The notes: a model not told the origin generated them from the sequence alone. A stretch of DNA of 64,000 nt from an uncultured Alphaproteobacteria bacterium (GCA_951812805.1 CATOSZ010000008.1:200137-264136), one strand, 5' to 3'; shown: positions 1 to 64,000, numbered from the stretch's first letter. Program-made: numbers and translations.

Positions 1-177
1 GAGCTATCAGCGGCGCGTTTCACCCGTCCGGCGTAAGCTTAGCGATGGCTTCGCCAGCCGGCTTCGGGCGCTCTTTGAGCAGGACCTGGGGCGCCCGCGC
101 CGTGAGCGCCGGACGGCCAAGAAGCTTTATGAGCAGCTTGTGTCGGAAGGCTATAGCGGATCCTACTCGACGGTTCA

Positions 178-1345
178 TACCAGTCGACATTGATGTCAAC
201 TCGCGGTTGGATTCCCTTGCTGGCTGATTTCTGACTCAATTGTGGTGATTCGGAAGAGGGGGATCACCATGGGTCGGGGTATTGCCTTGCGCGAGGATTT
301 CGATGCGGCGGCGTTGCGACGTCTGGCCAAGGGATCGAGGGATGCTAAACAGATCCGGCGCTTGCTTTCGCTTGCTGTGATCTACGAGGGCGGGAGTCGG
401 ACGGAGGCCGCGCGGACGGGGGACGTCGGCCTTCAGGTGATCCGTGACTGGGTGCTGCGTTTCAACGCGGAGGGCCCGGCCGGCCTGATCGACCGCAAGG
501 CGCCGGGCGCGGCGAAGAAACTGGACCCGGCGCAACGGGACGCCTTGGCGGCCCGGGTGGAAGCGGGACCGGATCCGGCGCGCGACGGCGTCATGCGCTG
601 GCGGCTAGCGGATCTGGTCGACTGGATCGGCGAGAGCTTCGCGATCACGCTCGACCAGCGGACGGTGAGCCGGGAGCTGAAGGCGATGGGCTTCGCCAGG
701 ATGACGATGCGGCCGCGCCATCACGCCCAGGAGCCGGGGGTGATCGAGGACTTCAAAAAAAATTCCCCGAGCTGGTCGCGCGGGCTCGCAAAGCACTCCC
801 CGACGGCACCGGGATAGAGATCTGGTGGCAGGATGAAACCCGCGTCGGACAGAAGAACAAGCATGCCCGGCGCTGGGCCCGGCGCGGCACACGGCCACGC
901 ACCCCGCACGATCAGCGCACCAAGTCGGCCTATATCTTCGGCGCCATCTGCCCCGAGCGCGGCACCGGCGCCGCCATCGTCCAGCAACGCTGCAACACCG
1001 CCGCCATGCAGCAGCATCTGGAGGAAATCTCCGTCCAGGTTCAACCCGGAGCCCATGCCTTGATGCTGCTCGACCGGGCCGGCTGGCACACCACGAAACG
1101 GCTCGACGTCCCGGCCAACATAACCCTCCTGCCGCTGCCGCCGAGATCGCCCGAACTCAATCCTGCCGAGAACGTCTGGCAGTACATCCGAAACAACTGG
1201 CTCTCCGACATCGTCTTCGAAGACCAGGACGACATCACCGATCATTGCTGCAAGGCCTGGAACAACCTCATCGCACAGCCGGACAGAATCAAATCCATCG
1301 GACGAAGATCATGGGCCATCGGGTTCTGATCATTGTCGATTGGTA
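178..1345 (+). mobile_element. IS630-family element nested in istA
   Basis: The element is 1168 bp. Its ends are imperfect inverted repeats: left TACCAGTCGACATTGATG (178-195), right end in reverse complement TACCAATCGACAATGATC (1328-1345). The usual IS630 target duplication is TA, and TA is present at both ends. However, only removal of 178-1345 plus one copy of the adjacent triplet TCA (175-177 and 1346-1348) restores the istA frame. So the duplication may be TCA, or one base changed after insertion. Confidence 0.85.
269..1329 (+). CDS. IS630 transposase, two frames joined by -1 frameshift at an A8 run
   Basis: This is the transposase of the nested IS630 element. The first frame starts at ATG 269, behind an AGGGGG ribosome-binding site, with an N-terminal helix-turn-helix region (residues 1-150). 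It reaches eight consecutive A at 755-762. The second half lies in the -1 frame from there (FPELVARARKALPDGTG…) to the stop at 1327-1329. The second half carries the DDE core: WWQDETR, LLDRAGWH and SPELNPAENVW. A-runs at the domain boundary are a known programmed -1 slippage arrangement in IS630 elements, so the gene is probably functional rather than broken. The alternative is a simple one-base indel in the homopolymer. Confidence 0.8.
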
Positions 1346-2542
1346 TCAGAGGTTTGTCCGCGACCTGAAGCGTTCTGGCGCCGGATCGGGGGATGCGTTC
1401 ATTCCGTTGCACTTTACGGCAGGTGACGCGCTCCAGTTTGACTGGAGCACGGAATACGCTGTCCTGGGCGGTGTCGAGCAGAAGGTAAAGGTTGCCCACT
1501 TCCGCCTATGTCATAGCCGCAAGCCCTTTGTTGTTGCCTATCCCAGCGAATCTCAGGAGATGGTGCTGGACGCCTTTGCACGGGCGATGTCTTTCTATGG
1601 CGGCGTACCGCGCCGGGTGATCATCGACAACCCCAAGACGATGGTAACCTATGTTTCGCGCTCTAAGGACCGTGTGTTCCATCCGCGCTTTCTGGCGTTG
1701 ATGAACCACTATGTGATGGAACCGGTTGCTTGCACACCCGCGGCGGGGTGGGAGAAGGGTCAGATTGAGAACCAGGTTGGGTTCCTGCGGGGACAGCTGT
1801 TTGCGCCCAAGCCCGCCTTTGACGATCTGGATGCGCTGAACGGCTGGTTGCGTCTGCGCTGCGAGGAATTGGCGAATCGCGCCCACCCCGAACAATCGGA
1901 TCGCAAGATCTCGGACGTGTTCGCAGACGAGTGCGCCGAACTGCGTCCCCTGGGCCGGGCTTTTGACGGCTATGTTGAGAAGGCCGCTCGTGTCCGCTCT
2001 ACCTGTCTGGTCCAATATGCCACCAATCGCTATAGCGTCCCCTCCCGGTTCGCCGGGGAGCTTGTCTCTCTGCGCGCCTATGCGGACCGGATCGTGGTTG
2101 TGTCAGGGCAGAATGTGATTGCCGAGCACAAGCGCCGCTTTACCCGCAACGCCAGCTATTTCGAGCCCTGGCATTACCTGCCCCTACTCGACCGCAAGCC
2201 CGGCGCGCTGAGAGATGGCGCGCCCTTTGTGGGTTGGCAATTGCCTGAGGCGATGCACCGGGTCAGGGCGCATTACATGGCCGGCAAAGGCGGGGACCGG
2301 GAGTTTGTCGATCTGCTCCTGCTGGCCCAGGATCACGGGATCGAGGTGGTCGAGATAGCCTGTGAACTGGCCGTGGAGCAGAACACGCTGCGCCTTCCGG
2401 CCATCATCAATCTGATCAACCAACTGGTGGAGCCGGTCATCGCGCCATGGGGCGAGAGCCACGCCTATCCGCAACTGACCTTGCGGCCCGAAGCGGACTG
2501 CAAGCGCTATGAGACGCTGTGCGTTGCCGGGGAGGCCGTCGC

Positions 2543-3274
2543 ATGAAAGCTTTGATAGACCAACTGATCGCCCTGAGGCTGTATGGAATGGCGGCTTGCG
2601 CCGAAGCTTTGCTGGCCGCGCGCAAGCCGCCAAGTCTGACCACTGCGATAAAGCAACTGATCGACGCCGAGACTGTAGAGCGCCGGGTGCGCTCTATCCA
2701 GCACCAAATGCGGGCCTCGAAGTTCCCCCACCATAAGGACTTCGCCACTTTCGATTACGGCCTAGCCGCCGTCACCCAAGCGCAAATCGACCCCTTCTGC
2801 TCAGGGCAGTTCACCCAGGAGGCCCACAACCTCATTCTGGTGGGCGGAACCGGTACGGGCAAAACCCACATCGCCATTGCTCTGGGGACGCTGTTGATCA
2901 ATCAGGGAAAGAAGGTCCGTTTCTTCAACGCCGTCGATCTGATCAATGCGCTGATCAAGGAACAGGCCGAAGGCAACGCCGGCAAGATCATCCGGCAACT
3001 GACGGCCATGGATTGCGTCATCATCGACGAACTGGGCTATATCCCATTCCCCAAATCCGGCGGTGCGCTCTTGTTCCACCTGATCAGCAAACTCTATGAG
3101 AAGACCAGCGTCATCATCACCACCAATCTGGAGTTCGGGGAATGGGTCTCCGTCTTCGGAGATGCAAAAATGACAACCGCGTTGCTGGATCGTGTAACGC
3201 ATCACTGCGCAATCATCGAAACAGGCAACATGTCTTACCGCTTCGCACAAAGCAAACAGCGACGACAAAAGTAG
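2543..3274 (+). CDS. istB: IS21 helper ATPase IstB
   Basis: IstB is the AAA+ ATPase that assists IstA in target choice and strand transfer. The start ATG at 2543 overlaps the istA stop as ATGA, which fits translational coupling. The 243-residue protein has a Walker A loop (GGTGTGKTH, about residue 105) and a Walker B strand ([12 protein letters not shown], about residue 160), followed by a sensor region ([13 protein letters not shown]). The length is normal for the family. The C-terminus is basic (SKQRRQK). Confidence 0.92.
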
Positions 3275-3287
3275 CCGCCCTGTAAGC

Positions 3288-3336
3288 AAAGCCCCAGGCT
3301 GATCCGCTATATGGAGCCAATCAGCCTGGGGGCTTT
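3288..3336 (+). terminator. Intrinsic terminator-like hairpin after istB
   Basis: The stem AAAGCCCCAGGCTGA (3288-3302) pairs with TCAGCCTGGGGGCTTT (3321-3336) with one bulged G, around an 18-nt loop, 14 bp after the istB stop. The stem runs A-rich to T-rich, so it could stop transcription in both directions. Confidence 0.7.
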
Positions 3337-3431
3337 CATCGCAAAGGCGGGCAAATCAAAACGGGTCCTGTACAGATTGTTCTGCAAAAGGGGTTTCGTA
3401 GCTGGGGCACAAGTCCGGGCCGATGGGGTGG

Positions 3432-3560
3432 ATGAGCTGCCTCCGGCTGGTCCGGGCTCTCGCGATCGAAATCCATGAGGACTGGCTGGATGCCAACCGC
3501 TAGCTCAACATGATCCATCTCAAGGAGAGCAAAAGCGAACGCATCCAGAAAGCCGCCTGA
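3432..3560 (+). pseudogene. C-terminal relic of a transposase with in-frame stop
   Basis: A 43-codon remnant reads SCLRLVRALAIEIHEDW, LDANR, stop (TAG), LNMIHLKESKSERIQKAA, stop. The pattern (EIHEDWLxANRYLNMxHLKE) resembles the C-terminal tail of a mutator/IS256-like transposase, with the expected Tyr codon TAC mutated to TAG. Nothing of the catalytic core remains upstream. The family assignment rests on this short tail only. Confidence 0.5.
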
Positions 3561-3569
3561 CGGCGGCTC

Positions 3570-3617
3570 GGCATGCCTGGCGCTCCGAGCAATCGAAATC
3601 TCCGCGCCAGGCATGCC
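3570..3617. repeat. 14-bp perfect inverted repeat
   Basis: GGCATGCCTGGCGC (3570-3583) is perfectly complementary to GCGCCAGGCATGCC (3604-3617), with a 20-nt loop. It starts 10 bp after the transposase relic, so it may be that element's terminator or end structure. Confidence 0.7.
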
Positions 3618-3729
3618 GGTGGCCCTCATCGGCAGCCATGACAAACTTGCAGAACAGTCTGGACACTACTTCAAAAGCTCATTGCCACTTCAAGAACCCC
3701 ACCTGATCCCCACGTTCCGCCGCCGGCCC

Positions 3730-3836
3730 GGTTGTCCCGGTGGGCCCACAGGCCCCTCCCACGCGGCTTCGCTCCGCGTAACGCAAAGCGCTACACGAAG
3801 CCGCGCGGGGCCCTCCCGTGGACTACCGGGACAACC
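3730..3836. repeat. Large imperfect palindrome
   Basis: The outer arms GGTTGTCCCGGT (3730-3741) and ACCGGGACAACC (3825-3836) are perfect. The inner arms CGCGGCTTCG (3762-3771) and CGAAGCCGCG (3796-3805) are also perfect, with partly matching sequence between. The two-tier cruciform is about 107 bp long and has no coding sequence. It may be an IS end, a dispersed palindromic repeat or a strong terminator. Confidence 0.65.
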
Positions 3837-3850
3837 TCCGTCGAAGCAAG

Positions 3851-3905
3851 GGGGGGGGTCAATTTTGCACGCCGATAGGGGGTCAGAATTAAATGCTGAT
3901 TGACA
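3851..3905. other. Relic IS21-type terminus with tandem end repeats
   Basis: Two spaced motifs, GGGGTCAATTTTGCACGCCGA and GGGGTCAGAATTAAATGCTGA, end in TTGACA. This has the form of an IS21 right end (repeats, then terminal ACA). It faces away from the istA gene that follows, so it appears to belong to an older, otherwise lost element abutting the present one. The rest of 3337-3935 shows no intact gene. Confidence 0.45.
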
Positions 3906-3935
3906 CCCAGACGGAAGCAGACGAGACGAACGACG

Positions 3936-5456
3936 GTGAGAGATGCACGAACGATCCTGCGGCTGACGCATGACCAAGGCCTCTCGGCGCGAGAGGTGGC
4001 GGAACGGCTGAAGGTCTCCAAGACGACAGTGTCGACCTATTTGCTGCGGGCCCGCGAGGTCGGCCTTACCGCCTGGCCGCTGCCGGCGGAATACGAGGAC
4101 GACGCGGTCCTGCAAGAGACGCTGTTCCGCCGCATGGGCCGGCCCCCGCGCGACAGGTGCGAGCCGCACTGGCCGACGGTCGCGGCCGAGCTGAAGCGCA
4201 AGGGGGTGACGCTGACCCTGCTCTGGCAGGAATACCGCGCCTCACATCCCGATGGCTACGGCTACACCTGGTTCTGCGAAGCCTTCACGGCGTTCAAGCG
4301 GCGCACCGGCGCCACCTGGCGCAACCGCCACGAGGCCGGTGCGGTCATGCAGACCGATTATGCCGGCCAGACGGTGGACATCGTCGACCCCGAGACCGGC
4401 GAGGTGCACGACGCGCAGATCTTCGTCGCCGTGCTGGGCGCTTCCTCGCTCACCTTCGCCACCGCCAGCCTGACCCAGCGCCTGCCCGACTGGGTCGCCG
4501 GACAATGCCGGGCGCTCGCCTACTTCGGCGGCGTGCCCAAGAGCATCGTCTGCGATAACCTCAAGGCCGGCGTCGCCAAGCCGCTCTGGTTCGAGCCGAC
4601 CCTCAACCCGACCTTCGCCGCGCTCGCCGAGCACTACGACACCACCGTCCTGCCGACCCGGGTCCGCAAGCCGCGCGACAAGGCCAAGGTCGAAGTCGCC
4701 GTCCAGGTCGTCGAGCGCTGGATCCTGGCAAGACTGCGCAATACGCGCTTCTTCTCCCTCGACCAGCTCAACCGGGCGATCCGCGACCTCCTCGAGGAGC
4801 TCAACGAGCGGCCCATGCGCAACCTTGGAAAGAGCCGGCGCCAGATGTTCGAGGCCATCGAGCGCGAGGCCCTGGCACCCCTGCCGACGACGCCCTTCGA
4901 ATATGCCGAATGGAAGACCGCCAAGGTCCATTCCGACTATCACGTCGACGTCGAGCGCAGCTTCTACTCCGTGCCGCACGGCCTGATCGGCCGCAAGGTC
5001 CAAGTCCGGCTCACTCACCGCACGGTCGAGATCTTCCACAACCACAAGCGCGTCGCCAGCCATCTCCGCCGCTCACCGCATGGCGGCCATGCCACGATCC
5101 CGGCCCACATGCCCAAGGCGCACCAGCGCTATGCCGAGCGAACGCCACAAAGCCTGATCGACCAGGCCAGCCGCATCGGCCCCAACGCCGCCCTCCTGGT
5201 CGAGCGGATGATCCGCGATCGGCCCCATCCCGAGCAAGGCTATCGCAGCGCCATGGGCGTCTTGTCGCTCGCCCGCCGATACGAACCGGAACGCGTCGAG
5301 GCCGCCTGCGCACGCGCGCTCACCATCAACACGACCAGCTACTCATCGCTCGCCGCCATCCTCAAGTCCGGCCTCGATCGCACACGCCCCGAGCGCGAAC
5401 CGCTTCTGCCGCTGCCGCCACACACCAACATCCGCGGCCCCGGCTACTACCGATAA
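3936..5456 (+). CDS. istA: IS21 transposase IstA (element 2)
   Basis: This DDE transposase has an N-terminal helix-turn-helix ([21 protein letters not shown]) and an integrase core with first Asp in MQTDYAG, second Asp in [10 protein letters not shown] and Glu in the [15 protein letters not shown] region. The open frame extends to a TTG at 3900, directly after a stop. GTG at 3936 gives a start that matches usual IstA N-termini better ([10 protein letters not shown]), and neither has a clear ribosome site. The protein has about 506 residues, a normal length. istB follows after 17 bp. Confidence 0.88.
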
Positions 5457-5473
5457 CCAGGAGAAGACACCTC

Positions 5474-6250
5474 ATGCTGACACACCCGACCCTCGACCAG
5501 ATGCAGGCCCTCGGCTTCAAGGGCATGGCAGAGGCTTACCGCGACATGGCCGAGCGAGGCCAATCATCGGAATTGAACCGCGAGGACTGGCTCGCCCTCA
5601 TGCTCGACCGCGAGGCCGCCACCCGCGCCGACAAGCGCCTCGCCAACCGCCTCAGACAGGCCAGGCTACGCTTCCCCGAGGCCTGCATCGAGGACATCGA
5701 CTTCGCCGCCGAACGAGGCCTCGACCGCCGCGCCGTCCTCTCTCTCGCCCAGGGCGTCTGGCTCAAGGCACACGAGAACCTCATCGTCACCGGCCAGACC
5801 GGAACCGGCAAGACATGGCTCGCCTGTGCCATCGCCCATCAGGCCGCCAGGCTCGATCATTCCGTCCTCTACGTCCGCATGCCCAGGCTCTTCGAGGACC
5901 TCGCCATGGCCCGCCTCGACGGCCGGCTGCCCCGCCTGATCGACCGCCTCGCCCGGGTCCAGCTGCTCGTCCTCGACGACTGGGGAACCCATGGCCTGAC
6001 CGACCGCCAGCGCCTCGATCTCCTGGAAATCTGCGAGGAACGATACCACCGACGCTCAACCCTCATCACCGCGCAGATCCCCGTGACCGCCTGGCACGAC
6101 CTGATCGGCGAGGCCACCATCGCCGACGCCATCCTCGACCGCGTCATCCACAACGCCCACCGCATCGGCTTGAAAGGCGACAGCATGCGAAAGAAGAAAT
6201 CGACGACCGACTTGACCCAGCCAACCACAACGGAAAACAATCCCGACTGA
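5474..6250 (+). CDS. istB: IS21 helper ATPase IstB (element 2)
   Basis: AAA+ helper ATPase of 258 residues. The start ATG at 5474 follows a CAGGAGAAG ribosome site; the open frame extends upstream only as overlap with istA. Walker A is GQTGTGKTW (about residue 105) and Walker B is LLVLDDWG (about residue 165). The C-terminal tail is basic and Thr/Pro-rich ([16 protein letters not shown]), as in proteobacterial IstB proteins. Confidence 0.9.
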
Positions 6251-6288
6251 CGGCAACAAGGCACCCGAAGCCAAACTCCCGGAACCGG

Positions 6289-6355
6289 CCGGGACTTTAT
6301 GAAATCGGTGGCCAGGACTTACTGAAACCGCCGTCCGGAACTACCGAAATCCGCA
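6289..6355 (+). repeat. Right-end repeats of IS21 element 2
   Basis: Three related 22-nt blocks lie in tandem: GGACTTTATGAAATCGGTGG, GGACTTACTGAAACCGCCGT and GGAACTACCGAAATCCGCAG. Multiple internal terminal repeats are typical transposase-binding sites of IS21 elements. The stop codon of the truncated asmA-like gene (6297-6299) lies within the first block. Confidence 0.6.
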
Positions 6356-9300
6356 GCAGCAGGGGCCGCAGGTCGAAACGTGCCGTCGTAAAGCGGGCTT
6401 CGAGGCGCGGCGGCGTGGTGGTCAATTGATGGGTCAGGGTGCCGGTCAACCGATCGCGGCCCTGGACGAGCGCGATGTCGTCGAGATGCAAGGTCTTGGC
6501 GTCCAGGCGAAGCCGGGCATCGAAGGTATGACGCAGGGCCGGCGGCAAGGCGGCATCGGGCGCGACCAGGCCCAGCGTTTGCATCAGGGCGACCGGCTCG
6601 GGATGGTCGAGGCCCAAGCGCAAGTCCGCCGTCGGTGCCGCATCGAGGCCGCCGACGGTGCCCTTGGCGGTCAACACGCCGCCCGCGACGTCGATGCGGG
6701 CATCGACCTTGGCACTCTCGCGCCGGCCTTCCGCCGTCATCGAAAGGCGCAAAGGGCCCGTCCCGCTCGGCGCGGCGAGGCCGGCCAGGGTCAACAGCCG
6801 CCCCGGGTCCGGCGCGTCGAGCCCTAGGCGGAGATGCATCGGCGCGTTCGCCGTCAGGCCGAGCCGGACATCGACGTCGGCCTTGGCACCGGCGACTTCA
6901 CCCACGCTCACCACCTCGACGCTTCTGCCATCGCCCCGCAGCTTGCCCTGAACATTCAGGGCGCCGGCGGCGGGAAGCTTCGCCCGCGCCGGATCCAGCC
7001 AGCCGACCAGGCGTGCGGCGTCGCCGGCCTCGAGGCGGAAGTCGATGTCATATATCGGTGCGCTCGCCAGCTTGTCGGCACTGCCCGAAAGCGAGACCAC
7101 GGCACCGCCGACGTCGCCGATCCGCAAGTCCTGGATGATCAATCGGCCTTTCTCCAGCAGGGCCGTCGCGCGGCCATCGCGGAGGATGCGGCCTTCGTAG
7201 CCGAGTTCTCCGAAGGCCAGGCCGAGCCGGGCGTCGATGCCGGCGAGCGGGTCGTCGTCGCCGGCCGGTTTCGCCTTTCCGGCCGGTTTTGCCGGGGCCG
7301 CCTTCGGCAGGTAATCGTCGACGATCAGCCGGTCGAGGCCGAGGCTGGCGACCAGCACCGTTCGCGCCCCGAGGGTCACGCCGACGTCCCCCTGATAGGT
7401 CGTCTCGTCCAGGCGTAGCGTCATGGCGCGCGCGGCGATATCGGTGCCCCGCGCTTCGATCCGGGTCGCCAGTTCGGTCTTCCCGAACCGTCGCTTGCGG
7501 GTCTTGGGCAGCTTGACCCCGGCGAGCGCGAGCAAGGGACGCAGGTTGTTGGTCGAGAGGGCGAGGTCGCCGGTGAGCCCGGCGACGCCGTCGACGGCGT
7601 CCAGGGTTCCGGTGAACGATGCCTTGCCCTTGGCCGGTAGACCCAGGCGCGCCGTCTCGACTTCGATCTTCCCATCCCCGATCGCCAATCGCACGTCGAG
7701 GCCGGCGAAGCGGCGCGCCCGCCAGCGTATCGATTTCGCGGCCAGCGTCACCCGGGCGCCGAGATCGGCCGGCAGCAGAGGCCCGGTGCTTGTCCGAGAC
7801 GTGCTCTTGCCCGCACCGTCGGAGGCCGGCAGCAGCGCCAACAGTGGTTCGAGGACGACATCGCCGAACTCTAGCTTCAGGCTGTGCGGTTTGCCGTCGT
7901 GGCGCAGGCGCGCATTACCGGTAACGGCGACCTTGCCGAGCGAGGCTCTGATCGCGGCAAGGCGGGTCCGCGCCAGGTTGAGGTCGAGACGGCTGGCGAA
8001 CGAGAGCGCACCCGGATCGGCCGCCGCCTTGGACCGATAGGCCGCCACCCAGGGCGCCAGTAGGGCCTTCAGGGAGGGGTGGCTCAGTTCCAGGTCGCCG
8101 GCGAGGCGTGGCTTGGCATCGAGGCCGGTCAACTCACCGGCAAAGCCGACGCGGCCGTCCAGGCCGTCGAACCGGGCCTCGACCTTGGCCGCGCGCGCGG
8201 TACCGACGGCGGAAAGACGCAGATCGACGGCGCCGACGCCAGCGGGAAGATCCACGCCGAAGCGTTTCGCCGTTGCCGCCGCATTCTCGACCGCCAATGC
8301 CGCCTCCACCGCGACGGGTGCATCGGCCGCGAGGCCGACCGCCGCCTTCAGGGAGGTCGTGATGTCGCCCAACCGGCCCTTGCCGTCGGCCCGGGCGCCG
8401 GCGGGAGTTAACGCGAGGCTGCCTTTCAGCGCCAACGGGCCGAGCGGCCCGGTCGTCGTGCCCGGCGCGGCGAAGGCCAGCAGGTCGGCGCCCTCGTCCG
8501 CCGCGAGATCGTAGTCGAGCGCGATTTCCGGTGTGGCGCCCAGCCCGTCGATCCGGCCGCTCGCCGCCAGCCGGGCACCGGCGAGCGCGCCAATGCGGAA
8601 GCGGTCGAGGGCCAACGCGCCGTCCTTCAGGACCGCGGCGACGTCGACGTCGGTGATTCTGGCGCCGCGCGCCCGAAGCTTGCCCACCCGCGCCGTCACC
8701 GTCGCATCGAAGTCGGCGAGGGGAGCCAACCCGGCAAGTGCCGCGCGAAGCGCCGGGCCCGGCGCGCTGGGCGCCTGCGCCTTGCGCGCGCCGCCGGCGG
8801 GTGTGGCCGCGCCTAAATAGGCGTCCAGGTTCATGGTATCGAGGTCGAGATCGGCGGTGATGTTCGGCCGGCCGGTAAAGGTCGCATCGACCCGGCCGCG
8901 CAACGTCGTCTCGTCCAGCACCGCCACCATGTCCTCGACCGCCACGCGGCCGGTCTCACCGGCAAGGCGGCCCTTGAAGGCGAGGGTGGCGAGGCGACCG
9001 GGCGGCAGCTTCGGCGGCGCCAGGCCGGCCCAGGCCAGTAGGATCCGGGGTGAGGTGGAAGCGAGATCGACGGTGCCTTGCAGGCGACCGCCGTCGAGTT
9101 GCCGTCCGGTGAGGTCCAGGCGCGTCTTGCCCGGCAGGCGCGCCTGGACCGAATCGATTCGAAGCGCGCCCTCGGCGAGCCCGGCACGGGCCACCAGGTC
9201 CGTCACCGCATCGCCGTTCCAATCGACCCGCTCCGCCGTCAGGTCGAGGGCGAGGGTGATGTCCTGCGGCAGCCGCGCCGCGCCGGACGTCTTGTCGTCG

Positions 9301-12300
9301 GTGGCGGCCGACGTTGCGTCGGCGCTCGGGCGCAGGGCCTCCAGGTCTAGGCGCTTCGCCCGCACCGTCAGCGCGATATCGAGCGGCGCCGGTTTGATCA
9401 CCGCCTCGCCGGCCAGCCGGCTGGCGCCGAGCCGCAGCGAAAACTGGCGGGCCGCGATCTCCCCGGGGCCGACGTCCAGCCGTGTCGCCAACTTCAGCGG
9501 TGCCAGGCGCTTGGCCGCGGCCGGCCGGTAGCTGAGCCCAAGAGTGGCCAGCAGTGCCGCCGGCCTGGGGTGGTCCACGGTCAGGGACAGCGCCGCCCGG
9601 GGGTCCGCCAACAGTGCGGTGACATCGCCGGCCAGCGAAAGGCTGCCGCCCGCTAGCTTCAACTCGCCGTCGAGCGCCAAGCTTTTCACGTCGCCCTTGG
9701 CCCGCAGCGCCAGATCCGCCGCGCCCAGATCGCCCGGTGCGGTCAGCCCGGCGAGCGCCAGGGCGGGGCCCACGTCGCTCGCCGCCAGTTTCAATTCGCC
9801 GTCCACGGCACCACCACCGTCCAGGTCGAGATCGCCGGCGAAGGCGGCATCGATACCGGCAAGCGTGGCCGTCGCTTCCAGGGCGAGGCCTGCGGCGTCG
9901 CCCGCCGCCGTGCCGGCAAACGCGACCGCGCCGGGTCGTGCCTCACCGTCGAGCGGCAAGCCGGCGAGGCGGGCCAGCGGGACGCCGTCTCGCACCTCCA
10001 GCGACCAATCGACCCGGTAGTTCGGCACCGCCCGGGTTCCCCCCAGCCGCGCGTTCAGCCGGGCCTGGCCGTCCCCCGGCAGGCCGAACGCGCCTTCACT
10101 CAGGGCGAGTTTGCCGCCGGTAATTGCGAACGGCAGCGCTACGTCATGGAATGCCGCATCGCGCCAGCGCGCGCGCTTCGCCGTCACGCGCAGGGCGGCG
10201 GTGAGATCGGCCGGGAACAGCGCCTCTTCCGATACGGTCCCGGACGAAGGCGCCGACCCGCCGCCTTCGGGCAGCAGGGCCAATACCGCATCGATGTCGA
10301 GATCGTCGAAGGCGATGGCCAGTTCCGGCCCGCCGCTTTCGCCCGGCATGTTCACCGCACCGGTGAAGGCGATATCGCCGAGTGTCGCTCGGCCGATGTC
10401 GAGACGCAGGTCGGCCGGGTCGGCGGCCAACCGCGCCTGGAGGGCGAGCGCCCCCGGATCGACCGCCCCGGCGGTCCGGTAGCCCGCGAGCCAGGGGGCC
10501 AGCAAGCGTTTCAGGCTCGGATGTTCGACAGTCAGGTCGCCGGCGAGGCGCGGTGCCGTCGTAATCTCCGCCAGGTCGCCGGTGAAGCCGGCGGTGCCGC
10601 CGAGCCCGGTCAGCGCCGCCGTCAGTTTTGCCGCCGCCGCCGTGCCGTCGCCCTCGATCTTCAGGGCGAGTGGACCGACATCGTCCGGCAGGGCCACGCC
10701 GAAGCGGCCCGCCGTTGCCACCGGATCGGGCAGCCGCAGGTCGGCGCGAAGCCGTGCCGGCGCGTCCGGTGCCAGGCCGAGCCCGACCTCGACGTCGAGC
10801 GTCACCCCGGCGCCCGTCCCCTTCGCCGTCGCGCGGAGATCGGCTGAGGAAACCGCCAGCTCACCCGCCACGGATATCGCGCCGAGGGTGTCGAGACCGT
10901 CGAGCGGCGCGAAGCTCGCCAAAACGTCACGGCCTTCCTCGGCGGTGATTTCGTAGCGCAGCCGGGCTTTCGGCGTGCCCGCCAGGCCGTTGATCTCGCC
11001 GTCGAGCGCCACGCGGGCGCCGGCCACGCGGGCGACGCGGAACGTCTTCAGGGCGAGGGTGCCGTCGGCCAGCACGGCGTCGAGGGTGAGTTCCGCCAGG
11101 CGCCGGCCTTGAATCGCAAGCTCCCCCGCCGTCAGTGCCAGGCGGGCGTCGAAGGCGGCGAGGGGTGCCAGCGCCGCCAGCGGGTCGCCGTCCGTGCCGC
11201 CGCCGCCGTCGCCGGTCGCGGCACCGAGGTAAGAATCGACGTCGAGCGTGTCGAGGGCGAGCGTCGCCGATAGCTTCGGCCGCCCGGCGAACTCACCGGC
11301 GAGTTCGCCGCGCAACGTCGTCTCGTCGAGACGGGCGACCAGGTCCTTCACCGACAGGGTCCGCCCGCTGCCCGCTAGGCGGCCCTCGAGCGAGAGTTTG
11401 GCCAACCGATCGGCCGGCAGGTCCGGCACCGGCACCCGCAGCCAGGCCAGCAGATCCCGCGGTGTCGCGACGTCGAGCGTGACATCGCCTTCCAGCCCCG
11501 CGCCCGTGGTCGGCCGGCCGCGCAGCGCCAGCGTCGTGCCGCCTGGAAGCGATGCGCCGATCTCGTCGATGCCGATCGCGCCTTGATCGAGGCCGCCGCG
11601 CGCCACCAGCGCCGTAATGCGCCCACCGTTCCAATCGATCCGTGCCGCTTCCAGGTCGAGGCGGAGGGTGACGTCGTCGGGAAGCCCCGCCGTCGTCGGT
11701 GCGTCGGGCGCCGGGTTTGCGGTGTCGGTCGCGCCGGCGGGCCGCAGCGCGTCGAGGTCGAGGCGGCCGGCCCGGACGATCAGCGCCGCTTCGTTGTCGG
11801 CAAAGACGAAGCTTCCGCTCGCCGCCAGGTCGCTGGCCCCGAGCTTCACCTCGCCCTCCGTGACGGCGACGTGCTCACCGTCGGCTTCGAGCTTCAGGGC
11901 CAGCGCCAGCGGGCGCAGCCGTGCCGGAGCCGCCGGCCGGTAATCGGCGCCCAACAGATCCAGCAATGCCGTCGGCCGCGGATGGTCGAGGCGGAGCGAC
12001 AACCGCGCCGCCGGCGCCGTGCCGAGCGCCGTGACCTCGCCCGTGAGGGACAGCTCACCGCCGGCCAGCCGGGCCCGCCCCGTCACCGAGGCGCTGCGGG
12101 CATCGCCCTTGGCGGTGAGGGTGGCGTGGACCGGGCCCAGGTCGCGGGGCGCGGTGACGCCCGCCAGCGCCAGGACCGGCAGCGGATCCTCCGCCGCCAA
12201 CGCCAAGCGCGCGTCGACCGGGGCGTCGGCGGAAAGGCCGATGTCGCCCGCGAGCGTCGCGCGTGCGCCGGCCAGCGTCGCCTCGGCATCGAGCGTGGCG

Positions 12301-13994
12301 CTGGCCGCATCGCCCTTCGCCGTGCCGGCGAGCCTGAGGGGGCCAAAGCGGGTGCCCTCGGGGGCCCGGGCGGGATCGAACAGGCGGACGACCGGCGCCG
12401 CCTCGTCGGTCGTCAATTCGTAGTCGACGTCATAGCGTGGCTGGCCGGAGCCGAGATCGGCGATGTCGCCGCGGAAGGCCAGGCGCGCGCCGGCGAGATC
12501 GCGTACCTCCAGGGTCTCGACCCTGAGGGCGCCGGCGTCGAGCCGTGCTTTCAGCCGGGCACCGCGCACGCTCTGGCCATGGCGCCGCGCCGCGCCGAGG
12601 GAAAGATCCAGCGCCGCGTCGAGGGTGTTCAGTCCGGCCAGAAGTTCGCCCGTGGCGGCGCCGTCCTCCGCCGCGGCCGGTGCATCGTTCGCCGGGAGAT
12701 AGCGGTCGAGATCGATGTCGTCGAGCGTCAAGCGCGCCGTGATTCGTGGGCGTGCGGCGAGTTCGAGGCTGGCCGTGCCCTCTAGCCGGCTCTCGTCCAC
12801 GCTCAGCGCCAGGGCATCCAGCCGCAGCGCCGTGGCCCCCGCGGTGCCGCTGGCGGCCAGGTGCATTTTGCGCAGCGCGTCGCTCGGCAGCGTCGTCGTC
12901 TCGAGTCCGAGCCAGCGCAGCAGCGCGCGGGGCGCCTCCGGTGCGGCTTCCAGCCGCCACTCGGCCCGGGGCGCACCGTCGGCGGCGGTCAGGCTGGCCT
13001 CGGCGGTGATCGCGCCGCCGCCGGGGGCAGCCAGGCTCAGCGCCGGGACGCGCAAGCGCCCGTCGGCCAGTTCCAGGCGTGCGCTCATCGGCCCGCTGGT
13101 CTGGCCATGCGCGCGGATCGCCTCCAGCGAAAGATCGAGGGCGATGCGCATGTCGGCCGGCAGGGCGAAGGGTGTGGGCTCGCCGCTTTCCGCCGCGCCG
13201 TCCGTCGCGGTCAGGCCTTTCGGCAAGGCCTCCAGATCGACGACGCCGAGCTTCACCGCCCCCGTTACCGACAGCGCCGGCGCCAAGGCCACCGTCGCTT
13301 CGGCCCGCGCATCGAGGCCGCCGAGGCGGGCTTCCACGGTGACCGGGGCGGGTGTGCCGGCGCCCAGGCGCCCGCTTTCGAGCTTCAATCGCAACGCGCT
13401 GTCGTCCAGGCGGCCCTGCCCGTCGAGGGCATAGGGGCCTGCGGCGAGGTCGGCGGCCGAGGCGGTCGCCGCGAAACCGTCCAGCCGATGACGGCGTCCC
13501 GCCACCGCGTCGGCATAGGTGACGGTGCCGTCTTCGATCACCAGCCGGTCGAGGGCGGGACCCGGGCCCGAGCCGTCGTCACCACCACCGCCCGCCGGCG
13601 TGGTGAACTGCCAGTTGGCCCGCCCGTCGGCCAGGCGTTCGAGGCTGATCCGGGGCGAGACCAGGCGCAGAGATTCAATTCTGACCGGCCCGCCGAAGAC
13701 GACGCTCCAGCCGACGCGCGCCTCGATCCGCGCGATGCGCGCGAGATCGGCCGTGCCGCTCTCGATGCCCGGGAAACGGACATCGCGCAGCGTGACGCTC
13801 GGGCTCGGCAGCAGGGAAAGCGCGCTGCCGCCGGCGATCGACACCGCCCGGCCCGTCGCGTCGCGCGAAGCCGCGGCAACCCGATCCGCGATCACGCTGT
13901 CGGGCAGCAGGCTCGGCCCGACCGCAACGGCGAGACCCGATAGGACCACCAGGCCGCCGACGCCGATGCCGATACCTTTCATCAAGCGCGCCAT
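6297..13994 (-). pseudogene. Giant AsmA-family envelope protein, 3'-truncated by IS21
   Basis: AsmA/YhdP/TamB-type proteins are inner-membrane-anchored periplasmic beta-groove proteins that move lipids to the outer membrane. The N-terminus has one membrane anchor (IGIGVGGLVVLSGLAVAVG, residues 7-25), then the AsmA start domain (VSIAGGSALSLLPSPSVTLRDV). The body is Ala/Leu/Asp-rich beta-repeat sequence. It contains a roughly 800-residue internal duplication: the motif DHPRP recurs near residues 671 and 1474 (with a DHPEP copy near 2464), HPSLKxLLAPW near 1160 and 1974, and a D-x-x-x-YLP/YLG motif near 428, 920, 1723 and 2226. At 2565 codons it is far longer than ordinary AsmA (about 600-1200). 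The last about 18 residues (after FDLRPLLL) are encoded by IS21 sequence, so the natural C-terminus is lost. Confidence 0.85.
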
Positions 13995-14102
13995 GTCACC
14001 GCTTCTCCATTTGCCCGCGGGCGTCGTACCATCCTATCAAGTTCGGCCCTGAACGGGACCTGAATGGCTGGGGTCGGCAGCGAGAAAATGGGGAGAGGCG
14101 AG

Positions 14103-14984
14103 ATGGGAGAAGATGCCGCCGCCCGGGCACGGGCCCTCGACGTCTGGTCGGCCCCGGTCGTGCCGGTGCCGCTGGCGGGCGGCCTCTCCAACGCCAACTT
14201 CATCGTCGACGACGCCGGACGGCGCCATGTGGTTCGTATCGGCGGCGACGTGCCCGCGCATGCCGTCTGGCGTTGGAACGAGGTCGCGATCAGCCGGGCC
14301 GCCCACGCCGCGGGCCTGGCGCCAGAGGTCCTCCATCACGAGGCCGACGCCCTGGTGCTCGCCCATATCGAGGGGCGAACCTATGGTCCCGAAGACGTGC
14401 GCGATCCCGGCAACCTGGCGGCGATCGTCGCGCTGGTGCGTCGCTGCCACAGGGAGATACCGGTGCATCTCGACGTTCCGGGGCCATTTTTTTGGGTCTT
14501 TCAGGTCAACCGGCGCTATTTGGGGCTGCTCGACCAGGATAATTTTCGGCTAAAGGACCGGATGGACGAGTTTGCTGCGTTGAATCATCGATTGGAGGGG
14601 GAGTTTGGCCCGCTCGTACCGGTGTTCTGCCACAACGACCTGCTGGCGGCCAACCTGATCGACGACGGCGCGCGGCTCTGGCTGATCGATTGGGAATACG
14701 GTGCGTGGAACGATGCGATGTTCGATCTGGCGAACCTCGCCTCCAACAACGAGCTGCCGCCGGAGGCGGAAGGGGAGCTGCTCCGCCTCTATTACGGGCG
14801 GCCGGTCACGGCGGAGGACCGCCGGCGCCTACGGGTCATGAAGCGCGCCTCCCTGCTGCGCGAGGCGCTCTGGAGCCTGGTGTCGGAAACCCACCTCACG
14901 CTCGATATCGACTATGCCGCCTACAGCGACGAGGTGCTCGACCGGCTGGACCGGGAGGTCGCGGACGATGGCCCGCCGGATTGA
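14103..14984 (+). CDS. Choline/ethanolamine kinase-like phosphotransferase
   Basis: This cytoplasmic protein kinase-like fold enzyme has 293 residues and probably phosphorylates a small alcohol such as choline, ethanolamine or a sugar. The nucleotide loop is GGLSNANFIV, the catalytic loop is CHNDLLAANLI and the metal-binding segment is WLIDWEYG. These match the LicA/choline kinase group. ATG 14103 is chosen because GGAGAGGCG lies just upstream; a longer frame from 14064 lacks such a site. It diverges from the asmA-like gene across about 110 bp. The true substrate cannot be told from sequence. Confidence 0.8.
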   Translation: MGEDAAARARALDVWSAPVVPVPLAGGLSNANFIVDDAGRRHVVRIGGDVPAHAVWRWNEVAISRAAHAAGLAPEVLHHEADALVLAHIEGRTYGPEDVRDPGNLAAIVALVRRCHREIPVHLDVPGPFFWVFQVNRRYLGLLDQDNFRLKDRMDEFAALNHRLEGEFGPLVPVFCHNDLLAANLIDDGARLWLIDWEYGAWNDAMFDLANLASNNELPPEAEGELLRLYYGRPVTAEDRRRLRVMKRASLLREALWSLVSETHLTLDIDYAAYSDEVLDRLDREVADDGPPD

Positions 14985-15065
14985 CCCGCATATTCCAGAT
15001 CGCCATGCCGTACACCATCGGCTATGCTGGCGCCGTCGAGGCGAGGAAAGCGGCAGGCCGACGAC

Positions 15066-16538
15066 ATGACCACGATCACCCACGGCACCAACGCCCCGGC
15101 GTCCGCACTGAGTGCGGGCCAGGGCCGATGGCTGAGCATCGCAGACGCGTTGAAGGCCGCTGCGCGGCTGTTCCGTCGCCGTATGGTCTACATCGTGCCG
15201 GCCATCATGCTGCTGGCGGCCCTCGTGCTCCACACGATGGAGCCGAGTTTCCTCAAGACCCTCCAATACAAGGTGTTCGACGTCTATCAACAGACGCAAC
15301 CGCGGCCCTATGTTCCGGTCCCGGTGAAGATCGTCGACATCGATGAGGACAGTCTGATCCGGTTCGGCCAATGGCCGTGGCCGCGAACGACGATGGCCAA
15401 GCTCGTCTCGACATTGTTCGAGCACGGCACGCGCGTCGTCGCCTTCGATATCGTGTTTGCCGAAGCGGACCGCACGTCGCCGCGTCAAGCTCTTCCGGCG
15501 TGGTTCTTTCAGTCGAAGCTCGATCTCAAATCATTGCCGGAAGATTATCGCGAGTTCGCCCAATCGATTCTCGACTCCATTCCCGACAACGACGAGGTCT
15601 TCGCGGAAATCATCGGCGAAGTGAGCAATCTGTCGGAATACCAGGGTGTCGTTGCGGGCTTTGCCTTCGTCAACGACGGCCCCGATCGCGCGCCGAACAG
15701 TAAGGGCAAGTTCGGTGTCTCCCATCTGGGGATGCATCCGGGCGATCTTCTGCCGACGTTCCAGACCTCGGCACCGAACCTTCCGGCGATCGAAAACGCC
15801 GCCAAGGGCATCGGCAGCTTCAACATGGTGCCCGATGCCGACAGCATCGTCCGTCGTATCCCAACGCTGCTGCGCCTCAAGAGCGATGTCTATCCGTCCC
15901 TTTCCGCCGAGGCGCTGCGCATCTATCAAGGACAGACGTCCTATTTGATGAAAGGGGCCGGCGCCAATCAGGAAGACAGTTTCGGCGAGAATACCGGCTT
16001 GAACGCCGTGCGGATCGGAAAGACCATCGTGCCCGTCGACGGCAACGGCAACTTCTGGGTTCACTACACGGAACATGTCGCCGAGCGATATATTCCGGCC
16101 TGGAAGATCCTGGAGCCCGACTTCGATTCGAAGCTGGTAGATGGTCACATTCTGTTTTTCGGCACCAGCGCTGCTGGCCTCAAAGACTTGCGCTCTACCC
16201 CCCTGGATCCGGCGGCGGCCGGAGTCGAAATCCATGCCCAGGCGACCGAGCAGATGTTGCTGGGACATTTCCTGCGCCGACCGGACTTCGCCTTTGGCGT
16301 CGAGGCCGGATTTATTCTGCTGATCGGCCTGTTCCTGGTCGTCTTGACCCCGCGCGTCGGTGCCGCGATCGGCGCCGCGATCGGCTTCGGCGCTGTCGCC
16401 CTCGCCGTCGGCGGATCGTGGTTCGCCTACTCCGACCACCTCTGGCTGTTCGATCCGCTGTTTCCCTCGATTTCCATCGTCGCGGTCTATGGGGCCTCGA
16501 CCATCGTCGGTTATCTCGATACGGAGGCGGAAAAGTAA
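15066..16538 (+). pseudogene. CHASE2-domain membrane sensor, output domain cut off by IS66
   Basis: The protein has 490 residues. It has one N-terminal membrane helix (IVPAIMLLAALVLH), a periplasmic CHASE2 domain (VKIVDIDEDSLIRFGQWPWPR… VVAFDIVFAE… LRSTPLDPAAAGVEIHAQ) and three closely spaced helices (FILLIGLFLVVL; AAIGFGAVALAVGGSWFAY; SISIVAVYGASTIVGY). In this family the helices are followed by a class III adenylate cyclase, kinase or GGDEF domain. Here the frame ends in the first bases of the IS element (stop at 16536-16538), directly after YLDTEAEK. The sensor is therefore complete but the enzyme half is missing, and no matching remainder is found elsewhere in the window. Confidence 0.85.
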
Positions 16539-18305
16539 CCGGGGCAAAAGGCCGGGCCTGGGGACGGGGGGATCTGGCCTGGGTATAGGGGTGAGTCTCA
16601 ACGGCCACATCTTGTGAGGCTTCCGCGTCAAGTGACCAGATATCGATGTTCGCGGCGGGAGGTCTGTGATTCGATCCCGTCATGGCCGAATCGCTTCCGG
16701 ATCTCGACGATCTTGATGTCGCCGCCCTGAAGGCGCTGGTTCTGACGCTGCTTGAGGAGCAGGCGGCCCTGCGTGCCGAGAACGCGACATTGCGCGAAGA
16801 GATCCGCCGTCTCAAAGGCCTTTCCGGGCCACCGGATATCAAGCCGAGCGGCATGGACAAGCAGGCCGTATCCCGGGGCCGGACGGGGCGGAAGGCGGGA
16901 CGGCGGGCCAAGAAGGGCCGGGTTCCCATCGACGAGAGGCGGATCGTCCGGGCCGCCGTGCCGGCGGGCTCGCGCTTCAAGGGCTATGAAGACTATCTGG
17001 TTCAGGACCTGCTCTGCCGGCCGAACACTGTCCTGTTACGCCGCGAGCGCTGGCTGACGCCCGAGGGGGCCACGATCGTGGCGCCGCTGCCGGCGGGGAC
17101 GCGCGGCCACTTCGGCCCGGCGCTCAGGCGTTTCGTGCTGGCGCTCTATCATGGCGGCCAGACCAGCGCGGAGCGCTTGGCGCGGCTCTTGGACGACCTC
17201 GGCATCAAGATCTCCAAGCGCCAGGTGGTGCGGTTGTTGAACGAGGGCCATGACGGCTTCGTCGCCGAGGGCGAGGCGGTGCTGCGCGCCGGCCTGGAGA
17301 CGGCGCCCTGGATCAGCGTCGACGATACCGGCGCCCGCCACGCCAACCGCAACGGGGTGACGAGCGGGATCGGCAACGACGCCTTCGCTTGGTTCGCCAC
17401 GACGTTTTCCAAGAGCCGCTTGAACTTCCTGGAACGGCTGCGGGCCGGCCACGCGGACTATGTGCTCAATGCCGCCGCCTTCGCCTACATGGCCGAGCGC
17501 GACCTGGCCGCATCGGTGATCGCCCGTCTGGCCGAGGGCTGCCCGCGGCGCTTCACCAACGAAGATGCCTGGCTGGCCCACCTGGGGCGGCTCGCCATCA
17601 CCGGGCACGGGGACGGGCGCGGGGCCGCGCGGACCGCCACCGAGGGGGCGCTGTGGGGCGCCATCGCCGCGCACGGCCTGCTCAGGGGCACGGCCGCGGG
17701 CGCCTGCGTCGTCCTGAGTGACGATGCTGGCCAGTTCAACGTCGGCCGCCACGCGCTCTGCTGGGTCCATGCGGAGCGCTTGATCCACAAGCTGATGACC
17801 TTCTCCCGGAGCCAGCGGCGCGAGAAGGAACACATCCAGGCACGGCTCTGGCAACTCTACGCCGATCTCAAAGCCTATCGCGAAAGGCCGGCGCCAGGAC
17901 GGCGGGCCCACCTGGCATGCCGCTTCGATGCGCTCTTCGCGACCAAGACCGGATTCCTCCGCCTCGACCGGCTCCTGGCTCGCCTGCATGCCAACCGCGA
18001 CGAACTGCTCGTCGTCCTCGACCGCCCGGAGGTCCCGCTCAACACCAACGGCGCGGAACGCGACATCCGCGCCATGGTCACAAGGCGAAAATTCTCCGGC
18101 GGCACACGCTCCGAGGACGGCAAGCAGGCCCGAGACACATTCCTCGGCCTCTACAAGACCTGCCAGAAACTTGGCCTCTCCTTCTGGGATTATCTCGGCG
18201 ACCGCCTCAAGGTCCCCGGCGCCCCACCCGTGCCCCCACTGCCGATCCTCGTCAGACAACGCTGCATCGAAATGGCTTGACCGCCCGGGGTTTTGCCCCT
18301 GTTAC
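16535..18305 (+). mobile_element. IS66 family (ISBst12-type, one gene), copy 1
   Basis: The element is 1771 bp, with ends GTAACCGGGGCAAAAGG (left) and, in reverse complement, GTAACAGGGGCAAAACC (right). The flanking octamers differ: GCGGAAAA (16527-16534) and CTTCCTTT (18306-18313). IS66 elements make 8-bp duplications, so this copy is not a simple insertion. It marks a recombination or deletion junction between the CHASE2 gene and the mscS region. Confidence 0.88.
16682..18280 (+). CDS. IS66-family (ISBst12-type) transposase, copy 1
   Basis: The 532-residue single transposase belongs to the IS66 subgroup without tnpA and tnpB. It has an N-terminal leucine-zipper-like coiled coil (LKALVLTLLEEQAALRAENA), a basic linker with GRKAGRRAKKGR, and a DDE core with ISVDDTGARH, LSDDAGQF, CWVHAERLIHKL and LNTNGAERDIRAMV. 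The sequence is identical to copy 2 at 19267-20865. Confidence 0.93.
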   Translation: MAESLPDLDDLDVAALKALVLTLLEEQAALRAENATLREEIRRLKGLSGPPDIKPSGMDKQAVSRGRTGRKAGRRAKKGRVPIDERRIVRAAVPAGSRFKGYEDYLVQDLLCRPNTVLLRRERWLTPEGATIVAPLPAGTRGHFGPALRRFVLALYHGGQTSAERLARLLDDLGIKISKRQVVRLLNEGHDGFVAEGEAVLRAGLETAPWISVDDTGARHANRNGVTSGIGNDAFAWFATTFSKSRLNFLERLRAGHADYVLNAAAFAYMAERDLAASVIARLAEGCPRRFTNEDAWLAHLGRLAITGHGDGRGAARTATEGALWGAIAAHGLLRGTAAGACVVLSDDAGQFNVGRHALCWVHAERLIHKLMTFSRSQRREKEHIQARLWQLYADLKAYRERPAPGRRAHLACRFDALFATKTGFLRLDRLLARLHANRDELLVVLDRPEVPLNTNGAERDIRAMVTRRKFSGGTRSEDGKQARDTFLGLYKTCQKLGLSFWDYLGDRLKVPGAPPVPPLPILVRQRCIEMA

Positions 18306-19119
18306 CTTCCTTTCTTGCGGAATGACCATAAACCTGGTTCTTCCCCTAGCGGTATTTTCATGTACCAGCCTGGCCATGCTCCTAATTTCAGTTCTGCAGT
18401 ATGGCGAGCTACATGTGATAATTACTGTCTTAACTGTCGGGCTTCTATTTTTTACTGGATGGCGCATGATTTCTATTGATGTACATAAAATGAAGGCGCT
18501 TCTAGAGTTCGAGAAATGGTGCCACCGGCAAGATAGCAAAGAATTGCGCTCTCTGGACTTTCAATGCGGGTTAGATTGTTATAATCAGGGCGGCGTGACG
18601 ATGCGTACGGGGCGATATATGGATTACATGATTTATCAATATGAAAGAGACAAGTTAAGTGAACTGGAGAAAAATACACTCGATGTTATTTCGGGTTCAG
18701 TATCGGTATCGGCATTCCATAAATTTATATTATCCGTACATCGTTTAGCGTTTCTTTTATTCTGCGTCGGGTTTCCGTTGGCTGTTTTTTTATATTACCT
18801 CAACCTTCAGGGTTCATTCGACGCGAAAACAATTCTCAGTAATCTGGAGGTTTCCTTTTCTTTATCCGCGGCAACGATTTTTCACGGTCTAGACGGTGTT
18901 ATACTGTCAGGACAGAAAACTGTTGTTGAAAATAAAATATTAACATGCCTACGGTTTTTATTATTCTTCACCGTAGTTTTAGCCCCCATGCGATATGGTG
19001 GCTACGTTTTGCAGTATCGAATGCTTGGTGGAAAAGGAGGTCATGGTGGGCTGGGGCTCGAGGTTGATGCCGCCGCAAAGATGAGCACGTTCGCAGTTGT
19101 GTTCGTCGCGGTCTTTATG

Positions 19120-20890
19120 GTAACCGGGGCAAAAGGCCGGGCCTGGGGACGGGGGGATCTGGCCTGGGTATAGGGGTGAGTCTCAACGGCCACATCTTGT
19201 GAGGCTTCCGCGTCAAGTGACCAGATATCGATGTTCGCGGCGGGAGGTCTGTGATTCGATCCCGTCATGGCCGAATCGCTTCCGGATCTCGACGATCTTG
19301 ATGTCGCCGCCCTGAAGGCGCTGGTTCTGACGCTGCTTGAGGAGCAGGCGGCCCTGCGTGCCGAGAACGCGACATTGCGCGAAGAGATCCGCCGTCTCAA
19401 AGGCCTTTCCGGGCCACCGGATATCAAGCCGAGCGGCATGGACAAGCAGGCCGTATCCCGGGGCCGGACGGGGCGGAAGGCGGGACGGCGGGCCAAGAAG
19501 GGCCGGGTTCCCATCGACGAGAGGCGGATCGTCCGGGCCGCCGTGCCGGCGGGCTCGCGCTTCAAGGGCTATGAAGACTATCTGGTTCAGGACCTGCTCT
19601 GCCGGCCGAACACTGTCCTGTTACGCCGCGAGCGCTGGCTGACGCCCGAGGGGGCCACGATCGTGGCGCCGCTGCCGGCGGGGACGCGCGGCCACTTCGG
19701 CCCGGCGCTCAGGCGTTTCGTGCTGGCGCTCTATCATGGCGGCCAGACCAGCGCGGAGCGCTTGGCGCGGCTCTTGGACGACCTCGGCATCAAGATCTCC
19801 AAGCGCCAGGTGGTGCGGTTGTTGAACGAGGGCCATGACGGCTTCGTCGCCGAGGGCGAGGCGGTGCTGCGCGCCGGCCTGGAGACGGCGCCCTGGATCA
19901 GCGTCGACGATACCGGCGCCCGCCACGCCAACCGCAACGGGGTGACGAGCGGGATCGGCAACGACGCCTTCGCTTGGTTCGCCACGACGTTTTCCAAGAG
20001 CCGCTTGAACTTCCTGGAACGGCTGCGGGCCGGCCACGCGGACTATGTGCTCAATGCCGCCGCCTTCGCCTACATGGCCGAGCGCGACCTGGCCGCATCG
20101 GTGATCGCCCGTCTGGCCGAGGGCTGCCCGCGGCGCTTCACCAACGAAGATGCCTGGCTGGCCCACCTGGGGCGGCTCGCCATCACCGGGCACGGGGACG
20201 GGCGCGGGGCCGCGCGGACCGCCACCGAGGGGGCGCTGTGGGGCGCCATCGCCGCGCACGGCCTGCTCAGGGGCACGGCCGCGGGCGCCTGCGTCGTCCT
20301 GAGTGACGATGCTGGCCAGTTCAACGTCGGCCGCCACGCGCTCTGCTGGGTCCATGCGGAGCGCTTGATCCACAAGCTGATGACCTTCTCCCGGAGCCAG
20401 CGGCGCGAGAAGGAACACATCCAGGCACGGCTCTGGCAACTCTACGCCGATCTCAAAGCCTATCGCGAAAGGCCGGCGCCAGGACGGCGGGCCCACCTGG
20501 CATGCCGCTTCGATGCGCTCTTCGCGACCAAGACCGGATTCCTCCGCCTCGACCGGCTCCTGGCTCGCCTGCATGCCAACCGCGACGAACTGCTCGTCGT
20601 CCTCGACCGCCCGGAGGTCCCGCTCAACACCAACGGCGCGGAACGCGACATCCGCGCCATGGTCACAAGGCGAAAATTCTCCGGCGGCACACGCTCCGAG
20701 GACGGCAAGCAGGCCCGAGACACATTCCTCGGCCTCTACAAGACCTGCCAGAAACTTGGCCTCTCCTTCTGGGATTATCTCGGCGACCGCCTCAAGGTCC
20801 CCGGCGCCCCACCCGTGCCCCCACTGCCGATCCTCGTCAGACAACGCTGCATCGAAATGGCTTGACCGCCCGGGGTTTTGCCCCTGTTAC
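19120..20890 (+). mobile_element. IS66 family (ISBst12-type), copy 2, clean insertion in mscS
   Basis: The 1771-bp element has the same ends as copy 1. The octamer TCTTTATG flanks it exactly on both sides (19112-19119 and 20891-20898). This is a perfect 8-bp target duplication. The orientation is the same as copy 1, and the two copies are 814 bp apart. Confidence 0.95.
19267..20865 (+). CDS. IS66-family (ISBst12-type) transposase, copy 2
   Basis: The 532-residue transposase is identical in sequence to copy 1, including the coiled-coil start (ALRAENATLREEIRRL) and the DDE motifs (VDDTGARH, NGAERDIR). Identity over the full length and the intact target repeat point to recent movement. The element is probably active or was so recently. 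Confidence 0.93.
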   Translation: MAESLPDLDDLDVAALKALVLTLLEEQAALRAENATLREEIRRLKGLSGPPDIKPSGMDKQAVSRGRTGRKAGRRAKKGRVPIDERRIVRAAVPAGSRFKGYEDYLVQDLLCRPNTVLLRRERWLTPEGATIVAPLPAGTRGHFGPALRRFVLALYHGGQTSAERLARLLDDLGIKISKRQVVRLLNEGHDGFVAEGEAVLRAGLETAPWISVDDTGARHANRNGVTSGIGNDAFAWFATTFSKSRLNFLERLRAGHADYVLNAAAFAYMAERDLAASVIARLAEGCPRRFTNEDAWLAHLGRLAITGHGDGRGAARTATEGALWGAIAAHGLLRGTAAGACVVLSDDAGQFNVGRHALCWVHAERLIHKLMTFSRSQRREKEHIQARLWQLYADLKAYRERPAPGRRAHLACRFDALFATKTGFLRLDRLLARLHANRDELLVVLDRPEVPLNTNGAERDIRAMVTRRKFSGGTRSEDGKQARDTFLGLYKTCQKLGLSFWDYLGDRLKVPGAPPVPPLPILVRQRCIEMA

Positions 20891-21629
20891 TCTTTATGGC
20901 TTTGATCATGGTCAACGTCGACTTTGGAAAGTTGGGCGTCATGACGGGCTTCGTCGCGGCGGGGCTTTCGATCGCCTTGCGGGACACGCTTGGTAACTTG
21001 ATGGCCGGTGTCCAACTTATATGGGATGGTAGCTTGAAAAAGGGCGATGTCATATCCATTCCGAATAGCGAGAGCACGGACACAGGCAGCACGTACGGAA
21101 TCGTAGAGCAAGTGCGTGTTCGTTATACCGTCGTTCAAGATCGAAACACGGTCCGCAGGTTGATTCCCAATCATGTTCTGACTTCGGATCCTATCGACCA
21201 TTGGACCCATGAGGATGACAAAATACGATTGAGCCTCCGGATCGGTGTCAGCTACAGCGATGCGGGAAGGCAGTTGAGGGAAACCAAGAAGATCCTCGAA
21301 TCAGTGTGCTACGACGTTCCTCGGGTGCTGACCGATAAACCACCGCAAGCAATGCTCGTTGATTTTGGAGAGTCCGCCCTGATCTTCTCTCTTCGGTTTT
21401 GGCTCGATGACGCTCGCGATGGTATCAGGCCGGTAATCTCTGATATACTAATTAATGCCTATGAACGTTTGTCCGAGGCGAATATCCAGATTGCCTACCC
21501 ACAGCGGGATTTGCACATAAAGGCAGTATCAGAAGACTTGATCCTTCCGTTCAAGGCAATGATCGAAGGACCTGGTGGACGCACACTGGATGTTTAACGC
21601 ATCTTGATCGACTTTAGGGGGTTCGTGAG

Positions 21630-21871
21630 ATGACTTTGCACAGGGTTTCGACAGTCGGGATCTGGCTTTCACTGATAATGGTCCTTTCTCTAGCGGTTAA
21701 TCTCGACGTTCTGGGATCTGCACCCACGCTATGGGAGCTCGGTACCCTTGCTGCTGCCATGGGCGTGATACTCGCTGCCATTGTCTGTCGATCGACGTCG
21801 GAACAGTTGGCGGAGCTTCTCAGGCGATATCTTTTGGATGATGCCTTTTGGAGTCGCGATACCGTCTTTAG
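21630..21871 (+). pseudogene. Small membrane protein, 3'-cut by IS66 copy A
   Basis: The frame starts at ATG 21630, 32 bp after mscS, with AGGGGG upstream, so it probably formed an operon with mscS. Two membrane helices are visible (VSTVGIWLSLIMVLSLAVNL; LWELGTLAAAMGVILAAIV). About 80 native residues remain, ending near DDAFWSRDTVF. The frame then runs into IS sequence and stops at 21933-21935. Function is not recognised. Confidence 0.6.
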
Positions 21872-21969
21872 GTACGCATCCGGTGAGCACCGCCTTGTCG
21901 GTGCTCCGGTAATTTCCGAGTCTCCCCTCTTCTGAAGTGGGCACTTCGTTCGTGTCCACGAGTTTGAAG

Positions 21970-22371
21970 ATGGGTACGAGTTTGATGGTGGACGAAGAAG
22001 ATCTCCCTGCCGGCGACAGGCGCACGGCGTCCCAGCCCCGGCGTCGCTGGCCTTTGGCGGAGAAGCGTCGGATTGTCCTGGAGAGCCTGGAGCCGGGCGC
22101 GTCGGCATCGGTGGTGGCGCGTCGGCACGATGTGAACGCGAACCAGGTGTTCGCCTGGCGCAAGCTCTACCGCGAGGGTTTGCTGGGCGGTGCCGGCGGC
22201 CTGGTTCCGGTGACCGTGGTGGCGGACGAGCGGGGTCCCTCGGCGCCGGCTCCGTCGGTCGGGTCGGGGCGAATGACGATCGAGCTCGGCTGCGGCGCGC
22301 GGGTGATGGTGGACGCGGGCGTGGACGCCTCGGCGCTTGGCCGGGTGTTCTCGGCCCTGGCGCGGCGATGA
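21970..22371 (+). CDS. tnpA: IS66 accessory protein TnpA, copy A
   Basis: This small DNA-binding protein is needed with TnpB and TnpC for IS66 transposition. It has a helix-turn-helix (RRIVLESLEPGASASVVARRHDV… QVFAWRKLY) followed by a C-terminal region typical of the family. Starts at 21970 or 21985 are both possible; the frame is open back to a GTG at 21937. The stop overlaps tnpB by 4 nt (ATGA at 22368). Confidence 0.85.
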   Translation: MGTSLMVDEEDLPAGDRRTASQPRRRWPLAEKRRIVLESLEPGASASVVARRHDVNANQVFAWRKLYREGLLGGAGGLVPVTVVADERGPSAPAPSVGSGRMTIELGCGARVMVDAGVDASALGRVFSALARR

Positions 22372-22718
22372 TCCCGGTTCGCGGCGATGTGCGGGTGTGG
22401 CTGGCCTCGGGCGTGACGGACATGCGTCGCGGCATGAACACGCTGGCCTTGCAGGTCCAGGAGGCGTTGGGCCGGGACCCGCATGCGGGTGACCTGTTTG
22501 TCTTCCGGGGCCGTCGGGGCGATCTGTTGAAGATCCTGTGGCACGACGGGGTGGGCATGTCGCTTTATGCCAAGCGCTTGGAGCACGGCCGCTTCGTCTG
22601 GCCGGCGGCTCATGGCGGGGGCGCCGTGGCGATCTCTTCGGCGCAGCTGGCCTACATGCTGGACGGGATCGACTGGCGTCACCCGCGCTTGACCCGGCGT
22701 CCGGAGCGGGCGGGCTGA
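22368..22718 (+). CDS. tnpB: IS66 accessory protein TnpB, copy A
   Basis: The 116-residue IS66 Orf2 family protein is recognised by VTDMRRGMNTLALQVQE, DLFVFRGRRGDLLKILWHD and KRLEHGRFVWP. It overlaps tnpA by 4 nt, implying coupled translation. Its biochemical role is still unclear for the family, although it is required for transposition. Sequence identical to copy B. Confidence 0.93.
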   Translation: MIPVRGDVRVWLASGVTDMRRGMNTLALQVQEALGRDPHAGDLFVFRGRRGDLLKILWHDGVGMSLYAKRLEHGRFVWPAAHGGGAVAISSAQLAYMLDGIDWRHPRLTRRPERAG

Positions 22719-22789
22719 GGCGCGGCATATCGACTCGGTCGGCGCAATAGGTCTGGCGGGCGGGCGCGGGGTCTGATTCACTCCCGCCC

Positions 22790-24349
22790 ATGACCAGCGC
22801 CGATGTCCTCGAAGAGAACGCCCGCCTGCGCGACGCCCTGGCCGAGGAACGGGCGGCACGGACGCGGGCCGAACTGGAAGTCGAACATCTGAAGCTGCAG
22901 ATCGCCAAGCTGCGCCGCGAGCAGTATGGCCGTTCCTCCGAGCGTGGCGCCCACCTGCTGGAGCAGCTGGAACTGCAACTTGAGGAGCTGGAGACGGCGA
23001 CGGCCGAGAGCGCGGGCCCGGGCGAGGCCGACGACGGCACGACGGTGCGCGGCTTCACCCGACGCAAGCCCAAGCGGGCGCCGCTGCCGGCCCACCTGCC
23101 GCGCGAGCGGGTCGTGCTGCCCGGCCCCGAGTTCTGCTCTTGCTGCGGTGGCGACAAGCTGGTGAAGCTCGGGGAAGACGTCACCGAGAGCCTGGAGCTG
23201 GTGCCCCGCCAGTGGAAGGTGGTGCAGACGGTGCGGGAGAAGTTCAGCTGCCGGGCCTGCGAGACGATCAGCCAGCCGCCGGCGCCGCACCACGCGATCC
23301 CGCGCGGGCGCGCCGGTCCCGGCCTGCTGGCGACGGTCCTCAACGACAAGTTCGCCATGCACCTGCCGCTCACCCGGCAGAGCCGGGCCTTCGCCGCCGA
23401 GGGTATCGAGCTCGACGTCTCGACCTTGGCGGATTGGGTCGGCGCCTGCTGCGCCACGCTTCGGCCGTTGCACGAGCGCATCCGGGCCCATGTGCTGGCC
23501 GCCGAACGGCTGCATGGCGACGAGACGCCGGTGCCGGTGCTGGCCAGGAAGAAGACGGTCAAGGGCAGGATCTGGACCTACGTCCGCGACGACCGTCCCT
23601 TCGCCGGCAGCGACCCGCCGGCGGCGCTCTACTTCTACTCCCGGGATCGGGCCGGCCGGCATCCCCGGGGTCATCTGGAGGTCTGGTCCGGCATCCTCCA
23701 GGCCGATGCCTACAGCGGCTTCAACGCCCTCTATGCGAAGGGACGCCAACCGGCGCCGCTTATCGAGGCCTCGTGCTGGGCTCACAGCCGGCGCAAGTTC
23801 TTCGAGCTGGCCGATCTCGGCAAGGCGATCCGGGCGCCGATGGCCCGCGACGCGGTGCGCCGCATCGACGAGATCTTCGCCATCGAGGCCGAGATCAACG
23901 GCGACACGGCGGAGCGCCGTCGCGGGATCCGCCGGGCCCGCGTCCGCCCACTGGTCGACGACCTCGGGAAATGGATGCGGACGGAACGCGCCAAACTGTC
24001 CTCGGGCAGCGCCGTCGCCAAGGCCATGGATTACATGCTCAAGCGCTGGCCGAGCTTCACGGCGTTCCTGGCCGACGGTCGCATCTGCCTCACCAACAAT
24101 GCCGCCGAGCGCGCGCTCCGGGGCATCGCCGTCGGCCGGCGCAACTGGACCTTCGCCGGTTCCGACCGGGGCGCCGAGCGCGCCGCCGCCGTCTACACCC
24201 TGATCGAAACCGCCCGCCTCAACGACGTCGACCCTCGCGCCTGGTTCGAAGACGTGCTGCGCCGCATCAACGACCATCCGGCAAAGGCGATCGACCAACT
24301 CCTGCCCTGGAACTGGAAAGCCGCGACACCCAACAACATCGCCGCCTGA
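22790..24349 (+). CDS. tnpC: IS66 transposase TnpC, copy A
   Basis: The 519-residue DDE transposase has an N-terminal coiled coil (ENARLRDALAEERAARTRAE), a zinc-finger-like cluster (CSCCGG … CRACET, about residues 118-160), and a catalytic core with LHGDETPVPVL, ILQADAYSGFNAL, CWAHSRRKFFEL and the C-terminal NNAAERALRGIAVGRRNW. It starts 72 bp after tnpB. Identical to copy B. Confidence 0.95.
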   Translation: MTSADVLEENARLRDALAEERAARTRAELEVEHLKLQIAKLRREQYGRSSERGAHLLEQLELQLEELETATAESAGPGEADDGTTVRGFTRRKPKRAPLPAHLPRERVVLPGPEFCSCCGGDKLVKLGEDVTESLELVPRQWKVVQTVREKFSCRACETISQPPAPHHAIPRGRAGPGLLATVLNDKFAMHLPLTRQSRAFAAEGIELDVSTLADWVGACCATLRPLHERIRAHVLAAERLHGDETPVPVLARKKTVKGRIWTYVRDDRPFAGSDPPAALYFYSRDRAGRHPRGHLEVWSGILQADAYSGFNALYAKGRQPAPLIEASCWAHSRRKFFELADLGKAIRAPMARDAVRRIDEIFAIEAEINGDTAERRRGIRRARVRPLVDDLGKWMRTERAKLSSGSAVAKAMDYMLKRWPSFTAFLADGRICLTNNAAERALRGIAVGRRNWTFAGSDRGAERAAAVYTLIETARLNDVDPRAWFEDVLRRINDHPAKAIDQLLPWNWKAATPNNIAA

Positions 24350-24411
24350 TCCGTTCCCCGCAGCCGCGCTCCGTCAATCCGAGCCGACCGTGGTCTTGGC
24401 CGGATGCGTAC

Positions 24412-25007
24412 GAAGCGCTGGTGGTGTAGGTCTGTTGTCCAGCGAGCGCGTGGATGTGAAACAGGCGGGCGCCCTGGCGCAGAACCGCGATGCCGTCCTC
24501 GTCGTGCCGCCAGCTGTATCCGGCATGTCTGGTCCAGATATCGAGCAGGCGGTCGAGAGGCCCGGTCCAGATACCGCCGTCGGGCGAGAGGAGATCTGGC
24601 GCGCCGGGCGGCAGGGCGCTCGGGGCCTTGGTGTCCTGGTCACCCTCATCGCGGGCAGGTGCGGGACCGTGCAGACGGACGGTGAGGCCGCTGGCGCTTT
24701 GGAGGCGCTGGGCGAGAGTGGCGTCGTCCGGTCCGTCGCCGAGGGGAAGCGTGATGGCGTCGTCGCGCCGGAAATGTTCGGGCAGGCTGGCGTGGGGATC
24801 GGCGGCGAGCGGGCGGAGGCCGACATAGGGCCGCTCGGGGACCAAACGCAAAGTGGCGAAACGGGGAGCCTCCCGCGCGTCACGGGCGTCGGTGATGCGA
24901 GATTGAACCTCGTCCGCGTCACGCTCGGCCAACTTCGCGGTATCGCCGGTGCAGGCGGCAAGCCCGAGGGCCAGAAACAACCCCGCGAAATAGCGCCCTG
25001 GCTGCAA
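24412..25007 (-). pseudogene. Secretin-like outer-membrane lipoprotein, N-terminal part only
   Basis: The likely start is TTG at 25007, giving a lipoprotein signal (LFLALGLAAC, Cys at about residue 19). The remaining sequence resembles the N-domains of PilN/BfpB-type type IVb pilus secretins: a region ending in LDRLLDIWTRHAGYSWRHDEDG, followed by LFHIHALAGQQTYTTSAS. The secretin ring domain is missing because the frame runs into IS66 copy A. A longer frame to 25163 exists but would bury the signal sequence. Family assignment is moderate. Confidence 0.6.
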
Positions 25008-25210
25008 CAGAACGCCTGTGCATTCAAGCGCGAATCGAGGCCGAATCGGCAAAAACCGCAGCTTGCCGGACGGCGCAAACTGCCGCCAGAATCGGGCAAA
25101 TTCGGAAGATTTTGGGCTTCCGCATTTTGCACCGCAAAAAACTCTGCTGCTTGACACGCACATGTCGTTGTGAAAATCTCCCGAATCGCAACATGCGGTA
25201 GAGGGATGGG

Positions 25211-25855
25211 CTTGAAATCACGCTCCGGATCGCCGGACATGTTGACGAATGGTAGCACCGCGATTGGTGGTTCTTCGGGGCGTACCTGAGGGCTTCCGCC
25301 CCTACCCGAGCCGCTTATATCCCGACCGTCCGGCAACCAGTGCCAGAGCTGGACGGGGCCGGGTATATGCTTGAGCTCTACCAGGCCGCCATCGGCGAAC
25401 GGGAGCTCCAACTTGCCCCGTACTTGCCGCATGACATCATCGGAAGCACAGATGCCGCCCGGCTTGGCGAGAGCCTCGAGGCGAGCGGCGACATTGACGC
25501 CGTCACCCAGGAGATCGCCATCCTGTTCGATCACGTCACCGATGTTGATACCGATGCGGAACTCGATGCGACGCCCGGCGTCGGAGTCGGCATTGCGTGT
25601 CGCCATGCCGTGCTGCACATCGGCGGCATAGCGCAGCGCATCCACGACACTCGGAAACTCGATCAGCAAGCTATCGCCGGCCGTATTGGCGATGCGCCCG
25701 CGGTACTCCCAGACCTTAGGATCGATCAACTCGCTACGATGGTCTCGCAACGCCGCCAGTGCGCCCTCCTCGTCGATGGCGACGAGCCGGCTATAGCCAG
25801 CCACGTCCGCCGCCACGATTGTGGTCAATCGGCGGGTTGGTCGCCCTTCGGTCAT
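25211..25855 (-). pseudogene. Class III adenylate cyclase with TolB-like domain, truncated
   Basis: The N-terminal cyclase domain is intact: TTIVAADVAGYSRLV (metal Asp), NTAGDSLLIEFPSV, RIGINIGDVI, GDGVNVAARLEALA. Residues 190-215 begin the usual second domain (PPIAVLPFVNMSGDPERDF), which should lead into TolB-like and TPR repeats. Family similarity stops abruptly near 25211, and the open frame then continues through unrelated sequence to 24374. No IS end is visible at that junction. The cut ORF overlaps the secretin fragment in another frame, so two broken genes have been fused back to back. Confidence 0.75.
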
Positions 25856-25987
25856 GCGCTTGTTCCCGGCTCGCGATTGACGGGACTGTAGCGCAGCCTC
25901 ACCGCCTGCTCCACCGGGCCTTTCAAAGGGGTGTATGGGTCATCTATTCACGTGAAATCCGGGTAATGCTAAGTCGCCTTTCGGTCT

Positions 25988-28030
25988 TCAATCGCCCACC
26001 TGGATATCCAGCCAGCCGAGCGGCGTCACCGTCGCGGTGTCGCCGGGGCGCAGCAACACCGTCGTGGTCGGGCTTTCGACGATGGCCGGGCCGGGGATTT
26101 GTTGGCCGGCGGCGAGGCGGTCGAGGGCGAAGATCGGCGCGTCGAGGGCGCCGTCGAGATGGATACGCCGGGTCGAGGTGGCGGGCGTGGGGTCGCCGGT
26201 GGCGATTTCCGGCTCGCTCGGGGCGGTGTCCAGGTGGCCGACGGCGGCGAGCTTGGCGTTGACCAGGACGACGTCCGACTCGGGCAGCGCGTAGGTGAAC
26301 AGCTCCTCGTGGCGGGCGTGGAAGGCGCGGGCGACCTGGTCCATCAGGTCGCCGGCCGCCCAGTCGACGTGATCGAGCGGCACGTCGATCTCGAAGACCT
26401 GCTCGCCGTAGCGCATGTCGGCGGAGCGGCGGAAGCCGATCTCGCCCGGATGCCAGCCGCGCATGGTCGTGCCGGCGTTCGCCTCCAGCTCGCCATAGAG
26501 GGCGCGTAGCGTTTCGGCGTCGAGCCGGCCGGTATCGCCGATGTGGGTGCGCGCGACCTCGAAGCGCAGGTCGCTCGCCAGCATGCCCCAGGCCGAGAGG
26601 ACGGAGGCGGCGCGCGGTACCACCACGCGGGTGATGTCGAGCTGGCGGGCGAGGTCGGTGCCGTGCAGGCCGGCGGCCCCGCCGAAGGCCAGCAGGGCGA
26701 AGCGGCGCGGGTCGACGCCGCGGCGCACGGCGGCGAGGCGGATGCCCTCCGCCATCTTGGTGTTGACCACCCGGTGCACGCCGGCCGCGGCCTGCACCGC
26801 ATCGAGGTCGAGGGCTGCGCCGAGCCGTGTGAGCGCCGCCGTCGCCGCCGCATCGTCGAGCCGCACCCGGCCGCCGAGGAAGTTGCCGGGGTCGAGATAG
26901 CCGAGCACCAGGTTGGCGTCCGTCACCGTCGCCGCGTCGCCGCCCTGGCCGTAGCAGGCCGGACCGGGGTCGGCGCCGGCGCTGGCCGGACCCACCTGCA
27001 GCACGCCGCCGACGTCGACCGAGGCGATGGAGCCGCCGCCGGCGCCGAGCGTCACAATATCCAGGCTGGGCAGTGCGATGCGTTCGCCGGCGATGCCGCG
27101 GTCGGCCGCCAGGGTCGGCTCACCGTCGACGATGAGCGAGATGTCCGTACTGGTCCCGCCCATGTCGAAGGGGATGAGGTCGCCGTGGCCGAGCAGACCG
27201 GCCGAGGCCTTGGCGCCGGCGACGCCGCCGGCCGGGCCCGAGAGCACGGCGCCGGCGGCGACGCGGATCGCCTCCTCCAGCGGGACCACGCCACCGTGCG
27301 ACTGGATGATCAGGATCGGCGCCCGGTAGCCGTGCTCGGCCAGGCGCGCGCCGAGGCGCTGGAGATAGCCTTCCAGCGTCGGGCCGGCATAGGCGTTGAC
27401 CACGGTGGTCGAGACGCGCTCGAACTCTTTAATGCGGGGGAAGATCTCGGCCGAGATCGAGACGTAGACCTCGGGCAGCGCCTCGCGCACCCGTGCCGCG
27501 ACCTGCCGTTCGTGGCGATCGTCGAGATAGGAATGTAGGAAGGCGATCGCCACCGCCTCGACCCGGGCCCGTTTCAAACGCCGGATGGCGCGATCCACCG
27601 AGGCCTCGTCGAGCGGGATCTCCACGCCGCCGTCGGCGCGCAACCGCTCGGTGATGCCCAGGCGCAATTCGCGCGGCACCAACGGGTCGGGACGGGCGAG
27701 GCGCAGGTTGTAGCGGTCCCACTTCAGGCCCTCGCGCATCTCCAGCACGTCGCGGTGGCCCTCGGTGGTCAGCAGCGCGGTCTTCGGCCCGCGCCGCTGC
27801 AACAGGGCGTTGGTCGCGACCGTGGTGCCGTGGACGATGCGGCCGGTCTCGGCCAGCAGCGCCTCGCGCGTGATACCGAGCGCTTCGGCCAGGCGGGCCA
27901 GCCCCTCGACCACGCCGATCGACGGGTCCTCGGGGGTGGAGGGCGACTTGGCGATGACCACGCGGCCCGCCTCGTCGACCGAGACGAGGTCGGTGAAGGT
28001 GCCGCCGACGTCGATACCGATCAGATACAT
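25988..28030 (-). CDS. Hydantoinase/oxoprolinase subunit A (HyuA family)
   Basis: The 680-residue ATP-dependent amidohydrolase subunit belongs to the ASKHA fold: first phosphate loop IGIDVGGTFTDLV at the N-terminus, HGTTVATNALLQR, the second loop FDMGGTSTDISL and adenosine loop FGGAAGLHGTDLAR. Related enzymes open hydantoin or 5-oxoproline rings or carboxylate acetone with a HyuB partner. ATG 28030 begins 7 bp after the upstream hyuB stop, with an AAGGAG site inside that gene's end. An ORF extension to 28237 overlaps hyuB and is rejected. The substrate is not predictable from sequence. Confidence 0.9.
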   Translation of the reverse strand: MYLIGIDVGGTFTDLVSVDEAGRVVIAKSPSTPEDPSIGVVEGLARLAEALGITREALLAETGRIVHGTTVATNALLQRRGPKTALLTTEGHRDVLEMREGLKWDRYNLRLARPDPLVPRELRLGITERLRADGGVEIPLDEASVDRAIRRLKRARVEAVAIAFLHSYLDDRHERQVAARVREALPEVYVSISAEIFPRIKEFERVSTTVVNAYAGPTLEGYLQRLGARLAEHGYRAPILIIQSHGGVVPLEEAIRVAAGAVLSGPAGGVAGAKASAGLLGHGDLIPFDMGGTSTDISLIVDGEPTLAADRGIAGERIALPSLDIVTLGAGGGSIASVDVGGVLQVGPASAGADPGPACYGQGGDAATVTDANLVLGYLDPGNFLGGRVRLDDAAATAALTRLGAALDLDAVQAAAGVHRVVNTKMAEGIRLAAVRRGVDPRRFALLAFGGAAGLHGTDLARQLDITRVVVPRAASVLSAWGMLASDLRFEVARTHIGDTGRLDAETLRALYGELEANAGTTMRGWHPGEIGFRRSADMRYGEQVFEIDVPLDHVDWAAGDLMDQVARAFHARHEELFTYALPESDVVLVNAKLAAVGHLDTAPSEPEIATGDPTPATSTRRIHLDGALDAPIFALDRLAAGQQIPGPAIVESPTTTVLLRPGDTATVTPLGWLDIQVGD

Positions 28031-28037
28031 GGTGCTT

Positions 28038-29699
28038 CTACTCCTTCGCCCGGCCGGCCAGCAGGCCCTCGCGCCGGTCTCTCTCGTTCGCCGCCGCCGG
28101 ACGCTCCGTCGCCGGGCCCCAGCCGCCGCCGCCGCCCGAATGGATCTCGAACACCGTGCCGGGCGCCACGGCGACGCCCTCTTCCTTGGTCGCCAGCCGC
28201 CGCCGGCGCCGGCCCGGCGCGCGCATGGCGTAGTCATGTGGCCGCCCGTCCTCGCCGCCGTTCATGCCGCAGGCCCCGTGCCGGGCGCCGTCGCCCGCCG
28301 TATTGACCACGGCGGGCGCGGCCGTTTCCAGCCGTAGCTCGAGGTCGACGCCCATGCCGCCGCGATGGCGCCCCGCGCCGCCGGAGCCCGCGCGGAACTC
28401 GTGCCGGCCGAAGAACAGGGGATAGCGCGCTTCCGCCACCTCGAGGGAGCCGAACTTCAGGCCGCCCGCCGCCTGCCATTCGCCGACCCCGTGCCAGCCG
28501 TCGCCGCCGGCGGACGCGCCGCCGCCCGGCCGGGCCTGGAAGAGGTGCCAGATGAAGGCCTTGCCGGAGCGTGGATCCTCGCCCTTGATGGCGATGCGGA
28601 AGCGGCGGCCCCAGCCGGCCATCGCGCGTTCCGGGCAGGCCTGGGCCAGCGCCTTGATGATGGCTTCCATGATCTCCTGCCCGCAGTGATTGGTGCACAG
28701 CGTCACGGGCGCGCCGGGGGAGGCCCAGACCACCGTGCCTTCCTTCGCCTTGACGGTGACCGGGCGCAGCATGCCGTCGTTCTTCGGCACTTCGGGATCC
28801 AGCATGTAGGCGACGCCGACGGCCACGGCGGAATGCATGTTGGCGAAGGAGGAGTTGACGAAACTCGTCGTTTCAGGATCCGAAGCTTCGAGATCGATCA
28901 CCAGCTCCTCGCCGGAAACGGTGACCTCGGCGCGCACGGTGATGTCCTGGTTGCCGCGGCCGTCGTCGTCCAGCACCGCCTCGCCCCGGTAGGTACCGTC
29001 GGTCCAGGTGGCGATGATGGCGCGGGCCTGGCGCTCGGCCGCGTCCATGACCGCCTGGCTCGCCGCCAGCGTGACCTCGTCGCCATACTCCGCGATCAGG
29101 GCCTGCAGGCGCCGCTCGCCGATATGGACCGAGCCGATCATGGCGAAGAGGTCGCCCTTGAAGTCGCTCGGATGGCGCACGTTGGCCGACAGCATCTCCA
29201 GCACGTCCTCGCGAAGGACGCCCTCGTCATAGAGCTTCAGCGGCGGAATGCGCAGGCCCTCGTGCCAGATTTCCGTCGCGGCGGCGTTGTAGGCGCCGTG
29301 GGTGGCGCCGCCGATATCGCTCTGATGTGCACGGTTGAGCGACCAGAACGCGAGCTTCGATGCAGCGAAGACCGGAACGACGGCGGTGACATCGGGGAGG
29401 TGGGAGCCGCCGTAATAGGGGTCGTTCATCAAATAGACGTCGCCGGGCCTGGCCGTCGCGCCGAAGGGTTCGTTGACCGAGCGGGCCGCCCAGGGCATGG
29501 CGCCGACATGCACCGGGATATGCTCGGCCTGCGCGACCAGGTCGCCGTCGCCGGTGCAGAGCGCGGTGGAGAAATCCCGGCTCGAATTCAGGATCTGCGA
29601 ATAGGAGGTACGCAGCATCGCCTCGCCCATCTCCTCGACGATGGCCGTGAGGCGGTGTTGGATCACCGAGACGGTGATCGGATCGACATCGACGGTCAT
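28038..29699 (-). CDS. Hydantoinase/oxoprolinase subunit B, paralogue 1
   Basis: HyuB-family protein of 553 residues, partner of HyuA. Key segments are DPITVSVIQHRLTAIVEEMGEAM, DVYLMNDPYYGGSHLPDVT, NRAHQSDIGGATHGA and HDYAMRAPGRRRRR, then the Gly-rich tail IHSGGGGGWGP. Start ATG 29699; the frame continues upstream only as a shadow in the preceding paralogue. It lies directly between hyuA and a second hyuB with about nine in ten residues identical in the first 130. Confidence 0.9.
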   Translation of the reverse strand: MTVDVDPITVSVIQHRLTAIVEEMGEAMLRTSYSQILNSSRDFSTALCTGDGDLVAQAEHIPVHVGAMPWAARSVNEPFGATARPGDVYLMNDPYYGGSHLPDVTAVVPVFAASKLAFWSLNRAHQSDIGGATHGAYNAAATEIWHEGLRIPPLKLYDEGVLREDVLEMLSANVRHPSDFKGDLFAMIGSVHIGERRLQALIAEYGDEVTLAASQAVMDAAERQARAIIATWTDGTYRGEAVLDDDGRGNQDITVRAEVTVSGEELVIDLEASDPETTSFVNSSFANMHSAVAVGVAYMLDPEVPKNDGMLRPVTVKAKEGTVVWASPGAPVTLCTNHCGQEIMEAIIKALAQACPERAMAGWGRRFRIAIKGEDPRSGKAFIWHLFQARPGGGASAGGDGWHGVGEWQAAGGLKFGSLEVAEARYPLFFGRHEFRAGSGGAGRHRGGMGVDLELRLETAAPAVVNTAGDGARHGACGMNGGEDGRPHDYAMRAPGRRRRRLATKEEGVAVAPGTVFEIHSGGGGGWGPATERPAAANERDRREGLLAGRAKE

Positions 29700-29770
29700 G
29701 GGGATCCTCGCGTAACGGGAAGGCGGAGGTGAGGATACAGTCATCGCCCCCGCGGACAAGGGCAGGTAGG

Positions 29771-31420
29771 CTAGCGACGGATCAGGCCCTCGCGCCGGTC
29801 CTTGGCGTCGGCCGTGGCCGCGCGGGCGTCCGGCGGGCCCCAGCCGCCGCCGCCGGCGGAGTGGATCTCGAACACCGTGCCGGGCGGCACGTCGATGCCT
29901 TCCTCCTTGGTCAGCAGGCGGCGCCGGCGCCGGCCGGGCGCGCGCATCGCATAGTCGTGCGGCCGGCCGTCGTCGCCGCCGTTCATGCCGCAGGAGCCGT
30001 GCCGCGCGCCGTCGCCCGCCGTGTTGACCACGGCCGCCGCCTCGGTCTCCAGCCGCAATTCCAGGTCGACGCCGGCGCCGCCACGATGGCGGCCGGCACC
30101 GCCGCTGTCGGGGCGAAACTCGTGCCGGCCGAAGAACAGGGGATAGCGCGCCTCCGCCACCTCGATGGAGCCGAACTTCAGGCCGCCGGCCGAGTGCCAC
30201 TCACCGACCGCATGCCAGCCGTCGCCGCCGGCCGAGGCGCCGCCGCCGGGCCGGGCCTGGAAGAGGTGCCAGATGAAGGGCTTGCCGGACCGCGGATCCT
30301 CCCCCTTGATGGCGATGCGGAAGCGGCGGCCCCAGCCGGCCATGGCGCGTTCCGGGCAGGCCTGCGCCAGCGCCTTCACGATGGCCTCAATGATCTCCTG
30401 CGCGCAGTGCGAGGTGCAGAGCGTCACCGGCGCGCCGGGCGCCGCCCAGACCACGGTGCCCTCCTTCGCCTTCACCGTCACCGGGCGCAGCATGCCGTCG
30501 TTCTTCGCCACCTCCGGGTCCAGCATGTAGGCGATCGCCATCGCCACGGCGGAGCGCATGTTGGCGTGGCTGGAGTTCACGAAGCTTGTCGTCTCGGGGT
30601 CGGAGTCTTCGAGGTCGATCACCAGCTCGCCGCCGGATATCGTCACCTCGGCGCGCACGGTGATGTCCTGGTTACCGCGCCCGTCGTCGTCGAGCCTCGC
30701 CTCGCCCCGGTAGGTGCCGTCCGTCCAGGTCTCGAAGATCGCCCGGGCCTGGCGTTCGGCGGCGTCCATGATCGCCTCGCCCGCCGACAACGCGACCTCG
30801 GCACCGTACTCGGCCATCAGGGCGGCGAGGCGCCGTTCACCGATATGGACCGAGCCGATCATGGCGAAGAGGTCGCCGCGGAAATCGCTCGGATGGCGGA
30901 CGTTGGCCGCCAACATCTCCAGCACGTCCTCCCGCAAGGTACCCTGGTCGTGCAACTTCAGCGGCGGGATGCGCAGCCCCTCGTGCCAGATTTCCGTCGC
31001 GACGGCGTTGTAGGCGCCGTGGGTGGCGCCGCCGATATCGCTCTGATGCGCGCGGTTCAGCGACCAGAAGGCCAGCGTCTCGCCGGCGAAGACCGGGACC
31101 ACGGCGGTGATGTCGGGCAGGTGGCTGCCGCCGTGATAGGGATCGTTCAGCAGATAGACGTCGCCGGGTTTCGCCGTGGCGCCGAACGCCTCGTTCACCG
31201 CCCGGGCGGCCCAGGGCATGGCGCCGACATGCACCGGAATATGCTCCGCCTGGGCGACCAGGTCGCCGGACCCGGTGCACAGCGCGGCGGAGAAATCCCG
31301 GCTTGAGTTCAGGATCTGCGAATAGGAGGTGCGCAGCATCGCCTCCCCCATCTCCTCGACGATGGCCGTCAGGCGGTGCTGGATCACCGAGACGGTGATG
31401 GGATCGACGGTGATGGTCAT
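29771..31420 (-). CDS. Hydantoinase/oxoprolinase subunit B, paralogue 2
   Basis: A 549-residue HyuB-family protein, the first gene of the three-gene set in transcription order (hyuB, hyuB, hyuA). It shares all main segments with paralogue 1, such as DVYLLNDPYHGGSHLPDIT and HDYAMRAPGRRRRR. Both paralogues look intact, so this is a tandem duplication with modest divergence. It diverges from the methyltransferase gene across about 110 bp, where the promoter should lie. Confidence 0.9.
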   Translation of the reverse strand: MTITVDPITVSVIQHRLTAIVEEMGEAMLRTSYSQILNSSRDFSAALCTGSGDLVAQAEHIPVHVGAMPWAARAVNEAFGATAKPGDVYLLNDPYHGGSHLPDITAVVPVFAGETLAFWSLNRAHQSDIGGATHGAYNAVATEIWHEGLRIPPLKLHDQGTLREDVLEMLAANVRHPSDFRGDLFAMIGSVHIGERRLAALMAEYGAEVALSAGEAIMDAAERQARAIFETWTDGTYRGEARLDDDGRGNQDITVRAEVTISGGELVIDLEDSDPETTSFVNSSHANMRSAVAMAIAYMLDPEVAKNDGMLRPVTVKAKEGTVVWAAPGAPVTLCTSHCAQEIIEAIVKALAQACPERAMAGWGRRFRIAIKGEDPRSGKPFIWHLFQARPGGGASAGGDGWHAVGEWHSAGGLKFGSIEVAEARYPLFFGRHEFRPDSGGAGRHRGGAGVDLELRLETEAAAVVNTAGDGARHGSCGMNGGDDGRPHDYAMRAPGRRRRRLLTKEEGIDVPPGTVFEIHSAGGGGWGPPDARAATADAKDRREGLIRR

Positions 31421-31528
31421 GGCGTATCCTCGCAGGCGCGGGTCCGGGCGGCACCGAGGATAGCGCGCCGAGCCGCGCGGGCAAGAGATCTGCTAAAGAG
31501 GGCAGGGATGGGTCGGGAGAGCGAAGCG

Positions 31529-32297
31529 ATGAAAACCGAACAGGGCTTCCAACAGCACTGGGTCGAGATCGAGCCGGAACGCATGGCCCGCTACGAGACC
31601 ATGTTCGAGTGGAACCCGGCGACGGAAAAGTTCTATGCCGGCGCCGAGATCGGCCCCGGGCTGGTCGTCGGCGATTTCGGCTGCGGGCCGGGCCACGCGA
31701 CGGTCGAGTTCGCCAAGCGCGTCGGGCCCGACGGCCATGTCCACGCCTTCGACGTCAACGCCGAGTTCATCGCCCGTACCCGAGCCCGGGCCGAGGCGAA
31801 CGGGCTCGCCGAGCGCGTCACCGCACATCTGCTGGCAGATGCCCGCCTGCCGCTCGACGCCGCAAGCCTCGACCGCATCGTCGCGCGCAACACGCTGATC
31901 TATGTCGACGATCCGGTGCACACCTTCACCGAGTTTCGCCGCGTCCTGCGGCCGGGCGGCATCGCGCACGCGATCGAGGGCGACTGGCGGCTGACGGCGG
32001 TGGAGCCGGTCGGCACCGTGGCCTGGCGCGCCGTCATCGAGGCGGCGCAATGGGCCTGGCCCCGCCCGCAAGGCCGGCTTCGACACGGTCGCCATCGAGG
32101 TCCTGACCAGCCCGGACACCGATGGCCGCCTGCTGGGCATGATCCGCACCGTTACCGGCTACGTCCGCGAACACGGCGGCATGACGGCGGCAGCCCTCGA
32201 CGACGTGCTGGCCACGGTCGAACGCGCCATCGCGGAGGGCACCTACCTGGCGATTTCGCCGCAATTCGTCGTGACCGCCCGGGTGACGGGGTCGTAG
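31529..32297 (+). pseudogene. SAM-dependent methyltransferase with frameshift
   Basis: A UbiE-like class I methyltransferase: SAM-binding VVGDFGCGPGHATVEFA, acidic HAFDVNAEFI, then DRIVARNTLIYVDDPVHTF and RVLRPGGIAHAIEG. Near 32060-32075 (WAWPRP) the frame breaks. The C-terminal part continues in another frame as KAGFDTVAIEVLTSPDTDGRLLGM… to a stop at 32295-32297. Homologues normally have several more residues at the break, so a small deletion probably caused it. ATG 31529 or 31508 may be the start. Confidence 0.75.
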
Positions 32298-32336
32298 GGG
32301 GTGGAAAGACCACGCGCCGGCGGCCTTTCCACCCCC
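32297..32336. terminator. Bidirectional hairpin between convergent genes
   Basis: GGGGGTGGAAAG (32297-32308) pairs perfectly with CTTTCCACCCCC (32325-32336) around a 16-nt loop. It sits between the methyltransferase stop and the stop of the convergent secreted-protein gene, the expected place for a shared terminator. No long T-run follows. Confidence 0.7.
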
Positions 32337-32359
32337 GCAGACCGGGGCTGGGCCCGGAA

Positions 32360-32808
32360 CTATCTCGGGATGGTCATTTCGCCTTTCCAATCGGTCACCT
32401 GCCGGTTGTCGGGAAGACGTTTCGAAACATAGGTCCCGCTGCCGGAAATGCCCTTGAATTTGCCGGTGCCGGCGCGGACGATCCAGCTCCCTTCCTTGTT
32501 GCCTTCCTTACGCTCCCAGGTGATCGTCCAGGTGTCGTCGCCGGCCCCATGGATGCAGACGCCCTCGCCGCGAGGTCCGTTCTCGCCCCAGAACCCGGCA
32601 CCGTCGCAGGTGACCGGCGCTTCGCTCGAGGCGCCTGTCGTCCGCCTGGAAATTCCCTTGCCATGCCAGACCCAGTAACCGGACTTGGCGTCGATCTTGA
32701 TGTTCTGTTGCTCGTACACGAAGAAATTCTGTCCTGTGACCTTCTCCGCCGCGAAGGCGCCACAAGGTAAGAGAACGGTTGTCAGCAGTATCGCCAGGGA
32801 CTTCTTCA
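32360..32808 (-). pseudogene. Small secreted protein, cut at its start codon by IS66 copy B
   Basis: Before insertion the protein began MKKSLAILLTTVLLPCGAFAAEK, a typical Sec signal peptide with an AFA-A cleavage site. It continues for about 130 residues in a mature domain (VTGQNFFVYEQQN… KGISGSGTYVSKRLPDNRQVTDWKGEMTIPR), probably beta-rich and lipocalin-like, with a few Cys. Function not recognised. The IS lies between the A and the TG of the ATG. The gene body now begins CTG AAG AAG next to the IS end, and the native ribosome site is 2.5 kb away, so expression should be lost or depend on the IS. Confidence 0.8.
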
Positions 32809-32906
32809 GTACGCATCCGGTGAGCACCGCCTTGTCGGTGCTCCGGTAATTTCCGAGTCTCCCCTCTTCTGAAGTGGGCACTTCGTTCGTGTCCACGAGT
32901 TTGAAG

Positions 32907-33308
32907 ATGGGCACGAGTTTGATGGTGGACGAAGAAGATCTCCCTGCCGGCGACAGGCGCACGGCGTCCCAGCCCCGGCGTCGCTGGCCTTTGGCGGAGA
33001 AGCGTCGGATTGTCCTGGAGAGCCTGGAGCCGGGCGCGTCGGCATCGGTGGTGGCGCGTCGGCACGATGTGAACGCGAACCAGGTGTTCGCCTGGCGCAA
33101 GCTCTACCGCGAGGGTTTGCTGGGCGGTGCCGGCGGCCTGGTTCCGGTGACCGTGGTGGCGGACGAGCGGGGTCCCTCGGCGCCGGCTCCGTCGGTCGGG
33201 TCGGGGCGAATGACGATCGAGCTCGGCTGCGGCGCGCGGGTGATGGTGGACGCGGGCGTGGACGCCTCGGCGCTTGGCCGGGTGTTCTCGGCCCTGGCGC
33301 GGCGATGA
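32907..33308 (+). CDS. tnpA: IS66 accessory protein TnpA, copy B
   Basis: Same protein as copy A except at codon 2-3, where copy B carries a synonymous C (32912). Helix-turn-helix with SASVVARRHDVNANQVFAWR. It overlaps tnpB by 4 nt. Confidence 0.85.
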   Translation: MGTSLMVDEEDLPAGDRRTASQPRRRWPLAEKRRIVLESLEPGASASVVARRHDVNANQVFAWRKLYREGLLGGAGGLVPVTVVADERGPSAPAPSVGSGRMTIELGCGARVMVDAGVDASALGRVFSALARR

Positions 33309-33655
33309 TCCCGGTTCGCGGCGATGTGCGGGTGTGGCTGGCCTCGGGCGTGACGGACATGCGTCGCGGCATGAACACGCTGGCCTTGCAGGTCCAGGAG
33401 GCGTTGGGCCGGGACCCGCATGCGGGTGACCTGTTTGTCTTCCGGGGCCGTCGGGGCGATCTGTTGAAGATCCTGTGGCACGACGGGGTGGGCATGTCGC
33501 TTTATGCCAAGCGCTTGGAGCACGGCCGCTTCGTCTGGCCGGCGGCTCATGGCGGGGGCGCCGTGGCGATCTCTTCGGCGCAGCTGGCCTACATGCTGGA
33601 CGGGATCGACTGGCGTCACCCGCGCTTGACCCGGCGTCCGGAGCGGGCGGGCTGA
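33305..33655 (+). CDS. tnpB: IS66 accessory protein TnpB, copy B
   Basis: The 116-residue IS66 Orf2 protein (GVTDMRRGMNTLALQ, FVFRGRRGDLLKILW) is identical to copy A. It is translationally coupled to tnpA through the ATGA overlap. Confidence 0.93.
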   Translation: MIPVRGDVRVWLASGVTDMRRGMNTLALQVQEALGRDPHAGDLFVFRGRRGDLLKILWHDGVGMSLYAKRLEHGRFVWPAAHGGGAVAISSAQLAYMLDGIDWRHPRLTRRPERAG

Positions 33656-33726
33656 GGCGCGGCATATCGACTCGGTCGGCGCAATAGGTCTGGCGGGCGG
33701 GCGCGGGGTCTGATTCACTCCCGCCC

Positions 33727-35286
33727 ATGACCAGCGCCGATGTCCTCGAAGAGAACGCCCGCCTGCGCGACGCCCTGGCCGAGGAACGGGCGGCACGGAC
33801 GCGGGCCGAACTGGAAGTCGAACATCTGAAGCTGCAGATCGCCAAGCTGCGCCGCGAGCAGTATGGCCGTTCCTCCGAGCGTGGCGCCCACCTGCTGGAG
33901 CAGCTGGAACTGCAACTTGAGGAGCTGGAGACGGCGACGGCCGAGAGCGCGGGCCCGGGCGAGGCCGACGACGGCACGACGGTGCGCGGCTTCACCCGAC
34001 GCAAGCCCAAGCGGGCGCCGCTGCCGGCCCACCTGCCGCGCGAGCGGGTCGTGCTGCCCGGCCCCGAGTTCTGCTCTTGCTGCGGTGGCGACAAGCTGGT
34101 GAAGCTCGGGGAAGACGTCACCGAGAGCCTGGAGCTGGTGCCCCGCCAGTGGAAGGTGGTGCAGACGGTGCGGGAGAAGTTCAGCTGCCGGGCCTGCGAG
34201 ACGATCAGCCAGCCGCCGGCGCCGCACCACGCGATCCCGCGCGGGCGCGCCGGTCCCGGCCTGCTGGCGACGGTCCTCAACGACAAGTTCGCCATGCACC
34301 TGCCGCTCACCCGGCAGAGCCGGGCCTTCGCCGCCGAGGGTATCGAGCTCGACGTCTCGACCTTGGCGGATTGGGTCGGCGCCTGCTGCGCCACGCTTCG
34401 GCCGTTGCACGAGCGCATCCGGGCCCATGTGCTGGCCGCCGAACGGCTGCATGGCGACGAGACGCCGGTGCCGGTGCTGGCCAGGAAGAAGACGGTCAAG
34501 GGCAGGATCTGGACCTACGTCCGCGACGACCGTCCCTTCGCCGGCAGCGACCCGCCGGCGGCGCTCTACTTCTACTCCCGGGATCGGGCCGGCCGGCATC
34601 CCCGGGGTCATCTGGAGGTCTGGTCCGGCATCCTCCAGGCCGATGCCTACAGCGGCTTCAACGCCCTCTATGCGAAGGGACGCCAACCGGCGCCGCTTAT
34701 CGAGGCCTCGTGCTGGGCTCACAGCCGGCGCAAGTTCTTCGAGCTGGCCGATCTCGGCAAGGCGATCCGGGCGCCGATGGCCCGCGACGCGGTGCGCCGC
34801 ATCGACGAGATCTTCGCCATCGAGGCCGAGATCAACGGCGACACGGCGGAGCGCCGTCGCGGGATCCGCCGGGCCCGCGTCCGCCCACTGGTCGACGACC
34901 TCGGGAAATGGATGCGGACGGAACGCGCCAAACTGTCCTCGGGCAGCGCCGTCGCCAAGGCCATGGATTACATGCTCAAGCGCTGGCCGAGCTTCACGGC
35001 GTTCCTGGCCGACGGTCGCATCTGCCTCACCAACAATGCCGCCGAGCGCGCGCTCCGGGGCATCGCCGTCGGCCGGCGCAACTGGACCTTCGCCGGTTCC
35101 GACCGGGGCGCCGAGCGCGCCGCCGCCGTCTACACCCTGATCGAAACCGCCCGCCTCAACGACGTCGACCCTCGCGCCTGGTTCGAAGACGTGCTGCGCC
35201 GCATCAACGACCATCCGGCAAAGGCGATCGACCAACTCCTGCCCTGGAACTGGAAAGCCGCGACACCCAACAACATCGCCGCCTGA
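33727..35286 (+). CDS. tnpC: IS66 transposase TnpC, copy B
   Basis: The 519-residue transposase is identical to copy A, with a zinc-finger-like cluster (CSCCGG, CRACET), the DDE core (GDETPVPVL, DAYSGFNAL) and the C-terminal NNAAERALRG motif. It is intact, with intact element ends, so this copy may still move. Confidence 0.95.
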   Translation: MTSADVLEENARLRDALAEERAARTRAELEVEHLKLQIAKLRREQYGRSSERGAHLLEQLELQLEELETATAESAGPGEADDGTTVRGFTRRKPKRAPLPAHLPRERVVLPGPEFCSCCGGDKLVKLGEDVTESLELVPRQWKVVQTVREKFSCRACETISQPPAPHHAIPRGRAGPGLLATVLNDKFAMHLPLTRQSRAFAAEGIELDVSTLADWVGACCATLRPLHERIRAHVLAAERLHGDETPVPVLARKKTVKGRIWTYVRDDRPFAGSDPPAALYFYSRDRAGRHPRGHLEVWSGILQADAYSGFNALYAKGRQPAPLIEASCWAHSRRKFFELADLGKAIRAPMARDAVRRIDEIFAIEAEINGDTAERRRGIRRARVRPLVDDLGKWMRTERAKLSSGSAVAKAMDYMLKRWPSFTAFLADGRICLTNNAAERALRGIAVGRRNWTFAGSDRGAERAAAVYTLIETARLNDVDPRAWFEDVLRRINDHPAKAIDQLLPWNWKAATPNNIAA

Positions 35287-35348
35287 TCCGTTCCCCGCAG
35301 CCGCGCTCCGTCAATCCGAGCCGACCGTGGTCTTGGCCGGATGCGTAC

Positions 35349-35375
35349 CTTCTTCATCGGGTTTCTCCTCACATT
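35349..35375 (-). promoter_or_regulatory. Stranded ribosome site and start of the secreted-protein gene
   Basis: On the minus strand GAGGAGAAACCCG precedes ATGAAGAAG. GGAGAA is a good ribosome-binding site with ideal spacing. It now leads into IS66 sequence instead of its gene. Bases 35376-35592 hold only the presumed promoter region of this gene; nothing else was seen there. Confidence 0.75.
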
Positions 35376-35592
35376 TCCGACCGGACGCGCCGTTGGATCG
35401 CCGCGCCTTCGCAACGTCCCGCATTCCTGGCCGTCCCGCTTGGGGAAACTTTGATGAACTTATGGTTTATCCTGAGGCCGACGTCATGGTCTCGACCTCG
35501 CGCTTTCCATCACCATGTTTCAAGATATTGAAAATATTGGAGAAACATCCAAATTCGGCGCCTGGACCACAATTTTGGACGTTGTTGCAACG

Positions 35593-37272
35593 TCAGCGGG
35601 ACAAGATTGGTCGCAGCCCGGCGAGGAGGCGCTCCCCGGCATCTGCGCTCTTGAAGGGGAACTTCAATTTGATCGTCGTCTCGATACTGGCGAGATCGTA
35701 TTGGGGGTAAATGGGTTTCACCATGTCCTCCGCATCCAGGGTTCGCCCCAACTTCGACAGGGCTGAGGTCCGGTAAAAGCTGCAGACGAAAAGGTAATGC
35801 CGCACCGTCGCACCTTCACAGAACCGCTCCATGGCGAGGAGTGTGGCCTCCAGTTCACCCTTGTGAAATCTCGCTTGCCCGATCAAGAACCTATAGCGTT
35901 CCGGGAAACCGGGATCTACGCGCATCGCGCGTTCCAGATAGGCGATCGCCTCATCGTACTTGCCGGCGAACAACAAGACCTCACCCAGGACCGCCAAGGC
36001 TTCCGGAGCGCTCGGATCGATCGATATGGCCCGCCGGGCCTCGGCTTCCGCACCATCGTGATCATACTTCACGACCAGCTTGTAGAGAGCCAACGCGCTC
36101 CGCCCGAGGGATTGCTCTCCCAGTTCCAGGGACCGGCTCGCCAGGGTCAGGGCGCGATTCTGAAGTTCCCGGGTGTTCCCCAAATGATGGCCATAGGTCG
36201 CCCAACCGAGGGTGAGGTGCGCCAATCCCGCATATGCCGGGGCGAAACTGGGATCCCGGCGGATCGCATCTTCATACTCGGGAACCGCTTCGTCGTATAT
36301 TTGTCCTTTGGAGTGGAGCCGCATCCGTTCTCCGCGCTGATAGGCGTCATAGGCCGCGAGATCTTTTGTTCCCCGATCGACGAGACGGTCCTCCTCCTCG
36401 GGCGTCAGGTGAATCTGCAATGCCGCCACGATGTGGGCGTTGATGCGGTCTTGCAGCGCAAACGCATCGTCGAAGGCCCCTTCGAACGTCTCGGCCCACA
36501 AATGCCCCGCCGTATCGGCGTCGATCAGCTGGGCGTTGATCCGCGCTACCGTGCCTTCGCGCCGTATGCTGCCCTCCAGCACGTAGCGGACATCCAGGTC
36601 CCGGGCGATGTCACGCACATCGATGCTCTTGCCTTTGTATTTCGACGACGACGTGCGGGAAATGACCAAAAGACCCGAGAGCTTTGAGAGCTGTGTGATC
36701 AAGTCTTCGGAAATTCCGTCGGCGAAAAGCTGTTCGTCGGGACCTTGATCGAAGTTCTGGAACGGAAGAACGGCGATCGACGGCATTTCCGCCGGCGCCT
36801 GCGGCCAGATCTCGATGGCGATGGCGACCAACAATGCGGCCAGCGCGATAAGCGCCGGTAGCGCCCAATCGCGACCCGGACGACGGGCCGGCAACGGGCT
36901 CGCCGATGATTCCAGCGTCGTATCGCCGCCCCTTCCGTCATCCGCTTCCTCCAAGGTCCCGACGAAGCGAAAGCCCCGGCGCGGCACGGTGCGGATATAG
37001 TCCTGCCGCTTGCCGCTGTCGCCGATCGCCTGGCGCGCGAACTTCACGGCGGTGCTGAGTGCGGCGTCGGAGACGATCCGGCCGTTCCAGATCTCGGTGT
37101 TGAGTTCGTCCTTGGTGACCAGGCGGTTACGGTTCTCGATCAGATAGCGGAGAAAATCAAAGACCTGCGGCTCGACCGCTGCGATCTCGCCGTTGCGCCG
37201 AAGCTCCCGGCGCGCCACGTCCAGCTCACAATCGCCGAAGCGATGGATCGTCGCCCGCCGCTCCTGGTCCAA
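35593..37272 (-). CDS. Winged-helix regulator with TolB-like and TPR domains
   Basis: A membrane-anchored CadC/ToxR-like regulator of about 559 residues. The N-terminal OmpR-type winged helix (FGDCELDVARRELRRNGE… RLVTKDELNTEIWNG… YIRTVPRRGFRFVG) is followed by one membrane helix (WALPALIALAALLVAIAIEIW). Next comes a TolB-like nucleotide-cyclase-associated domain (SIAVLPFQNFD… FADGISEDLITQLSKL… YVLEGSIRR) and then TPR repeats (YDEAVPEYEDAIRRDPSFAPAYAGLA, YDEAIAYLERAMRVDP). TTG 37272 with AGGGGG upstream is preferred; the longest frame (37356) would overlap gdhA. The signal is unknown. Confidence 0.8.
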   Translation of the reverse strand: MDQERRATIHRFGDCELDVARRELRRNGEIAAVEPQVFDFLRYLIENRNRLVTKDELNTEIWNGRIVSDAALSTAVKFARQAIGDSGKRQDYIRTVPRRGFRFVGTLEEADDGRGGDTTLESSASPLPARRPGRDWALPALIALAALLVAIAIEIWPQAPAEMPSIAVLPFQNFDQGPDEQLFADGISEDLITQLSKLSGLLVISRTSSSKYKGKSIDVRDIARDLDVRYVLEGSIRREGTVARINAQLIDADTAGHLWAETFEGAFDDAFALQDRINAHIVAALQIHLTPEEEDRLVDRGTKDLAAYDAYQRGERMRLHSKGQIYDEAVPEYEDAIRRDPSFAPAYAGLAHLTLGWATYGHHLGNTRELQNRALTLASRSLELGEQSLGRSALALYKLVVKYDHDGAEAEARRAISIDPSAPEALAVLGEVLLFAGKYDEAIAYLERAMRVDPGFPERYRFLIGQARFHKGELEATLLAMERFCEGATVRHYLFVCSFYRTSALSKLGRTLDAEDMVKPIYPQYDLASIETTIKLKFPFKSADAGERLLAGLRPILSR

Positions 37273-37294
37273 GCCCGCCCCCCTGACCGCCGCT

Positions 37295-38659
37295 TCAGAC
37301 CACGCCGTAGGCCAGCATGGCGTCGGCGACCTTCTTGAAGCCGGCGATGTTGGCACCGCGCACGTAGGAGACGTGGTCGTCGCCCGCGGTTCGGCCGTAT
37401 TCGACGCAGCGGTCGTGGATGCCGCGCATGATCTCGACCAGCAGGTTCTGCAGCTCGTCCTCCTTCCAGCTCATGCGGGAGGCGTTCTGGCTCATCTCCA
37501 GGCCGGAGACGGCGACGCCGCCGGCGTTCGCCGCCTTGCCGGGGGCGAAGAGGGTGCGGGCGTCCTTGAAGACATGCACGCCCTCGATGTTGGTCGGCAT
37601 GTTGGCGCCCTCGGAGACGGCGATGCAGCCCTGGTCGACCAGCTTGCGGGCCGCGGCGCCGCCAAGCTCGTTCTGGGTGGCGCAGGGCAGCGCCAGGTCG
37701 CAGGGCACGTCCCAGGGCCGCTCGCCCTCGTGGTAGGTCGCGCCGGTGAATTCGTCGGCATATTCCGAGATGCGGCCGCGGCGCACCTCCTTCAGGTCCT
37801 TGGCCCAGGCGAGCTTGGCCGCGTCGATGCCGTCGGGGTCGTGGATGAAGCCGCCCGAGTCGGAGAGGGTGACGACCTTGCCGCCGAGCTGCGTCAGCTT
37901 CTCCGCCGCGTGCAACGCCACGTTGCCGGAGCCGGAGCCGGAGACCAGGCAGGTCTTGCCGTCAATCGCGTTGCCGACCCGCTCCAGCATGTTCTGCATG
38001 AAATAGACCGCGCCGTAGCCCGTCGCCTCCGTGCGCACGAGGGAGCCGCCGAATTCCAGCCCCTTGCCGGTCAGCACGCCGGAGAACTGGTTGGTGATCC
38101 GCTTGTACTGGCCGAACATGAAGCCGATCTCGCGCCCGCCGACGCCGATGTCGCCCGCCGGCACGTCGACGTCGTCGCCGACATGGCGATAGAGCTCGGT
38201 CATGAAGGACTGGCAGAAGCGCATGACCTCGTGCTCGGACTTGCCGCGCGGGTTAAAGTTCGATCCGCCCTTGCCGCCGCCCATCGGCAAGCCGGTCAGG
38301 CTGTTCTTGAAGGTCTGTTCGAAGGCGAGGAATTTCAGCACGCTTTCGGTGACGCTCGGGTGGAAGCGAATGCCGCCCTTGTAGGGGCCGATGGCGTTGT
38401 TGTTCTGCACCCGCCAGCCGCGCTGGACGCGGATGTTGTTGTTGTCGTCCTCCCAGCAGACCCGGAAGCTCACGACGCGGTCCGGCTCCGCGATGCGGCG
38501 CAGGATCTGGTACTCGTGATACTCCTCCTTGTCCTGGATGAACTCGAAGATGTCCTCCGCCACCTCCTGCACCGCCTGGACGAACTCGTCCTGGCCGGGG
38601 TTGCGGCGCTTGACGCCGTCGAGGAACTGATTGAGGTCGACGTGATCGGTAACGGCCAT
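37295..38659 (-). CDS. gdhA: NADP-specific glutamate dehydrogenase
   Basis: Assimilates ammonium: 2-oxoglutarate + NH4+ + NADPH to glutamate. The 454 residues are normal for the hexameric bacterial GdhA. Conserved segments include GWRVQNNNAIGPYKGGIRFHPSV, the Lys-containing LPMGGGKGGSNFNPRGKS, PAGDIGVGGREIGFMFGQY, the nucleotide fold VSGSGSGNVALHAAEKL, and ALPCATQNELGG. GGAGGAG precedes the start. It stands between the regulator and the alpha/beta hydrolase, with no sign of a shared pathway. Confidence 0.95.
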   Translation of the reverse strand: MAVTDHVDLNQFLDGVKRRNPGQDEFVQAVQEVAEDIFEFIQDKEEYHEYQILRRIAEPDRVVSFRVCWEDDNNNIRVQRGWRVQNNNAIGPYKGGIRFHPSVTESVLKFLAFEQTFKNSLTGLPMGGGKGGSNFNPRGKSEHEVMRFCQSFMTELYRHVGDDVDVPAGDIGVGGREIGFMFGQYKRITNQFSGVLTGKGLEFGGSLVRTEATGYGAVYFMQNMLERVGNAIDGKTCLVSGSGSGNVALHAAEKLTQLGGKVVTLSDSGGFIHDPDGIDAAKLAWAKDLKEVRRGRISEYADEFTGATYHEGERPWDVPCDLALPCATQNELGGAAARKLVDQGCIAVSEGANMPTNIEGVHVFKDARTLFAPGKAANAGGVAVSGLEMSQNASRMSWKEDELQNLLVEIMRGIHDRCVEYGRTAGDDHVSYVRGANIAGFKKVADAMLAYGVV

Positions 38660-38767
38660 GGCTCGGGCTCCTCCGGCGGGAATGGTGCCAGCCAGCCTAG
38701 CGCCATATGCCTCGGGCCGAAACAGCTCGAATTCGTCGGGCCGTTCTTTCAGGTGGCGCGCATCGCG

Positions 38768-39529
38768 TCACTCGGACCGAACGTGTGCCGCGCCGTGGGC
38801 CTTGATGAAGCTGCGGACACGCACGATCGTGCGCGCCTTCAACGCCGGTGGTGCGGCCCAGGGAAACACCGTGATCTCCGCGTTCGGCGCCAGCGAGGCG
38901 ACGTCGATGGAGGTCTGTAGCGGGTGCGAGTCGATGTCGTCCGGCAGCACGAGGATGGGGGTTTCGCAGCCGCGCATGAAATCGCGCGTGACGCTGTAGA
39001 GAAAATCGGGATTCACCCGGTAGAGGTTGTGTAGGTATCGCTCGACGTCGTCCCGGTTCAGATCGGGCCGTTGGGGGAGCAACTCCGGCGCCCACACGTC
39101 GGTGCCTGAGCGATACATGACATCGGGGTCTTCCGGCCAATGCCCGACGCTCTGGCAGAACACCGCGGCGGTGACGCGTTCCGGCGCGCGTTCGAGCAGC
39201 GTTCCGGCGAAGCAGCCGCCGATGCAGTAGCCCATGTAGGCGAACCGGTCGATGCCGAGATGGTCCATCAGGCCGAGCTGGTCCTCGGCGAAGCCGCCCC
39301 AGGGATCGTCGATCGCCAGCGGTCCCGTGCTCTCGCCGCCGACGGCGTTGCGCTGATCCATGGTGATGCAGCGGAAGTCGTCCTTGAAGGCGTCCATCGC
39401 GTCGATCACCGCCCGCGGCCAGTTGTCGACGCGGGAGTTCAGGCCGCCGCCGGGTGTCACCAGTAGCGGGATGCCGCTGCCGACCTCTTCGTAGCGGATG
39501 CGGACGTCGCCTTTTTCATAGAACGGCAT
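38768..39529 (-). CDS. Alpha/beta hydrolase with Cys nucleophile
   Basis: Alpha/beta-hydrolase fold protein of 253 residues. The oxyanion region is LLVTPGGGLNSRVDNW. The nucleophile elbow reads MGYCIGG, so Cys replaces the usual Ser of G-x-S-x-G, as in dienelactone hydrolases. A late acid (LVLPDDIDSH) is visible, but the usual catalytic His near the C-terminus is not in a standard context. It follows the M81 peptidase gene by 33 bp on the same strand, probably in one operon. Confidence 0.8.
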   Translation of the reverse strand: MPFYEKGDVRIRYEEVGSGIPLLVTPGGGLNSRVDNWPRAVIDAMDAFKDDFRCITMDQRNAVGGESTGPLAIDDPWGGFAEDQLGLMDHLGIDRFAYMGYCIGGCFAGTLLERAPERVTAAVFCQSVGHWPEDPDVMYRSGTDVWAPELLPQRPDLNRDDVERYLHNLYRVNPDFLYSVTRDFMRGCETPILVLPDDIDSHPLQTSIDVASLAPNAEITVFPWAAPPALKARTIVRVRSFIKAHGAAHVRSE

Positions 39530-39562
39530 GAGGGTTCCTCCTTGCGGGCTTGGACGATGCGC

Positions 39563-41059
39563 TCATGCCCCGTAGACGGGGCCGAGCGGTGAGAGGCGGA
39601 CGCCGTCGCGCAGATGTCGGTAGGGATGGGCCGCCGGGTCGGCGACATAGCCGCCCGGCGCGAGCGCGACGAGGACGGCGCCCGCCATTTCCTGGTAGTC
39701 GGCACGGAAGTGGCAGGTGCTTTTCAAAACAACGATCGCCGGATCTTCGGGGTCGATGCCGAGATAGCGGAACATCCAGCGGTCGTGCACCTGGGCGCGG
39801 CGGCTGGAAACGGCGACGCGAACGCCGGCGATCGACAGCAGGGCGGAGGGGCCGACGTCGTATTCGCGGCCCTGGGCGACCGGGCCGGGGGCGACGAAGC
39901 GGCCATCGGCGAGCGCCTCGACACGGAAGCGGCCTTGGAAGGGTTCGACCCCCTCTAACGGTGTGCGGCCGCCGAGTGCGAGATCGAGTTCGGCGCCGAC
40001 GCCCGCGGCATGCGCCGCCTCGGCTGCGTCGGCGTCGGCGACCAGGCCGAACACCGCGTCCTCGGCGCCGCCGCGCAGCAGGGCCGCCAGCATCTCGACC
40101 GTATCGCCGCTGCCGCCGCAGCCGGGGTTGTCCTGGGTGTCGGCGACGACGACGGGCCGTGTCCCGGCGGCGACGAGGCGCTTTGCCTCGGCCACCGCGT
40201 CGTCGGGGCTCAACATCGGCTCGGCGAACTCGGCCTCGCGCGCGGTGATCAACTCGGCGATGGCGTCGGCCGCGCGGTCCGCCGACGCCTGGTCGTGGGC
40301 ATGCGCGATGACCGCCGGCCCGCACTCGCTGAGGTCGGAAGGCGGAAAGCCGGCGAGATAGGCAAGCGAGACGATATCCCCCGTGGCCGCCGCCACCGTC
40401 GCCTCGACGATGCCCTTCGAAGGCTCGACCAGGGTGCATTGGAAGTTCAGTGGCAGCAGGAACGGCAGGCGGCGGAGCGCGCGACCCCGGGCTCGTCCCT
40501 CCAGGATCAGGCGGGAGAGGGCGGCGCCGGCGCGTGCGCCGGTCGCCTGCTGGTCGACATGGGGATAGGTCCAATAGGGCAGGATGGCGTCGGTCGTCTC
40601 GACCATCCGTTCGGTCACGTTGGCATGGTAGTCGAGGCTGATGACGATCGGGGTGTCCTCGCCGACGATAGCGCGGGCACGGGTCAGCAGCTCACCCTCG
40701 CCGTCCTCGTGGTTCTCCGCCACCATGGCGCCGTGCAGGTCGAGGTAGAGGCCGTCGAGCGGCAGGGCGTCGGCCAGGCGGGCCAGCAGTTCCGCCGTGA
40801 TCCGCTCGTAGGCCTCGGCGGTGACGTAGCCGCCCGCCGTCGCCCCGGTCCAGAGCAGGGGCTCGAGTGCGTGGTTGTGGCCGATGGCCGAGAGGAAGCC
40901 GGCGGTAGCGGACCCGGACTCGGCTAAACGGTCGAGGATCTCGTCGCCTCGCAGGATACCGGGCCGGTCGGCCGGGTGGGCGAACTGGTCGAAGCCGGTG
41001 CGGTCCGGCACGAAGCAGTTCGTCTCGTGCATGAAACCGCCGAGCGCGATGCGGGCCAT
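39563..41059 (-). CDS. M81-family (MlrC-like) metallopeptidase
   Basis: A 498-residue protein of the M81 family, named after MlrC of the microcystin degradation pathway. The metal-binding segments GGFMHETNCF, LDLHGAMVAENHED and ISLDYHANVTE are present, and the C-terminal domain has VVADTQDNPGCGGSGDT and VLKSTCHFRADY. Such genes often sit beside dipeptide ABC transporters, as here (five transporter genes directly upstream). They are thought to hydrolyse unusual peptides or amides. The true substrate is unknown. Confidence 0.9.
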   Translation of the reverse strand: MARIALGGFMHETNCFVPDRTGFDQFAHPADRPGILRGDEILDRLAESGSATAGFLSAIGHNHALEPLLWTGATAGGYVTAEAYERITAELLARLADALPLDGLYLDLHGAMVAENHEDGEGELLTRARAIVGEDTPIVISLDYHANVTERMVETTDAILPYWTYPHVDQQATGARAGAALSRLILEGRARGRALRRLPFLLPLNFQCTLVEPSKGIVEATVAAATGDIVSLAYLAGFPPSDLSECGPAVIAHAHDQASADRAADAIAELITAREAEFAEPMLSPDDAVAEAKRLVAAGTRPVVVADTQDNPGCGGSGDTVEMLAALLRGGAEDAVFGLVADADAAEAAHAAGVGAELDLALGGRTPLEGVEPFQGRFRVEALADGRFVAPGPVAQGREYDVGPSALLSIAGVRVAVSSRRAQVHDRWMFRYLGIDPEDPAIVVLKSTCHFRADYQEMAGAVLVALAPGGYVADPAAHPYRHLRDGVRLSPLGPVYGA

Positions 41060-41085
41060 GGTTCGGCCTCCCGAAATTTCGAACT

Positions 41086-41124
41086 AAAGAAAAAGGGGGC
41101 GCCCGCCGGCCGGCGGACGCCCCC
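41086..41124 (-). terminator. Intrinsic terminator after the binding-protein gene
   Basis: On the minus strand a GC-rich near-palindrome (GGGGGCGTCCGCCGG/CCGGCGGGCGCCCCC, arms at 41110-41124 and 41095-41109) is followed by TTTTTCTTT. It lies 16 bp after the binding-protein stop and 27 bp before the M81 start. It probably reduces transcription into the peptidase gene. Confidence 0.85.
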
Positions 41125-41396
41125 TCGGGTCTTGACGCCTTACTTCTTCCAGCGCGCGAACTGGAAGCGCGGCACCTCGTCGAGGCCCGCCTTCAGGTCG
41201 AGATCCTTGTGGTGGCCATAGAAGCGCTTCACGCCGAAGAAGGGCATCCAGTAGACCTGATCGATGATCCGGGCCTGCGCCTTCTTGTAGATCTCCGCCC
41301 GCATGACCGGGTCGACCGAGTCACGCGCCGTGTTCAGCCACTTGGACAGTTCCTCGTCGCCCGCGTAGTTGTTCGACGATTCCATGTCGAAGAAGG

Positions 41397-42605
41397 CAGG
41401 GCAATCGCATTTCAGAATTTGCCGAGGAGTGACAGGAGATAGTCGTTGTTCCAAGCGGCGATTTTGAACTTGGCGCGCAGCGAGTCTTTTCGTGGATCCT
41501 TTCGCATGACATTGAGCGCCATGTGGCGCAGGACGGCGAGATTGTGCGGTCCATTGTCCTTGCGGGTTCTGTCTTGGTCTTCGTTCATTTGGACATCGAG
41601 GCACCAGTGCAGGCGGTTTTCGACCCCCCAGTGCGCCCGGGCAACGGGATTGAAGCGCTCGGCGTCGAGCGGCTGGCTGAGCAGGTAGTAGGCGGTTTCG
41701 CTCGACGTCTTCTCCGCGCACTCGCGGGTCCGGGTGACTTTGGCGACCGCCTTCAGGCCCGGCCAATGATGGCGCTCTTGCAGCCACTCGACGTGGCTGG
41801 AGACGAGAGCGGCACGGGTCTCGATGCGGCCATGATCGCCATCGACCGTGGTGTCGGTGGTGGTCGCTTCGGCTTTCGGATCGTCGAGGAAGGTTCTCAC
41901 GTCGTCATGCAGCGTGCCTTGATTGCCCTTCAACGCCAGGGCGTAGTCACCCCCCTGCTCGATAATCTGGCTGGCGATGGCGCGCTGGCAATTGAGGGCG
42001 TCCACGGTCACGATCGTCCCCTCGAGGCTCAATAGTTTCAACAGCTTCGGCACGGCGGTGATCTCGTTGGACTTGGCGTCGGTGGCGACTTGCCCCAACA
42101 CCAGCCGCTGATCACAGCCCCAGGCCGAGACCATATGCAGCGCCGACGTGCCGCTCGCCTTGTCGTAGGATCGCCGCACCACCTTGCCGTCGATCGCAAT
42201 GACCCCTTGGCAGGTCTCGGAAAAGCGCGCCATGAAGCGCTGGAAGCAGGCGCCGAACGCCTCCGGATCCAGCAACCGGAACACCCGGCTGAAGGTGTCG
42301 TGGCTCGGCACGCCATGTTCGAGTACGAGAAATTCCCGCAGGAACGCCTCCTTTTCACGCGCGAAGATCGCCATGTCGACCGCCGTCTGACCGCCCGAGA
42401 GGACCGTGCACAGGGCGATCGTCAAGATCTCCAGCAGATCGTGACGCCCGGCATTGCCAGTCCGCGGATCCTCGAGACCCTCAAAGCACTCCAGAAAGCC
42501 TTCCATCGCAACCTCCACCCGTGAAAAGACCGGGTAGAATCGATTCGCGCCAATACCTCAAGATCAAACACGCACGTCAAGGCAATTCCAAATGCGATTC
42601 CCCTG
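41397..42605 (-). mobile_element. ISAs1-family element, copy 1
   Basis: The 1209-bp element has ends CAGGGCAATCGCATTT and, in reverse complement, CAGGGGAATCGCATTT. The 13-mer ATGTCGAAGAAGG flanks both sides exactly (41384-41396 and 42606-42618). ISAs1 duplications are usually 8-10 bp, so 13 bp is longer than normal, yet it restores the host frame. Copy 2 at 57309 has a 10-bp duplication. Confidence 0.92.
41412..42506 (-). CDS. ISAs1-family transposase, copy 1
   Basis: Intact DDE transposase of 364 residues: [20 protein letters not shown] at the start, core motifs VIAIDGKVVRRSYD, TIVTVDALNCQRAIA, LALKGNQG and VENRLHWCLDVQMNEDQ near the C-terminus. ATG 42506 follows GGAGG by 4 nt and is preferred to the GTG at 42518. 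Confidence 0.93.
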   Translation of the reverse strand: MEGFLECFEGLEDPRTGNAGRHDLLEILTIALCTVLSGGQTAVDMAIFAREKEAFLREFLVLEHGVPSHDTFSRVFRLLDPEAFGACFQRFMARFSETCQGVIAIDGKVVRRSYDKASGTSALHMVSAWGCDQRLVLGQVATDAKSNEITAVPKLLKLLSLEGTIVTVDALNCQRAIASQIIEQGGDYALALKGNQGTLHDDVRTFLDDPKAEATTTDTTVDGDHGRIETRAALVSSHVEWLQERHHWPGLKAVAKVTRTRECAEKTSSETAYYLLSQPLDAERFNPVARAHWGVENRLHWCLDVQMNEDQDRTRKDNGPHNLAVLRHMALNVMRKDPRKDSLRAKFKIAAWNNDYLLSLLGKF

Positions 42606-43928
42606 ATGTCGAAGAAGGGGAAGAGGATCGCGTCCGCATCGAAGATGTTGTAACTGCCCCAGTTGAAGTTGCCGATGCCGGTGATCTTACCGCCACGCCG
42701 GAGCTTGCCCATCTGCTGCGAGTTGCCGCGATAGTCCTTCAGGTTGATCTTGATGCCGACCTTGGAGAGCATCTGCATCGCGGCCTGGTTCGGCAGGTTC
42801 TGGTGGTCGACATACTGCCAGAGATCGATCTCGAAGCCGTTCGGATAGCCGGCGTCGGCCAGCAGCTTCTTCGCCTTCGCAGGATCGTAGTCGTACCATT
42901 TCACCGAGTCGTCATAACCGAAATGGTAGGGGCTCATCGGCGTGTCGACGCGGTAACCCTCCTCCTTCACCAGTTTGTCGACGATCTTGTTCTTGTCGAT
43001 CGCATGCGCGATGGCGCGCCGGACGCGGACGTCCTGAACCGGGCTTTCGCCCGCGCGGCCCCGGCTGTCGAACTGCCAGAAGTCGACCCGGATGATCGGG
43101 AAGTTCAACACACGGTAGTTGGGCTGCGATTCGAAAGCCGGGAGCTGGTCGAGCAGCAGGTTCAGCGCCACGTCGACGCCGCCCGAGAACAGTTCGGCCT
43201 GCCGGGTCGCGGCCTCCGGCACGATCTTGATGGTGACGTTCTCGATCGCCGGGACGTCCTTCAGCCAGTAGTTTTCGTTTTTCGCCAGGACGACCTTCGA
43301 GCCTTTCTGCCACTCGACCCACTTGTAGGGGCCGGAGCCCATGGCGTGTTCCTGGATGTACTGGAAGTCGTGCGCGCTGCCCCACTTCGGGCTCATGATG
43401 TAGAGGGTGTTCAGCCGCTCCAGCGTCGAGGCGTAGGGCGCGTGGGTGTGGATGCGGAACGTCGTGTCGTCGACGACCTCGACTTCCTTCACCCATTTGA
43501 AGTTGGAGAGCCGCGGTGACTTCTTCTCCTTATCGAGGATCCGGTCGTGCAGCGTGTAGCGGATCGCTTCGGCTGTAAGGGGGCTGCCATCGTGGAACTT
43601 GATATCGTCGCGGATCTTGAATTCCCAGGTCAGGTCATCGACGGTTTTCCAGGACGTCGCGACATGGGGCAGGATCTTGCCCGAGTCCGGATCGCGCAGC
43701 ACAAGCGGATCCCAGATCAGATAGCCCATCTGCAGCATTTGCCGCGCCGAGGTCTGATAGGGCTCCATCGTGTGGAACTTGCTCGGAAAGGCGATGTTCA
43801 TGGTATCGCGCGCCGCCAAGGCCTGGCCGGCCGCGCCCAGAACCGCTACGGCGGCGATTGCCGCGACGGTTCGCTTCCAGCGTAGTGACATAACTCTCCT
43901 CCCAAAGTGTCGTATATCGGAAGACTAG

Positions 43929-45472
43929 CAGCCTGTCGGACTCGGGCATGCAAGGATTGGTAAGATTGGCTTGGCGGGCGTCGATGTCATGGATTTACCC
44001 CCATGAAGTTGCGAACGCGGGTTGGCCCGCCCGTTCAGGCGTGGCTGAGGACGAACATCCGCTTGATGTTCCAGGAGAGCGTGGCCAAGGTCCATTCCCC
44101 CTTCGCCTTGTCGAGGCCGCGCAGGCTGAACTGACGCAAGCCCATCACCGATTTGATGATGCCGAACACCGGCTCCGGCGTCTGCTTGCGAAGCGCGTAG
44201 AGCGCCCGGCCCTCGGGTGTGGCCAGGCGATGGCACATCGCCTCGAGCGGCGTCGGATCCTCGGGCGCTGGCGGCGCCTCGGCGAAGCGGTCCCGCCAGG
44301 AAAGATGGTGGTGCTCCCGGCCGAGCGCGATCAGCGGCGCGATCTCCGCTTCCCCGCAGGCCTCGACGTTGGCCTGGCTGAAGTAGCCGCTGTCCGCCAA
44401 CAGGGTCTCGACCTCGCCAAGCCCGTCCGGCAGGCCGGCGAGTGCTTCGAGCGTCGGTTCGATCTGCTGCTTGTCGTTCGCCGCCTGCACCACGTCGGCG
44501 CTGACCACCAGCAGGCTGCCGGCGGCCACCGCAGCCTGGGCGTTGTAGCACTGCTCGAAGCCGCCGCCGGCCACCGGCATGATGCGCGAGTCCGGGTCCG
44601 TCAGGTTGACCTGGTCCTTCGCCCGTGGCCCCGGCTCCGGCGGCTTCGGTGGCCGCCCGCCCGGCTTGCGGCCGGTCCGCGTTTCCTTCGCCTCGCGGGC
44701 TGCCAGCTTCTCTTCGTACTCCGCCTGCTCCCGCGCATGACGCTCGGCCGCCCGCGCCTCGATCTCCGCCTTCGCCGCGGCGATCGCCGCCAGCCGGTCC
44801 TCGCGCCGTGCCAGCTCCTCCGGCACGCTCATGCCGTCGGGAACCTCGGACCGGTCCGCCGCTTCCGCCAACGCCATCAACTCCGCCACCTCGGCCCGCA
44901 GCCGGGCTTCGATCTCGCCCGCACGCTGCCACGACAGGGCGCTGTGCCGGCTCGCGTCGGCATGGATCTTCGTCCCGTCCAGCGCCACCGTGCCCAGTTG
45001 CAGCATGCCGGCCTGCCGCGCCAGCAGCAGAACCTGCACGAACAGCCCCTCGATCAGCGGCAGGAAGCGACGGCGGAACGTGGCGATCGTGTCGTGGTCG
45101 GGGTGGTCGTTTGCCGCGATGAAGCGGAAGGCCACCGAATCATAGCTCGCCCGCTCCAGCTTCCGGCTGGAATGCACCCCCGTCGCGTAGCCGTAGATCA
45201 GCAGGCCCAGCAGGACGCTCGGGTGATGCGCCGCCGAGCCCGAACCACGATAGGCCTTCACGAACGCAGAGAGATCCAGCTGCTCCAGCACATCGACCAC
45301 GAAGCGCGCCAGATGACGATCAGGCAGCCATTCGTCCACCGAAGGCGGCAGAAGATAGCTGGTCTCCCGGTCAACCTGTCGAAAGTTGCTCATCACAAAA
45401 TCACCGCGCAGGAGAGAATCAGACCGTGACAGTGAATCTCATCTCGAAACTCGGCTCAAGTCCGACAGGCTG
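43929..45472 (-). mobile_element. IS1182-family element in a CTAG target
   Basis: The 1544-bp element has inverted repeats CAGCCTGTCGGACT at 43929 and AGTCCGACAGGCTG ending at 45472. It is flanked by CTAG on both sides (43925-43928, 45473-45476), the palindromic 4-bp target known for IS1182 elements. It sits between the ATPase gene and the binding-protein gene of the peptide transporter and separates them. Confidence 0.93.
44035..45396 (-). CDS. IS1182-family transposase
   Basis: Intact 453-residue transposase. N-terminal domain SYLLPPSVDEWLPDRHLARFVVDVL, then the DDE core: LGTVALDGTKIHADASRHSA (first Asp), TLLADSGYFSQANVEA (second Asp), and YALRKQTPEPVFGIIKSVMGLRQF (Glu). A charged Ala/Glu-rich coiled-coil stretch (EIEARAAERHAREQAEYEEKL) and a GRKPGGRPPK linker separate the first and second acid motifs. 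Confidence 0.95.
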   Translation of the reverse strand: MMSNFRQVDRETSYLLPPSVDEWLPDRHLARFVVDVLEQLDLSAFVKAYRGSGSAAHHPSVLLGLLIYGYATGVHSSRKLERASYDSVAFRFIAANDHPDHDTIATFRRRFLPLIEGLFVQVLLLARQAGMLQLGTVALDGTKIHADASRHSALSWQRAGEIEARLRAEVAELMALAEAADRSEVPDGMSVPEELARREDRLAAIAAAKAEIEARAAERHAREQAEYEEKLAAREAKETRTGRKPGGRPPKPPEPGPRAKDQVNLTDPDSRIMPVAGGGFEQCYNAQAAVAAGSLLVVSADVVQAANDKQQIEPTLEALAGLPDGLGEVETLLADSGYFSQANVEACGEAEIAPLIALGREHHHLSWRDRFAEAPPAPEDPTPLEAMCHRLATPEGRALYALRKQTPEPVFGIIKSVMGLRQFSLRGLDKAKGEWTLATLSWNIKRMFVLSHA

Positions 45473-45513
45473 CTAGGGGGCGCCCGCAGGGCCCGCAAGG
45501 GATTCCGCGCCGG

Positions 45514-46536
45514 TTACCCTGCCGCGGCCACCCCCGCCCGGCCTTCGGCATCCGCCTCCGAAAGCCAGCATTTGCTGTAATGCGCCGGGTTCAGCTTGAA
45601 GAGCGGCGGCCGTTCCGTGTGGCAGCGCGCCATCGCCTGGCCGCAGCGCGCGGCGAAGGGACAGCCCGGATCGTAGTCGATCAGGTTCGGCACCGTGCCC
45701 GGAATCTCCTCCAGCGGCTGCTTGCCGCGGGTGAACTTCTCGCCGAGCCGCGGGATCGAGTTCAGCAGGCCGCGCGTATAGGGATGGCGCGGATCGTCGA
45801 ACAGCGTGTCAATGCCCAGCCGCTCGACCACCTCGCCCGCATACATGACGACGACGTCGTCCGAGGTCTCGGCGATGACGCCGAGATCGTGGGTGATCAG
45901 CATCATCGCCATGCCCATATCCTCCTGCAGCTTCAGCAGCAGGTCCAGGATCTGCGCCTGGATGGTGACGTCGAGGGCGGTGGTCGGCTCGTCCGCGATC
46001 AGCAGGCGCGAGCGGCAGGCGATCGCCATCGCGATCATCGCGCGTTGCCGCATGCCACCGGAAAACTGGTGGGGATAGTCGTCGACCCGGCTTTCCGGGT
46101 TGGGAATGCCGACCTGTTCCAGCATGTCGGTAGCACCCGCCCAGGCCTGCTCGCGGTTCATCCCCTCGTGGATCTGGAAGACCTCGGCGATCTGGTCGCC
46201 GAGGGTGTAGACCGGGTTGAGCGAGGTCATCGGCTCCTGAAAGATCATCGAGATCTCGCCGCCGCGGATCTTGCGCATCTCAGCCGGCGACAACGCAAGG
46301 AGATCGCGCCCCTCGAACATAATCCGGCCGTCGACGATGCGGCCCGGCGGATCTGCCACCAGGCGCATGACGGATAGCGCGGTCACCGACTTGCCGCTGC
46401 CCGACTCCCCCAGGATGCCCAGCGTGCGCCCCGGCATCAGCGTGAAGTCGACGCCGTCGACGGCGCGCACCACGCCCTCCGGCGTGTGGAAATGGGTCTT
46501 GAGGCCGGTGACCTCCAGGATCGGCGTCTCAGCCAT
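45514..46536 (-). CDS. Peptide ABC transporter ATPase, DppD/OppD type
   Basis: About 340 residues. Walker [10 protein letters not shown]-loop [10 protein letters not shown], signature FSGGMRQR, Walker [13 protein letters not shown] and H-loop THDLGV are all present. The C-terminal oligopeptide-transporter extension carries the Cys-rich motif [18 protein letters not shown] 46536 (MAETPILEV) overlaps the upstream ATPase gene by 8 nt; a start at 46551 is possible. It is the last transporter gene before IS1182. Confidence 0.93.
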
Positions 46537-47542
46537 GCTCGGCCTCGTCATAGAGATGGCAGGCGACCCAGTGATCCGGCTTCTCCTCGCGCATGCGGGG
46601 CCGCTCGCTCCGGCAGCGGGCGAAGGCCCGGGGGCAGCGGGTGTGGAAGCGGCAGCCGGACGGCGGGTTGATCGGGCTCGGCACGTCGCCGCGCACGACC
46701 TCCTTGCGCCGGCGCTTGGCGCCCGCTTCGGCCTTGGGTACGGCAGCGATCAGGGCCTGGGTATAGGGGTGCAGCGGGTCCTGGTAGAGGTTCCGGTCGG
46801 AGGCCGTCTCGACGATCTCGCCGAGATACATCACCGCCACCCGGTCGGCGATATGCTCCACCACCGAAAGGTCGTGGCTGATGAAGAGGAAGGAGAAGCC
46901 GAACTCCGCCTTCAGGGAATCCAGCAGGTTGACGACCTGCGCCTGCACCGAAACGTCGAGGGCGGAGACCGGCTCGTCGGCGATGATCAGGCGCGGCTGC
47001 AGGGCGAGCGCCCGGGCGATGCCGATGCGCTGGCGCTGGCCGCCGGAGAATTCGTGCGGATAGCGGTTCATATGGTCCGCCTGCAGCCCGACCTTGCCCA
47101 GCAGGTCCGCCACATAGGCGACCCAGTCCTTGTCGCCGGTGTGCAGGCGGTAGGCCTCGCCCACGAGCTCCTTGACCCGGAAGCGGGGATTGAGCGAGGC
47201 GAAGGGGTCCTGGAAGATGATCTGGATGTGTCGGCGGGCGCGGTTCAGCTCGTCCGTCTGCATGGCCATCAGGTCGCGGCCCTCGAACAGGGCCTCCCCC
47301 GCCGTCGGGGCGTAGAGGCGCAGCAGCAACCGCCCGACGGTCGACTTGCCGCAGCCGCTTTCGCCGACCAGGCCAAGGGTTTCGCCGCGCTGAATGGTGA
47401 AGTTGACCCCGTCCACCGCATGGACGTGGCCGACGGTGCGCTTCAACAGGCCCTTGCGGATCGGAAAGTACATCTTCAGGTCGCGGACCTCGAGGATCGG
47501 CCCGTCCGCCGTCGTCTCCGTCGTATCCATCGCCATTGCCAT
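46529..47542 (-). CDS. Peptide ABC transporter ATPase, DppF/OppF type
   Basis: 337 residues. Walker [11 protein letters not shown]-loop [14 protein letters not shown], signature FSGGQRQR, Walker [15 protein letters not shown] and H-loop SHDLSV are seen. The C-terminal part has [15 protein letters not shown], the Cys motif that may bind an iron-sulfur cluster in this group. It starts 5 bp after the permease gene, in one operon with it. Confidence 0.94.
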
Positions 47543-47546
47543 CGCC

Positions 47547-48467
47547 TCAGCCCTTGCGCAGGCGCGGGTCGAGCAGATCGCGCAGCGCGTCGCCGACCAG
47601 GTTGATGCCGAGGGCGGCGAGGAAGATGGCGGCGCCCGGCAGGGTCGAGAGCCACCAGACCGTCAGGACATAGGCGCGCCCCTCCGCCAGCATCACGCCC
47701 CAGGACGGCGTCGGCGGCTGGATGCCGAGGCCGAGGAAGCTGAGGAAGGTTTCGCGAATGATCGAGCGGGCGATCTCCACGGTAGCGATGACCAGCAACG
47801 GTGCTGCCAGGTTGGCGAAGATATGCTTGAAGATGACCCGCAAGTGGCCGAGGCCCTGGGCCAGCGCCGCCAGCACGTATTCCTGCTCGCGCAGCTTGCG
47901 CGTCTCGATCCGGGTAACGCGGGCGAAGATCGGCCAGTTCGAGATGCCGAGCGCCAGGATCACGTTCTCGGCCGAGGCGCCGAGGATGATCACCAGGGTC
48001 ATCGCCAGCAGGATGAAGGGGAAGGCCAGCATGGCGTTGACCGAGAAATCGACCAGGCTGTCGATCCAGCCGCCGAAGTAGCCGGCCAGCAGGCCGAGGA
48101 CGATGCCGATCACCGCGGAGACGACGACCGCCGAGACGCCGATCATCAACGAGACCCGGGCCCCGTAGACGATCCGGCTGTAGAGATCGCGGCCGAGCTG
48201 GTCGGTGCCGAGCCAATGATCGGAGGTGCCGCCAAGGAAACCCGGCAGTTCCAGCCGCGCGAGGATGTCCTGGGCATAGGGGTCGTGCGTCGCGATCAGC
48301 GGCGAGAACAGGGCCATGGCCACCAGGATCGCCAGCAGCAAAAAGCCGAAGACGCCCATGCGCAGCTGCCAGGCCTTGCGCAAAACCAGCAGCCAGATCG
48401 GCGCGCGACCGGCCTGCTTGTCCTGCCGCTCGGGCTCGATCCCGCCATTCGCCGTCGTGTCGACCAT
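47547..48467 (-). CDS. Peptide ABC transporter permease, DppC/OppC type
   Basis: 306-residue inner-membrane permease with an N-terminal helix ([20 protein letters not shown]), the typical periplasmic [21 protein letters not shown] segment, and the EAA loop region ([20 protein letters not shown]). ATG 48467 (MVDTTANGG) is chosen; the longer frame runs through the palindrome. The last membrane helix is followed by [14 protein letters not shown]. Confidence 0.93.
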
Positions 48468-48488
48468 GCGCGTGCTCTCTAGTCCATG

Positions 48489-48586
48489 GGCCCGGCCGGC
48501 CCGCTCCCCCGTCCCAACCACCCGTGGAGTGTACCCTTGGGGTGCCCTGGGGGGTGGTTGGGACGGGGGAGCGGGCCGGCCGGGCC
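48489..48586. repeat. 35-bp perfect palindrome between permease genes
   Basis: The arms 48489-48523 and 48552-48586 are perfectly complementary over 35 bp (outer part GGCCCGGCCGGCCCGCTCCC, inner part CCAACCACCC). They are separated by 28 nt that hold a smaller hairpin (ACCC/GGGT). The structure lies in the 142-bp gap between the two permease genes of one operon. It could be a terminator, an mRNA stabiliser or a dispersed palindromic repeat. No target repeat is visible. Confidence 0.85.
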
Positions 48587-48609
48587 GCCATCATTCATGA
48601 TGGCCACCA

Positions 48610-49530
<921 letters not shown>

Positions 49531-49763
49531 GCCTCAACCTATCGTCCCGCGCCCGCGGGAGACTGGCACGTAACCCCCGGTTCTGCCAAGGGGAGGCGAA
49601 GGTTGCGTGTAGGTGCCGCGTGCGCTGACCGGCATCAAGGCCGCCGTATTCGGTCCGAAACGCGCGCGATCAGCGTGTACAAAGTGCATGCGAGGTAGGA
49701 AGATCGCAAAGCATACATATTCTTCGCGGCACGCTGTCGTAATCTCGCTGACGGGAGGGCGTC

Positions 49764-50240
49764 ATGGACATGCTGGTGAAGCTCTACGATCTTCCGGACA
49801 ACCGGAGTCGCGCGGCCCGTATCGCGGAACTCGGAGTGCGCGTGCGCCGGGGCATGGCTTATGAGCGCGCTGTGGTGACCGAATGGGTTGCGAGCAACTT
49901 CGGCGCCGGCGCGCCCGGCTGGGTGAGCGAGGCGGGTGTCGCCTTCTCCCACGTGCCGGCCACGTGTTTCACTGCGACGGCTGAGGGGGGTGTCATCGGC
50001 TTTTGCTGTTACGATTGCACCTGTCTCGGCTTCATCGGTCCCATTGGCGTCGCCGACGACTGGCGCACGCGAGGCGTCGGCGAGACGCTCCTGCTCTCCG
50101 CCCTCAACGCGATGCGGAGCGCGGGTTATGGCTATGCGATAATCGGACATGTCGGCTCGCCGAATTTTTTTGCGCGGGCGGCCAACGCGGTCGAGATTTC
50201 CGGATCGGACCCCGGCGTCTATGCGGACGGGTTGCGATAG
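49764..50240 (+). CDS. GNAT-family acetyltransferase
   Basis: 158 residues with a GNAT acetyl-CoA site: GPIGVADDWRTRGVGETLLLSALNAMRSAGYGYAIIG. A good GGGAGG ribosome site lies 5 bp before ATG 49764. The N-terminal half holds the variable substrate part, rich in Cys (FCCYDCTC). The acceptor is unknown. It stands alone, 110 bp before the CMD-fold gene. Confidence 0.8.
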   Translation: MDMLVKLYDLPDNRSRAARIAELGVRVRRGMAYERAVVTEWVASNFGAGAPGWVSEAGVAFSHVPATCFTATAEGGVIGFCCYDCTCLGFIGPIGVADDWRTRGVGETLLLSALNAMRSAGYGYAIIGHVGSPNFFARAANAVEISGSDPGVYADGLR

Positions 50241-50349
50241 GAAATCGGACCGGTCGGCGTCACTTGAGTCGCGCCATCTCTTCACTACACTGCCTTCGCC
50301 GCTCGGAGATTTAGCGCCCCTTGGCAGTGACGAAAAGCGAGGACGATGC

Positions 50350-50895
50350 ATGGCCCGTGTTCCCGTCTTGAAGACACCCGAAGACCTCACCGGCGACGCC
50401 CGCGCCATTGCGGAGGGGATCGTCGATACGCGGAAGTCCCTCGATGGTCCCTTTTCGGTCTGGATGCACGCCCCGGCGTGGGCCGAACGGGTCGCGCATC
50501 TGGGCACGCTGGTGCGTTGGGAAGGGACGCTGGCGCTGCGCATTCGCACGCTCGCCGCGCTCGTCGTCGGGCGGCACTTCCAGGCCCAGTATGTCTGGGG
50601 CATCCAGGGCGTGATCGGCGCCGAGCGGGACATTCCCCGCTCGACCATCGATGCCATTCGTGACGATGGCTCCGAGGGCATTCCGCCGGAGGATCTGCAG
50701 ATCATCGATTTCACCCGACAATTGCTGCGGCGGAACCGCGTCGAGGAACCGCTGGCGCAAGCGGTCATGGCGCGGTTGGGGACGGACGAATATGTGCAGC
50801 TGACGACCTGCATCGGCTACTACGCGATGCTGGCGATGACGGTGAACGGCGCCGAGTTGGAGCCCGACCCGGCGCACGAAGCCCTGGAGGTTTGA
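50350..50895 (+). CDS. Carboxymuconolactone decarboxylase-like protein without CxxC
   Basis: 181-residue all-helical protein of the CMD/AhpD-like fold, seen from the order VPVLKTPEDLTGDARAI, HLGTLVRWEGTL, LALRIRTLAALVVGRHF and the late TTCIGYYAMLAMTVNGAELEPD. The CxxC pair of peroxidase-type members is absent (AQYVWGIQGVIG at that position). It is thus closer to decarboxylase-type members. It probably works with the acyl-CoA synthetase gene that starts 19 bp downstream. Confidence 0.75.
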   Translation: MARVPVLKTPEDLTGDARAIAEGIVDTRKSLDGPFSVWMHAPAWAERVAHLGTLVRWEGTLALRIRTLAALVVGRHFQAQYVWGIQGVIGAERDIPRSTIDAIRDDGSEGIPPEDLQIIDFTRQLLRRNRVEEPLAQAVMARLGTDEYVQLTTCIGYYAMLAMTVNGAELEPDPAHEALEV

Positions 50896-50914
50896 CGCGG
50901 GAGGGGAGGCGCGG

Positions 50915-52477
50915 ATGAGGCCCATCGATTTCTTCGATGCCGGACACGACATGGCCCCCGATGCCGTCTGCCTGGTCGACGACGTGGCGGGGCGCGAGCT
51001 GAGCTACGCCGACGTCCGCGAGCTGACGCTCAAGGCCGGGAACGGGATCCGGGCGGCGGGCCTGGCGCCGGGCGCGCGGGCCGCCGTGCTCTCCATCAAC
51101 GATTCCATCGCCTTCGTTGCCGCGCTGTCGTTCTTTCGCGCCGGCCTGGTCTGGGTGCCGATCCATCCCGGCAATGGGCTGGAGGAAAACATTCACGCGC
51201 TCGGCGATTTCGGCTGCGAGGTGCTGTTCTATCACGGCGGTTTCGAGGACCAGGTCGCGGAGATCCGCCGGGCCTTGCCGGCGATCCGCCTCGTCGTCCG
51301 CATCGACGGCCCGGGCGCCGATGCGCCGGCTTTCGACGATTGGGTGCGGGCGTATCCGGCCGACGAGATCGACACGGCGGACGAGCCGGGGTTGCTGGTC
51401 TCGGTGCAGCCGACGGGCGGTACCACCGGGCGCTCGAAGGGGTCGCGGCATACCTACCGCGGCTTCGAAGCCTTCATCCTGACCAACCTCGCGGTCACCT
51501 CCTACGGTGACGAGCCGCCCGTCTATCTCGCCGCGGCGCCGATGACGCACGCCGGGGGTTACATCTGCTTCACCATTCTTGCCCGCGGCGGCCGGATCGT
51601 CGTGCAGCCGAAGATCGAACCGGACCGCTTCCTGGCGGCCATACCAAAGTACCGGGGCTCCGCCCTGTTCCTGCCGCCGACGGTCATCTACCTCCTCCTT
51701 GCGCGCCCGGACGTTCGCGAGGTGGATTATTCCTCGCTCCGCCATTTCATCTACGGCGCGGCGCCAATGTCGTCGGAAAAACTGCTGGAGGCGATCGAGG
51801 TCTTCGGCCCGGTGATGACGCAGATGTTCGGCCAGACGGAATGTCTGTTCCCGGTCACCTACATGTCGCCCGGCGACCATGCCCGCGCGGTCGCGACCAA
51901 CAACCGCAAGCCGCTCGCGAGCTGTGGGCGTCCAGCGCCCTCCTGCCGGCTGGCCATTATGGACGAGGCCGGGGTACTGCTGCCGGTGGGCGAGACCGGT
52001 GAGATCGTCGTCCAGACGCCGATGATGATGGAAAGTTACCACAACGACCCGGCGCTGACGGCCGAGACGGTGGTCGACGGCTGGCTGCATACCGGCGACA
52101 TCGGCTACCGCGACGCGGACAATTTCTACTACATCGTCGATCGCAAGAAGGACATGATCATCACCGGCGGCTTCAACGTCTTCTCGGCCGAGGTCGAGCA
52201 GGCGGTCATGGCCCATCCGGCGGTGCAGGAATGCGTCGTCGTCGGCGTCCCGCACCCGAAGTGGGGCGAAGAAGTGAAGGCCGTCGCCGTCTTGCGCCCG
52301 GGCGCCGCGGCCGGCGAGGACGAGATCATCGACCTTGCGAAGGAAGCGGTCGGCTCGATCAAGGCGCCGAAGAGCGTCGATTTCGTCGACACGCTGCCGC
52401 GCAGCAATACCGGCAAGATTCTCAAACGCATCGTCCGTGAGAAGTACTGGTCAGATACCGACCGCCAGGTGAACTGA
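50915..52477 (+). CDS. AMP-forming acyl-CoA synthetase
   Basis: 520-residue ANL-superfamily ligase that activates a carboxylic acid with ATP and couples it to CoA. Motifs: P-loop PTGGTTGRSKGS, A5-like MFGQTECLF, A7 HTGDIGYRD, A8 hinge DRKKDMIITGGFNVFSAEVE and the C-terminal catalytic Lys in NTGKILKR. The acid substrate is not predictable. It meets the dehydrogenase gene tail to tail with a 14-bp gap. Confidence 0.92.
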   Translation: MRPIDFFDAGHDMAPDAVCLVDDVAGRELSYADVRELTLKAGNGIRAAGLAPGARAAVLSINDSIAFVAALSFFRAGLVWVPIHPGNGLEENIHALGDFGCEVLFYHGGFEDQVAEIRRALPAIRLVVRIDGPGADAPAFDDWVRAYPADEIDTADEPGLLVSVQPTGGTTGRSKGSRHTYRGFEAFILTNLAVTSYGDEPPVYLAAAPMTHAGGYICFTILARGGRIVVQPKIEPDRFLAAIPKYRGSALFLPPTVIYLLLARPDVREVDYSSLRHFIYGAAPMSSEKLLEAIEVFGPVMTQMFGQTECLFPVTYMSPGDHARAVATNNRKPLASCGRPAPSCRLAIMDEAGVLLPVGETGEIVVQTPMMMESYHNDPALTAETVVDGWLHTGDIGYRDADNFYYIVDRKKDMIITGGFNVFSAEVEQAVMAHPAVQECVVVGVPHPKWGEEVKAVAVLRPGAAAGEDEIIDLAKEAVGSIKAPKSVDFVDTLPRSNTGKILKRIVREKYWSDTDRQVN

Positions 52478-52491
52478 GCGGGCCGTCGCGG

Positions 52492-53328
52492 TCAAAGCCG
52501 GCGGATGAAGGCCGGCCAATAGGCCTCGCCGTCGCCCGCCTCCAGACTGGCCGCCAGGCGCCGGCGGGCGAGCGCGAGGCCGTCGAGGTCCAGGCCGAGG
52601 TCGGACCGCAGACGTTCGAGATAGTCGAGGTCCTTGGCCATGTAGCGGGTGGGGAAGCGGCCCTCGGGAAAGTCGTCGGCCAGCAGGGCGCCGATGCCGT
52701 GCTGGCGGAGCGCGAAGCTGTCGGCGCCATCGGCCAGGGCGTCGAACAGGGTCGTGCCGTCGACGCCCGCCGCCCGCGCGGTCACCAGCGCCTCGGCCAG
52801 CGCGCCGACCTCCTGCGCCAGCACCATGTTCAACAGCAGCTTGACGGTGATGCCGGCGCCGATGCCGCCGCAATGGCGTACCGTCCCGGCCATGGCGCGG
52901 AGCGGCGCCTCGATTGCGGCAAAGACCTCGGGCGCGGCGCCGACCATCAAAGTGATGTCGCGGTTTTGGACGCTTTGCGCGGTGCCGGCGATCGGGGCTT
53001 CCGCCATGGCGACGCCGCCGTCCGCCAGCCGTTCGGCGAGCTCGCCCGCCAGGCCCGGCGGCGCGGTGGAACAATCGACCAGCACGGCGCCCGCTGTCAT
53101 ATGGTTTGCCAGCTCGTGGACCGTCGCGCGGATCTCCGCTTCGCCCGGTAGGACAAGGAAGATCACCTCGCTTCCCGCGAGGTCGCCAAGGCGGGCGGCG
53201 GGAGTGGCGCCGACCGGTACGCGCGCGATGTCGAGGTCGTGCGCCATAACGGTGAAGCGACCGTCTTCCACCAGGTGGCGGCACATCGGCCCGCCCATGA
53301 CGCCGAGCCCGACGAAACCGATCCGCAT
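52492..53328 (-). CDS. 3-hydroxyisobutyrate dehydrogenase-like oxidoreductase
   Basis: 278-residue beta-hydroxyacid dehydrogenase. The NAD(P)-binding motif is IGFVGLGVMGGPMCRHLVE, the substrate-binding motif DCSTAPPG, then EAPIAGTAQSVQNRDITLMVGA and the catalytic Lys in GAGITVKLLLNM. ATG 53328 is the natural start; an extended frame upstream overlaps the next gene. It starts 2 bp after that gene's stop, so the two are surely cotranscribed. Confidence 0.9.
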   Translation of the reverse strand: MRIGFVGLGVMGGPMCRHLVEDGRFTVMAHDLDIARVPVGATPAARLGDLAGSEVIFLVLPGEAEIRATVHELANHMTAGAVLVDCSTAPPGLAGELAERLADGGVAMAEAPIAGTAQSVQNRDITLMVGAAPEVFAAIEAPLRAMAGTVRHCGGIGAGITVKLLLNMVLAQEVGALAEALVTARAAGVDGTTLFDALADGADSFALRQHGIGALLADDFPEGRFPTRYMAKDLDYLERLRSDLGLDLDGLALARRRLAASLEAGDGEAYWPAFIRRL

Positions 53329-53330
53329 GC

Positions 53331-54311
53331 TCAGACCACCCGGCGCTCGAGCTTTTCCGCCATGTGGCCGCCGGCGAGGATCGGCGGGTATTTTGGTGCC
53401 GCGCCCGGCGCGACGCAGCCGGGCAGGGCGGCGACGACCGTGTCGAAGTTCGGGTGCAGGAAAAAGCCCATCGACTGCCGCCGCGCGCCGTCCGCCAGGG
53501 CCTCCGGCGGGTTGACGACCCGGTGCAGGGTCGAGCGCCAGCGGTCGTTGGTCCAGCGCGACATCATGTCGCCGAGGTTCACGACCAGGGTGCCCGGTGC
53601 GGGCCGAACATCGCGCCAGCCGTGCCCGGGCATCTCGACCTGCAGGCCGCCCGGCGCGTCGTCGATCGCCAGGATGGTGAGCGAGCCGAAATCCGTATGC
53701 GCCCCGCAACGGACCTGTTCGGGCGCCCGCTCGCGGGGCGGTGGCGGGTAGTGGTTGGAGGGCAGGGTGGAGAAGTGATGGTCGATCTTGTCGTCGAAGA
53801 ACCGCTCCTCCAGGTCAAGCGCGAGGGCGAAGATCCGCATGAGGGTGCCGGCCAGGCCCTCCATCTCGCCATAGAGCCGGCGCATCGCCGGTTCGTAGTC
53901 GGCCGGCGCGTCGGGCCAGAGGTTGGGACCGTAGAACTTGGCCGCCCCCGCGACCTCGGCGAAGTGCGCCCGCTCGTCGATCAGAGGGCCGATGAAGAAT
54001 TGCTCACGCAGGTCCGGCGGCGCATCGTGGCCTAGAGTCCGGGCAAGGCTCTTGGAGGCGAAGCCTGTGTAGCCGCGCGGCACGCTGGGATCGCCGGGCG
54101 CATGCCGCCGCTTCTCGGCCAGCGGCAGGTCGAAGAAGGCGCGGCTGGCGGCAAAGCCGTCGCGGATCGCCGCCGCCGCCACGCCATGGTTGGCGATGAC
54201 GAGAAAGCCGATCTCCGCGCAGGCCCGCCCGACCTCGCGCGCCACGGCCGCCTTGCCGGCCTCGCCACCGTCGAAATAGGGCGCCAGGTCGATGACGGGG
54301 ATCTCGTCCAT
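53331..54311 (-). CDS. 2-oxoglutarate/Fe(II)-dependent oxygenase (IPNS-like)
   Basis: 326-residue oxygenase of the isopenicillin N synthase type. The N-terminal IPVIDLAPYFDGG and GFLVIANHGV are family hallmarks. The iron triad is His and Asp in CGAHTDFGSL and His in STLHRVVNP, and the RxS motif that binds 2-oxoglutarate is RRQSMGFF. It is likely to hydroxylate or desaturate the pathway substrate. It follows the aldolase gene by 1 bp. Confidence 0.92.
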   Translation of the reverse strand: MDEIPVIDLAPYFDGGEAGKAAVAREVGRACAEIGFLVIANHGVAAAAIRDGFAASRAFFDLPLAEKRRHAPGDPSVPRGYTGFASKSLARTLGHDAPPDLREQFFIGPLIDERAHFAEVAGAAKFYGPNLWPDAPADYEPAMRRLYGEMEGLAGTLMRIFALALDLEERFFDDKIDHHFSTLPSNHYPPPPRERAPEQVRCGAHTDFGSLTILAIDDAPGGLQVEMPGHGWRDVRPAPGTLVVNLGDMMSRWTNDRWRSTLHRVVNPPEALADGARRQSMGFFLHPNFDTVVAALPGCVAPGAAPKYPPILAGGHMAEKLERRVV

Positions 54312-54312
54312 C

Positions 54313-55074
54313 TCAGTCCCGGTAGCTCGGGTCGCGGGCGTCCATCAGCCGCTGAAACGCCGCGAAATCCTCCTCGCCCGCACCCTTGGTGCCGTAGGCG
54401 GTGACGTAGTCGTCCGTGCCCTTGACCGTATAGGCGGCGGCCTCGGCAGAAGTCTCGACCAACTCCGTCGCCCCGGCGGCGACCTGGATCTCGCAGGCCT
54501 TGTTCAGCCGGTACATCCACACGAAGGCTTCCGCCACCGTGCGCCCGACGGTCAGCAGGCCGTGCGCGCGCATGATCATCGCCTTGTTGCCCGGCCCCAG
54601 GCTTTCGGCCAGGCGGTCCTGTTCGGCGAGGTTGTGCTTGCCGCTCGCGCCCTCGAACTCGTGATAGCCGAGCCGGTCGTGAAAGCCGAGGGCGAACATG
54701 TTCGAGGGCCTGAGGCCTGCCGCCTGGCTCGCCACCGCCATTCCGGGCAGCGTGTGGGTATGCATGACGCAGTGCGCGTCCTCGCGCCGCATATGGATGG
54801 CGGAGTGGATGACGAAGCCGGCCTCGTTCAGGGGATTGTTGGTGGCACCGCCGACCACCTTGCCTTGCTGGTCGACCTTGAGCAGGTCGGACGCGCGGAT
54901 CTCATCGAAACGCACGCCGAAAGGATTGATCAGAAAGTGATGCTCGGGCCCCGGCACCCGCATGGAGGTGTGGGTGTTGAACGAGTCTTCCCAGCCCAGA
55001 TGGGCGTTGATGCGAAAGGCGCAGGCGAGCTCGACCCTGAGGTCCCGTTCCGCCTGGCTGATCGCCCCGGCCAT
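54313..55074 (-). CDS. Class II aldolase/adducin-family protein
   Basis: 253-residue protein related to fuculose-phosphate aldolase. Zinc-binding His residues are seen in MHTHTLPG and MRAHGLLTVG. N-terminal LACAFRINAHLGWEDSFNTHTSMR matches the adducin-like group. It is likely to cleave or decarboxylate a small hydroxy acid in the same pathway as the P450. Start ATG 55074, 13 bp after the P450 stop. Confidence 0.9.
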   Translation of the reverse strand: MAGAISQAERDLRVELACAFRINAHLGWEDSFNTHTSMRVPGPEHHFLINPFGVRFDEIRASDLLKVDQQGKVVGGATNNPLNEAGFVIHSAIHMRREDAHCVMHTHTLPGMAVASQAAGLRPSNMFALGFHDRLGYHEFEGASGKHNLAEQDRLAESLGPGNKAMIMRAHGLLTVGRTVAEAFVWMYRLNKACEIQVAAGATELVETSAEAAAYTVKGTDDYVTAYGTKGAGEEDFAAFQRLMDARDPSYRD

Positions 55075-55087
55075 GGCGAGCGGCCGC

Positions 55088-56317
55088 TCAGGCGACGGGA
55101 AAGCGGATCGGGATGGTACGGGGGCCGCGGACCTGGCCGGCCGACCAGGTGACGGCGTCGGGATCCGACAATTCGAACTCCGGCAGCCGCTGCATGAAGA
55201 CCCTGAGCGCCACGTCCATTTCCATCCGCGCGAGGTTGGAGCCGGCGCAGCGGTGATGGCCGATGCCGAAGGCGACGTGGCGGTTGCGCTCCCGGTCCAT
55301 GACCAGCTCGTCCGGGCGCTCGAACACGTCGGGGTCGCGGTTGCCGGCGGGGAAGTTCAGGATCAACTTGTCGCCGGGATGCATGGTGACGTCGCCGAAA
55401 CTGATCTCTTCCGTCACCTTGCGGGCCATCATCACCGGGCCGTAGAAGCGCAGGAATTCCTCGATCGCGGTCGGAAACAGCTCCGGCTCGTTTACAAGGC
55501 GACGGCGGTCGTCCGGGTTGCCGGCGAGATGCCAGAGCGCGGCGCCGATCGAACTCCAGGTCGTATCGATGCCGGCGACCAGCAGCAGGTTGCAGATGCC
55601 GATGACCGTATAGTCCGAGAGCGGCTCGCCCTCGATCTCGGCGGCGATCAGCTGCGAGATCAGGTCGTCGCCGGGGTTGGCGCGCCGCTCGGCGACCATG
55701 TCGGCGAAGAACTGGCGAATGATCCGGCGGTAGCGGCTGCGCAGTTCGGGCTGCGTCTGGCCGAACTCCAGCACCCCTTGGGTCCATTCCGTGAAGTCGT
55801 CGGCCCGGCTCATGTCGATGCCGATGACGCGGGCGATGACGCGCGGCGGAATTTGCTGCGAATACTGCCGGGCCGCATCGGCCGAGCCTTCGGCGATGAA
55901 GGCGTCGATCAGGTCGTGGCAGAGCTGTTCGGTAAAGGCGCGGTGCGATTCCGTCGCATCCGGCGTGAAGAACGGCAGGATCAACCGCTTGTAGGGCAGG
56001 TGGCCCGGCGGATCCATGGTGATCGGCGGGTTCTCGCTGCCGTAGGCCTTGACCTCGGCGATCAGCTCCTCGCGCAGTTCCGGGTCCGGCGGCACCACCG
56101 CGACCGAGCGGGAGGAGAGCGCCGGCACCGCGCGCACCATGTCGCGCAGGTCGTCGTACTTGGTCGCCATCCAGGCCCCGCCCATCCGGGTTGTGTGGGC
56201 GATCGGACAGCGCTTCTGCAGATCCTCCCAGACCGGGGTCGGATCGGCCATGTAGCCTTCCTCGAAAAGATCGAAGTCGGTGGCCCAGTCCTCGACGGGG
56301 CGTTGATCGTTATCCAT
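55088..56317 (-). CDS. Cytochrome P450
   Basis: 409-residue soluble bacterial P450. The I-helix has AGIDTTWSSIG (acid-alcohol pair), the K-helix ExxR is in EEFLR, and the heme loop is FGIGHHRCAGSNLAR. It resembles small-molecule hydroxylases such as the CYP101/111-like group. The ferredoxin gene directly upstream is likely its electron donor; no reductase gene is in the cluster. Confidence 0.94.
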   Translation of the reverse strand: MDNDQRPVEDWATDFDLFEEGYMADPTPVWEDLQKRCPIAHTTRMGGAWMATKYDDLRDMVRAVPALSSRSVAVVPPDPELREELIAEVKAYGSENPPITMDPPGHLPYKRLILPFFTPDATESHRAFTEQLCHDLIDAFIAEGSADAARQYSQQIPPRVIARVIGIDMSRADDFTEWTQGVLEFGQTQPELRSRYRRIIRQFFADMVAERRANPGDDLISQLIAAEIEGEPLSDYTVIGICNLLLVAGIDTTWSSIGAALWHLAGNPDDRRRLVNEPELFPTAIEEFLRFYGPVMMARKVTEEISFGDVTMHPGDKLILNFPAGNRDPDVFERPDELVMDRERNRHVAFGIGHHRCAGSNLARMEMDVALRVFMQRLPEFELSDPDAVTWSAGQVRGPRTIPIRFPVA

Positions 56318-56339
56318 GGACCGGACTCCTCGATTTAGG

Positions 56340-56552
56340 CTAGTTCTCGACTACTTCGATGGCGAATTCGGGGCAGTTGGCGATCGCGAGCCGCGCCTTC
56401 TCGATATCCTCCGGCGCCACATGGCCGTCGTTCGCGGCCGTGGCGTTGCCGAATTCGTCGAGGTCGAACAACGCCGCCGCCACCGCCTTGCAGCGATTGT
56501 GGCCCTGGCACTTGTCCGGATCGACCCGGATTCTAAGACGTCGTTCGCTCAT
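56340..56552 (-). CDS. P450-linked ferredoxin (CxxHxxC...CP type)
   Basis: 70-residue ferredoxin. Cluster ligands are Cys15, Cys21 and Cys60 in the pattern C-x2-H-x2-C…C-P. The second ligand position holds His18 (DKCQGHNRC). This variant is common in single-cluster ferredoxins next to P450 genes, where it usually holds a 3Fe-4S or His-ligated 4Fe-4S cluster. ATG 56552 is preferred; an extension of eight residues is less likely. It ends 22 bp before the P450 start. Confidence 0.9.
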   Translation of the reverse strand: MSERRLRIRVDPDKCQGHNRCKAVAAALFDLDEFGNATAANDGHVAPEDIEKARLAIANCPEFAIEVVEN

Positions 56553-56610
56553 CTCGCGCGATCCTTCCCGCAACACTGGTCGCGCATAGTAGCGAGTTCC
56601 CGCCCGCCGC

Positions 56611-57153
56611 TCAAAGGGGAAGGTCGGGGGCGTCGCACGTCGTCATCACCGCACCGCCCTTGGGCGCCAGGAAATCCGGCCAGATGGCGTTGTGGTGGGC
56701 CATGATGGCGGGCGCGTCGAGGTGCGGGCGATCCCGCGTCGTATGCCCGTCCGCCGGTACCACCGTCGACCAGCTGCGCCCGAGCGCGCTGCGGATGGTG
56801 GTGTCGACGCAAAAGTCCGTCGCGCTGCCGGTGACGATCAGCCGTGCCGGCGCCAGCGCCTCCAGCAGCGCGTCGAGCCGCGTGTGCAGGAACGAATCGC
56901 AGCTCGACTTGCGCACGATCTCGTCCCCGGCCTCGACGTCGAGGCTCGGCAACAGCGCCCAGCCGGGCCGCTCGGGGTGGTGTGGATCGTCCTCCGGCCC
57001 GTCGTGCTGCACGTAGATCACCCGCCCGCCCGCGGCCCGCACCCGGCCCGACAGCCGGTTCAACCGCGCGACCAGCCCCGCCGCATCGTGCGGCCCGGGC
57101 GTGCGGTCGAAGGACCCGACCTGCATGTCGATGATGATGAGCGCGCTTGCCAT
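56611..57153 (-). CDS. Isochorismatase-family cysteine hydrolase
   Basis: 180-residue cysteine hydrolase. The triad is visible: Asp in IIIDMQVGSF, Lys in IVRKSSCDSF and Cys in GSATDFCVDTTIRSA. The cis-peptide motif before the Cys is kept. It may hydrolyse an amide or ester product. The gap to the ferredoxin is 58 bp, so it may belong to the P450 cluster as its first gene. The 155 bp between it and ISAs1 copy 2 (57154-57308) show no gene. Confidence 0.9.
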   Translation of the reverse strand: MASALIIIDMQVGSFDRTPGPHDAAGLVARLNRLSGRVRAAGGRVIYVQHDGPEDDPHHPERPGWALLPSLDVEAGDEIVRKSSCDSFLHTRLDALLEALAPARLIVTGSATDFCVDTTIRSALGRSWSTVVPADGHTTRDRPHLDAPAIMAHHNAIWPDFLAPKGGAVMTTCDAPDLPL

Positions 57154-57995
57154 CTCGCCTCTCCTCTCCGCCGGCCGGCAGTGTCGACCGGGGCGCGCGG
57201 GCGATCAAGGGGTGGGCTCGCTATCGATGATCGCCCGGGAACCCGAAGCCGTTGAGCGTGCTCTCACGGGCTGAGCGCGACAGCGACGAGCCGCCGCCCC
57301 CGCCCGGGCAGGGCAATCGCATTTCAGAATTTGCCGAGGAGTGACAGGAGATAGTCGTTGTTCCAAGCGGCGATTTTGAACTTGGCGCGCAGCGAGTCTT
57401 TTCGTGGATCCTTTCGCATGACATTGAGCGCCATGTGGCGCAGGACGGCGAGATTGTGCGGTCCATTGTCCTTGCGGGTTCTGTCTTGGTCTTCGTTCAT
57501 TTGGACATCGAGGCACCAGTGCAGGCGGTTTTCGACCCCCCAGTGCGCCCGGGCAACGGGATTGAAGCGCTCGGCGTCGAGCGGCTGGCTGAGCAGGTAG
57601 TAGGCGGTTTCGCTCGACGTCTTCTCCGCGCACTCGCGGGTCCGGGTGACTTTGGCGACCGCCTTCAGGCCCGGCCAATGATGGCGCTCTTGCAGCCACT
57701 CGACGTGGCTGGAGACGAGAGCGGCACGGGTCTCGATGCGGCCATGATCGCCATCGACCGTGGTGTCGGTGGTGGTCGCTTCGGCTTTCGGATCGTCGAG
57801 GAAGGTTCTCACGTCGTCATGCAGCGTGCCTTGATTGCCCTTCAACGCCAGGGCGTAGTCACCCCCCTGCTCGATAATCTGGCTGGCGATGGCGCGCTGA
57901 CTAGGTTCAGATAGATGTGAGACGCGCCTCTGGCGGCAGAGGCGGGGATCTCCGAAGCTGTGAGTTGCGAGACCAACAGCTTGAAGGAGATCCCC

Positions 57996-59003
57996 ATGCA
58001 GGTTTTTGGCCTGCCCCGACATGTTATCAGGGGTTGGAGGACGGCGTCGCGTCTGAACGCGGAGCCCGACACTAAATGCGTAGCGTTCAGACGCGACGCC
58101 GTCCGGCGTTGGCATCGGGCCCGGCGTGACGGCTTGACGGCCGAGGCGGCGGCCCAGGCGGTGGGCGTGCCGCGTAGCACGCTCTATCGCTGGGACGAGC
58201 GGTTGGAGCCGCGCTCGCGCGCGCCTCGCCGCCGTCGTCGCCGAGAGTGGTCGAGTGCGGTGCTGCGTCGGCTTGAACGGCTGCGCCGCGACTTCCCGAT
58301 GTGGGGCAAGGCCAAGCTCGGACCGCTGCTGCGCCGAGAGGGCTTCACCTTGTCGGACAGCACCGTTGGTCGCATGCTCGCCCATCTGGTCGCGCGCGGC
58401 GTCGTTGTGCCGGTGCCCGTGGCGCGACGACGCGCCAAGGGCAAGAGAGCCAAGCGCCCACACGCCAAGCGTTTGCCGAAGGGGATGAAGGCAACGGCCC
58501 CCGGCGATCTGGTCCAGCTCGACACCTTGAGCATCACGCCGGCCGGCGAGCGCACGGTCAAGCAGTTCACCGCCTACGATCCCGTCAGCCGCTTCACCTG
58601 TGCCAAGGCCTTCCGCAGAGCGACCGCCAGGAACGCCGAGAGCTTCCTCGACAAACTCGTGGCCGACCTGCCCTTCCCCGTGAAGGCCATCCAGGTCGAC
58701 GGTGGATCCGAGTTCATGGCCGAGTTCGAGGCCGCCTGCGAGAGCCGAAAGATCCCCGTCTATGTCTTGCCGCCGAGGACGCCGCAGCTCAATGGCGGCG
58801 TCGAGCGAGCCAACGGCGCATGGCGCTACGAGTTCTACGCCTGCCATGACATCGAGGACCAGCTCGACAAACTAAACCCACAGATCGACAAGTTCGCCAA
58901 CATCTACAACACCTTCAGGCCTCATGGAGCCTTGAAAGGCAAAACCCCCGAGGAGTACCTTCGACAGATCACAGCCAAGAAGACCTCGTCGTCTCATATG
59001 TAG
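57996..59003 (+). CDS. IS481-family transposase
   Basis: 335-residue integrase-like transposase starting at ATG 57996 (MQVFGLPRHV), with AAGGAG upstream. N-terminal helix-turn-helix (GLTAEAAAQAVGVPRSTLYRWDE), then the rve core with LVQLDTLSITP (first Asp), KAIQVDGGSEF (second Asp) and QLNGGVERANGAWR (Glu). It ends KKTSSSHM. It is intact, so this copy may still be mobile. Codons for about residues 15-37 lie in a long hairpin. Confidence 0.93.
   Translation: MQVFGLPRHVIRGWRTASRLNAEPDTKCVAFRRDAVRRWHRARRDGLTAEAAAQAVGVPRSTLYRWDERLEPRSRAPRRRRRREWSSAVLRRLERLRRDFPMWGKAKLGPLLRREGFTLSDSTVGRMLAHLVARGVVVPVPVARRRAKGKRAKRPHAKRLPKGMKATAPGDLVQLDTLSITPAGERTVKQFTAYDPVSRFTCAKAFRRATARNAESFLDKLVADLPFPVKAIQVDGGSEFMAEFEAACESRKIPVYVLPPRTPQLNGGVERANGAWRYEFYACHDIEDQLDKLNPQIDKFANIYNTFRPHGALKGKTPEEYLRQITAKKTSSSHM
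58039..58104. repeat. 22-bp perfect inverted repeat inside the IS481 transposase gene
   Basis: The arms 58039-58060 (GGACGGCGTCGCGTCT…) and 58083-58104 are perfectly complementary over 22 bp with a 22-nt loop, starting 43 nt into the coding sequence. The stem is very stable in RNA and could slow ribosomes or form a cruciform. See findings. Confidence 0.9.
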
Positions 59004-59723
59004 TGAACCTGGACACGCGCTGGCAATTGAGGGCGTCCACGGTCACGATCGTCCCCTCGAGGCTCAATAGTTTCAACAGCTTCGGCACGGCGGTGATCTC
59101 GTTGGACTTGGCGTCGGTGGCGACTTGCCCCAACACCAGCCGCTGATCACAGCCCCAGGCCGAGACCATATGCAGCGCCGACGTGCCGCTCGCCTTGTCG
59201 TAGGATCGCCGCACCACCTTGCCGTCGATCGCAATGACCCCTTGGCAGGTCTCGGAAAAGCGCGCCATGAAGCGCTGGAAGCAGGCGCCGAACGCCTCCG
59301 GATCCAGCAACCGGAACACCCGGCTGAAGGTGTCGTGGCTCGGCACGCCATGTTCGAGTACGAGAAATTCCCGCAGGAACGCCTCCTTTTCACGCGCGAA
59401 GATCGCCATGTCGACCGCCGTCTGACCGCCCGAGAGGACCGTGCACAGGGCGATCGTCAAGATCTCCAGCAGATCGTGACGCCCGGCATTGCCAGTCCGC
59501 GGATCCTCGAGACCCTCAAAGCACTCCAGAAAGCCTTCCATCGCAACCTCCACCCGTGAAAAGACCGGGTAGAATCGATTCGCGCCAATACCTCAAGATC
59601 AAACACGCACGTCAAGGCAATTCCAAATGCGATTCCCCTGCCCGCCCGGGCTGGCCCGCTGGGCGCCGGGCTGCTATACCGCCGCCGTCCCGGCGCGCGC
59701 GCCGCTTGCGGGAGGTCCCGGAC

Positions 59724-60320
59724 ATGCGCAAGGCCAGCCTGAAGCGCGAAACCAAGGAAACCAACGTCGCCGTCGACCTGAACCTCGACGGCAGCGGTGA
59801 GTACGACGTCCAGACGGGGATCGGCTTCCTCGACCATATGATGGAGCAGCTCTCGCGCCACAGCCTGATGGACCTCACCATCCGGGCCGAGGGCGACCTG
59901 CACATCGACTTCCATCACACCACCGAGGATGTCGGCATCGTCGTCGGCGAGGCGGTCGGCCGCGCGCTCGGCGAGCGCAAGGGCATCACCCGTTACGGCG
60001 ACGCGCTGATCCCGATGGACGAAACCCTCACCCGGGTTGCGCTGGACCTCTCCGGCCGGCCCTATCTGGTCTGGAAGGTCGAATTCAGCCGCCCGAAACT
60101 CGGCGAGATGGACACCGAGCTGTTCCACGAATGGTTCAAGGCCTTCGCCCAGGGCGCCGGCGCCACCCTGCATGTCGAGACGCTTTATGGCGTCAACAAC
60201 CACCACATCGTCGAAAGCTGCTTCAAGGGCCTGGCACGCAGCCTGCGCCAAGCGGTCGAGATCGATCCGCGCAAGGCGGACGCCGTGCCCTCCACCAAGG
60301 GCCGGCTCGGCGACGGTTGA
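59724..60320 (+). CDS. hisB: Imidazoleglycerol-phosphate dehydratase
   Basis: Dehydrates imidazoleglycerol phosphate in histidine biosynthesis. 198 residues, the monofunctional form. Two metal motifs are visible: [17 protein letters not shown] and [11 protein letters not shown] in the first half, and LFHEWFKAF and [22 protein letters not shown] in the second. GGGAGGT precedes ATG 59724. ISAs1 lies 83 bp upstream, so the native promoter may have been moved away. Confidence 0.97.
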
Positions 60321-60328
60321 GGCCAACG

Positions 60329-60781
60329 GTGACGCGCGTTTATACGGTGCTCGTGCCGCCCGGCGAGGCGGCAGGCGAAGCGGTTCCGGTCGCCGAAGGC
60401 TTCTCCTGGGGGGCGGTGCTGACCGGGCCCGTCTGGTTCCTCTGGAATCGTGCCTGGCTCGGCCTGGCGATTTACGCCGTCGGTCTCCTCGTCCTGTGGC
60501 GGTGCTATCTCAGCTTCGATGCCTTGGCCTTCGCGCCGTTGGCCTGCGGATTCCTCTGGCTCGTCGGTCTCAGCGCCAACGACGCGCTGCGGCGGGAACG
60601 GGCGGCGCGGGGCTGGGAGATTGGCGACGTGGTCGTGGCGAGCAATGCCGCCGAGGCCCTGATCACTTGGTTCGCCCGCCTCGAAACGGCTGCGGAAACT
60701 CCCGCCACCTCGGTCGCCGCGCCGGGACGTCCCCTGGCGAGTGGGGGCCCGGCCTCGCCGCTCGCCCCCTGGACGCCATGA
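60329..60781 (+). CDS. DUF2628-type small membrane protein
   Basis: 150-residue protein starting at GTG 60329, 8 bp after hisB. Two or three membrane helices ([48 protein letters not shown]) follow a short start [13 protein letters not shown]2628-type genes are commonly placed between hisB and hisH in alphaproteobacteria; their role is unknown. The stop overlaps the hisH start (ATGA). Confidence 0.8.
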
Positions 60782-61425
60782 CGGACCGGGTCGCCATCGT
60801 CGATTACGGCTCGGGCAACCTGCGCTCGGCGGCAAAGGCGTTCGAGCGCGCGGCCCGTGATCTGCCGCTCTCGGTCGTCGTCACCGACGCGCCGGAGGTG
60901 GTGGCGGCGGCCCGCTGGATCGTGTTGCCGGGCGTCGGCGCCTTCGCCGATTGCCGGCGCGGCCTCGCCGCGGTCGACGGCATGGAGGCGGCACTGACCG
61001 AGGCGGTGATCGCCCGCGGGCGTCCCTTCCTCGGCATCTGCGTCGGCATGCAGCTGATGGCCACCCGCGGGCTCGAATTCGGCACGCATGAGGGGCTCGG
61101 CTGGATCGACGGCGACGTCGCCATGCTGGCGCCGGCGGACCGCCGGTTGAAGATCCCGCACATGGGCTGGAACGATCTGAGGTTTCCCGCCGGGCCGCGC
61201 CATCCCGTCTTCGCCGGCATCGAGCCGGGCGCCCATGTCTATTTCGTCCACGGCTACGCCTTCACCCGGATCGCGCCCGGGCAGGTGCTGGCCGAGGTCG
61301 ACTACGGCGGCCCGCTGGTCGCCGCCGTCGGCCGCGACAACATGGTCGGCACCCAGTTCCATCCCGAGAAGAGCCAGGCGGTGGGACTGCGGGTGATCGC
61401 CGATTTCCTCGCCTGGAAACCATGA
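60778..61425 (+). CDS. hisH: Imidazole glycerol phosphate synthase, glutaminase subunit
   Basis: Class I glutamine amidotransferase of 215 residues that gives ammonia to HisF. Catalytic Cys in [11 protein letters not shown] and His/Glu in [10 protein letters not shown] are present; the N-terminal [13 protein letters not shown] is typical. It is coupled to the upstream gene by a 4-nt overlap. Confidence 0.97.
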
Positions 61426-61441
61426 GCGGGGGCGGCGTGCG

Positions 61442-62185
61442 ATGAGGATCTACCCGGCCATCGACCTGAAGGACGGCCGTTGCGTTCGCCTGGTCCAGGG
61501 CGAGATGGACCGGGCGACCGTGTTCAATGACGATCCCGCCGCCCAGGCTCGCGCCTTCCAGGCGCAGGGCTTCGATCATTTGCACCTGGTCGACCTGAAC
61601 GGCGCCTTCGCCGGCCGTCCGGTGAACGGGGAGGCGGTCACCGCCATCCTCGCGGCCACCGACCTGCCGGCCCAGCTCGGCGGCGGCATCCGCGATGCGG
61701 CCACGGTCGAGGGCTGGCTCGAGGCCGGGGTCACCCGGGTGATCGTCGGCACCTGGGCGCTGGCCGCCCCCGACGAGGTCGCGGCACTGGCCCGCCGGCA
61801 TCCGGGCCGCATCGCCGTCGGCATCGATGCGCGCGGCGGCAAGGTCGCCGTCGACGGCTGGGCCCGGCAGTCGGAGGTTCTGGCCGTCGACCTCGCGCGG
61901 CGCTTCGAGGACGCGGGCGCCGCCGCCGTCATCTATACGGATATCGACCGCGACGGGGTGCTGGGCGGCGTGAACGTCGAGGCGACCGTCGCGCTGGCAA
62001 ACGCGATCTCCACCCCGGTGATCGCGTCGGGCGGCGTCGGCGGGATCGAGGATATCCGTCGCCTATTGGACGTGGCCGAGGCCGGCATCGAGGGGGTCAT
62101 CGTCGGCCGCGCGCTCTATGATGGGCGGATCGATCCGGCCGCGGCCCTCGCACTCGTCGGATCGGCCGGGGAGGCGGCATGCTGA
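61442..62185 (+). CDS. hisA: ProFAR isomerase
   Basis: (Beta-alpha)8-barrel of 247 residues. Catalytic Asp in [14 protein letters not shown] and second Asp in [13 protein letters not shown]; phosphate loops QLGGGIRD and [11 protein letters not shown]. The stop overlaps hisF by 7 nt. Confidence 0.97.
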
Positions 62186-62946
62186 CCAAGCGGATCATTC
62201 CCTGTCTCGACGTGAAGGACGGCCGGGTCGTCAAGGGCGTCAACTTCGTCGACCTGCGCGACGCCGGCGATCCCGTCGCCCAGGCCAAGGTCTATGACGC
62301 GGCGGGCGCGGACGAGCTCTGCTTCCTCGACATCACCGCGTCCTCGGACAACCGCGGCATCATCCTGGAGGTCGCCCGGGCGACGGCGGAGCAGTGCTTC
62401 ATGCCGCTCACCATCGGCGGTGGCGTCCGCGCGGTCGAGGACATGCGCCGTCTGCTACTGGCCGGTGCCGACAAGGTCTCGATCAACACCGCCGCCATCC
62501 AGCGCCCGGAACTGATCGGCGAGGCGGCGGAGAAGTTCGGCAGCCAGTGCATCGTCGTCGCCATCGACGCGCGGGGCCGGGCCGACGGCGGCTTCGAGGT
62601 CTTCACCCACGGCGGGCGCAACGAAACGGGCCTGGACGCGGTCGACTGGGCCAGGCGCGCCGTCGACCTCGGCGCCGGTGAGATCCTGCTGACCTCGATG
62701 GATCGCGACGGCACCAAGCAGGGCTTCGACGTGGCGCTCACCCGCGCCGTCTCCCGTGCGGTCACGGTGCCAGTGATCGCCTCGGGCGGGGTCGGTACCC
62801 TCGACCATCTGGTGGCCGGCGTGGTGGAGGGGGAGGCCGACGCGGTGCTGGCCGCGTCGATCTTCCACTTCGGCGAATTTTCGATCGCCGAGGCCAAGGC
62901 GCACATGGCGGCGGCCGGCGTGCCGATCCGCCTCGGGGCGGCCTGA
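62179..62946 (+). CDS. hisF: Imidazole glycerol phosphate synthase, cyclase subunit
   Basis: Barrel protein of 255 residues, partner of HisH. Catalytic Asp in [17 protein letters not shown] and in [15 protein letters not shown]; phosphate loops [12 protein letters not shown] and [10 protein letters not shown]. The start overlaps hisA, and the stop overlaps the next ATG by 1 nt. Confidence 0.97.
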
Positions 62947-63446
62947 TGCGGCGCCTGCTGTTGTTCCGTCACGCCAGCGCCGCCCCCGGCATCGCGCACG
63001 AGGACCATGCCCGTCCCCTGGACGCGCCCGGTCAGGCGGATGCGCGGGCGATGGGTGCACGCCTCGCCGCCCTCGACCTCCACCCGGACCTGGTGCTGTG
63101 CTCCAGCGCGCTGCGCGCCGTCGAAACCTGGGAGGCGGCCGGGCCGGCCTTTCCCGCGGCCCCGCCCGTCCAGTTGAACGACGCGCTCTATCTCGCCGAT
63201 CCCGGCACCCTGCTGGATGCGATCGGCGAGGTTCCGGCGGCGATTGCCACCCTCATGCTGATCGGCCACAACCCGGGCCTGCACCAGCTGGCCGCGGCGC
63301 TCGCCAGCGCTGGCGCCGAGTCGGCGATCGGCGATCTCCATTCCGGTTATCCCGCCGGTGCCGTCAGTGTGCTGGCGGCCGAGGCGGGGGATTGGCGTGC
63401 GCTCGACGGCGGCGCTACACTCGAACACTTCCTCCGACCCCGGTGA
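62946..63446 (+). CDS. SixA-type histidine phosphatase
   Basis: 166 residues of the phosphoglycerate-mutase-like superfamily. The catalytic His is in [10 protein letters not shown] and the second His in [14 protein letters not shown]. It overlaps hisF by 1 nt (TGATG), so it is read as part of the his operon. In many alphaproteobacteria hisE occupies this place. Confidence 0.88.
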
Positions 63447-63505
63447 CGCGGCGACCCGCGACACCGCCTGCCTCTGCCTCCACCAGCCGCGAAAGGAAAT
63501 CGCCA

Positions 63506-63922
63506 GTGGAACTTCAACGCCCCCTGCCAACGCCCATGACGCCCGAGGCCAAGCCCTATTGGGACGGCCTCCGGGAGGGCAAACTGATGCTGCCGAAGTG
63601 CGACGATTGCGGCAAAGCCTTCTTCTATCCGCGCATCGCCTGTCCGCATTGCCACAGCCGCGCCGTCGGCTGGATCGAGGCGAGCGGCAAGGGCAAGCTC
63701 TATTCCTTCCAGATCGCCCACCGCGCCCTCAATCCCGCGTTCAAGATCGAGCCCCCCTACATCCTGGCGATGATCGAGCTGGAGGAAGGCCCGCGGATGA
63801 TGAGCAACCTGATCGACATCGAGCCCGACCCGGCCGTCGTCAAATGCGACATGGCCGTCGAGGTGGTGTTCGAGAAGCAGACCGACGAGGTCACCCTGCC
63901 GCTGTTCCGGCCGGCCGGCTGA
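63506..63922 (+). CDS. DUF35 protein, zinc ribbon plus OB fold
   Basis: 138 residues starting at GTG 63506, with GAAAGGAAAT upstream. Zinc ribbon ligands are CDDCGKAF and CPHCHSR, followed by the OB-fold ([20 protein letters not shown]… [20 protein letters not shown]). DUF35 proteins usually act as acyl-CoA-binding partners of thiolases, and the next gene may encode the partner. Confidence 0.9.
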
Positions 63923-63972
63923 GACCTCCCCGGGCAGATCAGGCGCAACAGAGACAATCAGGAACGCGTACT

Positions 63973-64000
63973 ATGAAAGAACTCTCCAATTCCGTCGCCA
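63973..64000 (+). CDS. Start of next gene, possibly a thiolase
   Basis: The ATG at 63973 with CAGGAAC upstream begins MKELSNSVA and leaves the window after nine codons. A thiolase is suggested only by the DUF35 neighbour and by this N-terminal style, so the call is weak. Confidence 0.4.

Follow-up and report, generated by a model that had tools for sequence, protein, structure and literature searches.

The 64,000-nucleotide stretch from an uncultured alphaproteobacterium analyzed here (the window) carries on its minus strand closely spaced genes for a cytochrome P450, a ferredoxin, a 2-oxoglutarate (2OG) oxygenase, an aldolase-fold protein, a dehydrogenase, and a cysteine hydrolase. Is this run one undescribed system, as a sequence-only reading had proposed, with oxidation and side-chain cleavage followed by CoA activation, or were its genes joined locally? 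Judging from sequence and genome comparison, our verdict is that it is a real operon-like run of ordinary parts, without comparative support as one system.

Layout of the six-gene run

The six ORFs are intact and are read on the minus strand from 57153 to 52492 in the order hydrolase, ferredoxin, P450, aldolase-fold protein, 2OG oxygenase, dehydrogenase, and Pfam agrees with the families named beforehand for this set. The genes of the run and its two convergent neighbors are as follows.

56611..57153, minus strand: isochorismatase-fold cysteine hydrolase, first gene in the run (Pfam Isochorismatase, 4e-28)
56340..56552, minus strand: 70-aa [3Fe-4S]-type ferredoxin, CxxHxxC...CP (Pfam Fer4_15, 1e-13)
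55088..56317, minus strand: cytochrome P450 (Pfam p450, 7e-25)
54313..55074, minus strand: class II aldolase/adducin-fold protein, NCBIfam PRK07044 (Pfam Aldolase_II, 3e-45)
53331..54311, minus strand: IPNS-type Fe(II)/2-oxoglutarate oxygenase (DIOX_N, 6e-26, and 2OG-FeII_Oxy, 3e-20)
52492..53328, minus strand: beta-hydroxyacid dehydrogenase, HIBADH-like (NAD_binding_2, 8e-27, and NAD_binding_11, 7e-17)
50915..52477, plus strand: acyl-CoA synthetase, convergent neighbor (AMP-binding, 6e-60)
50350..50895, plus strand: CMD-family protein, convergent neighbor (Pfam CMD in homologs)

In gene order, the intergenic gaps are 58 (hydrolase to ferredoxin), 22, 13, 1, and 2 bp; given the first of these, the spacing of 1–22 bp originally ascribed to the whole set is limited to its last five genes. 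The tight gaps among those five, the single strand, and the intact motifs nevertheless count for the operon-like run that had been supposed. The GC pattern of all genes in the run is that of the neighboring genes. No sigma-70-like promoter was found at the run and terminator-like sites there were near shuffle level, both being weak tests in a GC-rich organism.

The acyl-CoA synthetase and CMD genes are present and convergent on the set, as described, but they are not co-directional with it: the stop codons of the synthetase (52477) and the dehydrogenase (52492) lie on opposite strands with 14 bp between them. In other genomes, orthologs of the synthetase (69–71%) have a class III aminotransferase gene and a phosphotransferase-like one as neighbors, and a 79% relative of the CMD protein in another genome lies elsewhere, without these genes. 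Both are probably part of a separate transcription unit. The proposed CoA activation would rely on the opposite-strand synthetase gene with its different partners. The label of CMD-fold protein is supported through homologs, five of six of which match Pfam CMD (best 5e-9), the window protein itself having no such match.

Two conserved gene pairs

The P450 has the motifs FGIGHHRCAG and AGIDT, and the solved P450 closest to it by sequence is P450cin (CYP176A1; 6e-74). The redox partner of P450cin is the flavodoxin cindoxin, whereas the window P450 is paired with a [3Fe-4S]-type ferredoxin, and its substrate cannot be inferred from P450cin. The ferredoxin carries CQGHNRC at position 15 and CP at position 60 of its 70 residues, the motif of [3Fe-4S] partners, and its top PDB match (4id8, 3e-20) is a His-motif ferredoxin of Rhodopseudomonas palustris HaA2 (PMC6237146). 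Ferredoxins with CxxHxxC...CP are described [3Fe-4S] partners of P450s in many bacteria (PMC6237146, PMC9868604), and their combination with a P450 is common in secondary metabolism (PMC6237146). The His-variant ferredoxin of the run is of this already known type. The arrangement of a small His-motif ferredoxin beside a P450 resembles the pairs of M. marinum Fdx1, 5, 8, and 10, R. palustris HaA2 4ID8, and M. tuberculosis Fdx and FdxE-CYP143 (PMC6237146, PMC9868604). It differs from them in the family of the P450 and in the extra enzymes that follow in the run. Among the P450-bearing loci collected, the ferredoxin gene adjoins the P450 gene at 34, and the two are 22 bp apart in the window. On this comparison, we regard ferredoxin and P450 as a real, conserved, and older two-gene unit with predicted electron transfer.

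Searches with the P450 returned 13–15 matches per genome in six same-family genomes, suggesting that this P450 group has expanded in the lineage. At four loci, a gene for an F420-type luciferase-like oxidoreductase (TIGR03619, an assignment tested on one of the four copies) lies directly upstream of ferredoxin-P450, and at another locus the P450 is instead preceded by a TauD-like gene.

The 2OG oxygenase has the HxD...H metal triad (HTD at 205, H263) and the RxS motif (RQS at 278), and the triad is kept in all seven aligned sequences. The dehydrogenase has the Rossmann motif GLGVMG and the catalytic-lysine motif GAGITVKLLLN expected of the HIBADH superfamily; no NCBIfam equivalog matched it at its cutoff. 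Of 14 genomes in a different alphaproteobacterial family, five carry the closest homolog of the oxygenase (57–58%), and exactly these five also carry that of the dehydrogenase (51–54%). In four of the five they are adjacent and in the same order, the dehydrogenase directly 3' of the oxygenase, with a spacing of about 17–26 bp in three genomes and about 270 bp as called in the other; in the fifth, the two are on separate contigs, each at the contig's end. The pair was recovered by a tblastn count of loci and by a codon-based gene caller. A beta-lactamase-fold serine hydrolase gene comes after the homologous pair, and its remaining company varies (a branched-chain-type ABC transporter, a CoA-transferase-like gene, molybdenum hydroxylase or hydantoinase-like genes). 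Beside the pair in these genomes we found no P450, ferredoxin, or close aldolase-fold or isochorismatase-fold relative. The shared order and adjacency suggest that oxygenase and dehydrogenase, too, are a real, conserved, and older pair.

Oxygenase relatives at 46–52% identity often lie among nucleobase-, hydantoin-, and molybdenum-hydroxylase-type genes and NMT1/THI5-like binding proteins, most of these neighbors being named from sequence starts and the representatives alone confirmed by Pfam. Because of this company, an N-heterocycle or a related acid may be taken as a reasonable guess at the substrate, no more. The best solved matches include thymine dioxygenase and an ethylene/succinate-forming enzyme. 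The window protein shares its fold and its metal and 2OG motifs with IPNS-type bacterial 2OG oxygenases, including thymine dioxygenase-like ones, but its gene stands behind a P450 and an aldolase-fold gene, in contrast to those near nucleobase or hydantoinase genes.

Two other pairings were seen among relatives. Dehydrogenase relatives (38–47%) often adjoin a gene for a TcuA-like flavoprotein (12 loci, at about 39–47%), which is another conserved pair without obvious explanation. Since the window has no TcuA gene near the dehydrogenase, tricarballylate metabolism was not adopted as a reading. At four loci, a paralogous 2OG oxygenase gene lies directly behind an NMT1/THI5-like binding-protein gene with stop and start overlapping, a further conserved pair in that lineage.

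The aldolase-fold and hydrolase genes

The aldolase-fold protein passed the NF005451 cutoff (292.7 bits against 207) and by its sequence matches resembles the class II aldolase/adducin clade PRK07044 (relatives 3ocr, adducin, TqaM, and NovR), a clade with no assigned reaction in NCBIfam. Its metal-site residues His105, His107, and His171, equivalent to the zinc ligands His92, His94, and His155 of FucA, are invariant. FucA-type sugar-phosphate aldolases combine these histidines with Glu73. In the alignment with E. coli FucA, the Glu73 position is Gly in the window protein and its close relatives, unlike in FucA-type aldolases, and the protein is therefore not assignable to the sugar-phosphate aldolases. 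The description as a class II aldolase was thus borne out for fold and family (Pfam, NCBIfam) but not for activity, being a predicted fold name only. Because the catalytic Glu is missing, the side-chain cleavage step of the original proposal found no direct support. Cleavage may be one option among several, and the class II aldolase-fold relatives in NCBIfam include decarboxylases and dehydratases. Relatives at 63–78% identity occur in six same-family genomes, in differing surroundings.

The hydrolase has the D and C motifs of its fold and scored 52.9 and 35.8 bits against the biuret hydrolase and RutB equivalogs, below their cutoffs of 370 and 378, respectively. Its relatives in five same-family genomes (58–64%) belong to varying clusters with amidase, acyl-CoA synthetase, acyl-CoA dehydrogenase, and amidohydrolase genes, and never stood beside a P450. 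The closest relatives of the hydrolase, the aldolase-fold protein, and the synthetase are thus in different neighborhoods each, which counts for local assembly.

Probable local assembly and its alternatives

The full six-gene set turned up in none of up to 96 relatives, nor in 367 alphaproteobacteria or in 39 P450 relatives (from 85k species genomes). Most gene pairs of the set never co-occurred in these relatives, and none of the relatives had more than two of the genes together. Apart from ferredoxin-P450 and oxygenase-dehydrogenase, only the aldolase and dehydrogenase genes co-occurred, about 8 kb apart at two loci, in a tblastn count of the loci gathered to that point; a search across the class, with the aldolase and oxygenase as queries against 367 genomes, gave no further linkage among the loci examined. 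Many of the relatives are fragmented MAGs, whose flanks have a median of just a few kb, and no second sequenced member of the source genus is in the collection; this comparison therefore supports the absence of the full set well at the level of the family rather than the genus. Most of the genes therefore behave independently in relatives, the two pairs excepted, and the claim of one undescribed system was not upheld. Plasmid homologs of the aldolase-fold protein, 2OG oxygenase, P450, and dehydrogenase were all below 60% identity; plasmid relatives were considered and rejected. Of three plasmid contexts, two had no usable annotation and the third had a short P450 ORF and a dipeptide transporter in the vicinity of an aldolase-fold gene.

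We think it reasonably likely that the run is a lineage-specific, probably co-transcribed catabolic operon, made up of two older two-gene oxidation modules and recruited aldolase-fold and hydrolase genes. What is new, as far as comparison can tell, is the joining of the genes; the parts are ordinary. Because the comparison resolves two older gene pairs and two single genes joined in this lineage, the operon is probably local rather than a widespread undescribed system. Our best reading is that it would act on a carboxylate or N-containing compound. Going by the families, a reductase encoded elsewhere would supply electrons through the predicted [3Fe-4S] ferredoxin to the P450, and the P450 would hydroxylate the first substrate. 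The conserved pair suggests that the 2OG oxygenase would hydroxylate a carboxylate or N-containing intermediate and that the dehydrogenase would oxidize the new alcohol. More tentatively, the aldolase-fold protein might remove a one- or two-carbon unit or act as a decarboxylase or dehydratase, and the hydrolase might split an amide-type bond. It is doubtful that the operon encodes an undescribed pathway in which the P450 and the 2OG oxygenase work one after the other on a single substrate, with the aldolase-fold protein as an unusual non-FucA lyase or decarboxylase between them and the conserved oxygenase-dehydrogenase pair as a core that other lineages combine with other first-step oxidases.

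A conserved pathway of oxidation, cleavage, and CoA activation that takes in all six genes with the synthetase and CMD genes, and is kept in unsampled lineages, seems unlikely. The tight spacing and the source organism's place as the sole member of its genus in the collection are in keeping with it. So is the literature: as the sequence-only reading had stated, we found no match to a named pathway, and in the open-access papers searched none combining a P450, a class II aldolase, an IPNS-type oxygenase, and HIBADH, no paper among them having five of the six terms. Against it stand the limit of two genes together in any relative, the opposite strand and different partners of the synthetase and CMD genes, and the missing catalytic Glu of the aldolase-fold protein.

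The genes might instead have become neighbors by IS-driven rearrangement without sharing a pathway, which we consider quite unlikely. The region is indeed rich in insertion sequences: 18 kb of it hold two ISAs1-type copies plus two more transposase genes, and relatives of the genes live apart. The two ISAs1-type copies, presumably of that family from recognition of the transposase sequence, are placed as follows.

41397-42605: ISAs1-type copy 1, splitting a dipeptide/nickel-type ABC operon within its substrate-binding protein gene
57309-59640: ISAs1-type copy 2, identical to copy 1, between the hydrolase gene and hisB

Copy 2 has a further insertion sequence inserted in it between 57899 and 59016. 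Each copy is bordered by a flanking repeat of its own (13 bp, ATGTCGAAGAAGG, for copy 1 and 10 bp, CCCGCCCGGG, for copy 2); they are therefore separate insertions that do not bound the set as a composite transposon, and we rejected that origin. The six-gene run has no internal insertion sequence, and in bacterial operons gaps of 1–22 bp are difficult to arrive at unless co-expression is under selection, both of which argue against coincidental packing. The dipeptide/nickel-type ABC transporter operon itself (38768-49530, minus strand) runs on to encode an M81 (MlrC-like) peptidase as well as an alpha/beta hydrolase, and at 44035-45396 this transporter region holds one more transposase gene.

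A natural-product tailoring cluster in place of catabolism could be suspected from the P450 with its His-motif ferredoxin and from the 2OG oxygenase, 2OG oxygenases being common tailoring enzymes, but it is very improbable, as the ORFs noted near the run include no synthase, NRPS/PKS, or resistance gene and the nearest homologs lie among transporter, hydantoinase, Mo-hydroxylase, amidase, and aldehyde dehydrogenase genes.

Returning to the probable locally assembled operon, the best lead in it comes from the conserved pair of 2OG oxygenase and dehydrogenase, a small and directly testable unit without assigned substrate. If the operon is one route, it would show how an uncultured, IS-rich alphaproteobacterial lineage makes a new oxidative pathway by combining two-gene modules that already existed; otherwise, it would be one of many accessory oxidative operons.
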